Shown here: one piece after another, positions 1-64,000 of the stretch | Numbering within the stretch: the stretch's first letter is position 1 | Layout: the number at the start of each line of letters is the position of its first letter | Assembly: GCA_029204225.1 (NCBI GenBank) | Contig: CM055095.1 | Span: 15,840,049 to 15,904,048, forward strand | From: Diphasiastrum complanatum | Lineage: Eukaryota; Streptophyta; Lycopodiopsida; Lycopodiales; Lycopodiaceae | Direction of reading: 5' to 3' | Length of the DNA stretch: 64,000 nucleotides | Notes under the pieces: model-generated | The model's database searches: none | What the model was told of the DNA's origin: nothing | What the model saw: the letters and a program-made list of their open reading frames with translations, nothing else | Program-made: the position numbers and the translations under genes

Positions 1-82
<82 letters not shown>
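1..82. repeat. (CT)n microsatellite, cut by window start
   Basis: Uninterrupted TC/CT dinucleotides run from the first base to base 82. The array continues off the left edge, so its true length is unknown. It lies just upstream of a copia pol remnant. Confidence 0.98.
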
Positions 83-85
<3 letters not shown>

Positions 86-186
86 ATCCGAGATTTCATT
101 CCCAAAGCAAGAATATCGAAATCAAGAATCACTATTTAAGAGAGAAAGTGCAAAGCAAGGAAGTTTCACTAGTTTACTGCAGGACA

Positions 187-288
187 GATCGGATGGCAGC
201 TAATTACTTCACAAAGGCTCTGTCAAAGGAGCACCATCTCAACGACATGTTGAATCTAAAAAACAAAATTTTTCAGGATCCACATTAA
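187..288 (+). pseudogene. Ty1/copia RNase H C-terminal remnant
   Basis: The + strand frame from about 193 to the TAA at 286-288 reads as the end of a copia RNase H, with the block YFTKALSKEH in place of the family's usual (D)xFTKAL(S/P). It is directly followed by a purine run and an LTR start, as expected at the 3' end of a copia element. Everything upstream in the pol gene is lost or lies to the left of the (CT)n tract. It is a fragment with no independent function. Confidence 0.75.
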
Positions 289-930
289 GGGGGAGTGTTG
301 GAATTCGATGCTCAACCTCATATCCATTTATTAATGAGCATCCTGAAAGATGTATAAAACCAAAAATCGAAGGCTCGAATTTTGAGCAGCAGAGATTTTT
401 TGACCCTAGATTGGCGGATCGGATCGGATTGAGGCATAAATTATCCGGACGTCTTCAACCCTGGATCGAGGCAAATCGGGTCTGATTTATCCAACCTTGG
501 AAAATTCGATCCTATACATATTTTTTGACCTAGTGTACATTTTTTGATCCTTTGTATAAATTTGATACATTGTAAAATTTTGATATTGTCGGTCGGAAAT
601 CCGACCCGTTGACAGTCTGCCTACTTTGTACATGTATTTACAGTTACAAGGCGGTTGTAGTTTATATAGAAGATAGCATTCAATGCGAGTTAGTTGTAGA
701 TATTTTCAGTATATCTAATCCTAGAATCTTCATCAGAAAACTGCTTCTGATATATAGTTACTACTAAAAAAGTGTAATCAATAAGATAATTTTGTAGTGT
801 TATCACACACAACGATCAGCTGAAGTAATTACTTCATGCATTGTACTCACTATTTGATATTAGTCAGAGTGCAATTATCAGTCTCACTACTGTTATAGTT
901 CACTTGCATTTGTTGAATCGATTCACTTGG
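287..930 (+). mobile_element. Polypurine tract and 3' LTR of a copia element
   Basis: AAGGGGGAG at 287-295 is a classic polypurine tract. The LTR begins at 296 with TGTTGGAATTC. The right end is uncertain: I place it near 930 because no clear CA terminus, primer site or target duplication could be fixed. The sequence between holds no gene. No second copy of this LTR was recognised in the window. Confidence 0.6.
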
Positions 931-1122
931 ACATTCTGCTGCTAACTGTGGCGCTTCCGATCCACGCACCAAGCTCGCTCCCAGCTTTCTCTCATTCCTA
1001 TTGATTTTCGACACAAAGTATAGTGTGAACTAAGATCCTCCATTGTATGCTCTCTACATATGAATTTTGGAAGACAACGTTGAAATATATTGATATTTAT
1101 GAGAGCTTTTACAAATCTTGTA

Positions 1123-2415
1123 TCATGATTGCTCTATTATCTGAACAATTCCGTCCAAATCTTTGCATTTGATTTTCTCTTCATGTCGTTTACGTATCTG
1201 CACAAACATACATTAATCACATTACAATTAGTGATCCGGATATTGACAAAAAGGATAATGAATACAAATTCATAGATTTCACATACCAATTTTTCACCCA
1301 ATATAAAGCTGAAATATTCGGGGATATCTTGTTGTAAAAGTGTCAATTCCGTTCTAATGTAGAATAAGGTCCAGTCCTGCTCAACCTCAATACTAGTAAG
1401 TAACTCCCCATTTGCCATGATATTAATGCATATACGATCAGTGTGTCCAATGCGGTCTAGATCTTGATCTAATGGGACGCAATACTGTATGTAAATGATA
1501 TGGATGAATGTTTGATTCTACAAGAAATATCTGCAGTGGATCTTATATCCCAACCTTTGTCCATGAATTTGGATAAAAAATCATCTGATAGATTTTTGCA
1601 AACAAACAATGTGGGAGTTCGATGCACCTCCATGTTTGAAAAAGAGCTGACAAACAATGACATTGGAACAAACCAGCTTAAGTGCACATTTCTTGATCCA
1701 GTACTAGTTTTGAGTGACTTTTGTACATCATTATATAGCTTGGAACAAAAACATTTTATTATATTGTCGATGACTGCAATCCACCACATGTTATCTTGAA
1801 AATTAGGTAGAGGTATACACTCTAGTTTTCTCATTCCTCCATTTCTGTCTGAAATATACATAGCATCATAAAAAAATATTCTAGAATCTGCAAGTTCTTT
1901 TGCCGTTCGTCCTCTGTATTGCAATTTTGCCAATTTCTGAATGGATGACATCTATAATACCTGAAAGAGATGCCACAGGCTCCCATTCATGTATATTTGA
2001 AGGATATAGATCTGCAATACAAAATCATAATAAGCTCCAATTCATATATACGATTACGTTTTAAAAATGACAAGCAACCCAAAAAATTAAGATACTTACA
2101 ATTACACTTTCGAAAATCATGTGGATTTACAGCCTCCACATTAAGTTTTGAGTGCATATAAACATGTTGAATAAGCACTTCTGAAATGGTTTGTCCTCTT
2201 GAAGAAACTTTGAAATCAATAATCCGCCCTTTCCAATAAGATCTATATGTATACTTGGCCTTTTTCTCTTGGCGAAAAGCCCCTCTCGCCGATGGATGCA
2301 TCAGTACCCAAGAAGCCTTATGATATTCATGAGCAATCCATGTGCCATCGTCTTCCCTGTCAGTATAAAAAATTGCAGAGCATATCAAGGATCTCGGTCT
2401 TCTTCTCATCGCCAT
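1123..2415 (-). CDS. Unrecognised multi-exon gene (fragmentary exon model)
   Basis: Several open stretches on the - strand have real splice signals. Exon candidates are 2415-2100, starting at an ATG (MAMRRRPRSL) and ending at a strong GTAAGT donor; about 1951-1480 (about 155 residues, including LSWFVPMSLF and GWDIRSTADI); about 1418-1287, ending at a GTATGT donor; and 1197-1123, which follows a TTTGTGCAG acceptor and ends in TGA. The last join (1287 to 1197) keeps frame and gives a coherent C-terminus ending in DGIVQIIEQS. The phase of the first donor does not fit the ATG-containing frame at 1951, so an exon is missing from my model or the gene carries a frameshift. I do not recognise the protein: no catalytic motif, signal peptide or membrane segment is evident. 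It is probably a host gene, intact or recently broken. Confidence 0.45.
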
Positions 2416-3015
2416 AGCTTGAAGAGTTCACGTTTGAACTTGTCAATATGAGAGTCCAGAGTACAATAGGCGCCAAACCTATTTGTGAGTCCCAAGATAA
2501 TTTGAACTTGAGGTTAACCCAAGCAGTTTAGTCAACCAGTCATCGCGCACGCCAGCCAATAGTATGCTTCCAATCTACCGGACCGGAAATTCAAATTTGC
2601 CCAAACATGAATTGTGTTTTTCCTGGTCAGGCGAGTTATGTTACATAGAAGCCACTATGTCAAGAACCGATTGGGCCACATGGACATAAACAACGAGGAA
2701 AAAAAAAAACTTGTAACAAACGACGCTTCTAAGTTTGAGAACTCCTGTAATGCTCTTACGAATGGCCTTAGGATAAGATTTACAGGGTGCCTTAGCTTTA
2801 AGGACACATTCGGCATCCTGTAGGATAGTGCCCCCTTTTCGCCTGTCACCATAACCTGTGTAAAAACACAGTGTTCGCGATTCTTTCGCCCTTTATTCGT
2901 CTGTGCGAATTTGCGTGTAAATATGCAGGCTACGTGACAACGTTAGTAAATATGCAGCAAGAATGGAGGCAGATTAAAAATGAGATTTAGGAGAGTAGAA
3001 GGAGTAAATCCAACA
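2416..3015 (-). mobile_element. Probable 3' LTR region of copia family A element
   Basis: On the - strand the purine run AAGAAGGG is followed immediately by TGTTGGATTTACTCC, so an LTR starts at 3015 and runs towards lower coordinates. Its far end is not resolved and probably lies between about 2600 and 2900. Short open frames here (for example 2614-2823) show no recognisable protein and I leave them out. Confidence 0.45.
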
Positions 3016-5850
3016 CCCTTCTTAATTTGGATCCATGAATGCCTTGATCTTCAGACTGAGCAATACACAAAATTTGTTGTGTGCATTAATACTGAGTGCT
3101 TTCGTGAAAATGTCTGCAACCATGTCCTGCGTTTTGCAGTACGTTAAGCTTACCTCCCTTTGCCCCTAATGTAGTGATATCTGATCTCAATGTGCTTACT
3201 CCTAGAATGAAATCTAGGGTTGACCGATAAGGCAATATCACTCTGGTTATCACAAAACAAAATTGTGGGGCTATACTGATATAAATTGATGTCTGACAAC
3301 AAATTTCTCAACCAAAACGCTTTCTTAATAGATTGAGAAGCAGCAATGTATTATGCTTCAGTAGAAGAAAGTGCGATAGAGGTTTGCTTACGAATGTTCC
3401 ATGAAATAGGACCGCCGTTGAAGAAGAATGTAAATCCAGATGTGGATTTACGATTGTCTGCATCTCCTCCCCAGTTTGCATCAGAAATAGCCACTGAGCT
3501 GATGAAGATTGTCGTTGCTGACATCTCCATAGTAGATGCACTGGTCCATGGTAGCTCGAATATATCTCATGACTCGAATAAGAGCCTTCCAATGGGTAAT
3601 GCCAGGATTAGCCATATATTGGCTGAGTGAGTTTACATTAAAAGAGATATCTGGTCTTGTATAGACCATTGCGTACATGAGAGATCCAAGTATCAATCGA
3701 TACATATATTCTCTCATCTGCTCCTCTTCCTGCTTGGTCCGGGGACATTGGTCCTTTGACAGATGTAGGCCTGGATCCATTGGTGAGTGAGCTAATTTAC
3801 AATTCATCAAATTGTATCTCTTAAGAACATTGTGAAGATATATTTGTTGAGTGATGTAAATTAGTCGATTTGTTCTGTCTCTGTGGACTTGAATTCCAAG
3901 ACAGAAGTGAGCTTCGCCCAGATCAGTCATGTCAAATTCTGAGAACAACATCTGTTTTGCATCCTTGACCATTTTGGTATTGTTGCTGAACAGCAACGTA
4001 TCATCAACATACAAGGTGATGATAATGAAGGACTGCTGCACTGACCTTGAATAAACATTGCAATCAGCAGTGCTTGGTTTGAATCCTTGTTCAATGAGGA
4101 ATGTGTTGATCCTCTGAAACCAAGCTGTGGCAGACTGCTTCAAGCCGTATAGTGCTTTGTGGAGTTTACAGACATGATTCTTCATGCCTTCCAGAACGTA
4201 TCCTTCAGGCTGGATCATGTAGATATCTTCTTGTATTACTTCGTTCAGATAGGCTGTTTGTACATCAAGTTGATGTACTTTGAGGTCGGCAGCTGCAACA
4301 TAAGACAAGAGCATTCAGATCGACGAATGTTTGACGACTGGACTAAAAGTCTCACTGTAGTCGACATTCGAGATCTGGGTGAATCCTCGTGCTACTAGTC
4401 TAGCCTTCCTTCGATCAATTGTTCCGTTGCTTAAAGATCCATTGGCAATCAATAATATTGCAGCCAATAGGAGCTTCGACTAATGACCATGTCTGATTCT
4501 TGATCAGAGAGGAATATTCTCTGTCCATGGATTCTCTCCAGAGATCAGAGTCTGGTTGGCTAAGTGCCTCTTCGACTGTCGTCGGTTCCTGCATTAAGAG
4601 ACAGACAGACTCAGGAGTATACCTTGTGGGCTGTGTGTGCACTCGGCTTGATCTTATGGGAGGATTCGACTGATGAACCGCTCCTGGGACTTGTTGCTGG
4701 GTAGCAACAACATCTTTGTTTGATTCGATGTCTCGAAGTGGGTCGACAATAGACACGCCTGAGCCAGAGGCTCGGACTGTCGTGTCAATGGCAGGAGATG
4801 TAGGTTCTTCTTGAGCAATATCCTTGCCTTTGAGGTCGACGAATTGATCCTCAATAAAGACTGTATCCCGGCTATACAAGATTTGCTGGGTATCAGGATC
4901 GTACAGCTTGTAGGTGTTATCAGACGAAGTATATCCGATCACTCTTGAGACCTTGGAAGTCCAATTTCTTCCTTGTGTCTTTTGGGATCTGCGCGTAGGC
5001 AATGCACCCGATCACTTTTAGGTTCTTCAAAGAAGGCTTAGATCCTGTCCACACCTCGTGGGGTGTCTTGTCTGAGAGGTCCTTGGTCGAACATCTGTTC
5101 TGGACGTAAGCTGCAGTGGAGACAGCTTCAGCCCAGAATCTCTTGGGCAACGATGCATGCGATAGCATACATTTAGCAGATTCGAGCAGAGTACGGTTCT
5201 TTCTCTCAGCTAAGCCATTAGACTGAGGACTGTAAGGAGTGATGAATTGCTGCTCAATGCCTTGGCTTTGGCAGTACTCCTTAAACTTGACAGAGATATA
5301 TTCTCCACCGTTGTCTGACCTTAGGGCCTTGATCGTCCTTCCAGTCTCCTTTTCTGCACGCTCCTTGAAGATTCTAAAGCAGTTGAAGGCTTCTGATTTC
5401 TTCTTTATGAAATACACCATCGTTCTTTTGGAGAATTCGTCAATAAAGGTTATAAAATATTTGGCATCCTTTAACAAAGGATTTTTCATCGGGCCACAAA
5501 TATCTGAATGTACAACATTTAGCAATCCTCTAGCAACATGTTGATGGCTTGACTTAAATGGTTTTCTAGTCTGTTTACCAACTAGACAGTCTTGACAGAC
5601 AGGTAACTCGACTTTTTTGCGAGGATAGTCGAGATCAAGAACAATAGATTGTCTAGACATTCGTTGTACAACAACATGATTTAAATGACCAAGTCTTCAA
5701 AGTAAACCTTTATTTGTATGAATTGAAGTACTAAGAGCCTGACTAGAGGCAGAAAAGCAATGACTTAATTTATACAAGTATCCATGCCTCTTTCTGAGTG
5801 CTAGGATCTTGCCAGTCCTATCAAGTACTTTACACTGATCACATTCTTAC
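3016..5850 (-). pseudogene. Ty1/copia gag-pol remnant, family A, 5'-truncated
   Basis: Read on the - strand, the order is GAG-pre-integrase (about 5850-5660), integrase, reverse transcriptase, then RNase H (about 3600-3020). The integrase (5660-4920) has the DDE pattern HSDICGP, RSDNGGEY and NGLAERKNRT. The linker and RT start lie at 5002-4415 in another frame. The RT core is at 4314-3481 with the catalytic box YVDDTLLF. Frameshifts separate the open segments, and a stop falls between the RT N-terminal block (KARLVARGF) and the core. Gag, protease and the 5' LTR are missing, so the element cannot be autonomous. Close relatives are at 22,011-22,358 (-) and 15,547-17,265 (+). Confidence 0.92.
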
Positions 5851-6936
5851 CATTTATGACCATTGAATTTGTACTAAATTTTATACATAATCAATGAAAT
5901 GGTTTACACCATAACATTGAATTTGTCATTAAGATATGAAACATACAAAATGGTGCAAATTGGATGAAGCATAGAAGTACTTTTTAATGTTTAAATAAAT
6001 TGTTTATATATAAATGATTTTATGTAATGCACCTCAATGTCAAATCCTATTTTTTGTTAGGATATTTTTTAAAAAACAATCCATTTAGAATTTCGCTTTT
6101 TGGTTCATGTCCCATAATCAAACACATTCATAACGCCGTTCATAATGAGTAGCACTTGGGAAGAGAGGACACATGGTTGGCCAAAAGCATCTTGAGCCAT
6201 GGCAAGGGCCTGCAAATAGTTTCAATCTAAATTGTAGATCTTTCAACTCATAACTCATAGGTATGTATGCTAGGTATGGGGCACTTGGAGTGCTGGCCCC
6301 CACTCCATTCAAGGGTAATGGATGGAGGTAAGGGAAAAAAATATATATATCCCCCATTAAATGGTGTGGGCCTGTGTAGCATGTGTGGTGCACTCTCTAA
6401 TGAGAGCTCTAGGTATGGTATACTCCTAAATTCTAAATCCTAAACCCATAACCCAGCCAACGGTAGGCTTGCATGTAGCTATCCTCTCAGCTACCTCGGC
6501 TTGGTGTGCTACAACATGCAACAGGTAGCCTTCCTGTGGATGACAGATACCCACTCATCCACATACCTAGTGGGTTTCAGTGGAGTTGAAATTGGGCCAC
6601 TATTTTGCAACAATTTTATCACTCAACTAAAAGTAACCAACAGTGATGAATCCTGAGAACATAAATTGTATTTTGTAAGATGTGAGTTTCTTGTTTGATA
6701 AATCTGATGTTAGCCCTCTTAAGATTAATAAATATCAATTATTTGGAAATCTGTTGTTCGCCATTAGTTTTAGCTCTATTCAGATATTCCAGAATGTAAT
6801 CTTGTAAGCTGTAATTGTTCAAGTGGTTCATCCAAAGTACAGAATTGGGATGCTTCTTACTATCATGATCTTCACGAAATGAATGGTGGGATCTGTTTAC
6901 TACATCAGGACTAAGAAAATTTTGGTTTGATTTCAG
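5851..6936. other. No gene recognised
   Basis: AT-rich sequence. A 91-codon frame on the - strand (6118-6393) has no recognisable motif. The missing 5' exons of the dehydrogenase at 6937 were looked for here and not found. A cluster of ACCC/CTAAA-like words near 6420-6460 is short and not a telomeric array. Confidence 0.6.
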
Positions 6937-8867
6937 CTAATATCAATTGCCTGAAATTACCCCCTGAGCTTGACGATGAACATACGGTGTTCCTATCTGA
7001 TATTCTGCCAACGGCATGGCACGCCAATGAGCTTGCTCATGTGGGCTCTGGGGACAATGTTGCAATATGGGGCTCTGGTCCAGGTACTTAAGTGAAGCAT
7101 TTCAGAATTTCAAAATCAGTCTAGAAAGTTGCATGGTGTTTTGAATCCATTTCGTAATGACATGCTATGGATGAAATTTGTCTATAAATTTGCAGTATGA
7201 ATCTATTTCTTAGTGACGGATGCTTTACAGCTGGTGTTGCCTTGTGTTCTGCAATTTTTTATATGAAGTGGAAGGAGCTTTTCTAGTCTTCAGAAAGAGC
7301 TATGTCTGAAAGGGAACACTGTCACTGTGGGGAACACTGTCACTGTGTTTAGTGGGGATTTTGGCTGCACGTTGTGCTTTTTTCCGTGGAGCTGCTCGTG
7401 TGGTCATCATTGATGAGGTCCAGTACCGGTTGGATCATGCCAAGGAGAAGGTGAAAGGCGTGGAGATCATTAACCGGTCACAGGAAGATCCTTTGAAGGA
7501 GGTGCGGGCACTCTTCCCACATGGCCCAGATGTGGGAATTGAAGCAGTGGGTTTTCATTATGTGAAGGTAGGTTCTGACTTTCAGGGTTTGAATATAGAA
7601 AAACCAGTGATTGAGAAGTGAGAAGAAAGTCAGCTTGTTTAATTGTCTCTACTTTTATGGTGCAGACTTTTTGTTTGCTTACATACAAAAAACTCTTTGG
7701 CATCATCAATGGCGTACAATTCAAATGGCAGCTTCCCGAATAGTGAATTCAAAGTTGCTCAAGATAATCTGATGCTCATGTTAAATGAGATATTTTTGGG
7801 TGTTCGAAAGGGAGATCGTATTGGTGTGGTCGGCGTCTACGTGGGTTATGTAAAGTAAGCTCTCAAATCTTTTATGCTCATTCTTTGTGTGCAAAGTATG
7901 AATGGTTTTTAATGCCTTTTTTAGTTTTTCTAGCTTACTTCGTGTTGTTCCTTGTAGCCATTTCAATATTGGTGCTTTTATGGAAAAGGAACTCAGCATG
8001 GGTGCTGGACAGACGCCAGTGCAGAAGTATTGGTAAGTATGATAATGTAAACAGATCAACTTTGAAAATGCTTATCACAACCCCGGGAATTGGATCAAGA
8101 AAAATGGTGATATTCAACTTCGAAAATATTGAGACACATCAGGGGTTGGAGGAATTAGAAATACTGCAACTTTTATTTTATAAGTCACTAGGAAAGTCGG
8201 TAACTGGTGACTAACTACCCTCTGTTTTAGGCCAACACTCTTTCCTCTTGTGCGGTCCGGGAAGCTAGATCCTACTATAGTCATAACTCATGTACTACCA
8301 CTTGCAGATGCACCAAGAGCATATAAAATCTTCAATGAGAAAACTGATAATTGTGTGAAGGTATGCTGTTTTTGTTTTTAAAATGGCTATTTACGTCGTT
8401 CTTATATATTTTCACAGATTCTGAACCAGTTATGATGCTCTGTCCATCAGTAGAGTAGGTGTTGAATCCTAATGTTCTAATTCTAGGACTTCAGTTATGT
8501 TGATATTGGTGTTTACATCACTAGATTACTTTTTCACCAGTTTCTGTTGTAAAGCATAGAACTTTTGGGCAATCCATTAGTTTAGTTGCCGTTATGCTAC
8601 CAATTACCATCTGATTCATTTCCAGGTGGTGCTGAAGCCTCAGATGGACTCCCGGAGTGCTAAATAATTAGTTTGGTTGCTGTATTTTGGTTTTATTCCC
8701 AGGTGGTTCTTAAGCCTCAGATGGATCCCGGAGTGCTAAGTTGTGAAGGGCCAGGCATCAAAGAACATGTTCGCAGCACAGTTTCTGGTGTTGCAACTGC
8801 TGCAGTGGGCTCTTTGCAGGCCATTACTAGAGGAATGGGAAAGATGTTGCATCAGAGTGACTCTTAG
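6937..8867 (+). pseudogene. Zinc-type formaldehyde/alcohol dehydrogenase-like gene, 3' half only
   Basis: Exons are 6937-7083, 7353-7567, about 7666-7854, 7958-8032, 8231-8360 and 8703-8867. Joined, they give the C-terminal NAD-binding half of the medium-chain dehydrogenase family closest to glutathione-independent formaldehyde dehydrogenases: FLSDILPTAWHA, the Rossmann start GSGPVGILAARCAFFRGA, then GAGQTPVQKYW and THVLPLADAPRAY. The dinucleotide-binding glycines are present. The N-terminal GroES-like half with the catalytic zinc ligands is absent from the 1 kb upstream, which is followed leftwards by a copia element. The third exon is out of phase: a frame entered from exon 2 meets a TAG, while the conserved VRKGDRIGVVGVY block is in the neighbouring frame. 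The remaining splice joins agree in phase. The C-terminus ends KMLHQSDS. A 5'-truncated, frameshifted pseudogene is the simplest reading; a functional gene with distant 5' exons is possible but less likely. Confidence 0.72.
8626..8664 (+). repeat. Duplicated acceptor and start of last dehydrogenase exon
   Basis: The acceptor CAG plus the first ~37 bases of the terminal exon (8701-8740) occur a second time at 8624-8664, 77 bp upstream. The upstream copy has an extra base, so if used it would shift frame and hit a TAA after 13 codons (VVLKPQMDS...). The downstream copy gives the normal C-terminus. Confidence 0.85.
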
Positions 8868-11117
<2,250 letters not shown>

Positions 11118-11837
11118 GAACATTTGACAATGATAGTATGGAACTAAATTCAACATCTTAGAAGAATTGATAAATGACATTGAGCTAGAAGAAAAAAAAT
11201 GTAGATGAAAAACTAAAAAAAAATCATTCAAAATATAGCTTTCATGATTGAGAGAAAAGCCTCCATGTAAAAGATTGTGCATTTGAGTCAATTGAAAATT
11301 CATAAAACAAGAAATCATGGGGCATGGTTAGAATAATTCAAAGGATATGGAAACCACATCCATAAATCAAGCTTGGTCCTCCTTTCAATGGAATTCAATG
11401 CTCCAAGCATCAAAAAAAGAAGTAGCTTGATAAAGAAAAGAGCTCTTCAAATTAGAGGAATATGAAAAATAGATAACCAACTCCAATTTCATGATACATC
11501 TTGAAAAAATTCTCCATTTTTCAATTTTTTGTTTTTGTTTTGTTGTTATTCCTTACCTCCAACTAAGCAGAAGCACAATGAGAAAGATACCACCTAAAAA
11601 ACATAAAATATCAGAAAGAAAATCTTGGTGCCAACCTATCAAAGGGACATGTTAATGATCGACAACACATTTGTAACCATATGGATAAAACTGAAGGAAC
11701 AAACTTGAGCACGAGTTTAGGAACTACCAAGAAGGTGGTCAACTTACTACGTAGTCATTTTTGCTTAGATATTTTCAAAATTCTTTGACAAGTACAAAGG
11801 AGAAATGCACTTTGATTCACCAGTAAAGCAAGTAAAA

Positions 11838-12590
11838 TTGTGAAAATTCACATGTGTGGGAATGCCCTCAAGTGTGAATATGATCTCCTAAGAAAAGCTT
11901 TTGCACTTTCAATCAACTATTGATTGAAAACCAAGATCAATGTCAAAATTTAAGGCAAAGAGGCAAATCTACATGCATACATTCATAACCAAAAGTGTTT
12001 CACACGTGTGGAAGATCATCATGAAAAAACTAAGGCAAATTAAGCTCCTCTCCTCGGGTAAAGAGAGAATAGACCAATTTTGCACTTTGGTAGAGAGAGA
12101 AAAGATACACACAAAATTGAGAGATCTCCAAATTGACTCAAAAGCTCACTTAAATTATGATTGGTAAAGAGAGTACATATAAAACTCATGGAGATCCAAG
12201 CTTTAATCCTATTGGACCCCTCAATCCTAGCCTCTCTAATCCTATTGGATGTGTGATGCAACATCCCTCACTTTTGATTGGACCCTTACAACACATCTCT
12301 CACTTATGATTGGACCCTTTGACTTTTGCCACCACATAGGGTGCATCACTCATCAAACCTAAACTTGACATGTGTAAGCAACCTAACTAGCTCAAGTTAT
12401 GTCACAATTGAATTTTGGCCTAATCATGACAAAACATGTGTACTTGACCATTTGACCTCTAAAGCCAAAATTGGCCCTATCACCTAGTGACACCAAGATG
12501 CTTGACTAGCAATCTTTTTGACACCCCTAAAGTCAACATTATAAACTAATTCTAACTATTTTACACACGTGGGAACATGCTCCACTCTGT
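11838..12590 (-). mobile_element. Diverged solo LTR related to copia element C
   Basis: Blocks match the LTR of the element at 34,099-40,085 in the same order: a TTCACAC/TGTG start, GATCTCCTAAG, CACACGTGTGG, GAGAGAGAAA, repeated CCTATTGGACC, and a late block containing AAGATGCTTGA. Similarity is patchy, so this is an old relative. No internal coding sequence is beside it, which fits a solo LTR left by recombination. The ends are approximate. Confidence 0.5.
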
Positions 12591-14449
12591 GAAATGTACT
12601 CACAAACATAAAACATAGAATTGCCAAGCTAGATTTTTGCCAATTTTTCACAAAATTCACATACAAGAACATATGTGAGGCTTTGAATGAATGTGCAAAG
12701 TCTTCTCTTGGTTTAATCTAGATGAAAGGGTATTAATACAAAGAGGAAGAGACTTTCTACATTGAAAAAATTGAAAACAGCACAATTTTAAATCTTAGTG
12801 GCAAAATAGTCATGTAAGTTATAGTTTAAAAACCTAAATACAAAGGTAGTAGAAGTTAATCCTGTAGCAAATAAAAAACCAAACTTGAGACATCTTATCA
12901 CTTTTTTTGGGCAAATGCCACAAAATTTGCTAGGTCAAATTCAAACAAGCCTTTGAAGCACTTTATGTTTCACATGTCATATTAATATTAATAATGTAGA
13001 GACTTTAATTCTTTGGAGTTGATGAGAATCCTAGTATTTTAGAATATTTAAATGAGCATAACCACCAAGGAGTTTGAAAATGAGCAAGGAAAAGTTGTTC
13101 GTTATTCACTAGGGGGCTAAGTGAATCCATCCATTGATTTCTTCCAGCAATGGTCATAGTAGTTGCCCTGCTAGATCATTTTATTCTCTTTACTAGTATT
13201 GCAACGTAGCTTATTTTATAGTAAAAAAGGACCATATAGGATATATGAGCCTAGATACTTGTAATTTTATTCAAGCTTTGAACGTCATGAATAGGAAATA
13301 TAGGGCTTTCCAACTATGTTACTAACTTTTTGTTATACTACATAGATTTGTATTCTTAAATTTTATTCACACTCTATGTTATAGTTGTATGCAATTTTTT
13401 TTTGGATTTTTTTATAGCATTACATTGAGTGACATGCCCAAAATATTGTTTGTTGTCTTATGGCACAAATTTTTTGATGTTGACCCTAAGATTTGTCTTA
13501 CACAAAATTTAGCTTCATATGATAATGGGTTGTAAATGGTTGACAATTTTGATCAATTAAGCTTGTGCATATGTTTGAATCCATTAAATTAAGCTTGTAG
13601 ACATAGCAGCTCATGCTTTGATTATGTGACACTTGTAGAGCCTATGCTAACAATTTCATAAAGAATATAAGAGACATAGAAAAATAATGTATATGTATTT
13701 TCAAAATTCATACATAACTTTAAGTACTAAGTACATATATTTTATAAAAAGGCTGCAAACTTTCAATGTGTCATTTCAAATCAAGATAAATCTTAAAGAC
13801 AAGCCCAATATCACTTTAAGTATCTAGATGCAGATTTTGAAAGAGAATATGACATTGTTATTATTGAATAAATCTTAGTAATTGGACTTTTCAAAAGAAA
13901 AGAGCAAATATTTTGCTGTGTACGATGATTTGTAAATGATTCTGAAAAATTCTATTCCTTTTTCAAAAAGATGAATCTATAAAACACTGCATGTACATGT
14001 ACATAAGAAAATTGCTTGATCATTTATTACATTACAGTTTTTATGTACTAATGTAACCAAGATATTTTAGTATCATCATTGAGTATGAGTGATAATAGTA
14101 TGCAAACAATTCTAGAAAGTTCTCCCTCTAATGTTGATGGCCATAATATGAGGACTTGACTATTAGACATATTTGTCGTGAGTTCACCCATGTTTTGTAG
14201 TTTTTCACTTGACACTATTGATTTATACACAAAATGCATAAGTGAGAAAAATCATGTTCGTAAAAAAATTCAAGTCACTAATTAGTATGTAAGTAATAAG
14301 ATGGTCTTTAGATAACGCATCTCAAATAGGATTTTAGACTTTTAAAATTATCTCATCAAAACATACAAGCCATATTATATAGAAACTTGAAGGCCAAATA
14401 ATAAAATGTGAAACATTTTGTAGGGGGGCTATTCAATATGTAAATGTAG

Positions 14450-14450
<1 letters not shown>
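12591..14450. other. AT-rich, no gene recognised
   Basis: Long AT-rich stretch with stop codons in all frames. No domain, splice-consistent exon, tandem repeat or terminal repeat could be supported. Confidence 0.6.

Positions 14451-14495
<45 letters not shown>
14451..14495. repeat. (TG)n microsatellite, 45 bp
   Basis: Uninterrupted TG dinucleotides in AT-rich DNA. Confidence 0.97.
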
Positions 14496-14496
<1 letters not shown>

Positions 14497-14933
14497 CCAT
14501 GCTATAGTTATAGTGGTCTCACAATAAAATTGGAGTAAGTGATACGAAAGTAATGAGAATGTTGGAAGGAGCTAAGGGCTACAAATTTTTCTACACTTAC
14601 CTATGACACTCCAAAGATAATTGGACAAAAATCTCATCAACAAAGAGAAACTTTTGTTAGATTTCATTCTTGAAATCACGTTGTAATGTGGAACTACTTT
14701 GCCATTTCACTCTCATTGTCGAGACAATGTCGAAGGTGTCAAAGACCATATGCAAAAATACATGCATTGTCAAAACAGAGTCGAATCAATTGTCGAGGGT
14801 TATCAAATAACAACTGAATCAGATTTGATAGTGGAGTCTTATCCACTGCATATTTCGGGTCCAATCCCCTATCTCCACGTGGCACCTGCTAGGTGGATGA
14901 CAATGTATTCCATTAGGGTTGTGCCATCAAAAA

Positions 14934-14942
14934 CTATAAATA
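14934..14942 (+). promoter_or_regulatory. TATA-box-like CTATAAATA
   Basis: CTATAAATA about 600 bp upstream of a copia pol fragment on the same strand, within sequence that could be an LTR U3 (14,600-15,100). The word fits a plant TATA box well. No transcript start can be fixed, so this is only a candidate. Confidence 0.3.
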
Positions 14943-15546
14943 GATCAGTAGATCAGTTCATTTCAATAAGCAACAATTTGTTATCAACAAGTTCAGTAGT
15001 TTTCATAAGAAGTATTCATTTTTTTTCTCTTATTCTGCCATAGGTGTAGACTGATCATTTATAAGCTATTGCGATTACAACTTATGTAAGAGTGAAATTT
15101 ATAGCAAAATTAGATGCGTGATTATTATAGTGCAATTAGAGTTGACAACAGATGTATTTTTCATGATTCAGCAATAAATACTGCATCCGACAATTCATCA
15201 CATGCTTTATTCTGTTCTATTGTTTCTATTATTCATGATATTATGATCTGAGTTCTAATAGTTGACAATGAGGTGATTTTTTTCTATCATTCATTTTGCA
15301 CACTTGTGAATGATAACAAGTTGTGTTTATCATAGTAGCTTCATCAAAATCAAAACTATTTTGTAGATATTGCAAATGAACCATAGAGTATTGTCTCAAC
15401 AATAGCAACCGCAACAATAGTATGCTAATACAAAAAAAAAAAAAAAAAAAAGCTTTAATAGATTTTGACAAAAAAGCTGATGAAGCAACATTTATGGCAA
15501 ATGAGGACCAACAAGATGTTGATTCTTAATATTTAAATTCAAGTGC

Positions 15547-15967
15547 ATGACAAGCCAGCGAAATTGGTTTCATGAGTATAGTCAAGCTATGACTCAGAAG
15601 TATGTCTCATTGGACAATAGAACTACTCACAGTATTGATGGTATTGGCATTATCAAATTGCAATTCTGGGATGGTACTACTTTCATTCCAACTATTCTTC
15701 ATGTTCCAGATCTTAACCAAAATCTACTTTCTATTAGTAGAATTGTTGATTTGGGCCATAAAGTCGAATTTGATTCTAATACTTTCGATATTAGACAAAA
15801 GTAGAAAGGTACTTGCACTCAAAATGAGAAAAGGCAATCTTTATAAGCTTAGTCATTGCAATACTTCGATTGTTCAAGCTCTATCTACTTCTACTTTGGA
15901 GGATAAAGATTTACTATGGCATTATAAAATGGGTCATGGCAATCATTCAACGAGACAAACACTATAA
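15547..15967 (+). pseudogene. Copia protease/GAG-pre-integrase fragment, family A
   Basis: Two overlapping frames, one shift apart, read as copia pol between protease and integrase: VPDLNQNLLSISRIVDLGHK, then KGNLYKLSHCNTS and KDLLWHYKMGHGNHS (normally LWHxRLGHxN). The aspartyl protease triad is not visible. It breaks off into LTR-like sequence at about 15,968 instead of continuing to integrase, as does the related - strand copy at 22,011-22,358. Confidence 0.8.
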
Positions 15968-16342
15968 ATGCTTTTCATGCATCGATTCTTTCTTCAGACA
16001 GATTGTCAAAAATAAGTTCATAACTTTTATAGATCGTAATTAGCTTTGTGAGCACGCGGTTCCGCCCGCTACTGTCTTGTGCTCACCTGCATTATCTGAC
16101 TTGTATATTTCATTATACTTAATCTGAATAAACTACTATTTGGCTCTGCGTTTAGATTCTTGTCGATATTGCAATTTTTTTTACATCCTGTCTGACTATC
16201 TGATTGACTTGTTTGATTTTCTGCACGTTGCTTCCGTTACCACCGTGCATTAAACCCTAACTTTATTTTGTGTTCGCCTACTTAGTTATCAGTAGTGCAC
16301 ACACCGAGGAAAATTCTCCATTCTCCAGCATATTATCAAAGC
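15968..16342 (+). mobile_element. Family A LTR with degenerate tRNA primer site
   Basis: From TTCATAAC through CTTGTGCTCACCTGCATTAT to the CAATATTGCAAT-like block (here CGATATTGCAAT) this matches, in inverse orientation, the LTR-like sequence at about 21,740-22,010. At 16,331-16,342 the word TATTATCAAAGC resembles the initiator-methionine tRNA site TGGTATCAGAGC with three mismatches. A gag frame follows 178 bases later, as expected for the 5' side of an element. Confidence 0.6.
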
Positions 16343-16519
16343 GTATCTGATTCCTTAAGCAAGCTCATGTCAGGGCTATTTCTATAGCTTGATAAGCTTC
16401 CCACAGAACCTGATCCTACTAGCCGATAGGATAACTGTTTTCTTGTTCTATAAGTTTGCACTATATTTTCATGCTTAAGTCACTGATAGTTACTACTATC
16501 ACTTAGACTAATCTTCCAC

Positions 16520-17265
16520 ATGGCTTCCCAAGGGAAAGCCGGTCTTATCATGGACAAGCTTGATGGAGCCAACTACCATCTGTGGAAATTTAAGATGAGA
16601 ACTGTGCTAATGGCTAATGAGTTGTATGACGTTGTTATAGGTGCAGAGGCAAGACCCGAAGCCAATGATGCAGCAATCTCCTGATGGAAGCTGAAGGATG
16701 GCAAAGCATTCGCACTGATCATCCTCAATATTTTAGACACTCAAATTGGCCATGTGTCTGAAGCTCAAACATCCAAGGAAGTCTGGGACATCTTGAGCAC
16801 ATTATATGAAGTGCGAGATATAGCTTCCAAGCTACATCTCAGGAAGAAATTTTACTCCCTCAAGATGGCAAATGGTGATTCCTTGCAGAATCACATCAAC
16901 TAGTTCAAGAACCTGCTGAAGAAAATGGTCGATGTCAGATCTGCCATCAACGATCAAGACATAGTAATGACGCTGCTATCAAGCTTGCCAAGCTCATACG
17001 ACAGTTGGGTGATGATCATCACGACACACCCCAGAGCTAACTCTTTCAAGAGTCATTGCAATGTTGTTGCAGGAAGACACTCGAAGGAACGAAGCCTCCA
17101 GTTCCTCAACTACTGACTCTCATGCCTTGTACACCAACAGAGGCTCGAAAAAGCAGAAGAAAAAAGGCCCGAAGCCATCGAAGCAAAATCAGAAATCAAT
17201 ACAACATCAAGAGTAGTCGAACCCGCCAACAAAGAAGAAGCTATTTTGCAAATATTGCAAACTAA
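16520..17265 (+). pseudogene. Copia gag fragment, family A
   Basis: Translation from the ATG at 16,520 gives a copia gag (UBN2/Retrotran_gag type): KLDGANYHLWKFKMRTVLM near the N-terminus, TSKEVWDILSTLYE in the middle, and LLSSLPSSYDSWV towards the end of the capsid region. Stops interrupt it (TGA near 16,682 and TAG near 16,903), and the zinc knuckle and protease are lost at about 17,265. A similar gag scrap lies on the - strand at 24,821-25,085. Confidence 0.85.
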
Positions 17266-18623
17266 TTTTCAAAGGTTTGATACCCCTAATAGTGACCATT
17301 GTGTACCAAATTTTTTCACAGCCTTTGGATAACTTCAATACACAAGTGAATATGTGGATGCAAAGTTTCATTCAAATATATTGAGAAAATCTTCCAAAAT
17401 AGTGAGAAAACCATCAAAGAGCCTTTAATTTTACAACTTTTGACTTTTTCGGCAAGTTCTGATGGATCAAATTCACATGCAAGTGAAATCAAACCCTAAC
17501 TACTATAATTCTATGTTTTCTCATTTTAAAAATATGTCTTAACATTTCACATAGAAAACTCAAAATGCCCATATCTACTTCAATAGACTTTCAAGCTAAA
17601 AATCCTTGTTTATGAGATTGTTATGATCATTTAGACATATTTTAGAGTTGAAAATCATAGAAAGAAAATGATTACCCTCATGAACCACAATATATTTGCA
17701 ACTTTCTTCCTCAAATTGGCATCAATCAGCATGTCTTGAACTCCTCGTTTCCAACATGAAATGCTAAGCCTAAAAAGGAGATGTCAAAATCACCACAATG
17801 TCTAGAAAAAGGGAGACATGATATCCATCATAGTCAACATCACTCAAATCTCCTTCCACCCTTGAATCCAGTTCCAGTGTGAAACCATGTTAAGTGTGAC
17901 ATGCATGTGTATGTGGCCAAAAGTGTTATTTATAGCTCCTAGGCATTCTACCCTCATAGTATTATGTTATGTATGTACTCTTAAGCTAATTTTATAAGAT
18001 TAAGAGATTATTCTGGAGTAGAAGTTCTTTATGTGCAATGATAGCATATATCTTAGAGAAATTAAAGAATGTGATGTTATTTTGTTGGGAGATTGCAAAG
18101 TGTCATTGAGATCACCAACAAGTAATACATCGAGATGAATGTAAGAAAATACAAATGATGACTAGTGATGCTATTATCAATATTTTCTTGAAAAGATTCT
18201 GATTTACTTATTTGAACAGGTCAACCAAGTTTGATATTTTGTTAATCATTACTTAGTTCAAACAGAACTTGATAGTCCCTGGACATTATTACTAGATAAT
18301 TGCTTACATGCTATATGTAATAGCATAGATAAAAGTGTGCCAAATAAATAAATTGCACCACACAAGTTATATTTAAGGTCTTTGTATTTTTATGAAATGA
18401 TGTGCAAGAATAGTCCCATCTTGTTGACATCAACCATTGTGATCTTTGGGTGTTCAAATAGAACAATCTTGAGTCTATGTAAATAATTCAAAGTGAAATT
18501 GAATTTTAATTCATGAATCATAATGATTTGAGGAGAACATGAGCCATATATGATGTTCTCATAATACAAGCAACATCAATTTCTTGATAAATGAAAATTT
18601 TGACAACTTTAGCCAGGTACAAC

Positions 18624-18628
<5 letters not shown>
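17266..18628. other. AT-rich, nothing recognised
   Basis: No coding, RNA or terminal-repeat signal could be supported here. The AT-rich stretch 18,674-19,588, beyond the (CA)n tract, is the same. Confidence 0.6.

Positions 18629-18673
<45 letters not shown>
18629..18673. repeat. (CA)n microsatellite, 45 bp
   Basis: Uninterrupted AC/CA dinucleotides. Confidence 0.97.
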
Positions 18674-18674
<1 letters not shown>

Positions 18675-19584
18675 CCAACCAAAGTGCAAGATTCAAAGAA
18701 TCCTTAGTTAGATTAAAAAAAAAATGGCTCATGCACCAAATATGAAATTATGAATTTTGAACATTATACAATCTCATGTCTCGAAAGTCAAAAGCTTATT
18801 AGTTAAGCATTTTTCATTTCCATAAAAATCATCTAAAAAGTTCTTAACTTTCTATAGTGCAAGTAAAGCATGCCATCTTGTAAATTGTAATTTAAGTGCT
18901 TGAGCTCATTCATTCCAAGTTTCATTGTTTGATTATACATTTTATAGTACTTAACACAATTAACAACACATACTAACCAATCATGATTGTGGAAAAAGAA
19001 TGATGTAGATATATTTTAAAGCATATTTTTGTTCCATGCAAAGATCAAATGTCTTGCTTATCATACACACTTTAACACTTGAATCTTAGAATTCTAAAGA
19101 ATAAGCATGATATTTTTAGTTAGAATAACACAATATGGTTAAAATGTTAGCCTACGTTTTGTTGTTTTTTACATTTTATGTGGTTAGATTGTCACAAATG
19201 AGTCAAAATTGTACATATCTCGTCTACAACTATGTGACGACTTGAAAAGTGGGTTGTCAATTACACCTTATTATAATCTATATGATCAAGATTATGATTA
19301 AAGCATAGCTCAACTAGTCATTTTGATACCCAAAAAAAAAAAAAGTAGATAGTGATGGAAAATAACAATGCACCAAGATACAAGAATGAAAATCTAATTC
19401 TAGCACATAATTATGATCCCATCCCTGACGGTAGACCACCTCATTAGTATACCAAAACTTGTCTATGAGAGAGATACTACAAAAGTAGAATGAGAGAGAT
19501 CAAAGTAGACAATGTGTAGCCACTTCCTTCTCTTCAATTTTTCACAAAATGAGAGAGATAGAAAATCATCCTCCTACACATTAG

Positions 19585-20433
<849 letters not shown>

Positions 20434-20834
20434 CTTGTATTCACACTATTGTGGCTTGGTAATGAAGTTGTTGTTGGACCGATCATAGGCTTTGACTTGG
20501 TTGAGTGGTTTGGCTCCATTGTCTCCTTTTGAGTGTTATGTAGGCTTGATCTCTAGGGATCATTTCATTGGCATCCATGAGTAACCATCCTTTGAATAAT
20601 TCATACTCACATTTAGAATCCATAGTCAAAGGATTTTTTTTGATAATATAAACACTAATAATTTTTCATGGAAATCATTTTGAAAGCCTCATTTGATTTA
20701 TCTTTACTAAGCCTAAGCAATGTGTTTATGAGTTTATCCGTAATATGTAAAATTCAAGTAAAGTTTTTTGGTGTTTGGCAAGGAGGATCTTGTAGCACTA
20801 GAGATTTTGCATGGAATGATTTAGGGCTTAGCGT

Positions 20835-21336
20835 TTGAGTGCATTTTTGACTAAGCTTATCTCACATTTGGTTTTGAACTATGCAGCTTTAACCACATCG
20901 GATTATAACGCATGTTACATTTGTGGACCGCTTTTGGAGGGTCGTCATAGCACAAATATGTTGAAAAAAGTGGTCTACAAAAATCATCGCAAATACTTGC
21001 CGCTTGATCATCCTTTTCAAAGGTTGAAGGGCAAAGATCCTTTAACTACACCACCACCCTCACACATGGGAGTAGTGGAATGGCATGGTGAATGGGTTAA
21101 ATATCATGATGTTAATTCTTCATGGAATGAATCCATTGATGGTATGAAACAGTTGTCTATTTTTCATAAATTACCCTGTTTAAAAAATTTATTGATAAAT
21201 CATCTATTGGATCCTATGCACATATTCAAAAACATAAGTGAATCACTATGGAACCACATCATTGGCATAAAAGACAACTCCCCAGCTCGTAAAGATCTAC
21301 AAGCGGCCGACATGAAAAGACCCTATTGGATTCAAT
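20835..21336 (+). pseudogene. CACTA (En/Spm) transposase TNP2 fragment
   Basis: The frame contains hallmarks of the plant TNP2/Transposase_21 family in order: the Cys pair YNACYICGP, then KYLPLDHPFQR, HKLPCLKNLLINHLLDPMHI (normally LxxWxxLxLRHNLDVMHIEKN), FKNISESLWNHIIG, and ARKDLQAADMKR. TNP2 is several hundred residues long, so only a central piece is left. No TIR beginning CACTA was found. From about 21,385 the frame runs into copia LTR sequence of the opposite orientation, suggesting a later insertion. Confidence 0.82.
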
Positions 21337-21389
21337 ACACTGAAGGTGTAGATTGTTGGAAAGAGGGGTGTGAAGAAAGAAAACTAAAA

Positions 21390-22010
21390 AAAAAAACAAA
21401 CACGAAAACGAAGCAAACTCGAAACTCGAAAAAGAAATAAACTCGAACGAAAATTGTTCGTGCGTAGCGGAATAAGCTATCTCACTCTTTTCTTAAGCAT
21501 GACTACGCCTATCAGACTCGAACAAAACATAAGTGATAGAAATCACGTTCGATCTGATTACGTAGCCAAACATTAAGCATCAAATACATCAAAAAGATAA
21601 TTTGTCGTGAACAGCTAGACAAATTATTAGTCACAAATTATTCGCGAAGAGCTGGACTAATAATCAGTCGCAAATTAGTTGTGAAAAGCAATAAATATTA
21701 GTCGCGAATAGCTAGACTAATAATAATTCGCAAAGAGCAGACTACCAGATTAAGTAATAAGAAAGCCAGACAGAATGTAGAAAGGCATTGCAATATTGAC
21801 ACAAATCTGAATGTAGAACAAACAGAGCTGTAATCAGATTAAGTATAGCAAAATATACAGGTCAATAATGCAAGTGAGCACAAGACAATAGCGGACGTAA
21901 ACGCGTGGTTCACAAAGTTAATCACACAATCTGTAAAGGTGATGAACCTATAACTAACAATACATCTGAAAGAAAAGAATCAATGTGCGAAAGCATCTAC
22001 AATGTCTGTC
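21390..22010 (-). mobile_element. Family A LTR-like sequence
   Basis: In reverse complement this matches the LTR at 15,968-16,330 (shared CTTGTGCTCAC, ATACTTAATCTGA and ATATTGCAAT). The distal part (about 21,600-21,735) holds a degenerate direct repeat built from TTAGTCGCGAATAGCTAGAC-like units, and the end carries CGAGTTT-type short repeats. No coding content. Confidence 0.6.
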
Positions 22011-22358
22011 TCTAATTATCAGTGATGTTTCATTTTGATGCTCGACTTTATCACTAGGATAGTCTAGATCAAGAACAATAGAATGTTCAGACATTTGTTG
22101 TACAACAGCATGATTCAAGTGACTAAGTCTATAATGCCAAAGTAAACTTTTATTTGCTTGAATAGAAGTACTGAGATCCTCACTAGAGGCAGAAAAGCAA
22201 TGACCTAATCTATACAAGTATCCATGCCTCTTTCTGAGTGCTAGAATCTTGCTTGTCCTATCAACTACTTTGCACTGATCACATTCGAGTTCTACTTTAT
22301 GCATAGATCTGTGATTCTGTTGTAGGAAAAATAGTAATTCTTCTTCCACAGAGAACAC
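22011..22358 (-). pseudogene. Copia GAG-pre-integrase fragment, family A
   Basis: The - strand frame includes RKRHGYLYRLGHCFSASSED, LLWHYRLSHLNHAVVQQM and HSIVLDLDYPSDKVE. It matches the element at 5,850-5,600 closely, including the same unusual residues. It ends just before integrase and passes into LTR-like sequence. Only about 115 codons of pol remain. Confidence 0.85.
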
Positions 22359-22955
22359 GATGAAAGTTTGAATAAATCAAAAAAATATTAGTGTCTTCAA
22401 TTGGGTCTGTTTCTGATCTATGCACTAATAGAACAGTTTTGCCTTGATTGAATATAGCATGCGGAATTAATATGCAAAATTAAGAGACAACTTAAGACAA
22501 TTTTAGACAAACAAAAACTATTGATCAAAAACAAATTTTATAACTCTGAATTTCAATCACCAATATACATTTCTTGTTGTCTTATCTCGCTGTTGTGTCT
22601 CTGATTAAATGAGTCTGAGAGTCTCTTCAGTGTGAGAGTGTAGTTACAACGAGTAGTTCACATGTATTTATATTGCTACAGGAGAGGTCTTTTGGCCTTT
22701 TAATTACAGGTCTTTTGGCCTTTTAATTCTGCAACAGTATATCTAACCGTTTACAACGGTTGATATTTAAATAAACGCTCTGTTTCCAGGCTTGAATAAT
22801 TTCTGTTCGCGAATATTTTGCAACAGTCTGTCTCTTTGTCACAACTTCATATTTCGCGAATTCTTTGAGACAGTTGATAGATTTGAGCTTGAAGAAGAAT
22901 CCAGAATATTTCGCAAATTGTTCGTGACAGGGGACAATTTCGCGACAGGTACGAT
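22359..22955. other. No gene; short tandem duplication
   Basis: Possibly LTR or leader sequence of the neighbouring copia pieces. AGGTCTTTTGGCCTTTTAAT occurs twice in tandem between about 22,684 and 22,728. TTCGCGAA-type words recur near 22,806-22,945. No coding signal. Confidence 0.5.
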
Positions 22956-23029
22956 TTGAACTTGGATGAACAAGGTATTGTTTTCTGCCCAATCAGTGTT
23001 GTGCCACCCGCAGGTCTATGCTTAATGGA

Positions 23030-23666
23030 ATCAGACCAGGTTACTACCCGTCAGAAAGGAAAGAAGCAAACTGCTCCATCACCGCCTCTTTTTGCCTCAT
23101 CTCCAGCTCTTGCTTCTATGAGTGCGCCACCTCTTTTCGGTCTGATGTCTCTCATAACTAGTATGCACACTGATCTCTTGGCTCTTCAAGAATGAGTAAC
23201 TACACTTGAAATGGAAAATGCAAGCCTCAAAGCTCAAATGGATGCATTTAGCAAAGCTCCAGAAGTGAACCCTGATCAGGTCAAGGCACTGGAGGAGAAA
23301 ATTCAGACCTCGACAAAAAGTTGGGCTGACATGCTCAAACATATCGAAGCAAAAAGTAATCAGATGGTTTCACAGGCGATGGAAGAACAAGCCATATGAG
23401 AATACAAATCTCAAAACGTCTGTGTTAGAGGTCTTTCCGAAATTGACCCCCTGCTTGCAGCCAAAGAACTTTTGGCCTCACTTTCCTATGAGGAAGAGGA
23501 AGGCGCCCTGGAAGCAGCTTGGCACAGTAAGTTCAACTCTTCAGTTGTCTTTATCTATTTCAAATACACTGATTATCGTAATGAAGTTCTTAGGCGTCGT
23601 AAATGTCTTAAAGGCAGTAACGTTTTTGTTTATGAGGATCTAACTGCCTTACAGTGGAAGGAATAG
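23030..23666 (+). pseudogene. LINE ORF1p-like frame of repeat E, copy 1
   Basis: Successive frames separated by stops and a frameshift read as a serine/proline-rich N-terminus, a helical heptad-like stretch (LEMENASLKAQMDAF, VKALEEKIQ), SWADMLKHIEAKSNQM, then a C-terminal block YRNEVLRRRKCLKGSNVFVY followed by EDLT. The last block aligns with HRREVLGKRFKLRDTKIYLD plus EDLT in copy 2 and resembles the C-terminal domain of L1-type ORF1 proteins, which bind RNA. No reverse transcriptase was found nearby, so an ORF1-only non-autonomous element is possible. The family assignment is inference. Confidence 0.5.
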
Positions 23667-24035
23667 AAGCGCAGCTCGTTGAGGAAGCAAATGCAATAGG
23701 AAAAAGGGTTATTTTTTGGATGGTTGACATTTTCTAGTCACCCCATCCGGAACTCATCACTCAATGATGCCTCCTACGTGAGAGCTTTTAGTCCATATAG
23801 AATTTTCAGACTGTATTTAAAGTTGCCTCCTGCGTGAGAGCTATCATTGAAGCTTATTGTTTGAAGTTAGGTTGAGAGTTAGAGCATTGAAGAGATATTT
23901 TTCTCTTCTTAGTTAGTTTAGTTTTAGTTTTGTTGTTTTGACGACATTGCTCCGTCTTGGTGCCATCCATTTTGATGTACTTGTTTCGTCTTATATGCCT
24001 TTGGGCATGAAAAAAGATGTTAATAAAGATTTCTT

Positions 24036-24038
<3 letters not shown>

Positions 24039-24082
<44 letters not shown>
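24039..24082. repeat. (CT)n tract inside repeat E copy 1
   Basis: 44 bp of TC/CT directly after TTAATAAAGATTTCTTTC. The corresponding tract in copy 2 is 111 bp. Confidence 0.95.
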
Positions 24083-24087
<5 letters not shown>

Positions 24088-24820
24088 ACAAATCTAAGAT
24101 TCATTTACCATCAAACACTATCTTCATTTACTTTACACTTAACACTTAGCGCTATCTATTTAAACACTTAACATTGTCTATTCAAACACTTAACACAGCA
24201 CTATCTATTCAAACACTTATCTTTCATTTCTTCACTTTCTTTCACGAAAACAAACAAAACAAACTTTATCTTTAAAAAATAAAGCGAAACATAAACTCTA
24301 AACATCAATAGCATGAAATGATCTTCAAGATCCAAGCTCCAAATGCAAAAATCACTCCAAACTCGCCTTTAATCGCTCAAACCTACACAAAAAAAAAGAG
24401 TGAAAAGAAAGACGCTGGATCACGCGAAATGTCTAAAAATCATCAGACGTCAAAATCCGACGCCCTCCAGACACGTTAGATGTCCATGTCAGTCAGGACT
24501 CGGACATCAGAAGCCAGTGGTTGTAGACAGGCTTTTGGATTGCTGATGTGGACGTTAGATTTCGACGTCCGTCGGATTCCGATGTCCAAGTCCGATGACA
24601 TGTAATTTTGTTTTTTAAAAAAATATTTCATGCCATGCTGTCAGATTCCAACATGTCGGATTCCGACGTCCACTTTGAAAATTGGTTGCCGCCACAATTT
24701 TCTGATCACCAGACCGTCAGTTTTGAAAGTTTTGCCTGGATGTCGGATTTCGACGCGTCAAATTGTGACGAATTCTAAAATTTCCAAAAATCCATCCACA
24801 AAATATGTTATTGTGCTCAT

Positions 24821-25085
24821 AGAATGTACTCAATATATTCCATGCCTCTTTTGAAGACTGCGCTTGTCTGATGTGGCCAATCTGTGTGTCAAAGATGTTA
24901 AGGGTGATCAAAAGGAAAAAGCCTTGCCATCCCTGAGCTTCCATGTGAAAATGGCTTGCTCATCGACACTGGAAAGTAGTTCGGTTCCAATGACTATTTT
25001 TCAAAGCTCCTTGGCCATCAGTACACCCTCATCTTGAATATCCACAAATGGTAGTTCGAACCATCGAGTTTGTCTACCATTAGAG
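24821..25085 (-). pseudogene. Copia gag N-terminal fragment, family A
   Basis: Read from 25,085 downwards: VDKLDGSNYHLWIFKMR, then WKLRDGKA and FDTQIGHIRQAQSSKEAWN, ending STFYE where repeat E begins. This closely parallels the + strand gag at 16,520. It has frame breaks. Its position next to a primer-binding site at 25,238 gives the normal 5' order LTR, primer site, gag on the - strand. Confidence 0.8.
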
Positions 25086-25237
25086 CAGATTATGATTGCA
25101 AATCCATTTCGAATTTCGGGATGAGTGTAATGCAAATAGTAGATTAATGTAACTGAAAACAATCATAGCAAATGTCTACACTATCAGAACTATTGTTCTG
25201 ATTATGCTCTAAGTCCGCTTCACAGAATCATAGACGA

Positions 25238-25250
25238 GGCTCTGATACCA
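25238..25250 (-). other. Primer-binding site (initiator tRNA-Met) and adjoining 5' LTR
   Basis: The - strand reads TGGTATCAGAGCC, the perfect copia primer site. The LTR then lies at 25,251 and above, with its 3' terminus reading ...AATCCCAACA on the - strand. The LTR's outer end is not defined but may reach about 25,460. Confidence 0.85.
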
Positions 25251-25460
25251 TGTTGGGATTTTGTCGGTGACAGCGCGGAGGAGTAGCGGAATCCTGGGTG
25301 CATGCAACTATGTCTATTGGATTCAGACAAACAACGATAAATCGAAGTCTGTCTTACTTGGGCCTTGGCATTTTGCAAGTAAGTTTGTTGCGAGTTTAGC
25401 GAGTTTTTGTTGCAAACAACTTTTCTAAAATGATAGCACATGGTGTGCTATTTTTTTTGT

Positions 25461-26186
25461 GATGAAAAATAGTGTTTTGTACCAGGCTAATTCCATGTGT
25501 ACTAGTGTGTCCATTTGTAGTCAAATGTACATAAGTCAGCGAAATAAATTGCAGTCAATCAAAGAACACGATGGTATAGTATTTTTATAATCTCATTATG
25601 AGATTAGAACCACAGTGGAGTATGCATTATTTAAACAATTGTTTTGTTTGTAGAAGCAACATTGAATATGGCATTGAAAAATATAAAGAATGAATGAGGC
25701 TCATTTCTTATTTGAAAAAGTGAAAAAAAGATGTGAAGTTGAGCATTTAAGATTGGTACAAAGGCACATAATGATATATCAACAAGTAACAATGATGAGA
25801 TATATTTTTAAAACATCTGAATTCATGGGATGTCACTTAAATAAGGCCTACAACTAGCCACATAGGCACTCACAACAATGCTATGTTTCTCTCTCTCGAT
25901 AATACTTGGAACAATGTCATTCTAAGATCGTGTATTGCTACTTAAACAAGACCTACAACTAGCCACACAGGCACTCACAACAATACTATGTTTCTCTTTC
26001 TCGATAATACTTGAAATAATTCAGAGATACTTTACTTGGGCTGATGCATAATCATGTTGTTGTCAATATCCATTCCCAGAATAACAATGTACACAAAGTA
26101 CATATGCTTGCATGGTATAAATTTTCCCCTAGATTTGTTTCTTTTGAAGTCTTCACAAGTACATTCCGGTGACTCACAAATTTCAA
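25461..26186. other. No gene; 105-bp tandem duplication
   Basis: From about 25,835 to 26,030 a segment containing CCTACAACTAGCCACA...GGCACTCACAACAAT and CTCGATAATACTTG occurs twice with a 105-bp period and a few mismatches. The rest is AT-rich with no recognised content. Confidence 0.75.
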
Positions 26187-27100
26187 CTACGTAGGTATTC
26201 CTAGAAGGGTAATTGCAAAACTGTGGACCAAAAATTTAACATCACAATATTTTGTAAGCACTTCCTCTTTGATGACACTTGCTTTCAACTCAATTGCTTT
26301 TGTGATTCTTTCCTTTGCATCTACGGAAATAGAGTTCCTCCTCGTCGTGTTTCCTCTCTGCACGGGCGTGACAAAATCTTCCACATGTGTGCATGTGGGT
26401 TCCTCATTTATTGTGGTTGTGGATTCTATGCCAACTTCCTGCATGATTTCCATTATGTAGCCACCCTTGTTCAACATATCCACCTCCTCTTGGTTTTTTA
26501 TTTGTTCTAGAGCTAGCATACCATTGTCCTTCATTCTTTGATGGAGGTTTAATTATAGTCATGTTAAGTTGCCAGGTATGAGTAACATCTGAAGGGCAAA
26601 ATCACATATATTGCATATTTTCTCCCTTGATATTTTGGCGTCTCCCAAAAAAGCTGGGCACAACAATTGTTTCATTTGCTTTTCCTGAAGCAATAAGTTG
26701 ACTGCATTTTTTTCTACCGTCAATCATACCCATACAGACTATTCGGCTACCACTTGGTATACATCATAAAGCCCACATAGTCTTGTGAACCTCTCTCTCT
26801 CTAATACCACCTACTAATTGCAAGTGGCGTTTGAAATTGCATTCTTGATGAGGTACCTCTACCTAAGGAACACTTTGTCGAGGCATAGTTACGTACACAA
26901 TGTCGGGCCTATGTGACACTGTATCATCTTCCTTCCCCCATTCTGCAATTGGACGTCTCTTTGGAACACTTTGTTCATTTCCAACGATCATGGGAGAAGT
27001 TGTTGAAAGAGAGGCAAAATCGACTGCGTTACGAACAAGGTTCACAAATGGTTGTCCCTTGAATGTTTCTTTTCTTTGCCGATTTGGAGGAAGTACCTTT
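26187..27100 (-). other. Unassigned open frames, possible decayed gene
   Basis: The frame 26,534-26,187 (115 codons, acidic and helical, including VDAKERITKAIELKASVIKE) and the frame 27,045-26,863 (PMIVGNEQSVPKRRPIAEWG) are longer than expected by chance, but I recognise no family and no splice joins connect them. They may be exons of a broken gene or the flank of the LINE at 27.2-28.7 kb. Confidence 0.25.
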
Positions 27101-27199
27101 TTTGGTGGCTTTTCCCATTATTGTCAAGGCTTATAGTCTTAAGGGGTCGAAGAAGCTGTAGTTTCTCTATCTGACTACTGTCTGCTTCGTGAGCAACTA

Positions 27200-28609
27200 A
27201 ACCTTATCCTTGTATTATTTGAGGAAGAGTTCTTTCTTGTGTCCTTTGTCTACTGCTTTTGGGGCCTTTTCTATTGGAATCCACCTATCACTTTCATGTC
27301 CCAAATAATGATTAGTCAACTCTCCTGCGCTCAAACAGACAAGACAAGTCTGCTCTACTGCTACCTTTAATGGCTGTCTGTGGATTTGAACACTTTGATT
27401 TTTCAGCATCTGTGAACTCTGCTCGACGGATACGTTCGCTATTGTTGAGTTTAAGATCAATCTTCCACCGTAATCTTCATTCGCATCTCTTTGGTCAGTG
27501 TCCCTACTATATGGACTTCAATACTCGATTTCCGATACACTCTTCATTCATATAGGGTTTCTATGGAATCTGATTCTCCATTAGCACATTCTCTTCTATG
27601 ATAGTAATAGGGTTTTTGAGGCTTGCCATCTGCGAGAAAGTTATGTCCAGTGTTGCTTTTTTTTTATGGGTGACTATTTGAATATCAGAGGAAAGAGAGA
27701 AGCAAGAATACCCCACACAAGAGCAAGGAGAAGGGCTGAGGCAAGAATAGAAGAATGGAGGCAACGTATCAATGTGTATTGGTTGCTCGAAAAAAGAATC
27801 GCCATCGAAAATGTTAAGCTTAGAAGGAAGAGTGTCAGTCAAAGTTCAAAAAATACTAGCTCTTACATGAGAAGAGAACTGAGAATTAAAATCATCTTCG
27901 ATAAAAAGCACCTCTCCTAGGCTCGAAAGAAGACCAAAGAGAAGACATTTGAACTTGGCTGGAAATAAAGGAAGCGAGAGGTGAATCGGAAGAGAGATAG
28001 AAGAAAGCAACAAGAATTTCAAGAGCATCATAGGAAACAGCTTGAACCTAGGGATTCGAGATTAATAAAGCATTTAGCACGAGGGAAAATGAACTGATTG
28101 ACAAAACCTTTAATAGAAGTAGGATAAGGTGAATGAACACCAAAGAACAAGACCACAGAGGTGTCAAAAAGGGAAGCTCGAGAGACATTGAGGGCCTCAA
28201 GGTCTGAAATAAAAGAAAGGGTCAGTTTACCATCAATGATTTTTCTAGAATCTTTCGTGATTTTAACCTTTTTCAAAGCAGCTCATTTATACGAGTGAGA
28301 GGCAGGGGAAACTGCTTTATTAACAAGAGCTTCAGCAAAGCTAAGGGAAGGAGCCCCTCTATCTAGGATGGATAAGTTATTAGGGGCACTAATCAAAGAA
28401 GGAGCAGAGTCGTTCCTAGATCTCGAAGGAAGAAATTTGAATGAGCAAGGAGCAGCAAGATCACGCTTGCGGTTATTAAGACGATTGTGCATTTGATCAA
28501 AAGGAAAGATAGAGTCAAGAGCAAGCAAGAATCGAGGCTCCAAAAAACCATTAAATAATACTGGAGCCTTCAGCTTAGAATCTAGATGGATCATGGCCAC
28601 TGGCCCTAT

Positions 28610-28650
<41 letters not shown>

Positions 28651-28666
28651 AAATCTGAAAGTTCAC
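27200..28666 (-). pseudogene. Plant LINE ORF1 (DUF4283-type) remnant
   Basis: In - strand order: PSLSFAEALVNKAV near the N-terminus; ITKDSRKIIDGKLTLSF (28,276-28,200); PIHLSLPLFPAKFKC followed by GEVLFIEDDFNSQFSSHVRA (28,031-27,846); PIHIDTLPPFF (about 27,780); and a late GxxWIPIEKAPKAV block (about 27,300). The order and spacing match ORF1 of plant L1-like LINEs, an RNA-binding protein with an N-terminal DUF4283 domain. The zinc knuckle is not clear and the frames are interrupted. No ORF2 follows. A (CA)n tract lies at the ORF1 start (28,614-28,648). Confidence 0.5.
28614..28648. repeat. (CA)n microsatellite, 35 bp
   Basis: Uninterrupted AC/CA dinucleotides, followed by a second short CA run near 28,668. 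Confidence 0.97.
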
Positions 28667-29286
28667 TCACACACACATGAAATCGGAAAATTTGAGACTT
28701 TGAAAGTTGATAAGATGGAGTTAAATTGTAACATTTATAAAGAGTCTAAGTTGGAAGTTGCCCATTTTTCAAACTTCAAACTTTGGGCCAAGCTCTTCAA
28801 TAACCCATGCTAGAATGAAAAGACTTTGAAGTTTTTTTTAAAGAATTCTAAATTTGCCAGGCTTAATTCTATGGGTACGATGAAATATGGCCTTCCATAG
28901 ACGGGGGGGATCAGAAAGGTTCCACTTGGAGTTGAACCAAGAGATCTAAAGGTAAAGCCCCCTCTCTGATTGCTATGAAAATAGAAGAATAGAAAATCTA
29001 ATCCGTTTTATCCAAGGCCTTGAAGATCTACTTATTATCATAGTCAGAATCAAGGGAAATGGAGAGGGGTCCAACATCACCATGAGTGATGGCAAAGGAC
29101 AAGAAGCCGTATTCACAAGAGGAGAGACCAAGTTTAGTCCTAAGACGGGAGAGGCTAAGAGAGTAAATAGGCACCACTACTGAGTTCTCTGACATTGTTG
29201 ATTTTGAAACCAAAGACTTAGTGTCAGGCATTGACTATGATGGTGAGGAGGGAATTTTGACTATTGAGGAATGTTTGTCCTAGGAT
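28667..29286. other. No gene recognised
   Basis: A 67-codon - strand frame at 29,231-29,028 has no recognised motif. The remainder is intergenic-looking. Confidence 0.5.
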
Positions 29287-29998
29287 ATGGCAAACGTTAG
29301 TGCTCATGGACGAAGTTTGCCTTCTGATGAAAAATTTATTACATTCCAAGCCCAGCTGGGATTCCTTCGTCCATCGGTTATGAAATTTGCTGATGACTCT
29401 TCTTCAATTGGTGGTCACAATATAGATCATCTCGATCTAGTTGCAGCAGATGATGATGAATGTGTAAGCTTAAAAGTTTTATTATACGTTTGTTTATCTG
29501 ACGTATGTGTTTTGCAGAATTCAATTTGTGCTAAAAATTCCAATTTTGTAATTGTAGAATACACTTTTTATCGATGACTTTGCTACTCGTTGAGGGGGCC
29601 TCAGACAACATTCATCATCTTTTCACAGGGATAGTGGCCTCGGCCACTACTTGAGACACTTTCAAAATAATGAAATTTGCATTGCTCTTTCCAAATTCAG
29701 TCCAGTTGGAGAGACAATGATAATGGTTATGAAAGCCTTATCTTATTATTTAGGTGGACATAAATTTGCGAGAGCACATAAAATAATTTTTGTGAAGAGA
29801 TCTTATGTTTTAAACATATTAGGATTTGTTGATGGGAATGTACCATTAAGGAGTTCCCATTATTCATTGTATGCAACATATATAGAATTGAGTGGTAACA
29901 AGGACAATGTGCATCTTCTGGATGCATATGCAAGTAGAGAATTATTGCATGACAGCACAACAATTGGACAAGAGGATGAATCGGATACCTCTGAATGA
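29287..29998 (+). pseudogene. Small two-exon gene of unknown family, one in-frame stop
   Basis: Exon 1 is 29,287-29,463 (ATG start, MANVSAHGRSLPSDEKF, ending in an acidic run before a GTAAGC donor). Exon 2 is 29,558-29,998, after an ATTGTAG acceptor. The join keeps frame and gives about 205 codons ending DESDTSE. One in-frame TGA at 29,591-29,593 interrupts it and would be a CGA-to-TGA change if the ancestor had arginine. Exon 2 contains LSKFSPVGETMIMVMKALSY and GFVDGNVPLRSSHYSLYATY. I recognise no family. It converges on the - strand gene ending near 30,040, with about 40 bp between them, so the two may belong to one element. An alternative acceptor at 29,518 gives only a short tail. Confidence 0.45.
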
Positions 29999-30039
29999 TG
30001 ATTTGTATATATTGAAAATTGTGAATACAATTTACATTT

Positions 30040-32460
30040 GTAGCAACTTTGTATCTCTGAATTTTTAGCTTCTATGTTGCTCAATAGATTTGCAAGCTTT
30101 TCTGAATTTGTCGTAATTTGAAGATTTTGTGATCTATCGAATTTGAACTCTATGGTAGAACCACTGAAATAATTGGCAAATATAGTTTCGTTTTTCATTG
30201 GTTCCTCCATGTTGTGTATTTCGATGAAATACTGCCCGTGCTTGCCAATGTGACTTCTCCATCCCTTGTGATGACCAGACACTTAGGCTTCCATATGTGT
30301 TTGCAAAAAATGTTGTATGATCTCTTAGTATGTGCGCCCCGAAACTTGCAAAACGTCGAAGTAGTATTAGAGAGATGCTGCACATGTCAAAATCGTAATG
30401 TCAGTCTTATGCTTGGATCAAAATATATAATTCAATTGATAGCTGCTTTGAGCATGCATATTAACCATGTAATGAGTGATGTGATCTTCTCCCCATGCTT
30501 TTGATACTGCATCAACAAAATCGACGCAAGTCTTTTGTAGAGCTCTCTTATCAGTATCATAAAATTTGTCTTTTCTTAATATCTTAATCATACTGTCAAG
30601 CTTTCTCCATACATCAACTTTCAATAATCTTGATTTGTCGATCACTCCTAAGTCTTCAGTGGCAGCAACAATTTCTTTCCAGACTGAGTATTGAATGTTT
30701 GAATCCTTACCAATATGGTTTGATAGGAATCGACGTGCTTTTGCTCCTCCGATGCTTGGCTTAGTTGGCATATTTCCTAACTTTCCAAAAAGCTTTTCAT
30801 CTTTTTGTATTTTGACATGTCCCTTATGCAGTCTTGCTTTTGATAGAACATCTTCTAACCGACAAATAGCTTCCTTCGCAACTGATGCTGACTTACTATT
30901 CCATGCAAAAACTATATGAAGATAAACGAGCTTTTCTATTATCCTAACTTCTGCATGAAGAGTGCAAACATGCACATTTTTCAAGGGAATAGGCAATACT
31001 GGCTTCCAGTTTGGATCTGCATTTTCTCTAGTAATTCCTGTACTTCTAGTTACATCTTTTGCCATTTTCATGCAGTATATTAGATGTAGCACCATGAGAG
31101 ACATTATACATGCATTTCAGTGTTTATAAATCACCTGTTAAGTGCCATTCAACTTGGAAGTCTCCAACTCCTGAAACTCTGAGAAATCCTCCTTCCATAT
31201 GGTCCTTGATAATCCGAGGGGAAGATGTCCTAGAGAATATCCATGATAATATATTGTGATTCTCCTTCAGTACCTATCCAATGCATAAAACCAATTTAGT
31301 TAAATATGAATTATGCAACATTGTATGAAATTAAACTTAGTTAATAAAGAAAATAATTACCTGAAAAGCTGCCAACCACCATATATCATTTTCGGACTAG
31401 ACACTAAATTTGAAGTCTCCTTGGTCCACTGTTTGAGATAGTGCACCACTCATGAGAGTTATACTAACTCTCTCCATCTTCTGCCCTTTCACAATCTCTG
31501 ACTCATCTAACTTAAGTACTATGATTATTTTACCATTCACCTTTTCTAAGGTTATATCATAAAATGTGACCATGTATGTTAACAAGTGATTTAGATCAAC
31601 AAAGAAGTTGTTTGATGAATTATATGACATGGATCTTCCATCAATTTCATACACTTCCTCTCTATATGAAATGGGATACCAATGATTTTATGCATACTTA
31701 AGTTCAATGTATTCCTCTCTGTCTTCAAGTGATATGACCTAGGGATGGGGACTTTTCTAATTCGAACTTGCTTAAAGGCATCCCTAATAAGTTGAAATAT
31801 TGTTGAATATGTTTCTCTGCTAATACCAGCAAAATCACAAACACCCTGAACTATAGTTTTATCTAAATTTTTTTGAATGTCTAACATCAAAGACTATGCA
31901 ATTTTGGACTTTGCATTGGAATTCCTATTGTTCATCATGATACACTCGGTGGATTTGCCTGTCAATATGGAGCCCAACAACATTCCAATTGATGCATTGA
32001 CCTTTATATTTTGATGAGATACTAATGCAGATCTACAAAAAAAAACCAGATAGTTAGTAGAACAACATAGTAGCAGAAATAAAACCATATGTCACTAATC
32101 AAGTTACAAAAAAATCAGAGTATGCTTACTTGAATGTTTGAATTCTTCTATTTCAATAATCTCCTTTTGAAAGGATCTGAATATCCTTGCAACTTTCCCA
32201 CTTTCGCTTCTTAGTCCTAGCCTCCTTCTTCTTAGCCTCTTCCACATCCTTCAGCAATTGCAAGTTTTCCATACGAATAGATTGTAAGATTGATTGCATT
32301 CGATCTAGTTCTGATTTGATATTGAACGCTATCTTCTGTAATGAATCATTACTCTTCTATAATGATTCATTATTCTTCTGTAATGATTTATTATTCTTAT
32401 GTAATGATTCATTATTTTTTTGAAGTTTTCATTTTCCTCTAAAGTCTTTTGGACATGACC
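30040..32460 (-). pseudogene. Decayed multi-exon gene, unknown transposase-like family
   Basis: Reading down the - strand: a lysine-rich coiled coil with four heptads of the form NNESLQK (32,420-32,334), then KSELDRMQSILQSI and EEAKKKEARTKKRKW; an exon from 32,032 (VCDFAGISRETYSTIFQLIR, VPIPRSYHLKTE); 31,654-31,397 (KIIIVLKLDESEIVKG, LMSGALSQ); SENDIWWLAAF before a donor; an exon from about 31,273 (VSGVGDFQVEWHLTGDL, then LKCMYNVSHGA); 31,104-30,490 (LPIPLKNVHVCTLHAEVRII, WGEDHITHYM); and a last block WSSQGMEKSHWQAR. Stops and frameshifts occur in most exons, so it is not functional as read. Conserved Asp/His/Cys blocks, a nucleic-acid-like basic coiled coil and a converging companion gene suggest a mobile-element protein. 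I cannot name the family. Confidence 0.5.
32334..32420 (-). repeat. 21-bp tandem repeat coding for heptads
   Basis: About four units of TTCTTCTGTAATGATTCATTA (+ strand sense). The 21-bp period is seven codons, so on the - strand each unit encodes a coiled-coil heptad (NNESLQK-like). One unit carries a TAG. Confidence 0.8.
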
Positions 32461-33360
32461 TTTTTTGATAAAAAGAGGATATGCGTATCAACTCACATTC
32501 CAAAAAGTGAATTTTTTTCATTGAAAACTAATTTCCATCCCTCATTAGAGGAGTTCTCAATATCAAAAAGACCCTTTAAGAAATGCCATGTAGGATGAGG
32601 AAAAATATCAAAATAAAAAAAAACAATATTGCTTATTTGCTTGCCCCCACCACTCCCGAGGCCACCCCAACTCCCAATGATCTAACCATAGTGTCTACAG
32701 ACACATTTAACAACTCTAAGCTGTTCACAGTCTAACTTGTCAAAATTTGAAAATATGACCGCCATCCACAAATTCAAATCAGGGAAAAAAGCATCCCTCC
32801 ACTAGAATGAAAATTTGAGCGCCATCTCCAAATATGAACGCCATCTTCACATTGGACTGAGATTATGAGTGCCATCTCCACATCGGACTGAAAATATGAG
32901 GGACAGAGTATATAATATAATTAAAGATAAGTATTTTGTTTTGTTTTGTACTGTTTTATTTTGTCTTGCTTTATCTGAGGACGACATTGTATCATCTACA
33001 TTTGGATATTTCTAATGATTTGGCACCCATACAGAGACGAGGAGGCAAATGAGTTCCAATATTTGCTACTGATCGTTCCTGTTATGGGCAGAAGGAAAAA
33101 AGAACTCGGATTTGTGGACTAACGGATCATTGTATCCTCAAGATCCTAGCACATTGACTCATCCCACATTCTCTTCAATAACTAATCTAGTAATATGGAT
33201 ATGCAATGGGCATAATGGATTATTAGGATATTGTGAGAGATTGAATTAAATTAAATAGATGAATCAATGGTAGACTAAACATTCAAGATGTTATCAAAAA
33301 GAGATTTGTCTTTAATAGAACGCGTTTTGACATTTTGCGATTTTTGCAATCTTTAAAGAT
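32461..33360. other. No gene; ~40-bp degenerate repeats
   Basis: Between about 32,740 and 32,905 the phrases GCCATCTCCACAT(C/T)GGACTGA and AATATGA(G/A)(C/T/G)GCC recur three or four times. They sit just outside the decayed gene and could be subterminal repeats. The rest is unremarkable. Confidence 0.55.
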
Positions 33361-33690
33361 AGCACGCCGATGTGCTATATAAAAAAAGAAATTTTTTGCA
33401 GCCTCCAAACATAGCATGCCGACATGCTATATAAAATGAGAAAAAATTTGGCAGCCTCCAAACATAGCACATCAACGTGCCAGGCCACCTGTCTTTTTTT
33501 TTTTTTTTTTCGGGCGGTCTTGCCTACTAGCACATCGGCATGCTATGTTTGGAGGCTGCAAAAAAAATTTAATTTGAGTTTATATTTTTTACTTTGTGAG
33601 ATTTTTAACTATGTACCAAACCACATTCTTAATAATAAACATTGAAGTAGTGGCATAAAAAAGGTAGCACACCATGTGCTATATTTTTGT
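33358..33690. repeat. Cluster of short hairpins of the AGCAYGCCGACATGCT type
   Basis: Near-palindromes occur at about 33,359, 33,412, 33,465, 33,528 and 33,664 (for example AGCATGCCGACATGCT and TAGCACACCATGTGCTA), several followed by TATA and A-runs. GCAGCCTCCAAACATAGCA occurs in direct orientation at about 33,398 and 33,451 and inverted at about 33,541-33,560 across a T18 run, so part of the region can fold into a long stem. A related hairpin with shared flanks lies at 25,434-25,450 in inverse orientation. Confidence 0.8.
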
Positions 33691-33779
33691 TGAATCATGA
33701 CAAGAAAGAAACTCGCAAAAAATTTACTCACAAAATGCCAAGGCCCTAATACAACCAGATTGGCTTTTGGAGAAACGGG

Positions 33780-34098
33780 AATGAAGAAAAGAGAAAACCC
33801 TTCTAGCAATAGCTTTCACTACAATTTTCTAGGAAGTATTGAGCATTGTGAGCGACCGGAAATCAAAAAGCATGAAATAAACATTGTTTTGGGGATCGGT
33901 TTAATGAGGCCCTTCGAAAATGAGGAAGGGAAAGAATCCAAAACACATAGTTAATGGCAAGAAGGAGAGCAGGATTGACCAAATCTCATTGTGCTAGGAA
34001 AAAGTCAGAGGTGACCCCGTCAGAGCCATAGACTTTATCTCTATGAAGGGTTTTAAGCACATCCAGCTCTTCTTGGGAAAGAGGAGAAGAAATGAAAG
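33780..34098 (-). pseudogene. LINE reverse transcriptase fragment
   Basis: The - strand reads SPLSQEELDVLKTLHRDKVY followed by GSDGVTSDFF, the start of a non-LTR reverse transcriptase (normally DKAPGPDGFTxxFF), then after frameshifts GLIKPIPKT, FDFRSLTMLNTS and KIVVKAIARR (normally FRPISLxNxxYKIxxKxLAxR). Only the N-terminal fingers region remains; the YxDD box is absent. It directly abuts the truncated LTR of element C at 34,099. Confidence 0.8.
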
Positions 34099-34654
34099 TT
34101 TGATTCTATGGCAAAAACACACTACTACATGCATTCAATCACTTTCAACTCTCACTCACACGTGTGGGAAGTATTAAAAAAGTATTCTAAGTAAAAACAA
34201 GCTGCTCTCCTAGGGTAGAGAGAGAAAATCATCATGAGCTCTCGAGTAGAGAGAGAAAGCTAAAAATCCAATAACACTCAAAATCCACTCAATCTCCAAA
34301 TCAATTAGATCCAAATGAGGAGTACAATGATACTAGTAGATCCACGAGCTATATTGTATTGGACCATTTTCAAGCAAACCTCAAATTCCTATTGGACCTC
34401 ACATGGTTCCACCTCTAAATCCTATTGGACCTCTTAGAACTCATCAAACAAAAGCATTACACTTGTCTACACTCTAATTGGCACGAGTTTAGCCTCTTAC
34501 TCTATTTTGGCTCAATAGTGGCATTACAAGTGGAAATGCATAATTTGTCATCTATGCCAAATTTGTTCCTATCAACATCCTACACCTAGATGCTTGATAT
34601 AAAAAACATAAGACCCCTATATCTAACATAGATAATCTTTTTCAATTCTTCACA
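34099..34654 (-). mobile_element. 3' LTR of copia element C, missing its outer ~100 bp
   Basis: Matches 39,530-40,085 over 556 bp with about five mismatches counted by eye. The 5' LTR extends a further ~100 bp to the primer site, but here the match stops abruptly against LINE sequence. The LTR starts TGTGAAGAATTG on the - strand, just after the purine run TAGGAGGAG (34,655-34,663). Confidence 0.93.
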
Positions 34655-34672
34655 CTCCTCCTAAAAAACTAT

Positions 34673-37600
34673 CTATGAAGATTTAAGTATTGATCTTGAT
34701 ATAACTCCAAGATTAGATCTATGCTTGATGAAAGCACTTTTGCTCAAAGGCTTGGTGAGTAGATCGGCAATACAAGAGGACGAGTTGACATGCTCCAAAT
34801 AGATTTCTCTTCCAATAAGCTTTTCTCTCACAAAATGGTGTGCCACTTCTATGTGCTTGCTTCTTGCATGAAATACGGGATTATTGGCAAGAGCTTGGGC
34901 CGAGATGTTATCACACTTGATCATTGGTAGATCATCTTCCTTGATGCACTTTAGCTCCATTAATAACCTCTTGATCCAAAGCACCTCTTTGGTAGTTGTA
35001 GTGAGTGCTTTGTACTCGGCCTCACATGAAGAGAGAGATATAGTATCTTGCTTTTTGGAAAGCCAAGATATTAGATTGCCTCCAAGAAAGATAGTTTATG
35101 CACTAATAGACTTTCGATCCATCTTGTCACCCATCTTGTCACTTGCAAAGTCCGAATCCGAGTAGCCAACAATGGATAGATCTTCACTTTGATAAAGTAG
35201 ACCATAATCACAAGATGAAGATACATATCTTAGAATCCTCTTGGCCATCTTCCAATGATGGATCTTAGGATCTTGCATAAAGTGACTCAATTTGTGCACA
35301 CAAAAACTTAGACCGGTCCTAGTAATGGTAAGCTAAATGAAGGAGCCTACAAGACTCCTAAAAAGTGTGATGTCCTCAAAGGATCTTTCATCACCTTTAT
35401 TAGGATCTTTTACAATTTGCTCCATTGGAGTATTTAGGCTCTTAGAATTTTCCATATGAAATTTTTTCAACATAGAGTGAGCATATCTAGATTGGCATAT
35501 AAAGACATGATCTTCATAAAAATCAATTTCTAGGCCTAGGATGTAATGTATCTCTCCTAGATCTTGCATTTTAAACTCACATCCAAGTGCTAGCTTAACT
35601 TCATCAACTAGCTTGATACAACTTCCACAAAGAATAATGTCATCAACATAAATTAGAAGAATGACAATAATGCTATTAATAAACTTTAGATACATGTAAG
35701 GATCATAGTCACTAAGAGTAAATCCTAGTGAGATAAGAAAAGCATTAAGTCTTGAATACCATGATCTTGGTGCTTGCTTGAGTCCATAAAGACTTTTGAA
35801 GAGCAAGCACACTTTGGACTCATCCTTGATGAATCCTTGAGGTTGTTCCATATAGATCTCCTCCTCAAGATAACCATTTAGAAAAGCATTGGATACATCT
35901 AATTGGAACACCTTCCACTTAAAGAAACAAGCAAGAGAAATAAGAATTCTTATTGTCACCATCTTTGCAACGGGTGCAAAGGTCTCCTCATAATCAAGGC
36001 CATGGATTTGAGCAAATCCTTTGGCACATAATCTTGCTTTATACTTGTTGATGGTGCCATCATGATTGAACTTGATTTGAAATACCCACTTGCAACCAAT
36101 CACATGCTTGTTGGATGGAGGATCCACAAGCTCCCAAGTATTGTTGGTGATCAATGCATCATACTCTTGCTTCATGGCATCATACCACTCCTTGGTATTG
36201 AATGTCTCTTGTACATTCTTTGGCTCTTCATGAGAGACATAAAAAACATAATTAGTGGAATCAAGATCCACTTGTTTGCCTTTGTCAACATATGAGAGCC
36301 TCTTAGGCTCGGATCTATCTCTCATGGATCTTCTTGGTGAGAAAATCCAAGGAGAGTCTTCTTCCATTCTCGACCCCATCACATCATAATTGTCTTCAAA
36401 ATCAATAATAGGTGATGCATCCATAGACTTCTTGATCTCAACCTCTTCAAAAGATGAGTGTTGATCTTCATGAAAGACAACATCTCTACTTTCAATAACT
36501 TGAGAAGTAGAGAGTACAAAGACTCGATAGGCCTTCTTGGTGGATGAGTATCCAACCATGATCCCTTTGCATGCACTAGGATCTTCCTTCTTCCTTGTTT
36601 CCAAGGGAATATGGGCAAAGCATATGCATCCAAAAACTCTAAGGTGATCAACCTTAGGCTTCTTCAAATATAAGATTTCATATGGTGACTTTCCTCCAAG
36701 AGCTATATGTGGGAGCCTATTGCAAAGATAATTTGCACAATTAATGGCTTCTCCCCAAAAATATTTGGGCAAAGATGCCTCAATTCTCATAGATTTTGCA
36801 CATTCACATAGAGATCTATTCTTTCTCTCGGCCACTCTATTCTGAGATGGAGAGTAGGCACAAGAGAACTCTCTTTTGATGCATTCAAGCTCACAAAAAT
36901 AATCAAATTCATTGGAGATATATTCAGCACCTCCATCACATCTAAGAGCTTTAATCTTGAATGAGAATCGCTTCTCTACATAAGCTTTAAAAATAAGGAA
37001 ATGATCAAACACCATAGATTTAGAAGCAAGAAGATATATCCAAGTGAATCTTGTGAAATCATCAATGAAAGTAACAAAACAAGTGGCTCCTCCCTTCCTT
37101 ATAGTTGATGAGAAATGCACATCCGAGTGGATTAACTCCAAAGGATGCTTGCTTTTGATAGAAGATCTTGTAAATGGCTTTTTGTGAGATTTAGCAATAG
37201 CACAAGCCTCACAAGGCTTGATCTTCTTGGAGAATGACTTTGTCAAGCCAATAGCTTTGGCCTCTTTGATCATAGAGAGCATGGATTTGTAGTTGGGATA
37301 TCCCAACCTCCTATGCCATAATTCCTCCATAGAGAGCTTGTTCACAAGAGCAACATTACAAGCATTCACATACTCATTTGGATCTAGTTTATAGATGCCT
37401 CCAAATCTAGATCCTAATGCAAGTATCTCATCATTCTTCTTGATAGTGCAAGTATCAACATTGAATTTTACATCAAGGCCATTATCAAGCAATTGGCCAA
37501 CACTAATGAGATTCTTAGTAAGCTTAGGTACATAGAGAACTTTAGAGAGAGAAAGAACTTTAGAGGATGCAAGCTTCAAGGGAATGTTCCCTATGCCTTC

Positions 37601-38725
37601 AATAGGACATTCAAAATCATTTGCAGTGTATGTTGATTTCTTGACTCCATCATAAGGTGCAATAGAAGAGAAAGAGTCCTTGGAGCTACACATATGTGAA
37701 GAGGCTCCACTATCAATATACCATAGGCCGTCCTTCTTGAAAGGAGTAGATGAGAAACTAGAGACCATAAGAGATCCCTCTCCTTCACTTGCAATAGTGT
37801 CTTCCTTTTCATTGGTATTGTTGGCTTGCTTGAGTTGATTCTTCTTCTTGAAGCAATTGGTGGCATAATGGCCTTTCTTGCCACAATAAAAGCACTTGAT
37901 CTTCTTCTTCTTGAGCTTGGATGATGAAGCATTAAAGGAATCATATTCCTCCTCATCTTTGTCTTTGGATTTGGCTTTGTCCTTGCTTGAGGATTGTTGT
38001 TATTGGTTCTTGCTCCTCCCTTTGTGCTTGTCCTTGGCAAAGAGGGCTTTGCCATCATTATGAGTGAGAGAAAGCTTGTCCATCCTCAAGAGCTTGTACT
38101 CTTGTCTTGATTCTTCTGAAATTAGCACACTTTGGAGAGCCTCCAAACTTGGTAGCTCCTCCTTAATGGCATAGGATTGGACAAGGTTATCAAATTCACT
38201 TCTCAAGCCATTGAGAATGACTTGGACTAGCTCATTTTGATTGATGGAATCACCAATACAAGCAAGTTCTCTATGAATATCTTTTACTCTCAAAATATAA
38301 CTAGATGCACTCTCATCACTCTTTTGGCTACTTTGAAAGATTTGATTCCTAAGAGTGAGAAGCCTAGAGGTATTCTTAGCCTCATAGATAGTCTTGAGAC
38401 AATCCCAAGCTTCTTTGGCTGTTGTACAAGTACCTATCTCCCTCAATATCTCATTAGAGACATTCATCTCAATGTAGTGGAGAGCCATCCTAGCTCTCTT
38501 TTTGTATTTTTGAACCTCTTGAAGAACTTAAGGTTCTTCTTCAAGGCCAAGAACTATGTCCATCACGTCTTGAAGGATCAAGATGGACTCCATCCTCATC
38601 TTCCAAATTGAATAGTTTGAAGTGGACAATCTTTCACTTGGTTCCAACAAGGATGAACCCATTGAAGACATTTGAAGTGAAGAAAACTCAAATGATGAAC
38701 AATAAATGTTGCTAGACACTCCCAA
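34673..38725 (-). pseudogene. Copia gag-pol polyprotein of element C, four in-frame stops
   Basis: One reading frame runs from about 38,725 to 34,673. Gag: TSNYSIWKMRMESIL, KEAWDCLKTIYE and the zinc knuckle CFYCGKKGHYATNC (about 37,880). Protease: LWYIDSGASSHMC. GAG-pre-integrase: ELWHRRLGYPNYKS. Integrase: HSDVHF, RCDGGAEY, NRVAERKNRS. RT: YVDDIILCG. RNase H: SYSD-like GYSDSDFASD, then HIEVAHHFVREKL and DLLTKPLS. The frame is broken only by nonsense codons at 38,530 (TAA), 38,002 (TAA), 35,335 (TAG) and 35,098 (TAA). There are no frameshifts, which fits a recently inserted copy. The 811-codon open stretch 37,768-35,333 covers protease to RT. Confidence 0.95.
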
Positions 38726-39414
38726 TAGGATCCAATAATGGAGTACTATCTCCTCCTATGAAAGATCTTGCAACTATTTGTGAATTGATTCTCGCTAGCT
38801 ACACAAATCTCTCTAAAACAAGATCTATTTCACATCAAATGATGGAGTGTGGGCAAAGTTAGGATCAAACACTCTTAGCACGTGTGAAGTACACTAAGAA
38901 CCCAATTTTGACTCAAATACAATGATATTGCATGAAACAAAATGGCTAAGATCTCAAAACAGTGCCTAGATCACATATAGATGAGATTGGTAAGCATTCA
39001 ACCGTGATTTTGGATCAACCAAGAAATCTCTTGACCAAAACAAATGTGTCCACCCAGGTCTAGGTGCCCTACCTAACCCTCTTCAAAAGCTTATAACTTT
39101 TGATTGGCTCAACCAAATGGAATGAAACTGATTCCATAAAAAACTAGACAAAAATAGCTTCAAAACAAGCTATCAAGCAAGATAAATGGATCAAGCATGA
39201 GAGAGAACTTCCAAACTGAAGTTGGATGTTCCTCACACATGTCTGAGAATCTGATTCCATACAGTACTAGGTCAGACCAAATCAATGTCCTTTTGAACTC
39301 TTTTGATCCACAATTGGACAAGATAGCTAGGAAAATGGATCGTGACCATTTCTAGCTCAAGATTGATGAATAATTTTCACTTAAATGGATCAAAATGCAT
39401 GGTAACCTTAGGTA

Positions 39415-39427
39415 GGCTCTGATACCA
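39415..39427 (-). other. Primer-binding site of element C
   Basis: TGGTATCAGAGCC on the - strand, a perfect match to the initiator tRNA-Met 3' end used by copia elements. It directly follows the LTR terminus ...AAATCAACA. Confidence 0.95.
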
Positions 39428-40085
39428 TGTTGATTTCACACATGTGGACTATCCACAACATGTACTTGTGATCTCCTAAGGTGTGTAGATGCACCCAGAT
39501 CAAGACTAGACTGAGATTCAAGATCTATCTTTGATTCTATGGCAAAAACACACTACTACATGCATTCAATCACTTTCAACTCTCACTCACACGTGTGGGA
39601 AGTATTAAAAAATTATTCTAAGTAAAAACAAGCTGCTCTCCTAGGGTAGAGAGAGAAAATCATCATGAGCTCTCGGGTAGCGAGAGAAAGCTAGAAATCC
39701 AATAACACTCAAAATCCACTCAATCTCCAAATCAATTAGATCCAAATGAGGAGTACAATGATACTAGTAGATCCACGAGCTATATTGTATTGGACCATTT
39801 TCAAGCAAACCTCAAATTCCTATTGGACCTCACATGGTTCCACCTCTAAATCCTATTGGACCTCTTAGAACTCATCAAACAAAAGCATTACACTTGTCTA
39901 CACTCTAATTGGCACGAGTTTAGCCTCTTACTCTATTTTGGCTCAATAGTGGCATTACAAGTGGAAATGCATAATTTGCCATCTATGCCAAATTTGTTCC
40001 TATCAACATCCTACACCTAGATGCTTGATATAAAAAACATAAGACCCCTATATCTAACATAGATAATCTTTTTCAATTCTTCACA
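39428..40085 (-). mobile_element. 5' LTR of copia element C, complete (658 bp)
   Basis: Termini TG...CA on both strands (TGTGAAG...ATCAACA on the - strand). It is bounded by the primer site on one side and unrelated sequence (GTACG) on the other. A target duplication cannot be checked because the other LTR has lost its outer end. Words such as CTATTGGACCTC repeat inside it, as in the diverged LTR at 11,838-12,590. Confidence 0.93.
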
Positions 40086-40913
40086 GTACGCAAACACCTA
40101 TATAGACTACAATCTATAGTAGAATACATTCCACTAAAGTAAACAAAACTCTCCATAAGTAAAAACAATTTACTTAATCAAGAAATGTCTGTGAGATCCA
40201 TAGGACTCAATAAAATGCTAGAGTCAAGATATTTAGACTTAAAAAATGCTAATTTGAAATCTCAACTCATTTAGTAGACTGAGAATCACTCAACATACTT
40301 AAGAATCAACACATTTTCTGACTATCCTCTAATTAAATATTAGTAAGAATTAGAGCAGTTCTGATTTGATTTAGATGTCAGAGTAGGTGTCGTAGACAAC
40401 TATAGAGAACGCGAACGATTTAGGCGTCTGAGACAGCCATGCTATTCTCTGTTTCTGACAGATAAGTTTTGATAATGGTGAGAAAGATTGAGAGGCATTC
40501 AAACATTCAACGTGAATACAACTAATTTGAAAAATAACACTTTTGTATAAAAGGGTAGTGTAGTAACAACGATATTAGATCACAAAACAATCACGCGAAG
40601 TGTGTGATCCTACTTACAAAAGCTAATGAATGCTATCTTTTATAATATTCTTTAATCTCTCTAAAATGATCACTAACTCTGAGGAGTCAGCTACTAGAAG
40701 ACCACTTTTGGTTGTTTGATCTCTGTGAATACATTGATCGATCATCTCCTCCTCTTTAAAAACTCAGATGTTTATATAGCTGTCAGAAGATCTTTAGTTA
40801 TTATAATTACAGTTTAAAAGATCATGAGCAGCTCTTGTACATGATCCGTAGATCGGTTATTGGTGCAACGTGAAGATGTGAAGAGGTACAACAAAAGAAT
40901 CTCCTTTGTACAT
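40086..40913. other. Spacer between elements C and D
   Basis: AT-rich with no gene recognised. The stretch 40,340-40,620 has the look of an old LTR, but no partner copy was found. Confidence 0.5.
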
Positions 40914-41194
40914 GTGCTAGTTAGAATTAAAGTTAGAATCACTGTGTTACTATACTGTAGGTCCTATCAGTGGATAAGGATTAGTTGGCCTCGCCACGAG
41001 GCAAGTCGACGGGACACGCATCCCACCAATGGCAACCTGGGTCATACATGGGTTGCCTGAGTGAACAACTATATGTACAGCGTAATTTCATTTTGAGAAA
41101 TACAGTTGCTATGTGAGCTTGCTGAGAAGAGTGATTTTCTGTCTGTGTTACTGTGTAGCATGATCTGTGTTCCTGTGCAAAGCAAATTCTAAGT

Positions 41195-41207
41195 TGGTAT
41201 CAGAGCC
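41195..41207 (+). other. Primer-binding site of element D
   Basis: Perfect TGGTATCAGAGCC abutting the 5' LTR. Confidence 0.97.
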
Positions 41208-42494
41208 GTACAGGGAGTGTACACAGTACAGTGTTGCCGTTGAAGAGAGCTTCGGGAGAACTGTCTTATGAGAGTTCGGGGTTTTATGGCGGGTTGAAGA
41301 ACGAAAGAGAAGCACTGGTGCACGGTTTCTAATATATAGAGCTTGCTAAGCTCAGCAAAGAGATTATTAGCCTGTGCATAGCATCAGACAGGGAAAAATT
41401 TGGTGAAAAATTGACAATTTTGAAGCCAGCTGAAAATTGAAACCGGACTTGGAGTTACGGTTTTTATACATAACTGGTGATTTCTTCGCTGTTTGTGCAC
41501 CATTTTGGATGCCCAAGAAGGAAGCTAATCACACTGTCAATCAGCCATGGAGAGATTTTGAGGTTTATGTCAGAGATTTGTCTCCAGACAGTTAACCTAG
41601 CAGATTTGCAGTAAAAAGGTGAAAAAAGCCACTTTGTCAAGTTGAGCTAAAATCACCGTTTCTCGACGGAATTTCTTGACTGAATACTCTATAGTCATGG
41701 ATTTAGTAGGGCGACCCTGCTCCAGGCCTCAGATCGTGCTCAAAACGATCCACAGGAGAGCTTGATCTGATGTTTTTGAGAGAAGGGAGGTGCGGTCGCA
41801 GGCAGGGAAGTCGCGGGTAGTTCACGCACCCAACGCGATAAAGAACTTAGTGTACCGAAGTTCTTAGCGTATGCAGGAGTTTGGTTCGATGCCCAGATGT
41901 ACTTTGAACCTTTAGATGAGGTGTCAAGTGAATCAACGGTCCAGAATCTGTGATGGGAGAGAAATTTGAACCACAAGATTTGGTTCAGCCATTGGATGAG
42001 CTTTAAATAGGGTCTTGAAGAATTGAAGTGCATTCTGGCCTTCAACTTCATTAAAAATTTTCATACTGAAAGTTGAGTCCCTTCACAAGTGAAGAGTGAA
42101 GTTTCTTCAAAGTGAAGAAACAGTTCAAAAGCTAGAAAAGTCCCTATTTTTGGGTCCTTTGCCCGTTTTGACCCAAACGAAAGGCTATAACCTCCAAACG
42201 AAGGGTACCCGGACTGTACCTGCAAGTACGGTACAGCAAAACAGAGCGGTTGCAGCGGATAAAGTGTTCGGAGTACGCCAGAAGTAGTTTCACCATTCCA
42301 CTGGGCACGTTGTTGGAAATTGACGACTGAGTGCATTTTGGAAGGCGACGCCGATTTAGCTTTCAAATTGGTGGAAAAGCGGCGAGTGGCCTGGTAAGAA
42401 AAAAAGTGCAGGTCATTATTTTCAACTTCTGACATCACTGTTGGCCTCGACATACTGTTCTTAGCCTAAGGCAGAAGTTTTAAGCAGTTTTGCG
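41208..42494 (+). other. Unusually long untranslated leader of element D
   Basis: 1,287 bp separate the primer site from the first gag ATG. No + strand frame of note is present. Two - strand frames (42,051-41,740 and 42,453-42,061) have no recognisable motif. The leader may carry packaging or translation-control elements, or captured sequence; nothing in it could be identified. Confidence 0.6.
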
Positions 42495-45400
42495 ATGGCA
42501 AACATGGGAGAGTCCATTTTGAGTGAAAGTAGCAAATTGGACGAGATTTCCAACTATGCAGTGTGGAAATTCAAAATGAAAAACATACTGATGGAGAAAG
42601 ATGTGTGGGAAGTCATCACAGGTGATGAGAGAAGGCCGCCAAATGAAGCAGACATCAAAATGTTCGACAAAAAGATGAGGAAAGCTTTGACCTTCATTAA
42701 CGTGTCAGTGAAGGATCACATCATTACCCACATTTGTGATGCTATTACACCCAGACAGGCATGGGATGTGCTAAAGAAGCAGTTCGAGACGTCAAATCCG
42801 TCAAGAATCATGTTTCTGAAGTCAAAGTTGAATAGTGCCCGCATGGAGCAAGGAGAGCACATTCAGACGTACATGACCTAAATCAAGACAATGAGAGATG
42901 AACTGCATTCTATTGGAGAATGCATACGTGATGTGGAGCTGGTGCATAATGCATTATGCGGCATTGCAGAACCCTATCAGATGTTTGTGAGCGGAATAGC
43001 ATCAAGAGAAAGATTGCCAACCTTTGACGAGCTCACAGGAATCTTGATGCAGGAAGAGCAACGACGAGAAATGGTGAAAGCTAGACGTCAAAATACTGAT
43101 GATCAGGCACTTGCGACACGCCAAAAACAAGGCAAGGGCAAGGGCAAGAAGAAGACTAAACAGCAATTTGCCAAGTCTCAGGAGGATGAGGGATCTTTCA
43201 GCAAAACTAAGAAGAAAGGCAAGTGCTTCCATTGTGGTAAAAAGGGCCACTAGAAGAGTGAGTGTCGCAAATTCCTGGCGGAACAAGACAAGGGAAAACC
43301 AAAACAAGCAGGTAACCTTGTCGATGAGGGTGAGATTAAAGACTCTAGCATCTTCATATCTGCATTGTCATCCAATCAAGATGATCAAGCATGGTATATT
43401 GACTCAGGAGCCACAAGACACATGACAGGTAACAAGAACTGGCTCAGTAGTTTGAAGGCATTGGATAATGGAACATCTATTTCACAAGCAAATGGTGAGG
43501 TGTGCATGATCAAGGGGATAGACACAATTTCAATCCAACTGCCTGACGACAAAAGCAGGATGATTAGGGAGGTACTTTACGTACCAGGTTTGAAGAAAAA
43601 TCTACTTTCTGTTGGAGTTATTACTGATCAAAAGTTGAAAGTAGAATTCGCCCATGATCGTTGCTTTGTGAAGGATGCGAACCAAAAGTTCAAAGTTATT
43701 GCGAATGGAGTAAGAGAGCCCAATACAAAATTGTACAGGTTGAATGCCACAATCAAGGGGCAACATGGACTTGTGTCATCCGTTCCTTCGCAAACTGAGT
43801 TGTGGCACAAGAGGCTTGGTCACTTGAACTTGGGAAGCCTCAGTTTGATGAGAAAATTGGAGATGGTAACAGGACTGCCTACAATAGAAAATCACCTGAA
43901 ATCGATGTGCGAATCTTGTATATATGGGAAGCAGCATCGAGAGAAGTTCAATAAAGGGGGTGTTGCAAGAGCAAAGAACATCCTGGATTTAATCCACAAA
44001 GATTTATGCGGGCCCATGAGGACCATGTCCTTAGGAAAAGACTTCTATTTCATGACCTTTATTCATGATATGTCACGTAAGACGTGGATCTACTTCTTGA
44101 AGAAGAAATCAGATGCTTTTGATAACTTCAAGAACTTCAAAAACTTGGTCAAAAATCAGACAGGTAAGAAGATCAAAGTCCTAAGATCAGATAGTGGAGG
44201 TGAGTATAAGTCTAATGACTTCAATGATCTTTGTGATCAATGTGCGATTAAAAGACAATTTACGCAAGCTCATACTCCTGCTCTCAATGGTGTAGCTGAG
44301 CGCAAAAATTGTACGATTGTGGAAAGTGCCAGATCTATGCTAGCTGAGATGAAATTACCAAAAGATTTTTGGTCAGAAGCATGTAGCACGGCAGTCTATC
44401 TTCAAAATAGAAGTCCTACCATTGCCATACCAAAAATTACACCTGAGGAAGCATTCACAAAGAAGAAGCCAAAGGTGAACCACTTGCGAATCTTTGGATG
44501 TAAGGCCTTTGTACATATTCCTAAGGAAGAAAGACGTAAACTTGATGTAAAAGCTATCAAGTGCATATTCCTAGGATATGATGATCGCGTGAAAGGCTAT
44601 AGATGTTTTGATCCAGTCGAAAACAAAATCCATATAAGCCGAGATGTTATCTTTGATGAATCCAAGATGTATGAAGACGAAGATGCTGAGAAGATAGACA
44701 CATCCAGTAGGAAAAATGGCATAGTGAGGATACCACCTGATGATGATCCATTCATTGACCTTCTGAGTGATGAACATGAGGATACATCTCAAGATACTAC
44801 TACTCAACCTCAAGAAACAGGTTGGAGAGGTAGGGACAAACCTCTTGGTGCAAGAAGGATTGAAATTGCAGGTGACAAACGCAAGGAGAAGGATGTATCG
44901 TGGGATACATTTTCACCAGGAAGCCGATCACAGCTTCCTAAGTGGTTTGAGAGATTGATGGAGAGCCGCGATATAGATGACTTTCCAAGATCATCTAACC
45001 AGGGAGAGCTACGAAGATCAACAAGAGAGAAGATACTACCTGAAAGGTATGAAACAAATTATGCTCTGTTATCCAGCATTATTCAAAGCAAAGAACCTTC
45101 GACTTATAGTGAAGCGAAGGATGATGACATTTGGATCAAGGCCATGGGAGAGGAGATGGAGTCAATTGCTAAGCATAGCACATGGGACTTAGTAGAACCA
45201 CCAGTTGGCAAGAAATCCATTGGTTGCAAATGGGTATATAGAACTAAGTACCATGCAGATGGAAGCATAGCAAAGCACAAAGCAAGATTGGTAATAAAAG
45301 GGTACGCACAAAATAAAGGCATTGACTATGAGGAGACCTTTGCGCCGGTGTGTAAGTGGAATACTCTACGTCTACTTATTGCTTTAGCTTCACATTTTGG

Positions 45401-46625
45401 TTGGCCTTTGCATCAGATGGATGTGAAATCTGCTTTTCTAAATGGTGAGTTAGAAGAAGAAGTGTTCATGGATCAACTTGAAGGCTTTGTAACGAAAGGA
45501 CAGGAAAATAAAGTATGTCGCTTGAAGAAAGCGCTTTATGGTCTTAAACAAGCACCACGTGCGTGGTATAGCAAGAGTGATGCCTACTTTCGTTCAAAGG
45601 GGATGGTGAGAACACATTCTGATCCAAATCTATATGTTTTATGCTTTGATGGTATGGTTGCTTTGATTGCTCTTTATGTTGATGACTTGATTATTACGGG
45701 AAATAATCAAGAGATGATAGACATAATCAAGAAAGACCTCATGGAACAATTTGAGATGACGGATCTCAGCCTGATGCATTACTGCCTTGGAGTAGAAGTG
45801 TGGCAAAAAGGACATGAAGTGGGTTTAACACAAGTGAAATATGTCAAAGAGTTACTACACAGGTTTAGGTTGCAGGATTGCAAACCAGTAAACACTCCTA
45901 TTGAACCAGGTAAAAAGCTTTCTAAGCTTGATGAATCACAGTCATTTGATGCTACGCTATATAGACAGTTAGTAGGGAGCTTGATTTACCTTACCACAAC
46001 TAGACCAAATATATGCTATGTTGTTGGCATTGTAAGTCAGTTTATGGCAGCACCTACGAAAACGCATTGGAAAGCAGCTAAACGCATTTTGCGTTATGTG
46101 AAAGGCACTTCAAAGTAAGGCTTGATTTACAGGAAGCATGATGGTTTACCTGAGTTGTGTGGCTATGTCAATGCGGACTGGGGAGGTGACTATGATGATC
46201 ATAGATCCACCACAGGATACATATTCCAGTTTTGTGGTAATTGCTTTTCTTGGTCTAGTAAGAAGCAAAGTACAATTGCTCTTTCCACCACAGAAGCTGA
46301 GTATAAGACAATGTGTAGTGCTGCACAAGAAGCTATATGGTTGAGACAAATCTTGGAAGAGATTGGCATGAAACAGAAAAATCCCACAACTTTACATAGC
46401 GATAGTCAGAGTGGCATTCAGCTAGCAAAGAATCTAGTGTTCCATGCGAGAACTAAACATATTGAGATTCAATATCACTTCATACGTGAAAGGCTGCTAA
46501 GTCGTGAAATTCATGTTGTTCATTGTAGCACAGAAGAACAACTAGCTGATATTTTCACTAAGCCACTTACTGGAGAAAAGTTTGATAAGTTTAGATCAAA
46601 ACTTTCTGTATTCAAATTTTGTTGA
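42495..46625 (+). pseudogene. Copia gag-pol polyprotein of element D, three in-frame stops
   Basis: One frame from the ATG at 42,495 to a TGA at 46,623. Gag: ISNYAVWKFKMKNILM, RQAWDVLKKQFE, zinc knuckle CFHCGKKGH (43,228-43,250). Protease: WYIDSGATRHMTG. GAG-pre-integrase: LWHKRLGHLNLGS. Integrase: HKDLCGP, RSDSGGEY, NGVAERKNCT. RT: YVDDLIITG. RNase H: YVNADWGGD, ALSTTEAEYK, HSDSQSGIQ, ADIFTKPLTG. Stops are TAA at 42,879, TAG at 43,251 (directly after the knuckle histidine, where Trp is common) and TAA at 46,116. There is no frameshift. All catalytic residues of integrase and RT are present, but the copy is not translatable as one polyprotein. Confidence 0.96.
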
Positions 46626-46959
46626 CTTTAAAGCTATGTATATGACTATATAAAAAGTGACTCTACTTTAAGGGAGAGAGTTACAATTAAAGTTAGAATC
46701 ACTGTGTTACTGTACTGTGGGTCCTATTAGTGGATAAGGATCAGTTGGCCTCGCCACGAGGCAAGTCGACGGGACACACGTCCCGTCAATGGCAACCTGG
46801 GTCATGCATGGGTTGCCTGAGTGAACAACTATATGTACAGTGTAATTTCATTTTGAGAAATATAGTTGCTATGTGAGCTTGCTGAGAAGAGTGTTTTTCT
46901 GTCTGTGTTACTATGTAGCATGATCTGTGTTCTTGTGCAAAGCAAATTCTAAGTGTGCT

Positions 46960-48149
46960 AACGTGAAAATGTGGCACCGTTGCAACCGTAGCCTGCTGAC
47001 TGCAGGAGCATGACGTTGAAACCGTATGTCAACCACAATCGTTGACTTGGTGAGCTGCCATTCGTTCGCTTCGTAGGTGAACGTAAGTGATCACTTATGT
47101 AGTTTGGCGGTTGTTGGATGTCCACCCTCTAAATCCCTATTCTCTGCTAATCTAGATCCATTCATTAAGTTGTAAATATCTGTACAGTCGCATACTCTGC
47201 AGAATATACTTGTCTCTTGATAGTCTATAGAAATACAAAGGAATCGGTGACAGTGTTACGCGATAGTTCGGCCATCTCTTCCTTGTTGGCCACCTTCTCT
47301 TATTTGGCTATCATCGATTATTCAGCCATACCCGATTGGTTGGTCATCCTAGACCATCTAGGCAGAGTCTCTTATTCGGCCTTCCTCGAACAATCGGCCG
47401 TAATTTGACTATCGGCAAATCAGCAAGTACACACATCACGACCGGACAAAATCAAATATTGTCCGATGGTGATTGCCAACAGCACTAACCTAATTGTAAA
47501 TTATAGATTAAAATTAGTTAGCCATGTGTATATATCCAGCAACTTATCAGTTGTTCAGTTAGCTGAATCATCTAATTCATTGTGATCAATCAGTCATTCA
47601 CAACGCAATTGTATTGTTCTTTCATCTAACCGACCAAAAGGACGTAATCGTCATGAACCAACCCAACTGACCCTATCGCACCGACCCAACCCTATTGACC
47701 TATCCCAATTGACATAATCCAACGGACCGTCGACTTAATCCTACTATCTATCCCAACCGACTCAATTCAACTAATTAAACCTAGTTGTCGTATCTAAAAT
47801 GACCTAATTCAACTGACCCAACCCAACTATCATAATCGTCATGATCCAACGTGAATGACTCAACTTAACCCAACCGAACCAATCCCAAGTAACCAATCTC
47901 GCACACGACTGACCCAATCAATGCAACCAAACCTAACACAATTTGACATGACTGATGCTAGCACCACACCCAAGCCTAGAATACAAATACAAACCCAAAA
48001 CCGAGGCCACAATGTTGGGACTAAGTATAGAGCTTTCTAAACCAGCTACCCAACCCCAAGACAAAGGGTAGCCCTCGTCCTTAACTTAGGTTGTCCTATG
48101 GATTGGTAGTGGTGGATTTATGGTTCCAATGGAAAGAGCTACATAGGAG
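46960..48149. other. Repeat-like DNA: TCGGCC words and a G-poor degenerate minisatellite
   Basis: From about 47,265 to 47,410 the words TTCGGCC, TTGGCC and TCAGCC recur at short intervals. From 47,640 to 47,960 the + strand is built from degenerate CCAAC(C/T)GACC(C/T)AAT-like units and is very poor in G. A 61-codon frame at 47,855 is a product of this repeat. No gene recognised. Confidence 0.65.
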
Positions 48150-48211
48150 GCAGTTTGGCCAAGAAGGATAATGGAAGACATTGGCATCTTGTAGAGTTAG
48201 CCTACAACAAT

Positions 48212-48213
<2 letters not shown>
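48150..48213 (+). pseudogene. Short Ty3/gypsy integrase-like scrap
   Basis: The + strand reads GRHWHLVELAYNNQ, close to the WxxxLxxVEFAYNN signature near the end of the gypsy integrase core. Only about 20 codons remain before the (CT)n tract begins, so the call rests on one motif. Confidence 0.4.

Positions 48214-48215
<2 letters not shown>

Positions 48216-48272
<57 letters not shown>
48216..48272. repeat. (CT)n then (TG)n microsatellite
   Basis: About 49 bp of CT passing directly into about 9 bp of TG. Confidence 0.97.
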
Positions 48273-48464
48273 TGTGCAGTATATTTCTCTGCAATTTTAA
48301 AATCCAATCAATCAAACTAAACATTATTTGACCATCTATTGCACTCTTTGCATAAAAGATTTTGAAATTCACTCATGATCATAACAATAAAAATTCACAA
48401 AACATCCCAAAACAAGTACTATTATATATGTCATGCAATCTGAAACACAACACAACAAGTAGTC

Positions 48465-50936
48465 TCAGTCCTTAGAAGAGGCTTCGAATGCCTCATCGTC
48501 AACAAATACGCATCTCTTAGATGCTCTCCGTCCCAAATGACTGGAATGCTTGTCATTTAGCTGCTCCATTGACCTGGCCAAGGATTCTGCATAGCAAGGC
48601 AAAGCGCTACATCAAATGTAATTTGTTGAGAATCTCAAAAAGAAAATACATGCTAAAGAGCAAGAGCAAAAACCCACTTACTGTTGACCTGGAGAGCCAA
48701 TTTCGTATACTCTCGAATCCAACTCAGGGACAGTTGTGTCCTCATCCACAATGCATTTGGTCATTGTCTAACACTGCAAAAACAAATACGAGAATTAGAA
48801 ATTTGGAGACATAAAAAGAATGCACTTTCTATAAGTATGGATGATAAAACAAATAGTCACAAAATACATTACCTCTATTTGTTTTTAACCATGCCTCGTC
48901 ATTGTCCATGCCAAACAGATGGACACTCGCCATGCGTGTAGCCAACATTGAGGTCCTAGTGCGAATCATGAAGTCGACAATAATACCACCTTCTGGGCAA
49001 AATGCAGACATAAGAAAGAACATGAAGTACTCACTTTTTTCGGTGCTACCTCTTAATGGCTTGTCTGTCAAAATCAATGCATTATCTGGCGAAGCCTCCA
49101 AGACACTGACCGACCACCGATTCCACGTGGATTTGCTACCAACTACACCATCACACAAATATCCAGTCGACAAATCTATGATCACCAAATCAGCCTCGTA
49201 AGTAGTGACCTTGCCCTTTACTCTCTGTAATGTGCATCTTCTTTCTATGAACTGTCTCATCGTATGATATTCCAAACTATTTTTCCCATTTGCACATGCA
49301 TCCCGAATGGAATTCACATATGCACTTGTTCAAGACTTGATGGGCAATGCATCAACCTTCACAAACTTGTACTCTACTATTCTTCTGTTCACGGGAGTAT
49401 AGGATACAACCACCTAAAGAACCGAAATCCATTACACAAAAATGGCGCATCAAAGGAACAAATTGAAGAACAGTTATGTAAGTTACGGGATTCCATTGAT
49501 AAAAAATGTAGTTATGATCACCTCCTCCTCCTCTGGTTCATGTGGCACCTTTTTCTTGCCCTTGTTAATCGGAAAAATGTTGAGATTCTCTGGAACATTG
49601 GCAAGAACAGATTGTGATGCCATCTCTATGGCCATTGCCTCTCCACCCTCCTCATGCCATTGATATTGTGAAATCTCAGAAGGAGGGCATTCACCTTCTT
49701 TAAAATCAATCCACCAGGGACAGTACTTAACCTCCCACTGACTCATGCCATCTTTCCTATCCAAATTCGCCCTCTTGGAGTACATAGTGACTTCAAGTTT
49801 TATGGAAAGCTGATTCCACATCTCCATGAATGAAGGCTTTTCTTTAAGAATTTTCTTGACTTTCAGATGGAACAGATACCTAGCAATACAAGTATGTGAT
49901 TTTGAAGTAGGAGCTTATGATATTACAAAATCAAAAAGAAGTATGTGTTTCCGATTGAAAATGCAACACGTAGAATGATTACCTCCAAGTAACGCGTTTA
50001 GCTGCAAGTTTGACCTCCTGCTTTGTTTCAATTGAGAGTTGAGGCTCTATCAAGGAAGATAATGAAAAGAATAAGAAGTCACGATAGCATAGCTTTAGAG
50101 AAGCGAAGTATTTTGGAAAAGAGTCCGCATCACTTGAATCAAAGCCTGCATTTTTCATTTATTTGATTTGACATAAAAAAAACATAGTGGAAGGTAACAA
50201 GCCAGACAAAAAACTTTACTTTCAAGTTATTGCATACCTCCATATCCCTCACACAACTCAAAAATCTTCTGGGCCTCTATTTGCAAGGCTTCATAGAATA
50301 CTTCTTTCCCCACCCAAGCTTGAAAGAGCTTATCACCAATGGGAATAGAAAATTGGTCTCCAGCAACTGCACCACCAAGGCACATCGTCAACCATTGGCA
50401 CCTCTTCTCATTAGAAACATCTGAAAGTCTCAGGGTGTTCAACTTTTCCAAACCCATTGAGAATCCTTTCTCGTCAAGATGATCTTGGGAGAAAAGATTA
50501 CAGGCAAGAACAGAACTTTTAAAGACATATTGTTGTCGAACGGTCCACCAGAAAGTAGAGTATCTATTTCCATGTTGCGGAAAAGTCTTGACAATGGAAA
50601 CATGCAAAGTAAGCAAAGCTATAAAAAGGAGGCTTACTTTGATGAGCTTTCCTATGAAAGCTTACCTATCGAGAATTCAGTCCTCAACACTCAAGTATGG
50701 AGTACCCCTATGGAATTGGGACAGAATTAGCATAGCAAAATTTTAACTCACGGCTCACTTAAAGCGAATTGGAGGACGAAATTATAGAGCACCTGTTTTA
50801 TTACTGTAGCAAGGTGCTCTAGATAGAGTTTGTGCACCTCCTTCGCCATTGGGGATTCACCTTCACTCTTGGGCTTGATACCATGTTGTTGGGCGGCTCT
50901 CATGTCACAAATCACTCTTCTCTGAGTTTTTGTCAT
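48465..50936 (-). pseudogene. Multi-exon gene ending in a beta-class DNA methyltransferase-like domain, decayed
   Basis: Exons read on the - strand with consistent GT-AG sites: 50,936-50,793; 50,586-50,238; 50,145-49,983; 49,879-49,522; 49,413-48,873; 48,773-48,682; 48,586-48,465. The first five join in phase. N-terminal part: QRRVICDMRAAQQHGIKPKS, then CQWLTMCLGGAVAGDQFSIP. The fifth exon resembles an m6A/m4C methyltransferase in beta order: ADLVIIDLSTGYLCDG at the catalytic (D/S)PP(Y/W) site, then SASPDN-like NALIL, EKSEYF and FCPEGG, IIVDFMIRTRTSMLATRMAS at the cofactor site (normally DxFxGxGT), then GMDND. The key PP and both glycines are replaced and the segment between is short, so activity is unlikely. 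A TGA interrupts at about 49,330, and exon 6 is out of phase with exon 7 (which ends EAFEASSKD, stop at 48,465). The family is inferred by eye; an unrelated Rossmann-like protein is the main alternative. Confidence 0.55.
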
Positions 50937-52372
50937 GTCTGCAGGTTAGCAGTCCTTTGGAAGATTTGGACGGCATGGAAATGTTGCAAGGAGATCCAAA
51001 GAGCAAAAAAAAATGTTTTGCCAAAAAATCTACCAAGGATTGATGAAAATCAAAGATTTGAATGTCATAAATGATTAAGCACAAAAATATAAGTGGATGT
51101 GCTTCCAAAAGAATCTACTTGGAGTCGAATTTTCAGTAGCTAGACAATTCCTAGCTTTCTAGGCAATGCAACACAAAATGAGAGATTTATTTGAACATTT
51201 GAAACCCAATCAAGTTCAAATTTTTATAGCACATAACCAAGTGTTAGTACACTCAATCTACCATAAAATTCATCAAGAAAAATGCTTCAAAACAATGCAA
51301 GATTGCTATCACAAAGCAATGTAGATTGGAAGATAGACATTATCTTGGAATTTTCTCATCGTGAGGGATCTGCTTCCTCCCCCACAAATTCTGAATCTTT
51401 CTAGTCCATATAGCCTTCACTTCTGATCTCAATTATTTTAGCAAGAAATCAGAGGAAGTTCCGTGCTACAGAGTCCTCAGTGAATTGGGAGAGCCAATTG
51501 ATGGAGCTTAGGTCTTAGCTTAACCGTCCCAACTCCCACCCTTATGTTTCACTCTCTTCACTTTGATTCTTTCGTTCGTGTACTGCCTGTTTTGGAGCTT
51601 AGTTTCATTCTGCTTCAGAAAAATGACAAGCGTGTTAGCAATTTGACGTGGGCACAAATAGCTGATGCAGTTGCTTTGAGGATCTATGAGAACATGATAA
51701 CACTGCAAGTTATTGGATTGCATCTTCAATAAAGCGCAAAGACAGGGCAGGTTTTCTTTCTACATGACATGTTTTGGAGGAAACTACAGCCTTGAAGCTG
51801 AAACCCTGAGCAACAAAGGCTCATGAAGAAACAATTGTCCTAAGCAACAAAGCCCTTTGAAGGAACCATGAGCGACCATCATTGAGCTCGTTGTAAAAAT
51901 CATGAGCAACGTAGTTGTTCGACCATTCTGTATTCAATGTAAAATTGTTGGAAAGCAGGGCCCGACAGCCAGAAGTTGGTTCGCGCCGGCGTGAGCTCTG
52001 GCGCTGGGCTCTGCTTGAACGGCTATCAACGACTATTTTGTTCAGCTGGTTTAAGAGCTCACAGTTTCTGCAGCTCATAGTTTGTCACAACTGGTTTAGT
52101 TTGAGTAGGTAATGATAATGCATATTAGAAAAAGACATCATATGAAATTAAATACAAACTATAAGAATAGTTTAGATTCACTTACCATGCTGGCTTGCAA
52201 GCCCGCTTTTTCGCTCTGGCCCCAACCTAGGATTGCCCATTCCATGCATCCTAGCGGCCGCGACATCTCTTTGAATCTTTTACTTATTTGGTTTTCGTTC
52301 ATCGGCTTTCACAGTGTTCCAATCTGCCCTTGAACACTAGGAGGGTTTTGATTGCCCATCTCTATATGCTCG
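50937..52372. other. No gene recognised; isolated frames only
   Basis: A + strand frame at 51,544-51,732 (LTWAQIADAVALRIYENMIT) and a - strand frame at 52,078-51,821 have no recognised family. The stretch 52,190-52,370, read on the - strand, could continue the unknown protein at 52,373-52,831 after a TGA. Confidence 0.4.
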
Positions 52373-52831
52373 TCATACTGTATCACGACGATGTCTAATC
52401 CATAAACTCATATGTTTATAGATTTCCTTCGTCTCGAATTCCTCATCTTGTGGGAATTCGTTACGAAGGCTACCAACAACCTGCCGTTCTAGATCGCCAG
52501 ATTGGTCGGACCATTTCATGAACAATCTGTCGCCAAAATGGCGTTGGCATAAAGAATATAAGCGGTCCATAACTACCCGACCTTTGCGGTTGGCGATTAT
52601 GTTACCTTCAGGATCCACGTCGTAATACAGATTAGTGGATGACTCTTCGATAGGTGCGAGATCCGCGGCCGCTTGTGAGAGACCTGAACCCTCATCTTGA
52701 CAAAGCAAGCTTTGCAATTGTGCTTTTTGCTTGGAAGATAACGATGCATAGAAATTTGAGACATAGCCTCCCGAGCTCTCACCACTGCCAAATCCTAACA
52801 TGTTTTCTACATTCATAAACATACAAAACAT
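52373..52831 (-). CDS. Unknown protein exon, possibly transposon-derived
   Basis: A 152-codon open frame reading GSGESSGGYVSNFYASLSSK, then DVDPEGNIIANRKGRVVMDR, FGDRLFMKWSDQSGDLER and EIYKHMSLWIRHRRDTV. A TTTATGAATGTAG acceptor-like word precedes the likely exon start. The second half loosely resembles the N-terminal accessory region of plant CACTA (Ptta/En/Spm) proteins, but too weakly to assign. The next codon is a TGA, after which the frame continues RAYRDGQSKPS. It lies 1.4 kb upstream of, and in the same orientation as, the methyltransferase-like pseudogene, so they may share an element. Confidence 0.35.
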   Translation of the reverse strand: MFCMFMNVENMLGFGSGESSGGYVSNFYASLSSKQKAQLQSLLCQDEGSGLSQAAADLAPIEESSTNLYYDVDPEGNIIANRKGRVVMDRLYSLCQRHFGDRLFMKWSDQSGDLERQVVGSLRNEFPQDEEFETKEIYKHMSLWIRHRRDTV

Positions 52832-53221
52832 TACAATAAACCCTAAATTGAAATGAAGAAAAAAAGAAAATCAACGACAAAACTTTAATGCATATTGAAA
52901 TGAAGAAAAAAAAATGAAAACCAACGACAAAACTTTAATGCATATTGGAGTTAAATTTTCATACCTATGATAAATAAATAAAAAAGGATAGGAATGCGTT
53001 TATAACCTGCAACTAGATGAAAAAAAATCATGTAAGTGACAACGTATAAGAATTGTACTAACTAATAATCAAAACATGAGAATCATACAATAATCTGTTT
53101 TGTACTTGTGCATATATGCAGTTTACCCCAAAGAGACCTAGATTCAAATGAGTGTCAAGACTTGTGTCACATGCACAAGCAATTAAAAAATAACACTATA
53201 TTACACAAATGAACAATTATT

Positions 53222-53870
<649 letters not shown>

Positions 53871-54037
53871 ATCTAACAATCTATTAACCTAAATTATAAA
53901 TCAACGCAAAATTCAAAACACATACACCTCCTCTCAAACACACATACACACACTATCCTAAATAATTCTAACAATCTATTATAAACCCTATCCTAAATCA
54001 TTCTTCCATACATCGAAATCCGCTTACTCCTCGTTCT

Positions 54038-54887
54038 ATGCCTGTTGCAGTTCCTATCTCCCCATCAAACCCTATTCTTGAAAATAGTGAAACTACTATA
54101 GCTATTCCCTTGACTCCAAACACTCCAGAAGCACCTGTTTCTCTCCCTCCATATGCCTTCATCAAACTTCTTCGGGATGATCAACTCCGTCTATTTGAAT
54201 ACCTTAACAATCATAGAGAACAACTAGCTTCTCATGATTCTCTGCTTCTAGTGGCGCAACCGCATCTTCAGAAGTTGGACACTTCCATTCAAGAACTCAA
54301 GAACGAAGTTGCAGTTATAAAAAGTGAAGCTTCCTCTCAAATCTTTACTTCAACTAAAATCTAGCATCTCGAAAATCAGGTGGAACAGCACCATACGGCT
54401 ATCCACCATACGACTATCCAGTCATGGGCAGATGTGCTTAAAGGTTCGTCTACAGTTCCACCTTCATTTATCTCAGCCACGTTCACTGAGAGTCGTCTGC
54501 AAGAACATAAAGCTCTCAATGTTCGTGTTAGATGTATTTTGAACTCCCAAAATGTTGTCGAAGAAGCTGAAAAGTTTTTGGAAGGAAAGCAAAGGTATGG
54601 AAATTGCCTGACGACCTAAGAAGGACCTAGATACTCTTGTCATCCGATTCACATCAGTGTCTCACCGGCGTGAAGTTTTAGGGAAGAGATTTAAATTGCG
54701 AGATACCAAAATCTACTTGGACGAAGATCTTACCTTCATCCAAGTTCAAGAACATAAGAAGACAAGACAAGAAGCTCTATCAACTGGCAAGCGGCTTATC
54801 TATCGTGATGGTATTATCAGACTTGTCGATCAGAAGCCTACAGTTAATGAGAAGAATTCTGAGATAGAGTCTGAGATAGAGAAATGA
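54038..54887 (+). pseudogene. LINE ORF1p-like protein of repeat E, copy 2
   Basis: ATG at 54,038 opens a proline/serine-rich N-terminus, then a coiled coil (LDTSIQELKNEVAVIKSEAS) to an in-frame TAG at 54,362. The same frame resumes (HLENQVEQHHTAI, SWADVLKGSS) to about 54,619. A frameshift leads to DTLVIRFTSVSHRREVLGKR, KLRDTKIYLDEDLTFIQVQE and a C-terminal KRLIYRDGIIRLVDQ, stop at 54,885. Order and motifs (coiled coil, then VIRF, then a basic-helix block before YLDEDLT) resemble L1-type ORF1 proteins, which coat element RNA. It is more complete than copy 1. Confidence 0.55.
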
Positions 54888-55058
54888 AGAGATGTCCAGT
54901 TGAACATGTAAATGGTCTACACACCATATAATCTTGGCTATATGTATCTCTTCTTAGTTAGTTTTGTTATTTTGCTTTGACGGGACTGATCCGTCCAACT
55001 TTATCTGATGTACTCGTTCGTCTTATACGCCTTTTGGCATGGAAAAGATGTTAATAAA

Positions 55059-55176
<118 letters not shown>

Positions 55177-55526
55177 ACTTAACAATATCTATTCAAACAC
55201 TTAACACTTAACAATACCATCAAACACTATCTATTCAAACACTTAACACTTAACACCTATTCAAACGCTTATCTTTTCTCTCTTCACTCTCTTTTACAAA
55301 AACAAACAAAAAAGACTTTATCTTTCAAAGAAAAAGCAAAACAAAAACATCAAAATCTTTTAAATCTTCAAGCATCAACACCACCCTCAAAGCATCAAAA
55401 GCATGAACTGATCTTCAAGAATCTCAATAATCGCAATAACCGCTCCACAGACGCCTTCAATCCTCCAACCTGCACAAAACAAAGTGAGGAAGAAGGCGCT
55501 GAATCGCGCGAATTTGGAATGAAACA

Positions 55527-55890
55527 GACGTCAGATTCTGACGTCCTTCAAACACGTCAGAATCTGACGTCCGTGTTGGTTCAGGCCCGGACGAGAGATG
55601 CCAGACGCCACCTACAGGTTTTAGGATTGCTGGCATGGACGTCAGAATCTAACGTCCGTCGGATTCTGACGCCCACGTCGGATGACACGTAATTATTTTT
55701 TAAAGAAAAAAATGCCATGCCATATCCACGTCGAGATGTCGGATTTCGATGTGAACTTTAAAAATTGGTTGCCGCCACAATTTTTCGATCACCGGACTTC
55801 GATTTTGGGATTTTTTGCCTGGACGTCGGATTCTGACGTGTCGAATTGCGACAGATTGTAAAATTTCCGAAAATACGTCTGACACCCACG
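55527..55890. repeat. Cluster of GACGTC-type palindromes
   Basis: GACGTCAGATTCTGACGTC (55,527-55,545) and ACGTCAGAATCTGACGT (55,554-55,570) are perfect palindromes around one central base. Variants follow at about 55,638, 55,655, 55,733, 55,822 and 55,885. Copy 1 has the weaker equivalent at about 24,440-24,770. Confidence 0.85.
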
Positions 55891-55921
55891 TCGAAATCCG
55901 CACGATATGTTATTGTGCTAA

Positions 55922-56755
55922 CTTGGGTATGCAAAATTTTGATGTCAAGATGACATAGTGAATAGCAAATCATAGCTCGAATGGTGGGACAAGATCATGA
56001 AAGCTCAAAAACTCGGCATATTTGAAACACCAACGAGTAAATATGTCACTACTAAAATTGACATATACGTATTAGTATCTTGATAGCCCAACTCAATCGA
56101 GAAAATTCAATGAATAGTAGTCATATTTCGTTATGGAGTCCCTTGATAATACTTGACAACTCCACCTTATCATAAAGAGTGTTTCTTTTCTAAGAGGTCC
56201 TAAACTTAGTATGTTATACTCCCGATGATCTACTATGAATCAACAATGTCACACTCTTAAAGATGTTTACTAACTTATCTCAATTGCTAGAATTTAAAAT
56301 GCCTTCTTAAATAAACCTTTTTTTTTGTCCTTTTGCAAATATTGTTATTAGCATTCGCCCATCTTTGGAGTGGTGTGGGGTTTGTGGTGTGGGATTGACC
56401 ACCCAAGTTCAAACCTTGCCCACACATGATGTCCAATAACTAAATGGAATTTGTATTAGCCAAATTTGAGTTTAGTCTCAATTGGCTTGCTATTGTTGTT
56501 GAAGGACAACAACTATTGTTTTCTTGTGATTGCACTAAATAACCAAGTCTTTCCATCTATATAGAAGAATCTTTAAGAGAAACAATTGATGCCTTGATCT
56601 ATTGAAAGAATATGCTTTCATATCTTTAAAAGAGACAAATTTGTGACCTTTTTGGAGTTTGTAATTTGACTATTACAACACTTTTGTATATTTTTGGCTA
56701 GTAATGTTTGATATATGCAAGCATGATCTTGCCATCATCTCAAAATATTGTCCAC
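55922..56755. other. No gene recognised
   Basis: AT-rich DNA with no supported coding, repeat or RNA feature. Confidence 0.6.
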
Positions 56756-57115
56756 ATTTGAAGGAGGGTGGGCTTGGTTGCACCCTCACTCACAATGGAG
56801 AATTCATTGGTGAATTGATGGTGGGCCTGGGCCTCGGTTACACCCCCACTCACAATGGCTAACTCACAAGTCACAATGAAAAATTCGGGGGAATTGATGG
56901 TGGGCCTTGGTTGCACCCTCACTCACAATGGAGAATTCATTGGGGAATTCATGGTGGGGCTTGGTTACACCTGCACTCACAATGGCTCACTCAGCAGTCA
57001 CAATGAAAAATTCATGGGGAATTCATGGTGGGGCTTGGTTGCACCTCACTTACAATGGCTCACTGAGGACTCTCAGGAGTCACAATGGAGAATTCGATCT
57101 AGGATTGGTTGGGCG
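56756..57115. repeat. Tandem repeat with TTGGTTGCACCCTCACTCAC units
   Basis: Five or six copies of a unit of about 60 bp containing GGTGGGCTTGGTT(G/A)CACC, CTCACTCACAATGG and GAATTCATTGGGGAATT. Alternate units differ in their second half (AGTCACAATGAAAAATTC), giving a higher-order period of about 120 bp. Frames on either strand are by-products. The sequence just after it (TTGGCTCCATAGTCTC) resembles 20,505-20,525 beside the CACTA fragment. Confidence 0.85.
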
Positions 57116-57514
57116 GTTTGGCTCCATAGTCTCTCTTATTGTGTTCTCCTATCCTCATCTTAGGGGCAATCCTTTAGGGTCTTTACACTATGTAATTTAT
57201 GACTTGATGGAGGTTTTGATTTTCATTCATTGACATGGTCGTTAATATTAGTTTATAAAACTTAAAAGGATTTTATGTAGGTCGAAACAAATTACATCGT
57301 TGACAAATCAATAGAAAGGCAATAATTTGAAGTTTCAGGGTTCCTTCTTGGAAAGAAGCCTACGTTTTTACTTTCGCAATTTCAAGAGAAAAAGGTGGTT
57401 TCCGGGGAGACATTCGGAATGCGCCCTTCAAATTGCAACGCTGGCCGCCAAAGGCTGAGGCAGGGCCCCCGGCCACCCAAAAAGCCAACACTCAACCGGC
57501 AGTTACAAACTCAT

Positions 57515-57585
57515 GTACATAATAATAATAATACTAGTAATAATTCCAATATTAATAATTCTAGTAATAATAATAATAATACACT
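57515..57585. repeat. (AAT)n trinucleotide repeat, imperfect
   Basis: Mostly AAT/ATA triplets with ACTAGT and CCAATATT interruptions. Confidence 0.9.
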
Positions 57586-57745
57586 CTCACTCATGCTTTT
57601 AATCATTTGCTTATTATTTTGGCCTTCAATTAAATGGCGAATAATTTGCGTATGTTTTAATTAAATTGCATAATTTTGCATTAGTCTTTTTCGACCGAAA
57701 ACTACCCCGGACACGCGTCTCTTAAAACCACGTCTATTTTAATGG

Positions 57746-58010
57746 CACGTGGGCACAGCTCATTCTGAACCGTTAGATATGCGATGCACCATTCAGATCT
57801 CGCCACGTCAGTCCCAGCGACCTTGAATAGCTAGCGATCGCATCTTAGACACGTGGCGAGCATCTAGCGGCGAGTTAAGAATCTGGGCGTCTGAGGCACC
57901 GTCCTGCGGGGCCCGGTCCATGGCACAATACCTCTCACCAGTTGGATTCCTGACACGTGGTAAGATGGCCACATGGACGTTTTGGACCGGCTCGTTGTAT
58001 CGACGTGGCA
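57746..58010 (+). promoter_or_regulatory. G-box/ABRE-rich promoter region
   Basis: Three perfect CACGTG boxes at 57,746-57,751, 57,850-57,855 and 57,954-57,959, plus ACGT-core words CCACGTCA (57,803-57,810) and GACGTGGC (58,002-58,009), all within 265 bp upstream of a pyrimidine-rich leader. G-box/ABRE words bind bZIP and bHLH factors and often mark abscisic acid or light control. Assignment to the phosphatase gene downstream is inferred from position and strand. Confidence 0.6.
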
Positions 58011-58199
58011 GGATCTGACGACCATGGGAGAATCCAATGGTGGAGGCTCTAAGAATGGAGTAAGTGTGCCTAAGATATGTGGGGTCCACCGGCGAGAAAA
58101 GCAACCAGTCTTAAATATCACGTTCAGATTCATGGGATCCCCTCGCGAATCGGGACGTTGTAGGGTGGTTGAAGATTGCTTTGCTTTTCCTTTAAAGCC

Positions 58200-58502
58200 C
58201 CGCCTTCAAATCTCTCCTCGATCTCTTTTCTTTGCTTTTTCTTCGTCTTCTCTCATTTTTCTCCTCCTCCCTCCGTGATCGTGGGTAGTGCGCTCGATCG
58301 ATCGGCGCTGCCTCTAAAGGCTTTCGTCGCCTCTGCTTTTGTTTCTGCTGCTCCGCTTGGGATTTTTCCTCACCTGGGGAGCAAACTTCTTACCGCTCTC
58401 GAGGCCTGATCATATTATAATCTTGTTCATATTGTCTGACTAACTGGCAACTGCTGTATTGGATCGCTTCATCTTAATTTATGGAAATGTATGTAACAAA
58501 CA
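58200..58502 (+). other. Probable 5' UTR exon of the trehalose phosphatase gene
   Basis: A CT-rich stretch (58,205-58,280), typical of plant leaders near the transcription start, ends in a CAG/GTGAGG donor at 58,502-58,503. The matching acceptor TTCCTCAG at about 60,679 precedes the coding ATG by 69 bases, giving a leader intron of about 2.2 kb. That intron holds a degenerate TTAAGATCCATCATGTTAT repeat (58,560-58,760) and no recognised gene. Confidence 0.5.
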
Positions 58503-60747
58503 GGTGAGGAAACGATCAATCAATATACTAGTTGTTTAGCAAGTGATCGTTAAAGAGTTATCGTGTTATAGACCGATTATGATCATTTTGTCATGAATGA
58601 ATTAAGACCCTGCATCATCTTGTCAACCCGTTTATAAGATCCATTATGTTTTGAACGGATTAAGATCCGTTTATATGTTGTTAAGATCCATCACGTCATG
58701 ATTCATGAATTGGTTAAGATCCATCATGTTATAGACCGGTTGAAATCTATCATGTTATGAACTGCTGCTGGCTCACTTGACCTGGGACCTGTCTCAGGCT
58801 GTTTGAATTGGCACGAGTGGCGCGCTTTAGGCAAATCCAAGTCGTGTTGTTTGCAACGTTCGTATAAGTGCATCTGTATCGATATATTCGTACTGTTGAT
58901 TCCGGATATATTTCCGCATGGTCTTTCACGCATCATGATATTCAACACCTTACTTTGAGCTAAAAAATTAATCGCTCAGTCAAGCTGAAATCGAATTCTT
59001 GAAAGACATCCTATTCAAATCTTTAAGACTTATTGATGCGCCCAACTTTTTGCTTTGCCGTGTCTCTCACTAATCGTAAACTATGTAACAACAATTTGTC
59101 AAGGAACAACAAGCTCCATGTTTTGAACGGAAATCGATCTCACTGTAAGTTGATCTTTTGGAGGTTCTTTATCAAATGAAATGGATTGGCTTACCCTCGT
59201 ATTTGAAGTGAATTGTGACCAAGCAAGAGTGAGGAACGACTCACCTAGTTCACATCTGAGATTGTTATGTACAAGTTCGTCGTTTACAATAATGTTTATC
59301 GCGTTCATGTTCTCTAGCTCTATTTAGGTTTCAACTTTGTTTACTCATCTTCTTGGCGATTAAGATCTGTGTGTGTAAAGCAGGATTCGGTTCATCATCA
59401 ACCCAGAATTTGAGGATTAGTTAGATTTCTGTAGTTTGTTCTGAGAGATTCTAAAGCATTGCGTCGATTAAAATTTTTCCAAGACCGTGAACGCTGTTTC
59501 CCGAATGGGTTCTTGTAACAAAACATATCGTTATTAGAGTGAAACAAGGAATGGAATCTAGTTGCAAATGTTCTCAGCGGGACCGAAGGCTTCGAACCAT
59601 ATATATATAAGGTTCGTCGTTGAGCGAGGCTGTTAAGTTAAATACAATATTCGCTTGAGAATCTTTGTGATGAATTCCCAGAGTGAGTTTGATGTTGTTA
59701 TGCTTGATTATCTCCGTCTTTATTAGGTTTGATGGAAGATTATTAACTACGGTATGTTTTCATTAACTATGCGAATAATTGCTTCGTAGAAATCATTAAG
59801 AAAGTTTTTAACATATATGCATCAGCTCAGTTGCTTAGTATCATGACTACTGCTCGTTTGCTGCTTAGACGAGCTACTTGTTCTCAACTGCCTTCATGAC
59901 CAGAGAAACTTGGACCAGAAGTTTAACTGTGAGTTGGTGAAAAGGTGTTATTGTGGGAAATTCAAATTGAGATCTTCGATAGCGATCTAGATCCTAAAAT
60001 GGAGTGATACTTTGGAATATTGGAATCATATTTTGATGAGGCATGTATAGGGGCCTAACTGGTTCTCCGAGCATTTGCCTTGGCTTAGTCATATGCGAAT
60101 CATTCAGAATATGATTGTTGTGGCGCTTGCTCAAAACGGAAATTTAAAGACGCATTTGAGCAAAACGGTTGGTAGGAGTACCATCTATCAGTTTTTTATT
60201 CGTGTCCAGCATAATCCTTTGCGTGGGAAACAATCCTACCTTTTCTTGGTGACTGAAGTACTTACGAGGTTCTTTGTACCTTAGAACATCCCCTGTGCAA
60301 CTGTAAATCAGATCGGCCCCTGTTCAGATTTTCTTCCATCGAAATAGCAATTTGCAGCGTTGGAATTGTTGGGTTGCGGTCATTATATATTTCTGCAATG
60401 TTTATTTGTTGCTTTTTTATCAGCTAGGTGTTACTTTGCAAATGACAATATACCTAATTCTGCATATTATATATACAAAGCGCGATTAATTGAAACATCC
60501 AGTTCAGATCAAAATTATGTAAGTCTTTTCAATTTTACTTCGTTTAGTTTATGAAAAGTCAGATTTTTTGTTCGGATGGCTAGAAAATCAGGCATGTGAA
60601 TGATTTGTTAGGAGCCCACTATGCAAGATTTTCCCTCGACGTTAAGGATTGCATAGTAATCTACATTTTCGTTCCTCAGGTAAATGATGGTGAGCAATTT
60701 TGACTAGATTTTTCTGAAGGACATCAAGGTGTTCCAGTGAAGTCATA

Positions 60748-62821
60748 ATGGTGGGAGAAGGCGGCATGTCTTTAAGGTCGAAGCAAAGAGCAGCACCTTC
60801 AGACGGTTCACATTTACAGTTCTCCCAATATTCAGCCTCAGTAATGGCATCAAGTTCTGCTTTGTATTCATATCGTTCAGAAGTGATTCCATCGACAAGT
60901 CCAGTTGTGTCAGCCTCAATATCTGTGACTAGCTTGAGGAAAACATCACAGCGTGGCGAACATGGGCGCGTAAGTGGTTGGCTTGAGACAATGAAAGCAG
61001 CATCCCCCCCTCGGTCGGCAAGATCAAAAGTTGGAGACTTATTCCGATCAAAGCAACTTTTGGAGGCACAGTATATGGAATGGGCTGTGAGTACATTGTT
61101 TATACTTGTTGATGTTTTGAAATCTTTTTCTTGTTTGGGGATAGTAGTTCTAATATTTGCAGGCTTATCAATTGTTCATTATAACCTCAAATTTTGTGAA
61201 TGTCGTTTTACTAAAATATCAATAAACTTTTTGCTTTAGTTTTTTGACAATTATAATCTGGAATACAAAAGCATTCTATCAGATTTTCTAGTTGTAAATG
61301 ATGGGTCGGTGATGCTGCATAGGGTTTGCAAAATACCATGTCGTTAGGGGGAACATATTCCTGTGCCTTTTGACTTTATGGCTATCGGAAGAAATTCGAA
61401 CATTTTTTGTAAAAATTTGCAGACAAAACATCCGTCGGCACTCGCTATTTTTGACAAGCTGATGGAAGTTGCAAAAGGGAAGCAAATAGTTCTATTTCTT
61501 GACTATGATGGAACTCTAGCACCTATAGTTGAGGATCCTGACGAGGCATACATGTCTGATGCGGTATGGCTTTTTCTGTTTAGACTGATTTTCTGGGCCT
61601 TTTATGTGAATTCAACCTCACGCAAAATAAGATCAGAATTGTGTTGAAGTAGTATGCGTTTGGAGTGCGATTGTAGATGCGAGCTGCAGTTAAGAAAGTT
61701 GCTACACTGATCCCCACAGCTATTATAAGTGGTAGAAGAAGCGATAAGGTGAGCTTCCAACTTTCTTGCAAGTTACTTAACCAATTTTACAAGTTATGGC
61801 TTTATGTCTATTAGTTGACCAATTCCAGTGGATGAGTCTCGTCAGGAGTGCCGTAATGAGCTTCACAAAGTTGTATTTTTGTGAGACCTTTTAAACATCA
61901 ATGTTCGTTTACCAAAGAACTCTTATGTACTTACACAAGATAGATGCAGTTCTTTGAGGTAAGAAAAAAGGCGGTAAGGATAGTATTTTATTGTGCTTCG
62001 ACAAGCCTAGAAATGGCCTAGTGTATCTTTGGTGAGATTTAAGTTCTTTCTACATCTACCTTGCAGGTCTATGAGTTTGTGCAACTACCTGAGCTTTTTT
62101 ATGCAGGAAGTCATGGCATGGACATAGTGGGCCCTGCAGACGGTTTTACTGGGCTTGAAGCTGATGGTTTGAGATCAAGGGATGAGAAGGTGCAGAGCAC
62201 GCTTTTTGTTTATGTAGGCTCAGTTTGTGTTAAGCAACTGATCTGTCTTATTTGCTAACGAAGTGTGGAAAAATGTAAAACTTGAAGCAGTCATGAAGGG
62301 CGTAGCAAAAATTTTCCAGTTGTATTTGGCAAGTGTAAATAAAGGCCACTTAATTATCTGAGACGGCATTTTACTGGTTGCTCATAGGGCTTTTCTTATT
62401 ACTATCTTGTAGTAATAGACGATGAGGCACCGTTCTCCTGTACATATGTTAAATGGCAGCATTATCTTTGATGCAGAGGAAGGAAGCTGTGTGTTATCAG
62501 CCAGCTAGCGAGTTTTTACCTATGATCAATGAGGTGGTTTGTAGTGCTCTGATTCTTTTCTTTAATTTCTTAGGCAGCTTTTAAGGTAATTTAGGAATTC
62601 AGCTAATCAGTCTTCTCGTGGTGGATTCGAGAAATATTGTTTTGTTGTTTATGATGGCTTGAATTACAATAGCAACCTCTTATAATTGCCTCACTTTGCT
62701 ATTATGTTCTTGACATTAGGTTTATAAGGCACTGGAAGAGCATGCAAAGAACATTTTGGGGGCAAAAGTTGAGCACAACAAGTTTTGTGCTACTGTACAT
62801 TTCAGAAGAGTAGAGGAAGAG
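60748..62821 (+). CDS. TPP: Trehalose-6-phosphate phosphatase, N-terminal six coding exons
   Basis: Exons 60,748-61,086, 61,423-61,563, 61,677-61,748, 62,067-62,189, 62,477-62,533 and 62,720-62,821 all join in phase 0. The product dephosphorylates trehalose 6-phosphate to trehalose, a sugar-signalling step in plants. Residues 1-113 form the variable, Ser/Ala-rich plant N-terminus (starting [12 protein letters not shown], ending [10 protein letters not shown]). The HAD-type catalytic core then begins: [20 protein letters not shown] holds the nucleophile aspartate and the acid/base aspartate, followed by [46 protein letters not shown] and [16 protein letters not shown]. The later HAD motifs (the lysine and GDDxTDEDAF) are not in the window. 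The start was chosen as the first ATG after a good leader acceptor. Intron 6 is over 1.1 kb and carries a MITE-like insert. A candidate next exon, 63,971-64,000, would stop after nine codons. Confidence 0.93.
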
Positions 62822-62904
62822 GTAGCATATGGCTTCAAACATATCTCAACAATCATTTACTCTTTGTCTATTTCTGATATTCACTACCTGATACATCGAT
62901 TGCA

Positions 62905-63440
62905 TAGAACCCACGGTTCCCAGAACCGTGGGTCCTGGAAACCGTGGAAGGAACCGTACCACGGTTCCTCTATTTAATTAAATAATTAATTAATTAATTA
63001 GTTAATTATCAAATTCAGAGATTTCACAGATGATTTCATAGATTTCACGGATGATACAGATTTCACATGATGTACAGATGATTTGACAGATGTGAAATCA
63101 TCCGAAATCATCTGAAATCATCACTGATTTGACAGATTTCACAGATTTCACATGATGTACAGATGATTTGACAGATAATACAGATGATTTCACTGATGAT
63201 ACAGATGATTTGAGTCATTTGACAGATGATACAGATGATTGAGAGATTTCACAGATGATTTCACAGATTTCACATATATTTTTGGCCCTTTTTTTGCATA
63301 TTTTTGGGTTATTTTTGGGGGGGGGGAAACTAAAAAAAAATTAATTAATCAATTAATCAGTACGGTTCACCACGGTTCTGGGCAAAAAATTTTAAGACCC
63401 GTACGGTTCACTGTACGGTTCTCAGAACCATTGTGAACCA
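62905..63440. mobile_element. MITE-like element with hairpin ends, in TPP intron 6
   Basis: The left end has a perfect 10-bp stem with a 3-base loop (CCCACGGTTC / CCA / GAACCGTGGG, 62,910-62,932). The right end (63,361-63,439) is built from the same GGTTC/GAACC words, including GGTTCTCAGAACC. The ends are mutually complementary in part. The interior (63,015-63,280) is a dense array of GATTTCACAGATGAT and GATTTGACAGAT words. No coding capacity, and target duplication not resolved. Confidence 0.65.
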
Positions 63441-63907
63441 ATAACATTTCATTAATTCTATGATCTATTGTATAGTTTCAATATTCTTTTCATTCCATTC
63501 TCAAGGCTTTAGCAAACCAGAAGATGTTCCATCCGGTAGACGGCATTGAGTTTTGTTTCTTGATTTGTGTGATTCCATTTGAATGTTTTATTGCCTCTGT
63601 GTCCATATTGGGGCATATCAAGAAGAATCTGCAAGAGGTAACTATTCATGCAGAACGGTGTGATCATATTCAAAAAAAATCTTCAAGAGGCAACTATTAG
63701 CATAGAACAAATCAAATGTGGGCAGACCTAAAGCTTGTTAAGTAAATTTCTTATCTTTTTTTCTGTGCAAAGCATCTAGCATTTTTGTTTTGTAGACTTG
63801 AACAATTTGTAATGCAATTAGGTACTTGAATGTTGAAGCAGTCCTGACAGTGTTTTAAACTTTTGGAATATGTTGCATTTTTTGGGTTTCATGCACATTA
63901 CCAAACC

Positions 63908-63910
<3 letters not shown>

Positions 63911-63968
<58 letters not shown>
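63911..63968. repeat. (CT)n tract directly before a splice-acceptor-like AG
   Basis: 58 bp of TC/CT ending in CTCAG at 63,970. It could act as the polypyrimidine tract of a following exon. Confidence 0.95.
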
Positions 63969-63970
<2 letters not shown>

Positions 63971-64000
63971 ATGGGGAGCTTAGGAGCCGCTTCTTTCTAG

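Follow-up and report, generated by a model that had tools for sequence, protein, structure and literature searches.

A probable dead copy of a dispersed, intron-bearing gene family related to beta-class amino-methyltransferases in Diphasiastrum complanatum

The gene relic and its neighbours in the window

The window, i.e., the whole stretch of 64,000 nucleotides of Diphasiastrum complanatum DNA analysed here, belongs to contig C4 of a host genome of 1.7447 Gb and 5176 contigs, all searches of the plant's own genome being made against this assembly. According to the open frames and splice sites of the window, its minus strand carries a multi-exon coding relic with GT-AG junctions at positions 48465-50483. 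An earlier note on this DNA, made from the sequence itself, had described seven phased exons ending in a region like a beta-class DNA methyltransferase. The chain with GT-AG junctions between 48465 and 50483 withstood the analysis, while exon 1 (50936-50793) and the start of exon 2 (50586-50484) had to be detached from it. The relatives of exon 5 of this gene are here given the family name FAM-B.

All the exons lie on the minus strand. The true part of exon 2 (DHLDEKGF...CEGYGG) occupies positions 50238-50483, has the acceptor TTTTCTCCCAAG before 50483 and shows 70% identity over 81 aa with the FAM-B copy L092. When exon 2 was searched against its own genome (best 150 of 383 candidates scored), five of the 149 non-self matches listed reached upstream of residue 29, the other 144 starting from that residue onwards, which argues against placing the first third of the exon as originally drawn (50586-50484) in the gene. 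The former exon 1 (50793-50936) lies outside the gene and has 13 other matches in the genome (the best at 67%). The nine of them that fall on large contigs keep a distance of over 20 kb from any FAM-B place listed, for which reason it is assigned to another repeat. In profile searches, it gave a single faint match to the unrelated R3H (E 0.14).

Exon 3 (49983-50145) is 48-58% identical to L086, L090 and L092, and 38% identical to L093, while pieces 42-65% identical to exon 4 (49522-49879) are present in L083, L086, L088 and L090-L092. Exon 5 (48873-49413) is a fused methyltransferase exon: its counterpart in the relatives read consists of two exons (5a and 5b), whose matching parts are separated by about 0.4-0.6 kb. 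Exon 6 (48682-48773), aligned in L083, differs in frame from the preceding exon, this being the only place where the exon phases of the chain disagree (49413-48873 versus 48773-48682). The last exon (48465-48606) has a TGA at its end and is aligned in L083, L086, L090 and L091. Beyond it, a 3' flank common to L083 extends over positions 48103-48464, with 88% identity down to 48216, then a GA tract, and a final short match down to 48103. The nearest relatives, L083 and L084, share 84-91% DNA identity with the window copy in the aligned pieces. At the other end, homology to FAM-B starts at about 50480 and the 5' part is missing; the N-terminal exons of L092 have no match anywhere in the window.

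In the permuted enzymes, the catalytic motif IV has the form (D/N/S)PP(Y/F/W), and motif I, which binds AdoMet, the form D-x-F-x-G-x-G-T. Along the minus strand, the motifs of the window copy follow one another in the order that had been claimed: (i) DLSTGY (49159-49176), at the position of motif IV; (ii) the EKSEYF block; (iii) VDFMIRTRTS (48949-48978), at the position of motif I; and (iv) GMDND (48898-48912). The loss of the catalytic PP and of the cofactor glycines was also seen correctly: the catalytic motif is absent from DLSTGY, and the glycines that relatives keep at motif I (DLHVGVGTS, DPFMGGGRT) are gone. The same holds for the stop and the frameshift, found as an in-frame TGA at 49330-49332 and as the frame mismatch of exon 6. 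Lastly, the centre had been described as shortened, and the comparison with both nearest relatives places a junction at 49071/49072 where 423 nt (L083) or 408 nt (L084) are missing, so that the shortening corresponds to a deletion.

Judged by its sequence, the window copy is dead, being affected by a 5' truncation, a deletion of about 0.41 kb, a stop, a frameshift and the disappearance of the motif I glycines; in other words, as read from the DNA, it is damaged in no fewer than four respects. In all likelihood it has no function of its own: it is an ordinary pseudogene, whose worth lies in having pointed to FAM-B.

Other elements are found in the same window. By eye, two Ty1/copia-type elements with long open frames can be distinguished at 35333-38527 (minus strand) and 42465-46625 (plus strand); their copia-type frames comprise one of 888 aa and pieces of 138, 123, 954 and 168 aa, and the second element ends about 1.8 kb from the window gene. 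Positions 20832-21440 (plus strand) hold a piece of a CACTA-type transposase (Transposase_21, E 0.00058, under the curated cut-off). Between long CT/GA tracts, at 19509-20532, several short-unit copies give artificial SL or ER repeat frames on both strands. Copia-type polyproteins, a Transposase_21 piece and long GA tracts fit a plant source. Finally, the minus-strand coding-like pieces at 29594-31116 (GHHKGWRSHIGKHGQYFIEIHNM...), which have no Pfam match, resemble by eye an ORF (GHRKEWKNLIGKQERHFIKVHNM) of locus L064, located on the strand opposite to the methyltransferase gene of that locus; these pieces probably represent another repeated gene.

Methyltransferase ancestry and dispersal of FAM-B

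Neither the joined window gene nor exon 5 matched anything at E<=10 among Pfam, NCBIfam, PHROGs and PDB sequences; thus, the check proposed in the earlier note, a Pfam search for PF01555 with the joined exons, gave a negative answer for the window copy. A viral methyltransferase HMM was also used, built on E. coli YhdJ together with 29 of its viral relatives (some of them near-identical). With this model, exon 5 obtained 4.2 bits, in the register that had been perceived by eye; this score was matched by 24 of 10000 shuffles (8944 given a score), and exon 5 ranked third among the 698 ORFs of the window (515 given a score). Taken alone, the window sequence has a methyltransferase likeness no better than chance.

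The identity of the region was obtained from its relatives. In collections besides its own genome, viral contigs scanned with exons 5, 4 and 2 and genome contigs scanned with exon 5 contained no relatives. Within its own genome, exon 5 gave 572 candidates (best 150 scored), the best non-self relatives having 83% (residues 6-89) and 74% identity over the two parts of the exon. The divergent FAM-B copy L093, which reads VVVDPFMGGGRTLYACRRTRRHCIAMDSD, reached 37.1 bits (E 4.1e-9) with PF01555 (N6_N4_Mtase), over the curated cut-off of 26.7 bits. Its C-terminal region matched PHROG methyltransferases (E 3e-10), and it also matched the solved adenine methyltransferases DpnA (E 6.9e-6) and CcrM (0.0061). 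Four other copies remained under the PF01555 cut-off, namely L088 (E 4.8e-5, 23.8 bits), L086 (E 2.1e-4, 21.8 bits), L090 (E 4.7e-4, 20.6 bits) and L091 (E 0.1, 12.9 bits), and PHROG DNA methyltransferases were matched by L086 (E 2.8e-5) and L090 (3.1e-4). Against viral beta-class methyltransferases, a FAM-B profile of seven copies, window excluded, obtained an hhalign score of 48.7, and none of 300 column shuffles exceeded 35.1; adding L093 to the profile raised the score to 75.1 (E 7.6e-12). For its part, exon 5 scored 98.3 bits with a FAM-B HMM of eight relatives, window excluded, as opposed to 10.0 for the best of 10000 shuffles (7705 scored). The PF01555 match of L093, the hhalign comparison with shuffles and the 98.3-bit score together make the chain from the window, through FAM-B, to N6_N4_Mtase a sound one. 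Hence, by sequence homology, the C-terminal half of FAM-B is shown to descend from an N6_N4_Mtase enzyme, a permuted amino-methyltransferase of the beta class, and the C-terminus claimed for the window gene is borne out through its relatives.

FAM-B is a dispersed family. The listed matches of exon 5, exon 2 and the N exon of L092, merged when 10 kb apart or less, fall in at least 233 places over 24 large contigs, a count that includes fragments and possible assembly duplicates. At eight loci, the N exon, exon 2, exon 5a and exon 5b appear in order within 5 kb (in Mb, C1:69.94, C2:35.81, C2:54.87, C9:38.34, C14:11.09, C14:11.27, C16:37.97 and C21:24.60). The permuted (beta) order, 5a before 5b, was seen at these eight loci and in L083, L084, L086, L088 and L090-L092. 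Introns are kept in the FAM-B copies compared. Furthermore, L086, L090 and L092, on C1, C12 and C14, are 91-93% identical in pieces of 0.4-2.0 kb running through introns, which indicates that these copies spread as DNA and not via spliced RNA.

A canonical motif IV occurs in none of the nine FAM-B copies read. Its site reads DLSTGY in the window and L083, DLLTGY in L084, VSGY in L086, DLPLGY in L088 and L090, DLPSRY in L091, DLPSGY in L092 and DFSTN in L093. Motif I ranges from DPFMGGGRT (L093) and DLHVGVGT (L086, L088 and L090-L092) to DFLIGTGT (L084), DFLIGTRT (L083) and the DFMIRTRT of the window, where the glycines are lost. The intact relatives expected by the earlier note were thus found as regards the cofactor glycines but not as regards DPPY. 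The absence of motif IV from all nine copies makes catalysis by FAM-B unlikely; to judge from these motifs, the family is probably inactive as an enzyme.

The FAM-B loci examined showed neither a transposase gene nor terminal repeats next to FAM-B. The idea, taken from motifs seen by eye, that the N-terminal region might be a ParB-like domain was abandoned: there was no Pfam ParB match and no PHROG match, the AlphaFold pLDDT values (42 and 36) were too low to use, and the comparison of FAM-A with the FAM-B exon was no better than shuffles, 66 of 200 reaching its score.

FAM-A, a cousin family, and its transposon-like unit

The search of the genome with PF01555 gave 1605 first-look candidates; the best 150 were scored, and all 150 exceeded 26.7 bits. 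These matches constitute a cousin family, FAM-A. Counting L057 and L060 as a single place, 27 FAM-A places were examined for motifs: LDLFSGSGTT is present at 18 of them, and DIPYG, a variant of DPPY, was found by pattern at nine and also read in L064. On C22, four PF01555 matches stand in a row with a spacing of about 4.5 kb (12333634-12347569), likely a tandem array.

The methyltransferase exon is common to all twenty 10 kb FAM-A loci compared. Regarding the limits of the unit, seven other FAM-A copies match one longer stretch, A, up to a common 3' end at its positions 14114-14133, and a common 5' end (position 5322 of A) exists in A and in a second longer stretch, B, so that the unit measures about 8.8 kb in A. 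Its 5' end is CAACAC(A/G)ATGA in both copies followed (A and B), and the 3' end GTCATCATGTT is exact in five of eight copies, with variants in the rest; the ends of the unit are based, then, on two copies for the 5' side and eight for the 3' side. One copy, that of stretch A, shows a possible 4-base target-site duplication (TTCC).

Upstream, on the opposite strand, there is a divergent gene. The corresponding piece of L064 matches DUF7869 (PF25273), which we take to be a transposase domain, with E 8.7e-5 and 22.6 bits (cut-off 26). In the whole genome, DUF7869 had 2953 candidates, of which the best 150 were scored, all 150 above the cut-off. Distances between families were computed on the large contigs C1-C24 only, where the listed places amount to 123 for PF01555 and 128 for DUF7869. 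On these contigs, three pairs of listed PF01555 and DUF7869 places are 10 kb apart or less, as compared with about 0.2 expected, and two of the three have the divergent arrangement (C8:59.80 and C17:38.03 Mb). In the few copies followed, FAM-A thus appears to lie in a transposon-like unit, which is bounded by short inverted ends and also holds a divergent gene resembling DUF7869.

On the large contigs, the listed FAM-B places are all more than 10 kb away from the listed PF01555 places and more than 20 kb away from each of the 128 listed DUF7869 places (from the best of the 2953 candidates). The likeness between FAM-A and FAM-B is weak (hhalign E 2.8e-4, probability 41), and an HMM of 20 FAM-A C-terminal exons fails to recognise exon 5 of the window (-1.7 bits). 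Given the weak hhalign match and the lack of listed proximity, a common origin of both families within this genome would be conjectural. Apparent matches of window exons 3 and 4 in FAM-A loci were dropped (E 0.03 and 0.3, respectively, the former on the wrong strand). Many matches of both families have twins of identical score, located either on small unplaced contigs or on the same contig at a distance of 130-560 kb; these twins may correspond to assembly duplication, and the copy counts of FAM-A and FAM-B may then be inflated.

Interpretation and comparison with known systems

As a whole, we consider it likely that the window holds a dead member of the dispersed multi-exon family FAM-B, one that has lost its 5' part and a piece of its interior. 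Concerning the ancestry of the gene, a chance resemblance, or a domain of another fold, is hardly credible: the window sequence alone does lack anything above noise, but its relatives align in one and the same register with PF01555 and with the DNA methyltransferases of PHROGs, shuffles score far lower, and L093 refutes such a reading for practical purposes. It is very improbable, too, that the gene in the window still works, its stop, frameshift and lost centre having been introduced by mistakes of sequencing or assembly. A single stop and a single frameshift could be errors of this sort; a deletion of 0.41 kb, a missing 5' half and lost motif I glycines are not point errors, and stops are present in the close relatives L083 and L084 as well.

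The main rival concerns the nature of FAM-B, which could be a domesticated host family of pseudo-methyltransferases grown by segmental and tandem duplication rather than as a passenger of transposons, the window containing one of its pseudogenes. The conserved exon order of FAM-B and the several equal-score pairs 130-560 kb apart on one contig, which would fit segmental or assembly duplication, are compatible with such a family, as is the fact that transposase genes or inverted ends were not seen beside the FAM-B loci examined. Nevertheless, copies 91-93% identical on several chromosome-sized contigs, at least 233 places over 24 contigs and, as in mobile repeats, stops in many of the listed copies speak against it, and we regard a host family of this kind as rather unlikely.

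The earlier note had also suggested an old mobile element. FAM-A, with its inverted ends and transposase-like gene, supports this idea on few copies; for FAM-B, the support is indirect. According to the mobile-element explanation, the ancestor of the families would have been an amino-methyltransferase borne by a mobile element. A catalytically competent ancestral protein might have marked the DNA of its own element with 6mA or 4mC, and this marking could have interfered with host silencing or helped the transposase to choose its ends. With its near-canonical active site, FAM-A would be the candidate for placing 6mA or 4mC on the DNA of the element. FAM-B, which partly keeps the AdoMet site and lacks the catalytic motif, would be at most an AdoMet- or DNA-binding partner, and it too may have multiplied as DNA, either within a transposon or carried along with one. 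Both the step from homology to activity and the step from the dispersion of FAM-B to transposition are ones that we infer. The full scenario is a tentative one, less likely than not: a plant DNA transposon with FAM-A beside a divergent DUF7869 transposase might write 6mA or 4mC on element DNA, its non-catalytic cousin FAM-B having perhaps spread alongside as a partner or silencing antagonist.

If that scenario were true, a bacterial kind of DNA mark would be a mobile-element trait in a plant, and the epigenetic repertoire of transposons would be widened, through FAM-A, by an enzyme class new to it. To our knowledge, candidates for the writers of 6mA and 4mC in plants are few. There is dispute over the writing of 6mA (PMC12695648) and 4mC by plants, and over the enzyme responsible. 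With well over 100 PF01555 places, partly in a transposon-like unit, and more than 200 FAM-B places, the plant 6mA/4mC question becomes directly testable. No report of PF01555 genes in plant transposons was recognised in the literature searched, most subscription papers lying outside the reach of that search.

Among known systems, the PF01555 beta class (CcrM, DpnA, MboIIA, RsrI, YhdJ) shares with the families described here the succession of motif IV, recognition region and motif I, as well as, in part of the copies, a cofactor site, seen as VVDPFMGGGRT in L093 and as LDLFSGSGTT in many FAM-A copies. The differences are that the genes of D. complanatum are split by introns, that FAM-B is devoid of the catalytic motif and that long N-terminal exons have no database match.

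In eukaryotes, the N4CMT of bdelloid rotifers is an intron-bearing, bacterial-type permuted amino-methyltransferase which is fused to a chromodomain, exists as an allelic pair and writes 4mC (PMC8885841). The resemblance lies in the bacterial, permuted type of the amino-methyltransferase and in its introns within a eukaryotic host; unlike that allelic pair of 4mC writers, the genes studied here occur in more than 200 places, have other N-terminal exons and are known from sequence alone. Closer in terms of host, MpDN4MT1a/b of Marchantia are described as 4mC methyltransferases of sperm (PMC8566409), of bacterial origin and with no extra domains (PMC8885841). They are likewise amino-methyltransferases of a land plant, a likeness by description only, and differ from the present families in being two host genes acting in sperm.

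Finally, some transposons carry epigenetic genes. Examples are the anti-silencing proteins of Vandal elements, SET in HarbingerS and MuDR elements, and TET/JBP in fungal transposons (PMC12730594). FAM-A would resemble these elements as a DNA transposon provided with a gene acting on epigenetic marks. It differs from them, as they are presented there (PMC12730594), in that its cargo is a bacterial-type amino-methyltransferase accompanied by a DUF7869-like gene, instead of regulators, histone methyltransferases or 5mC dioxygenases.
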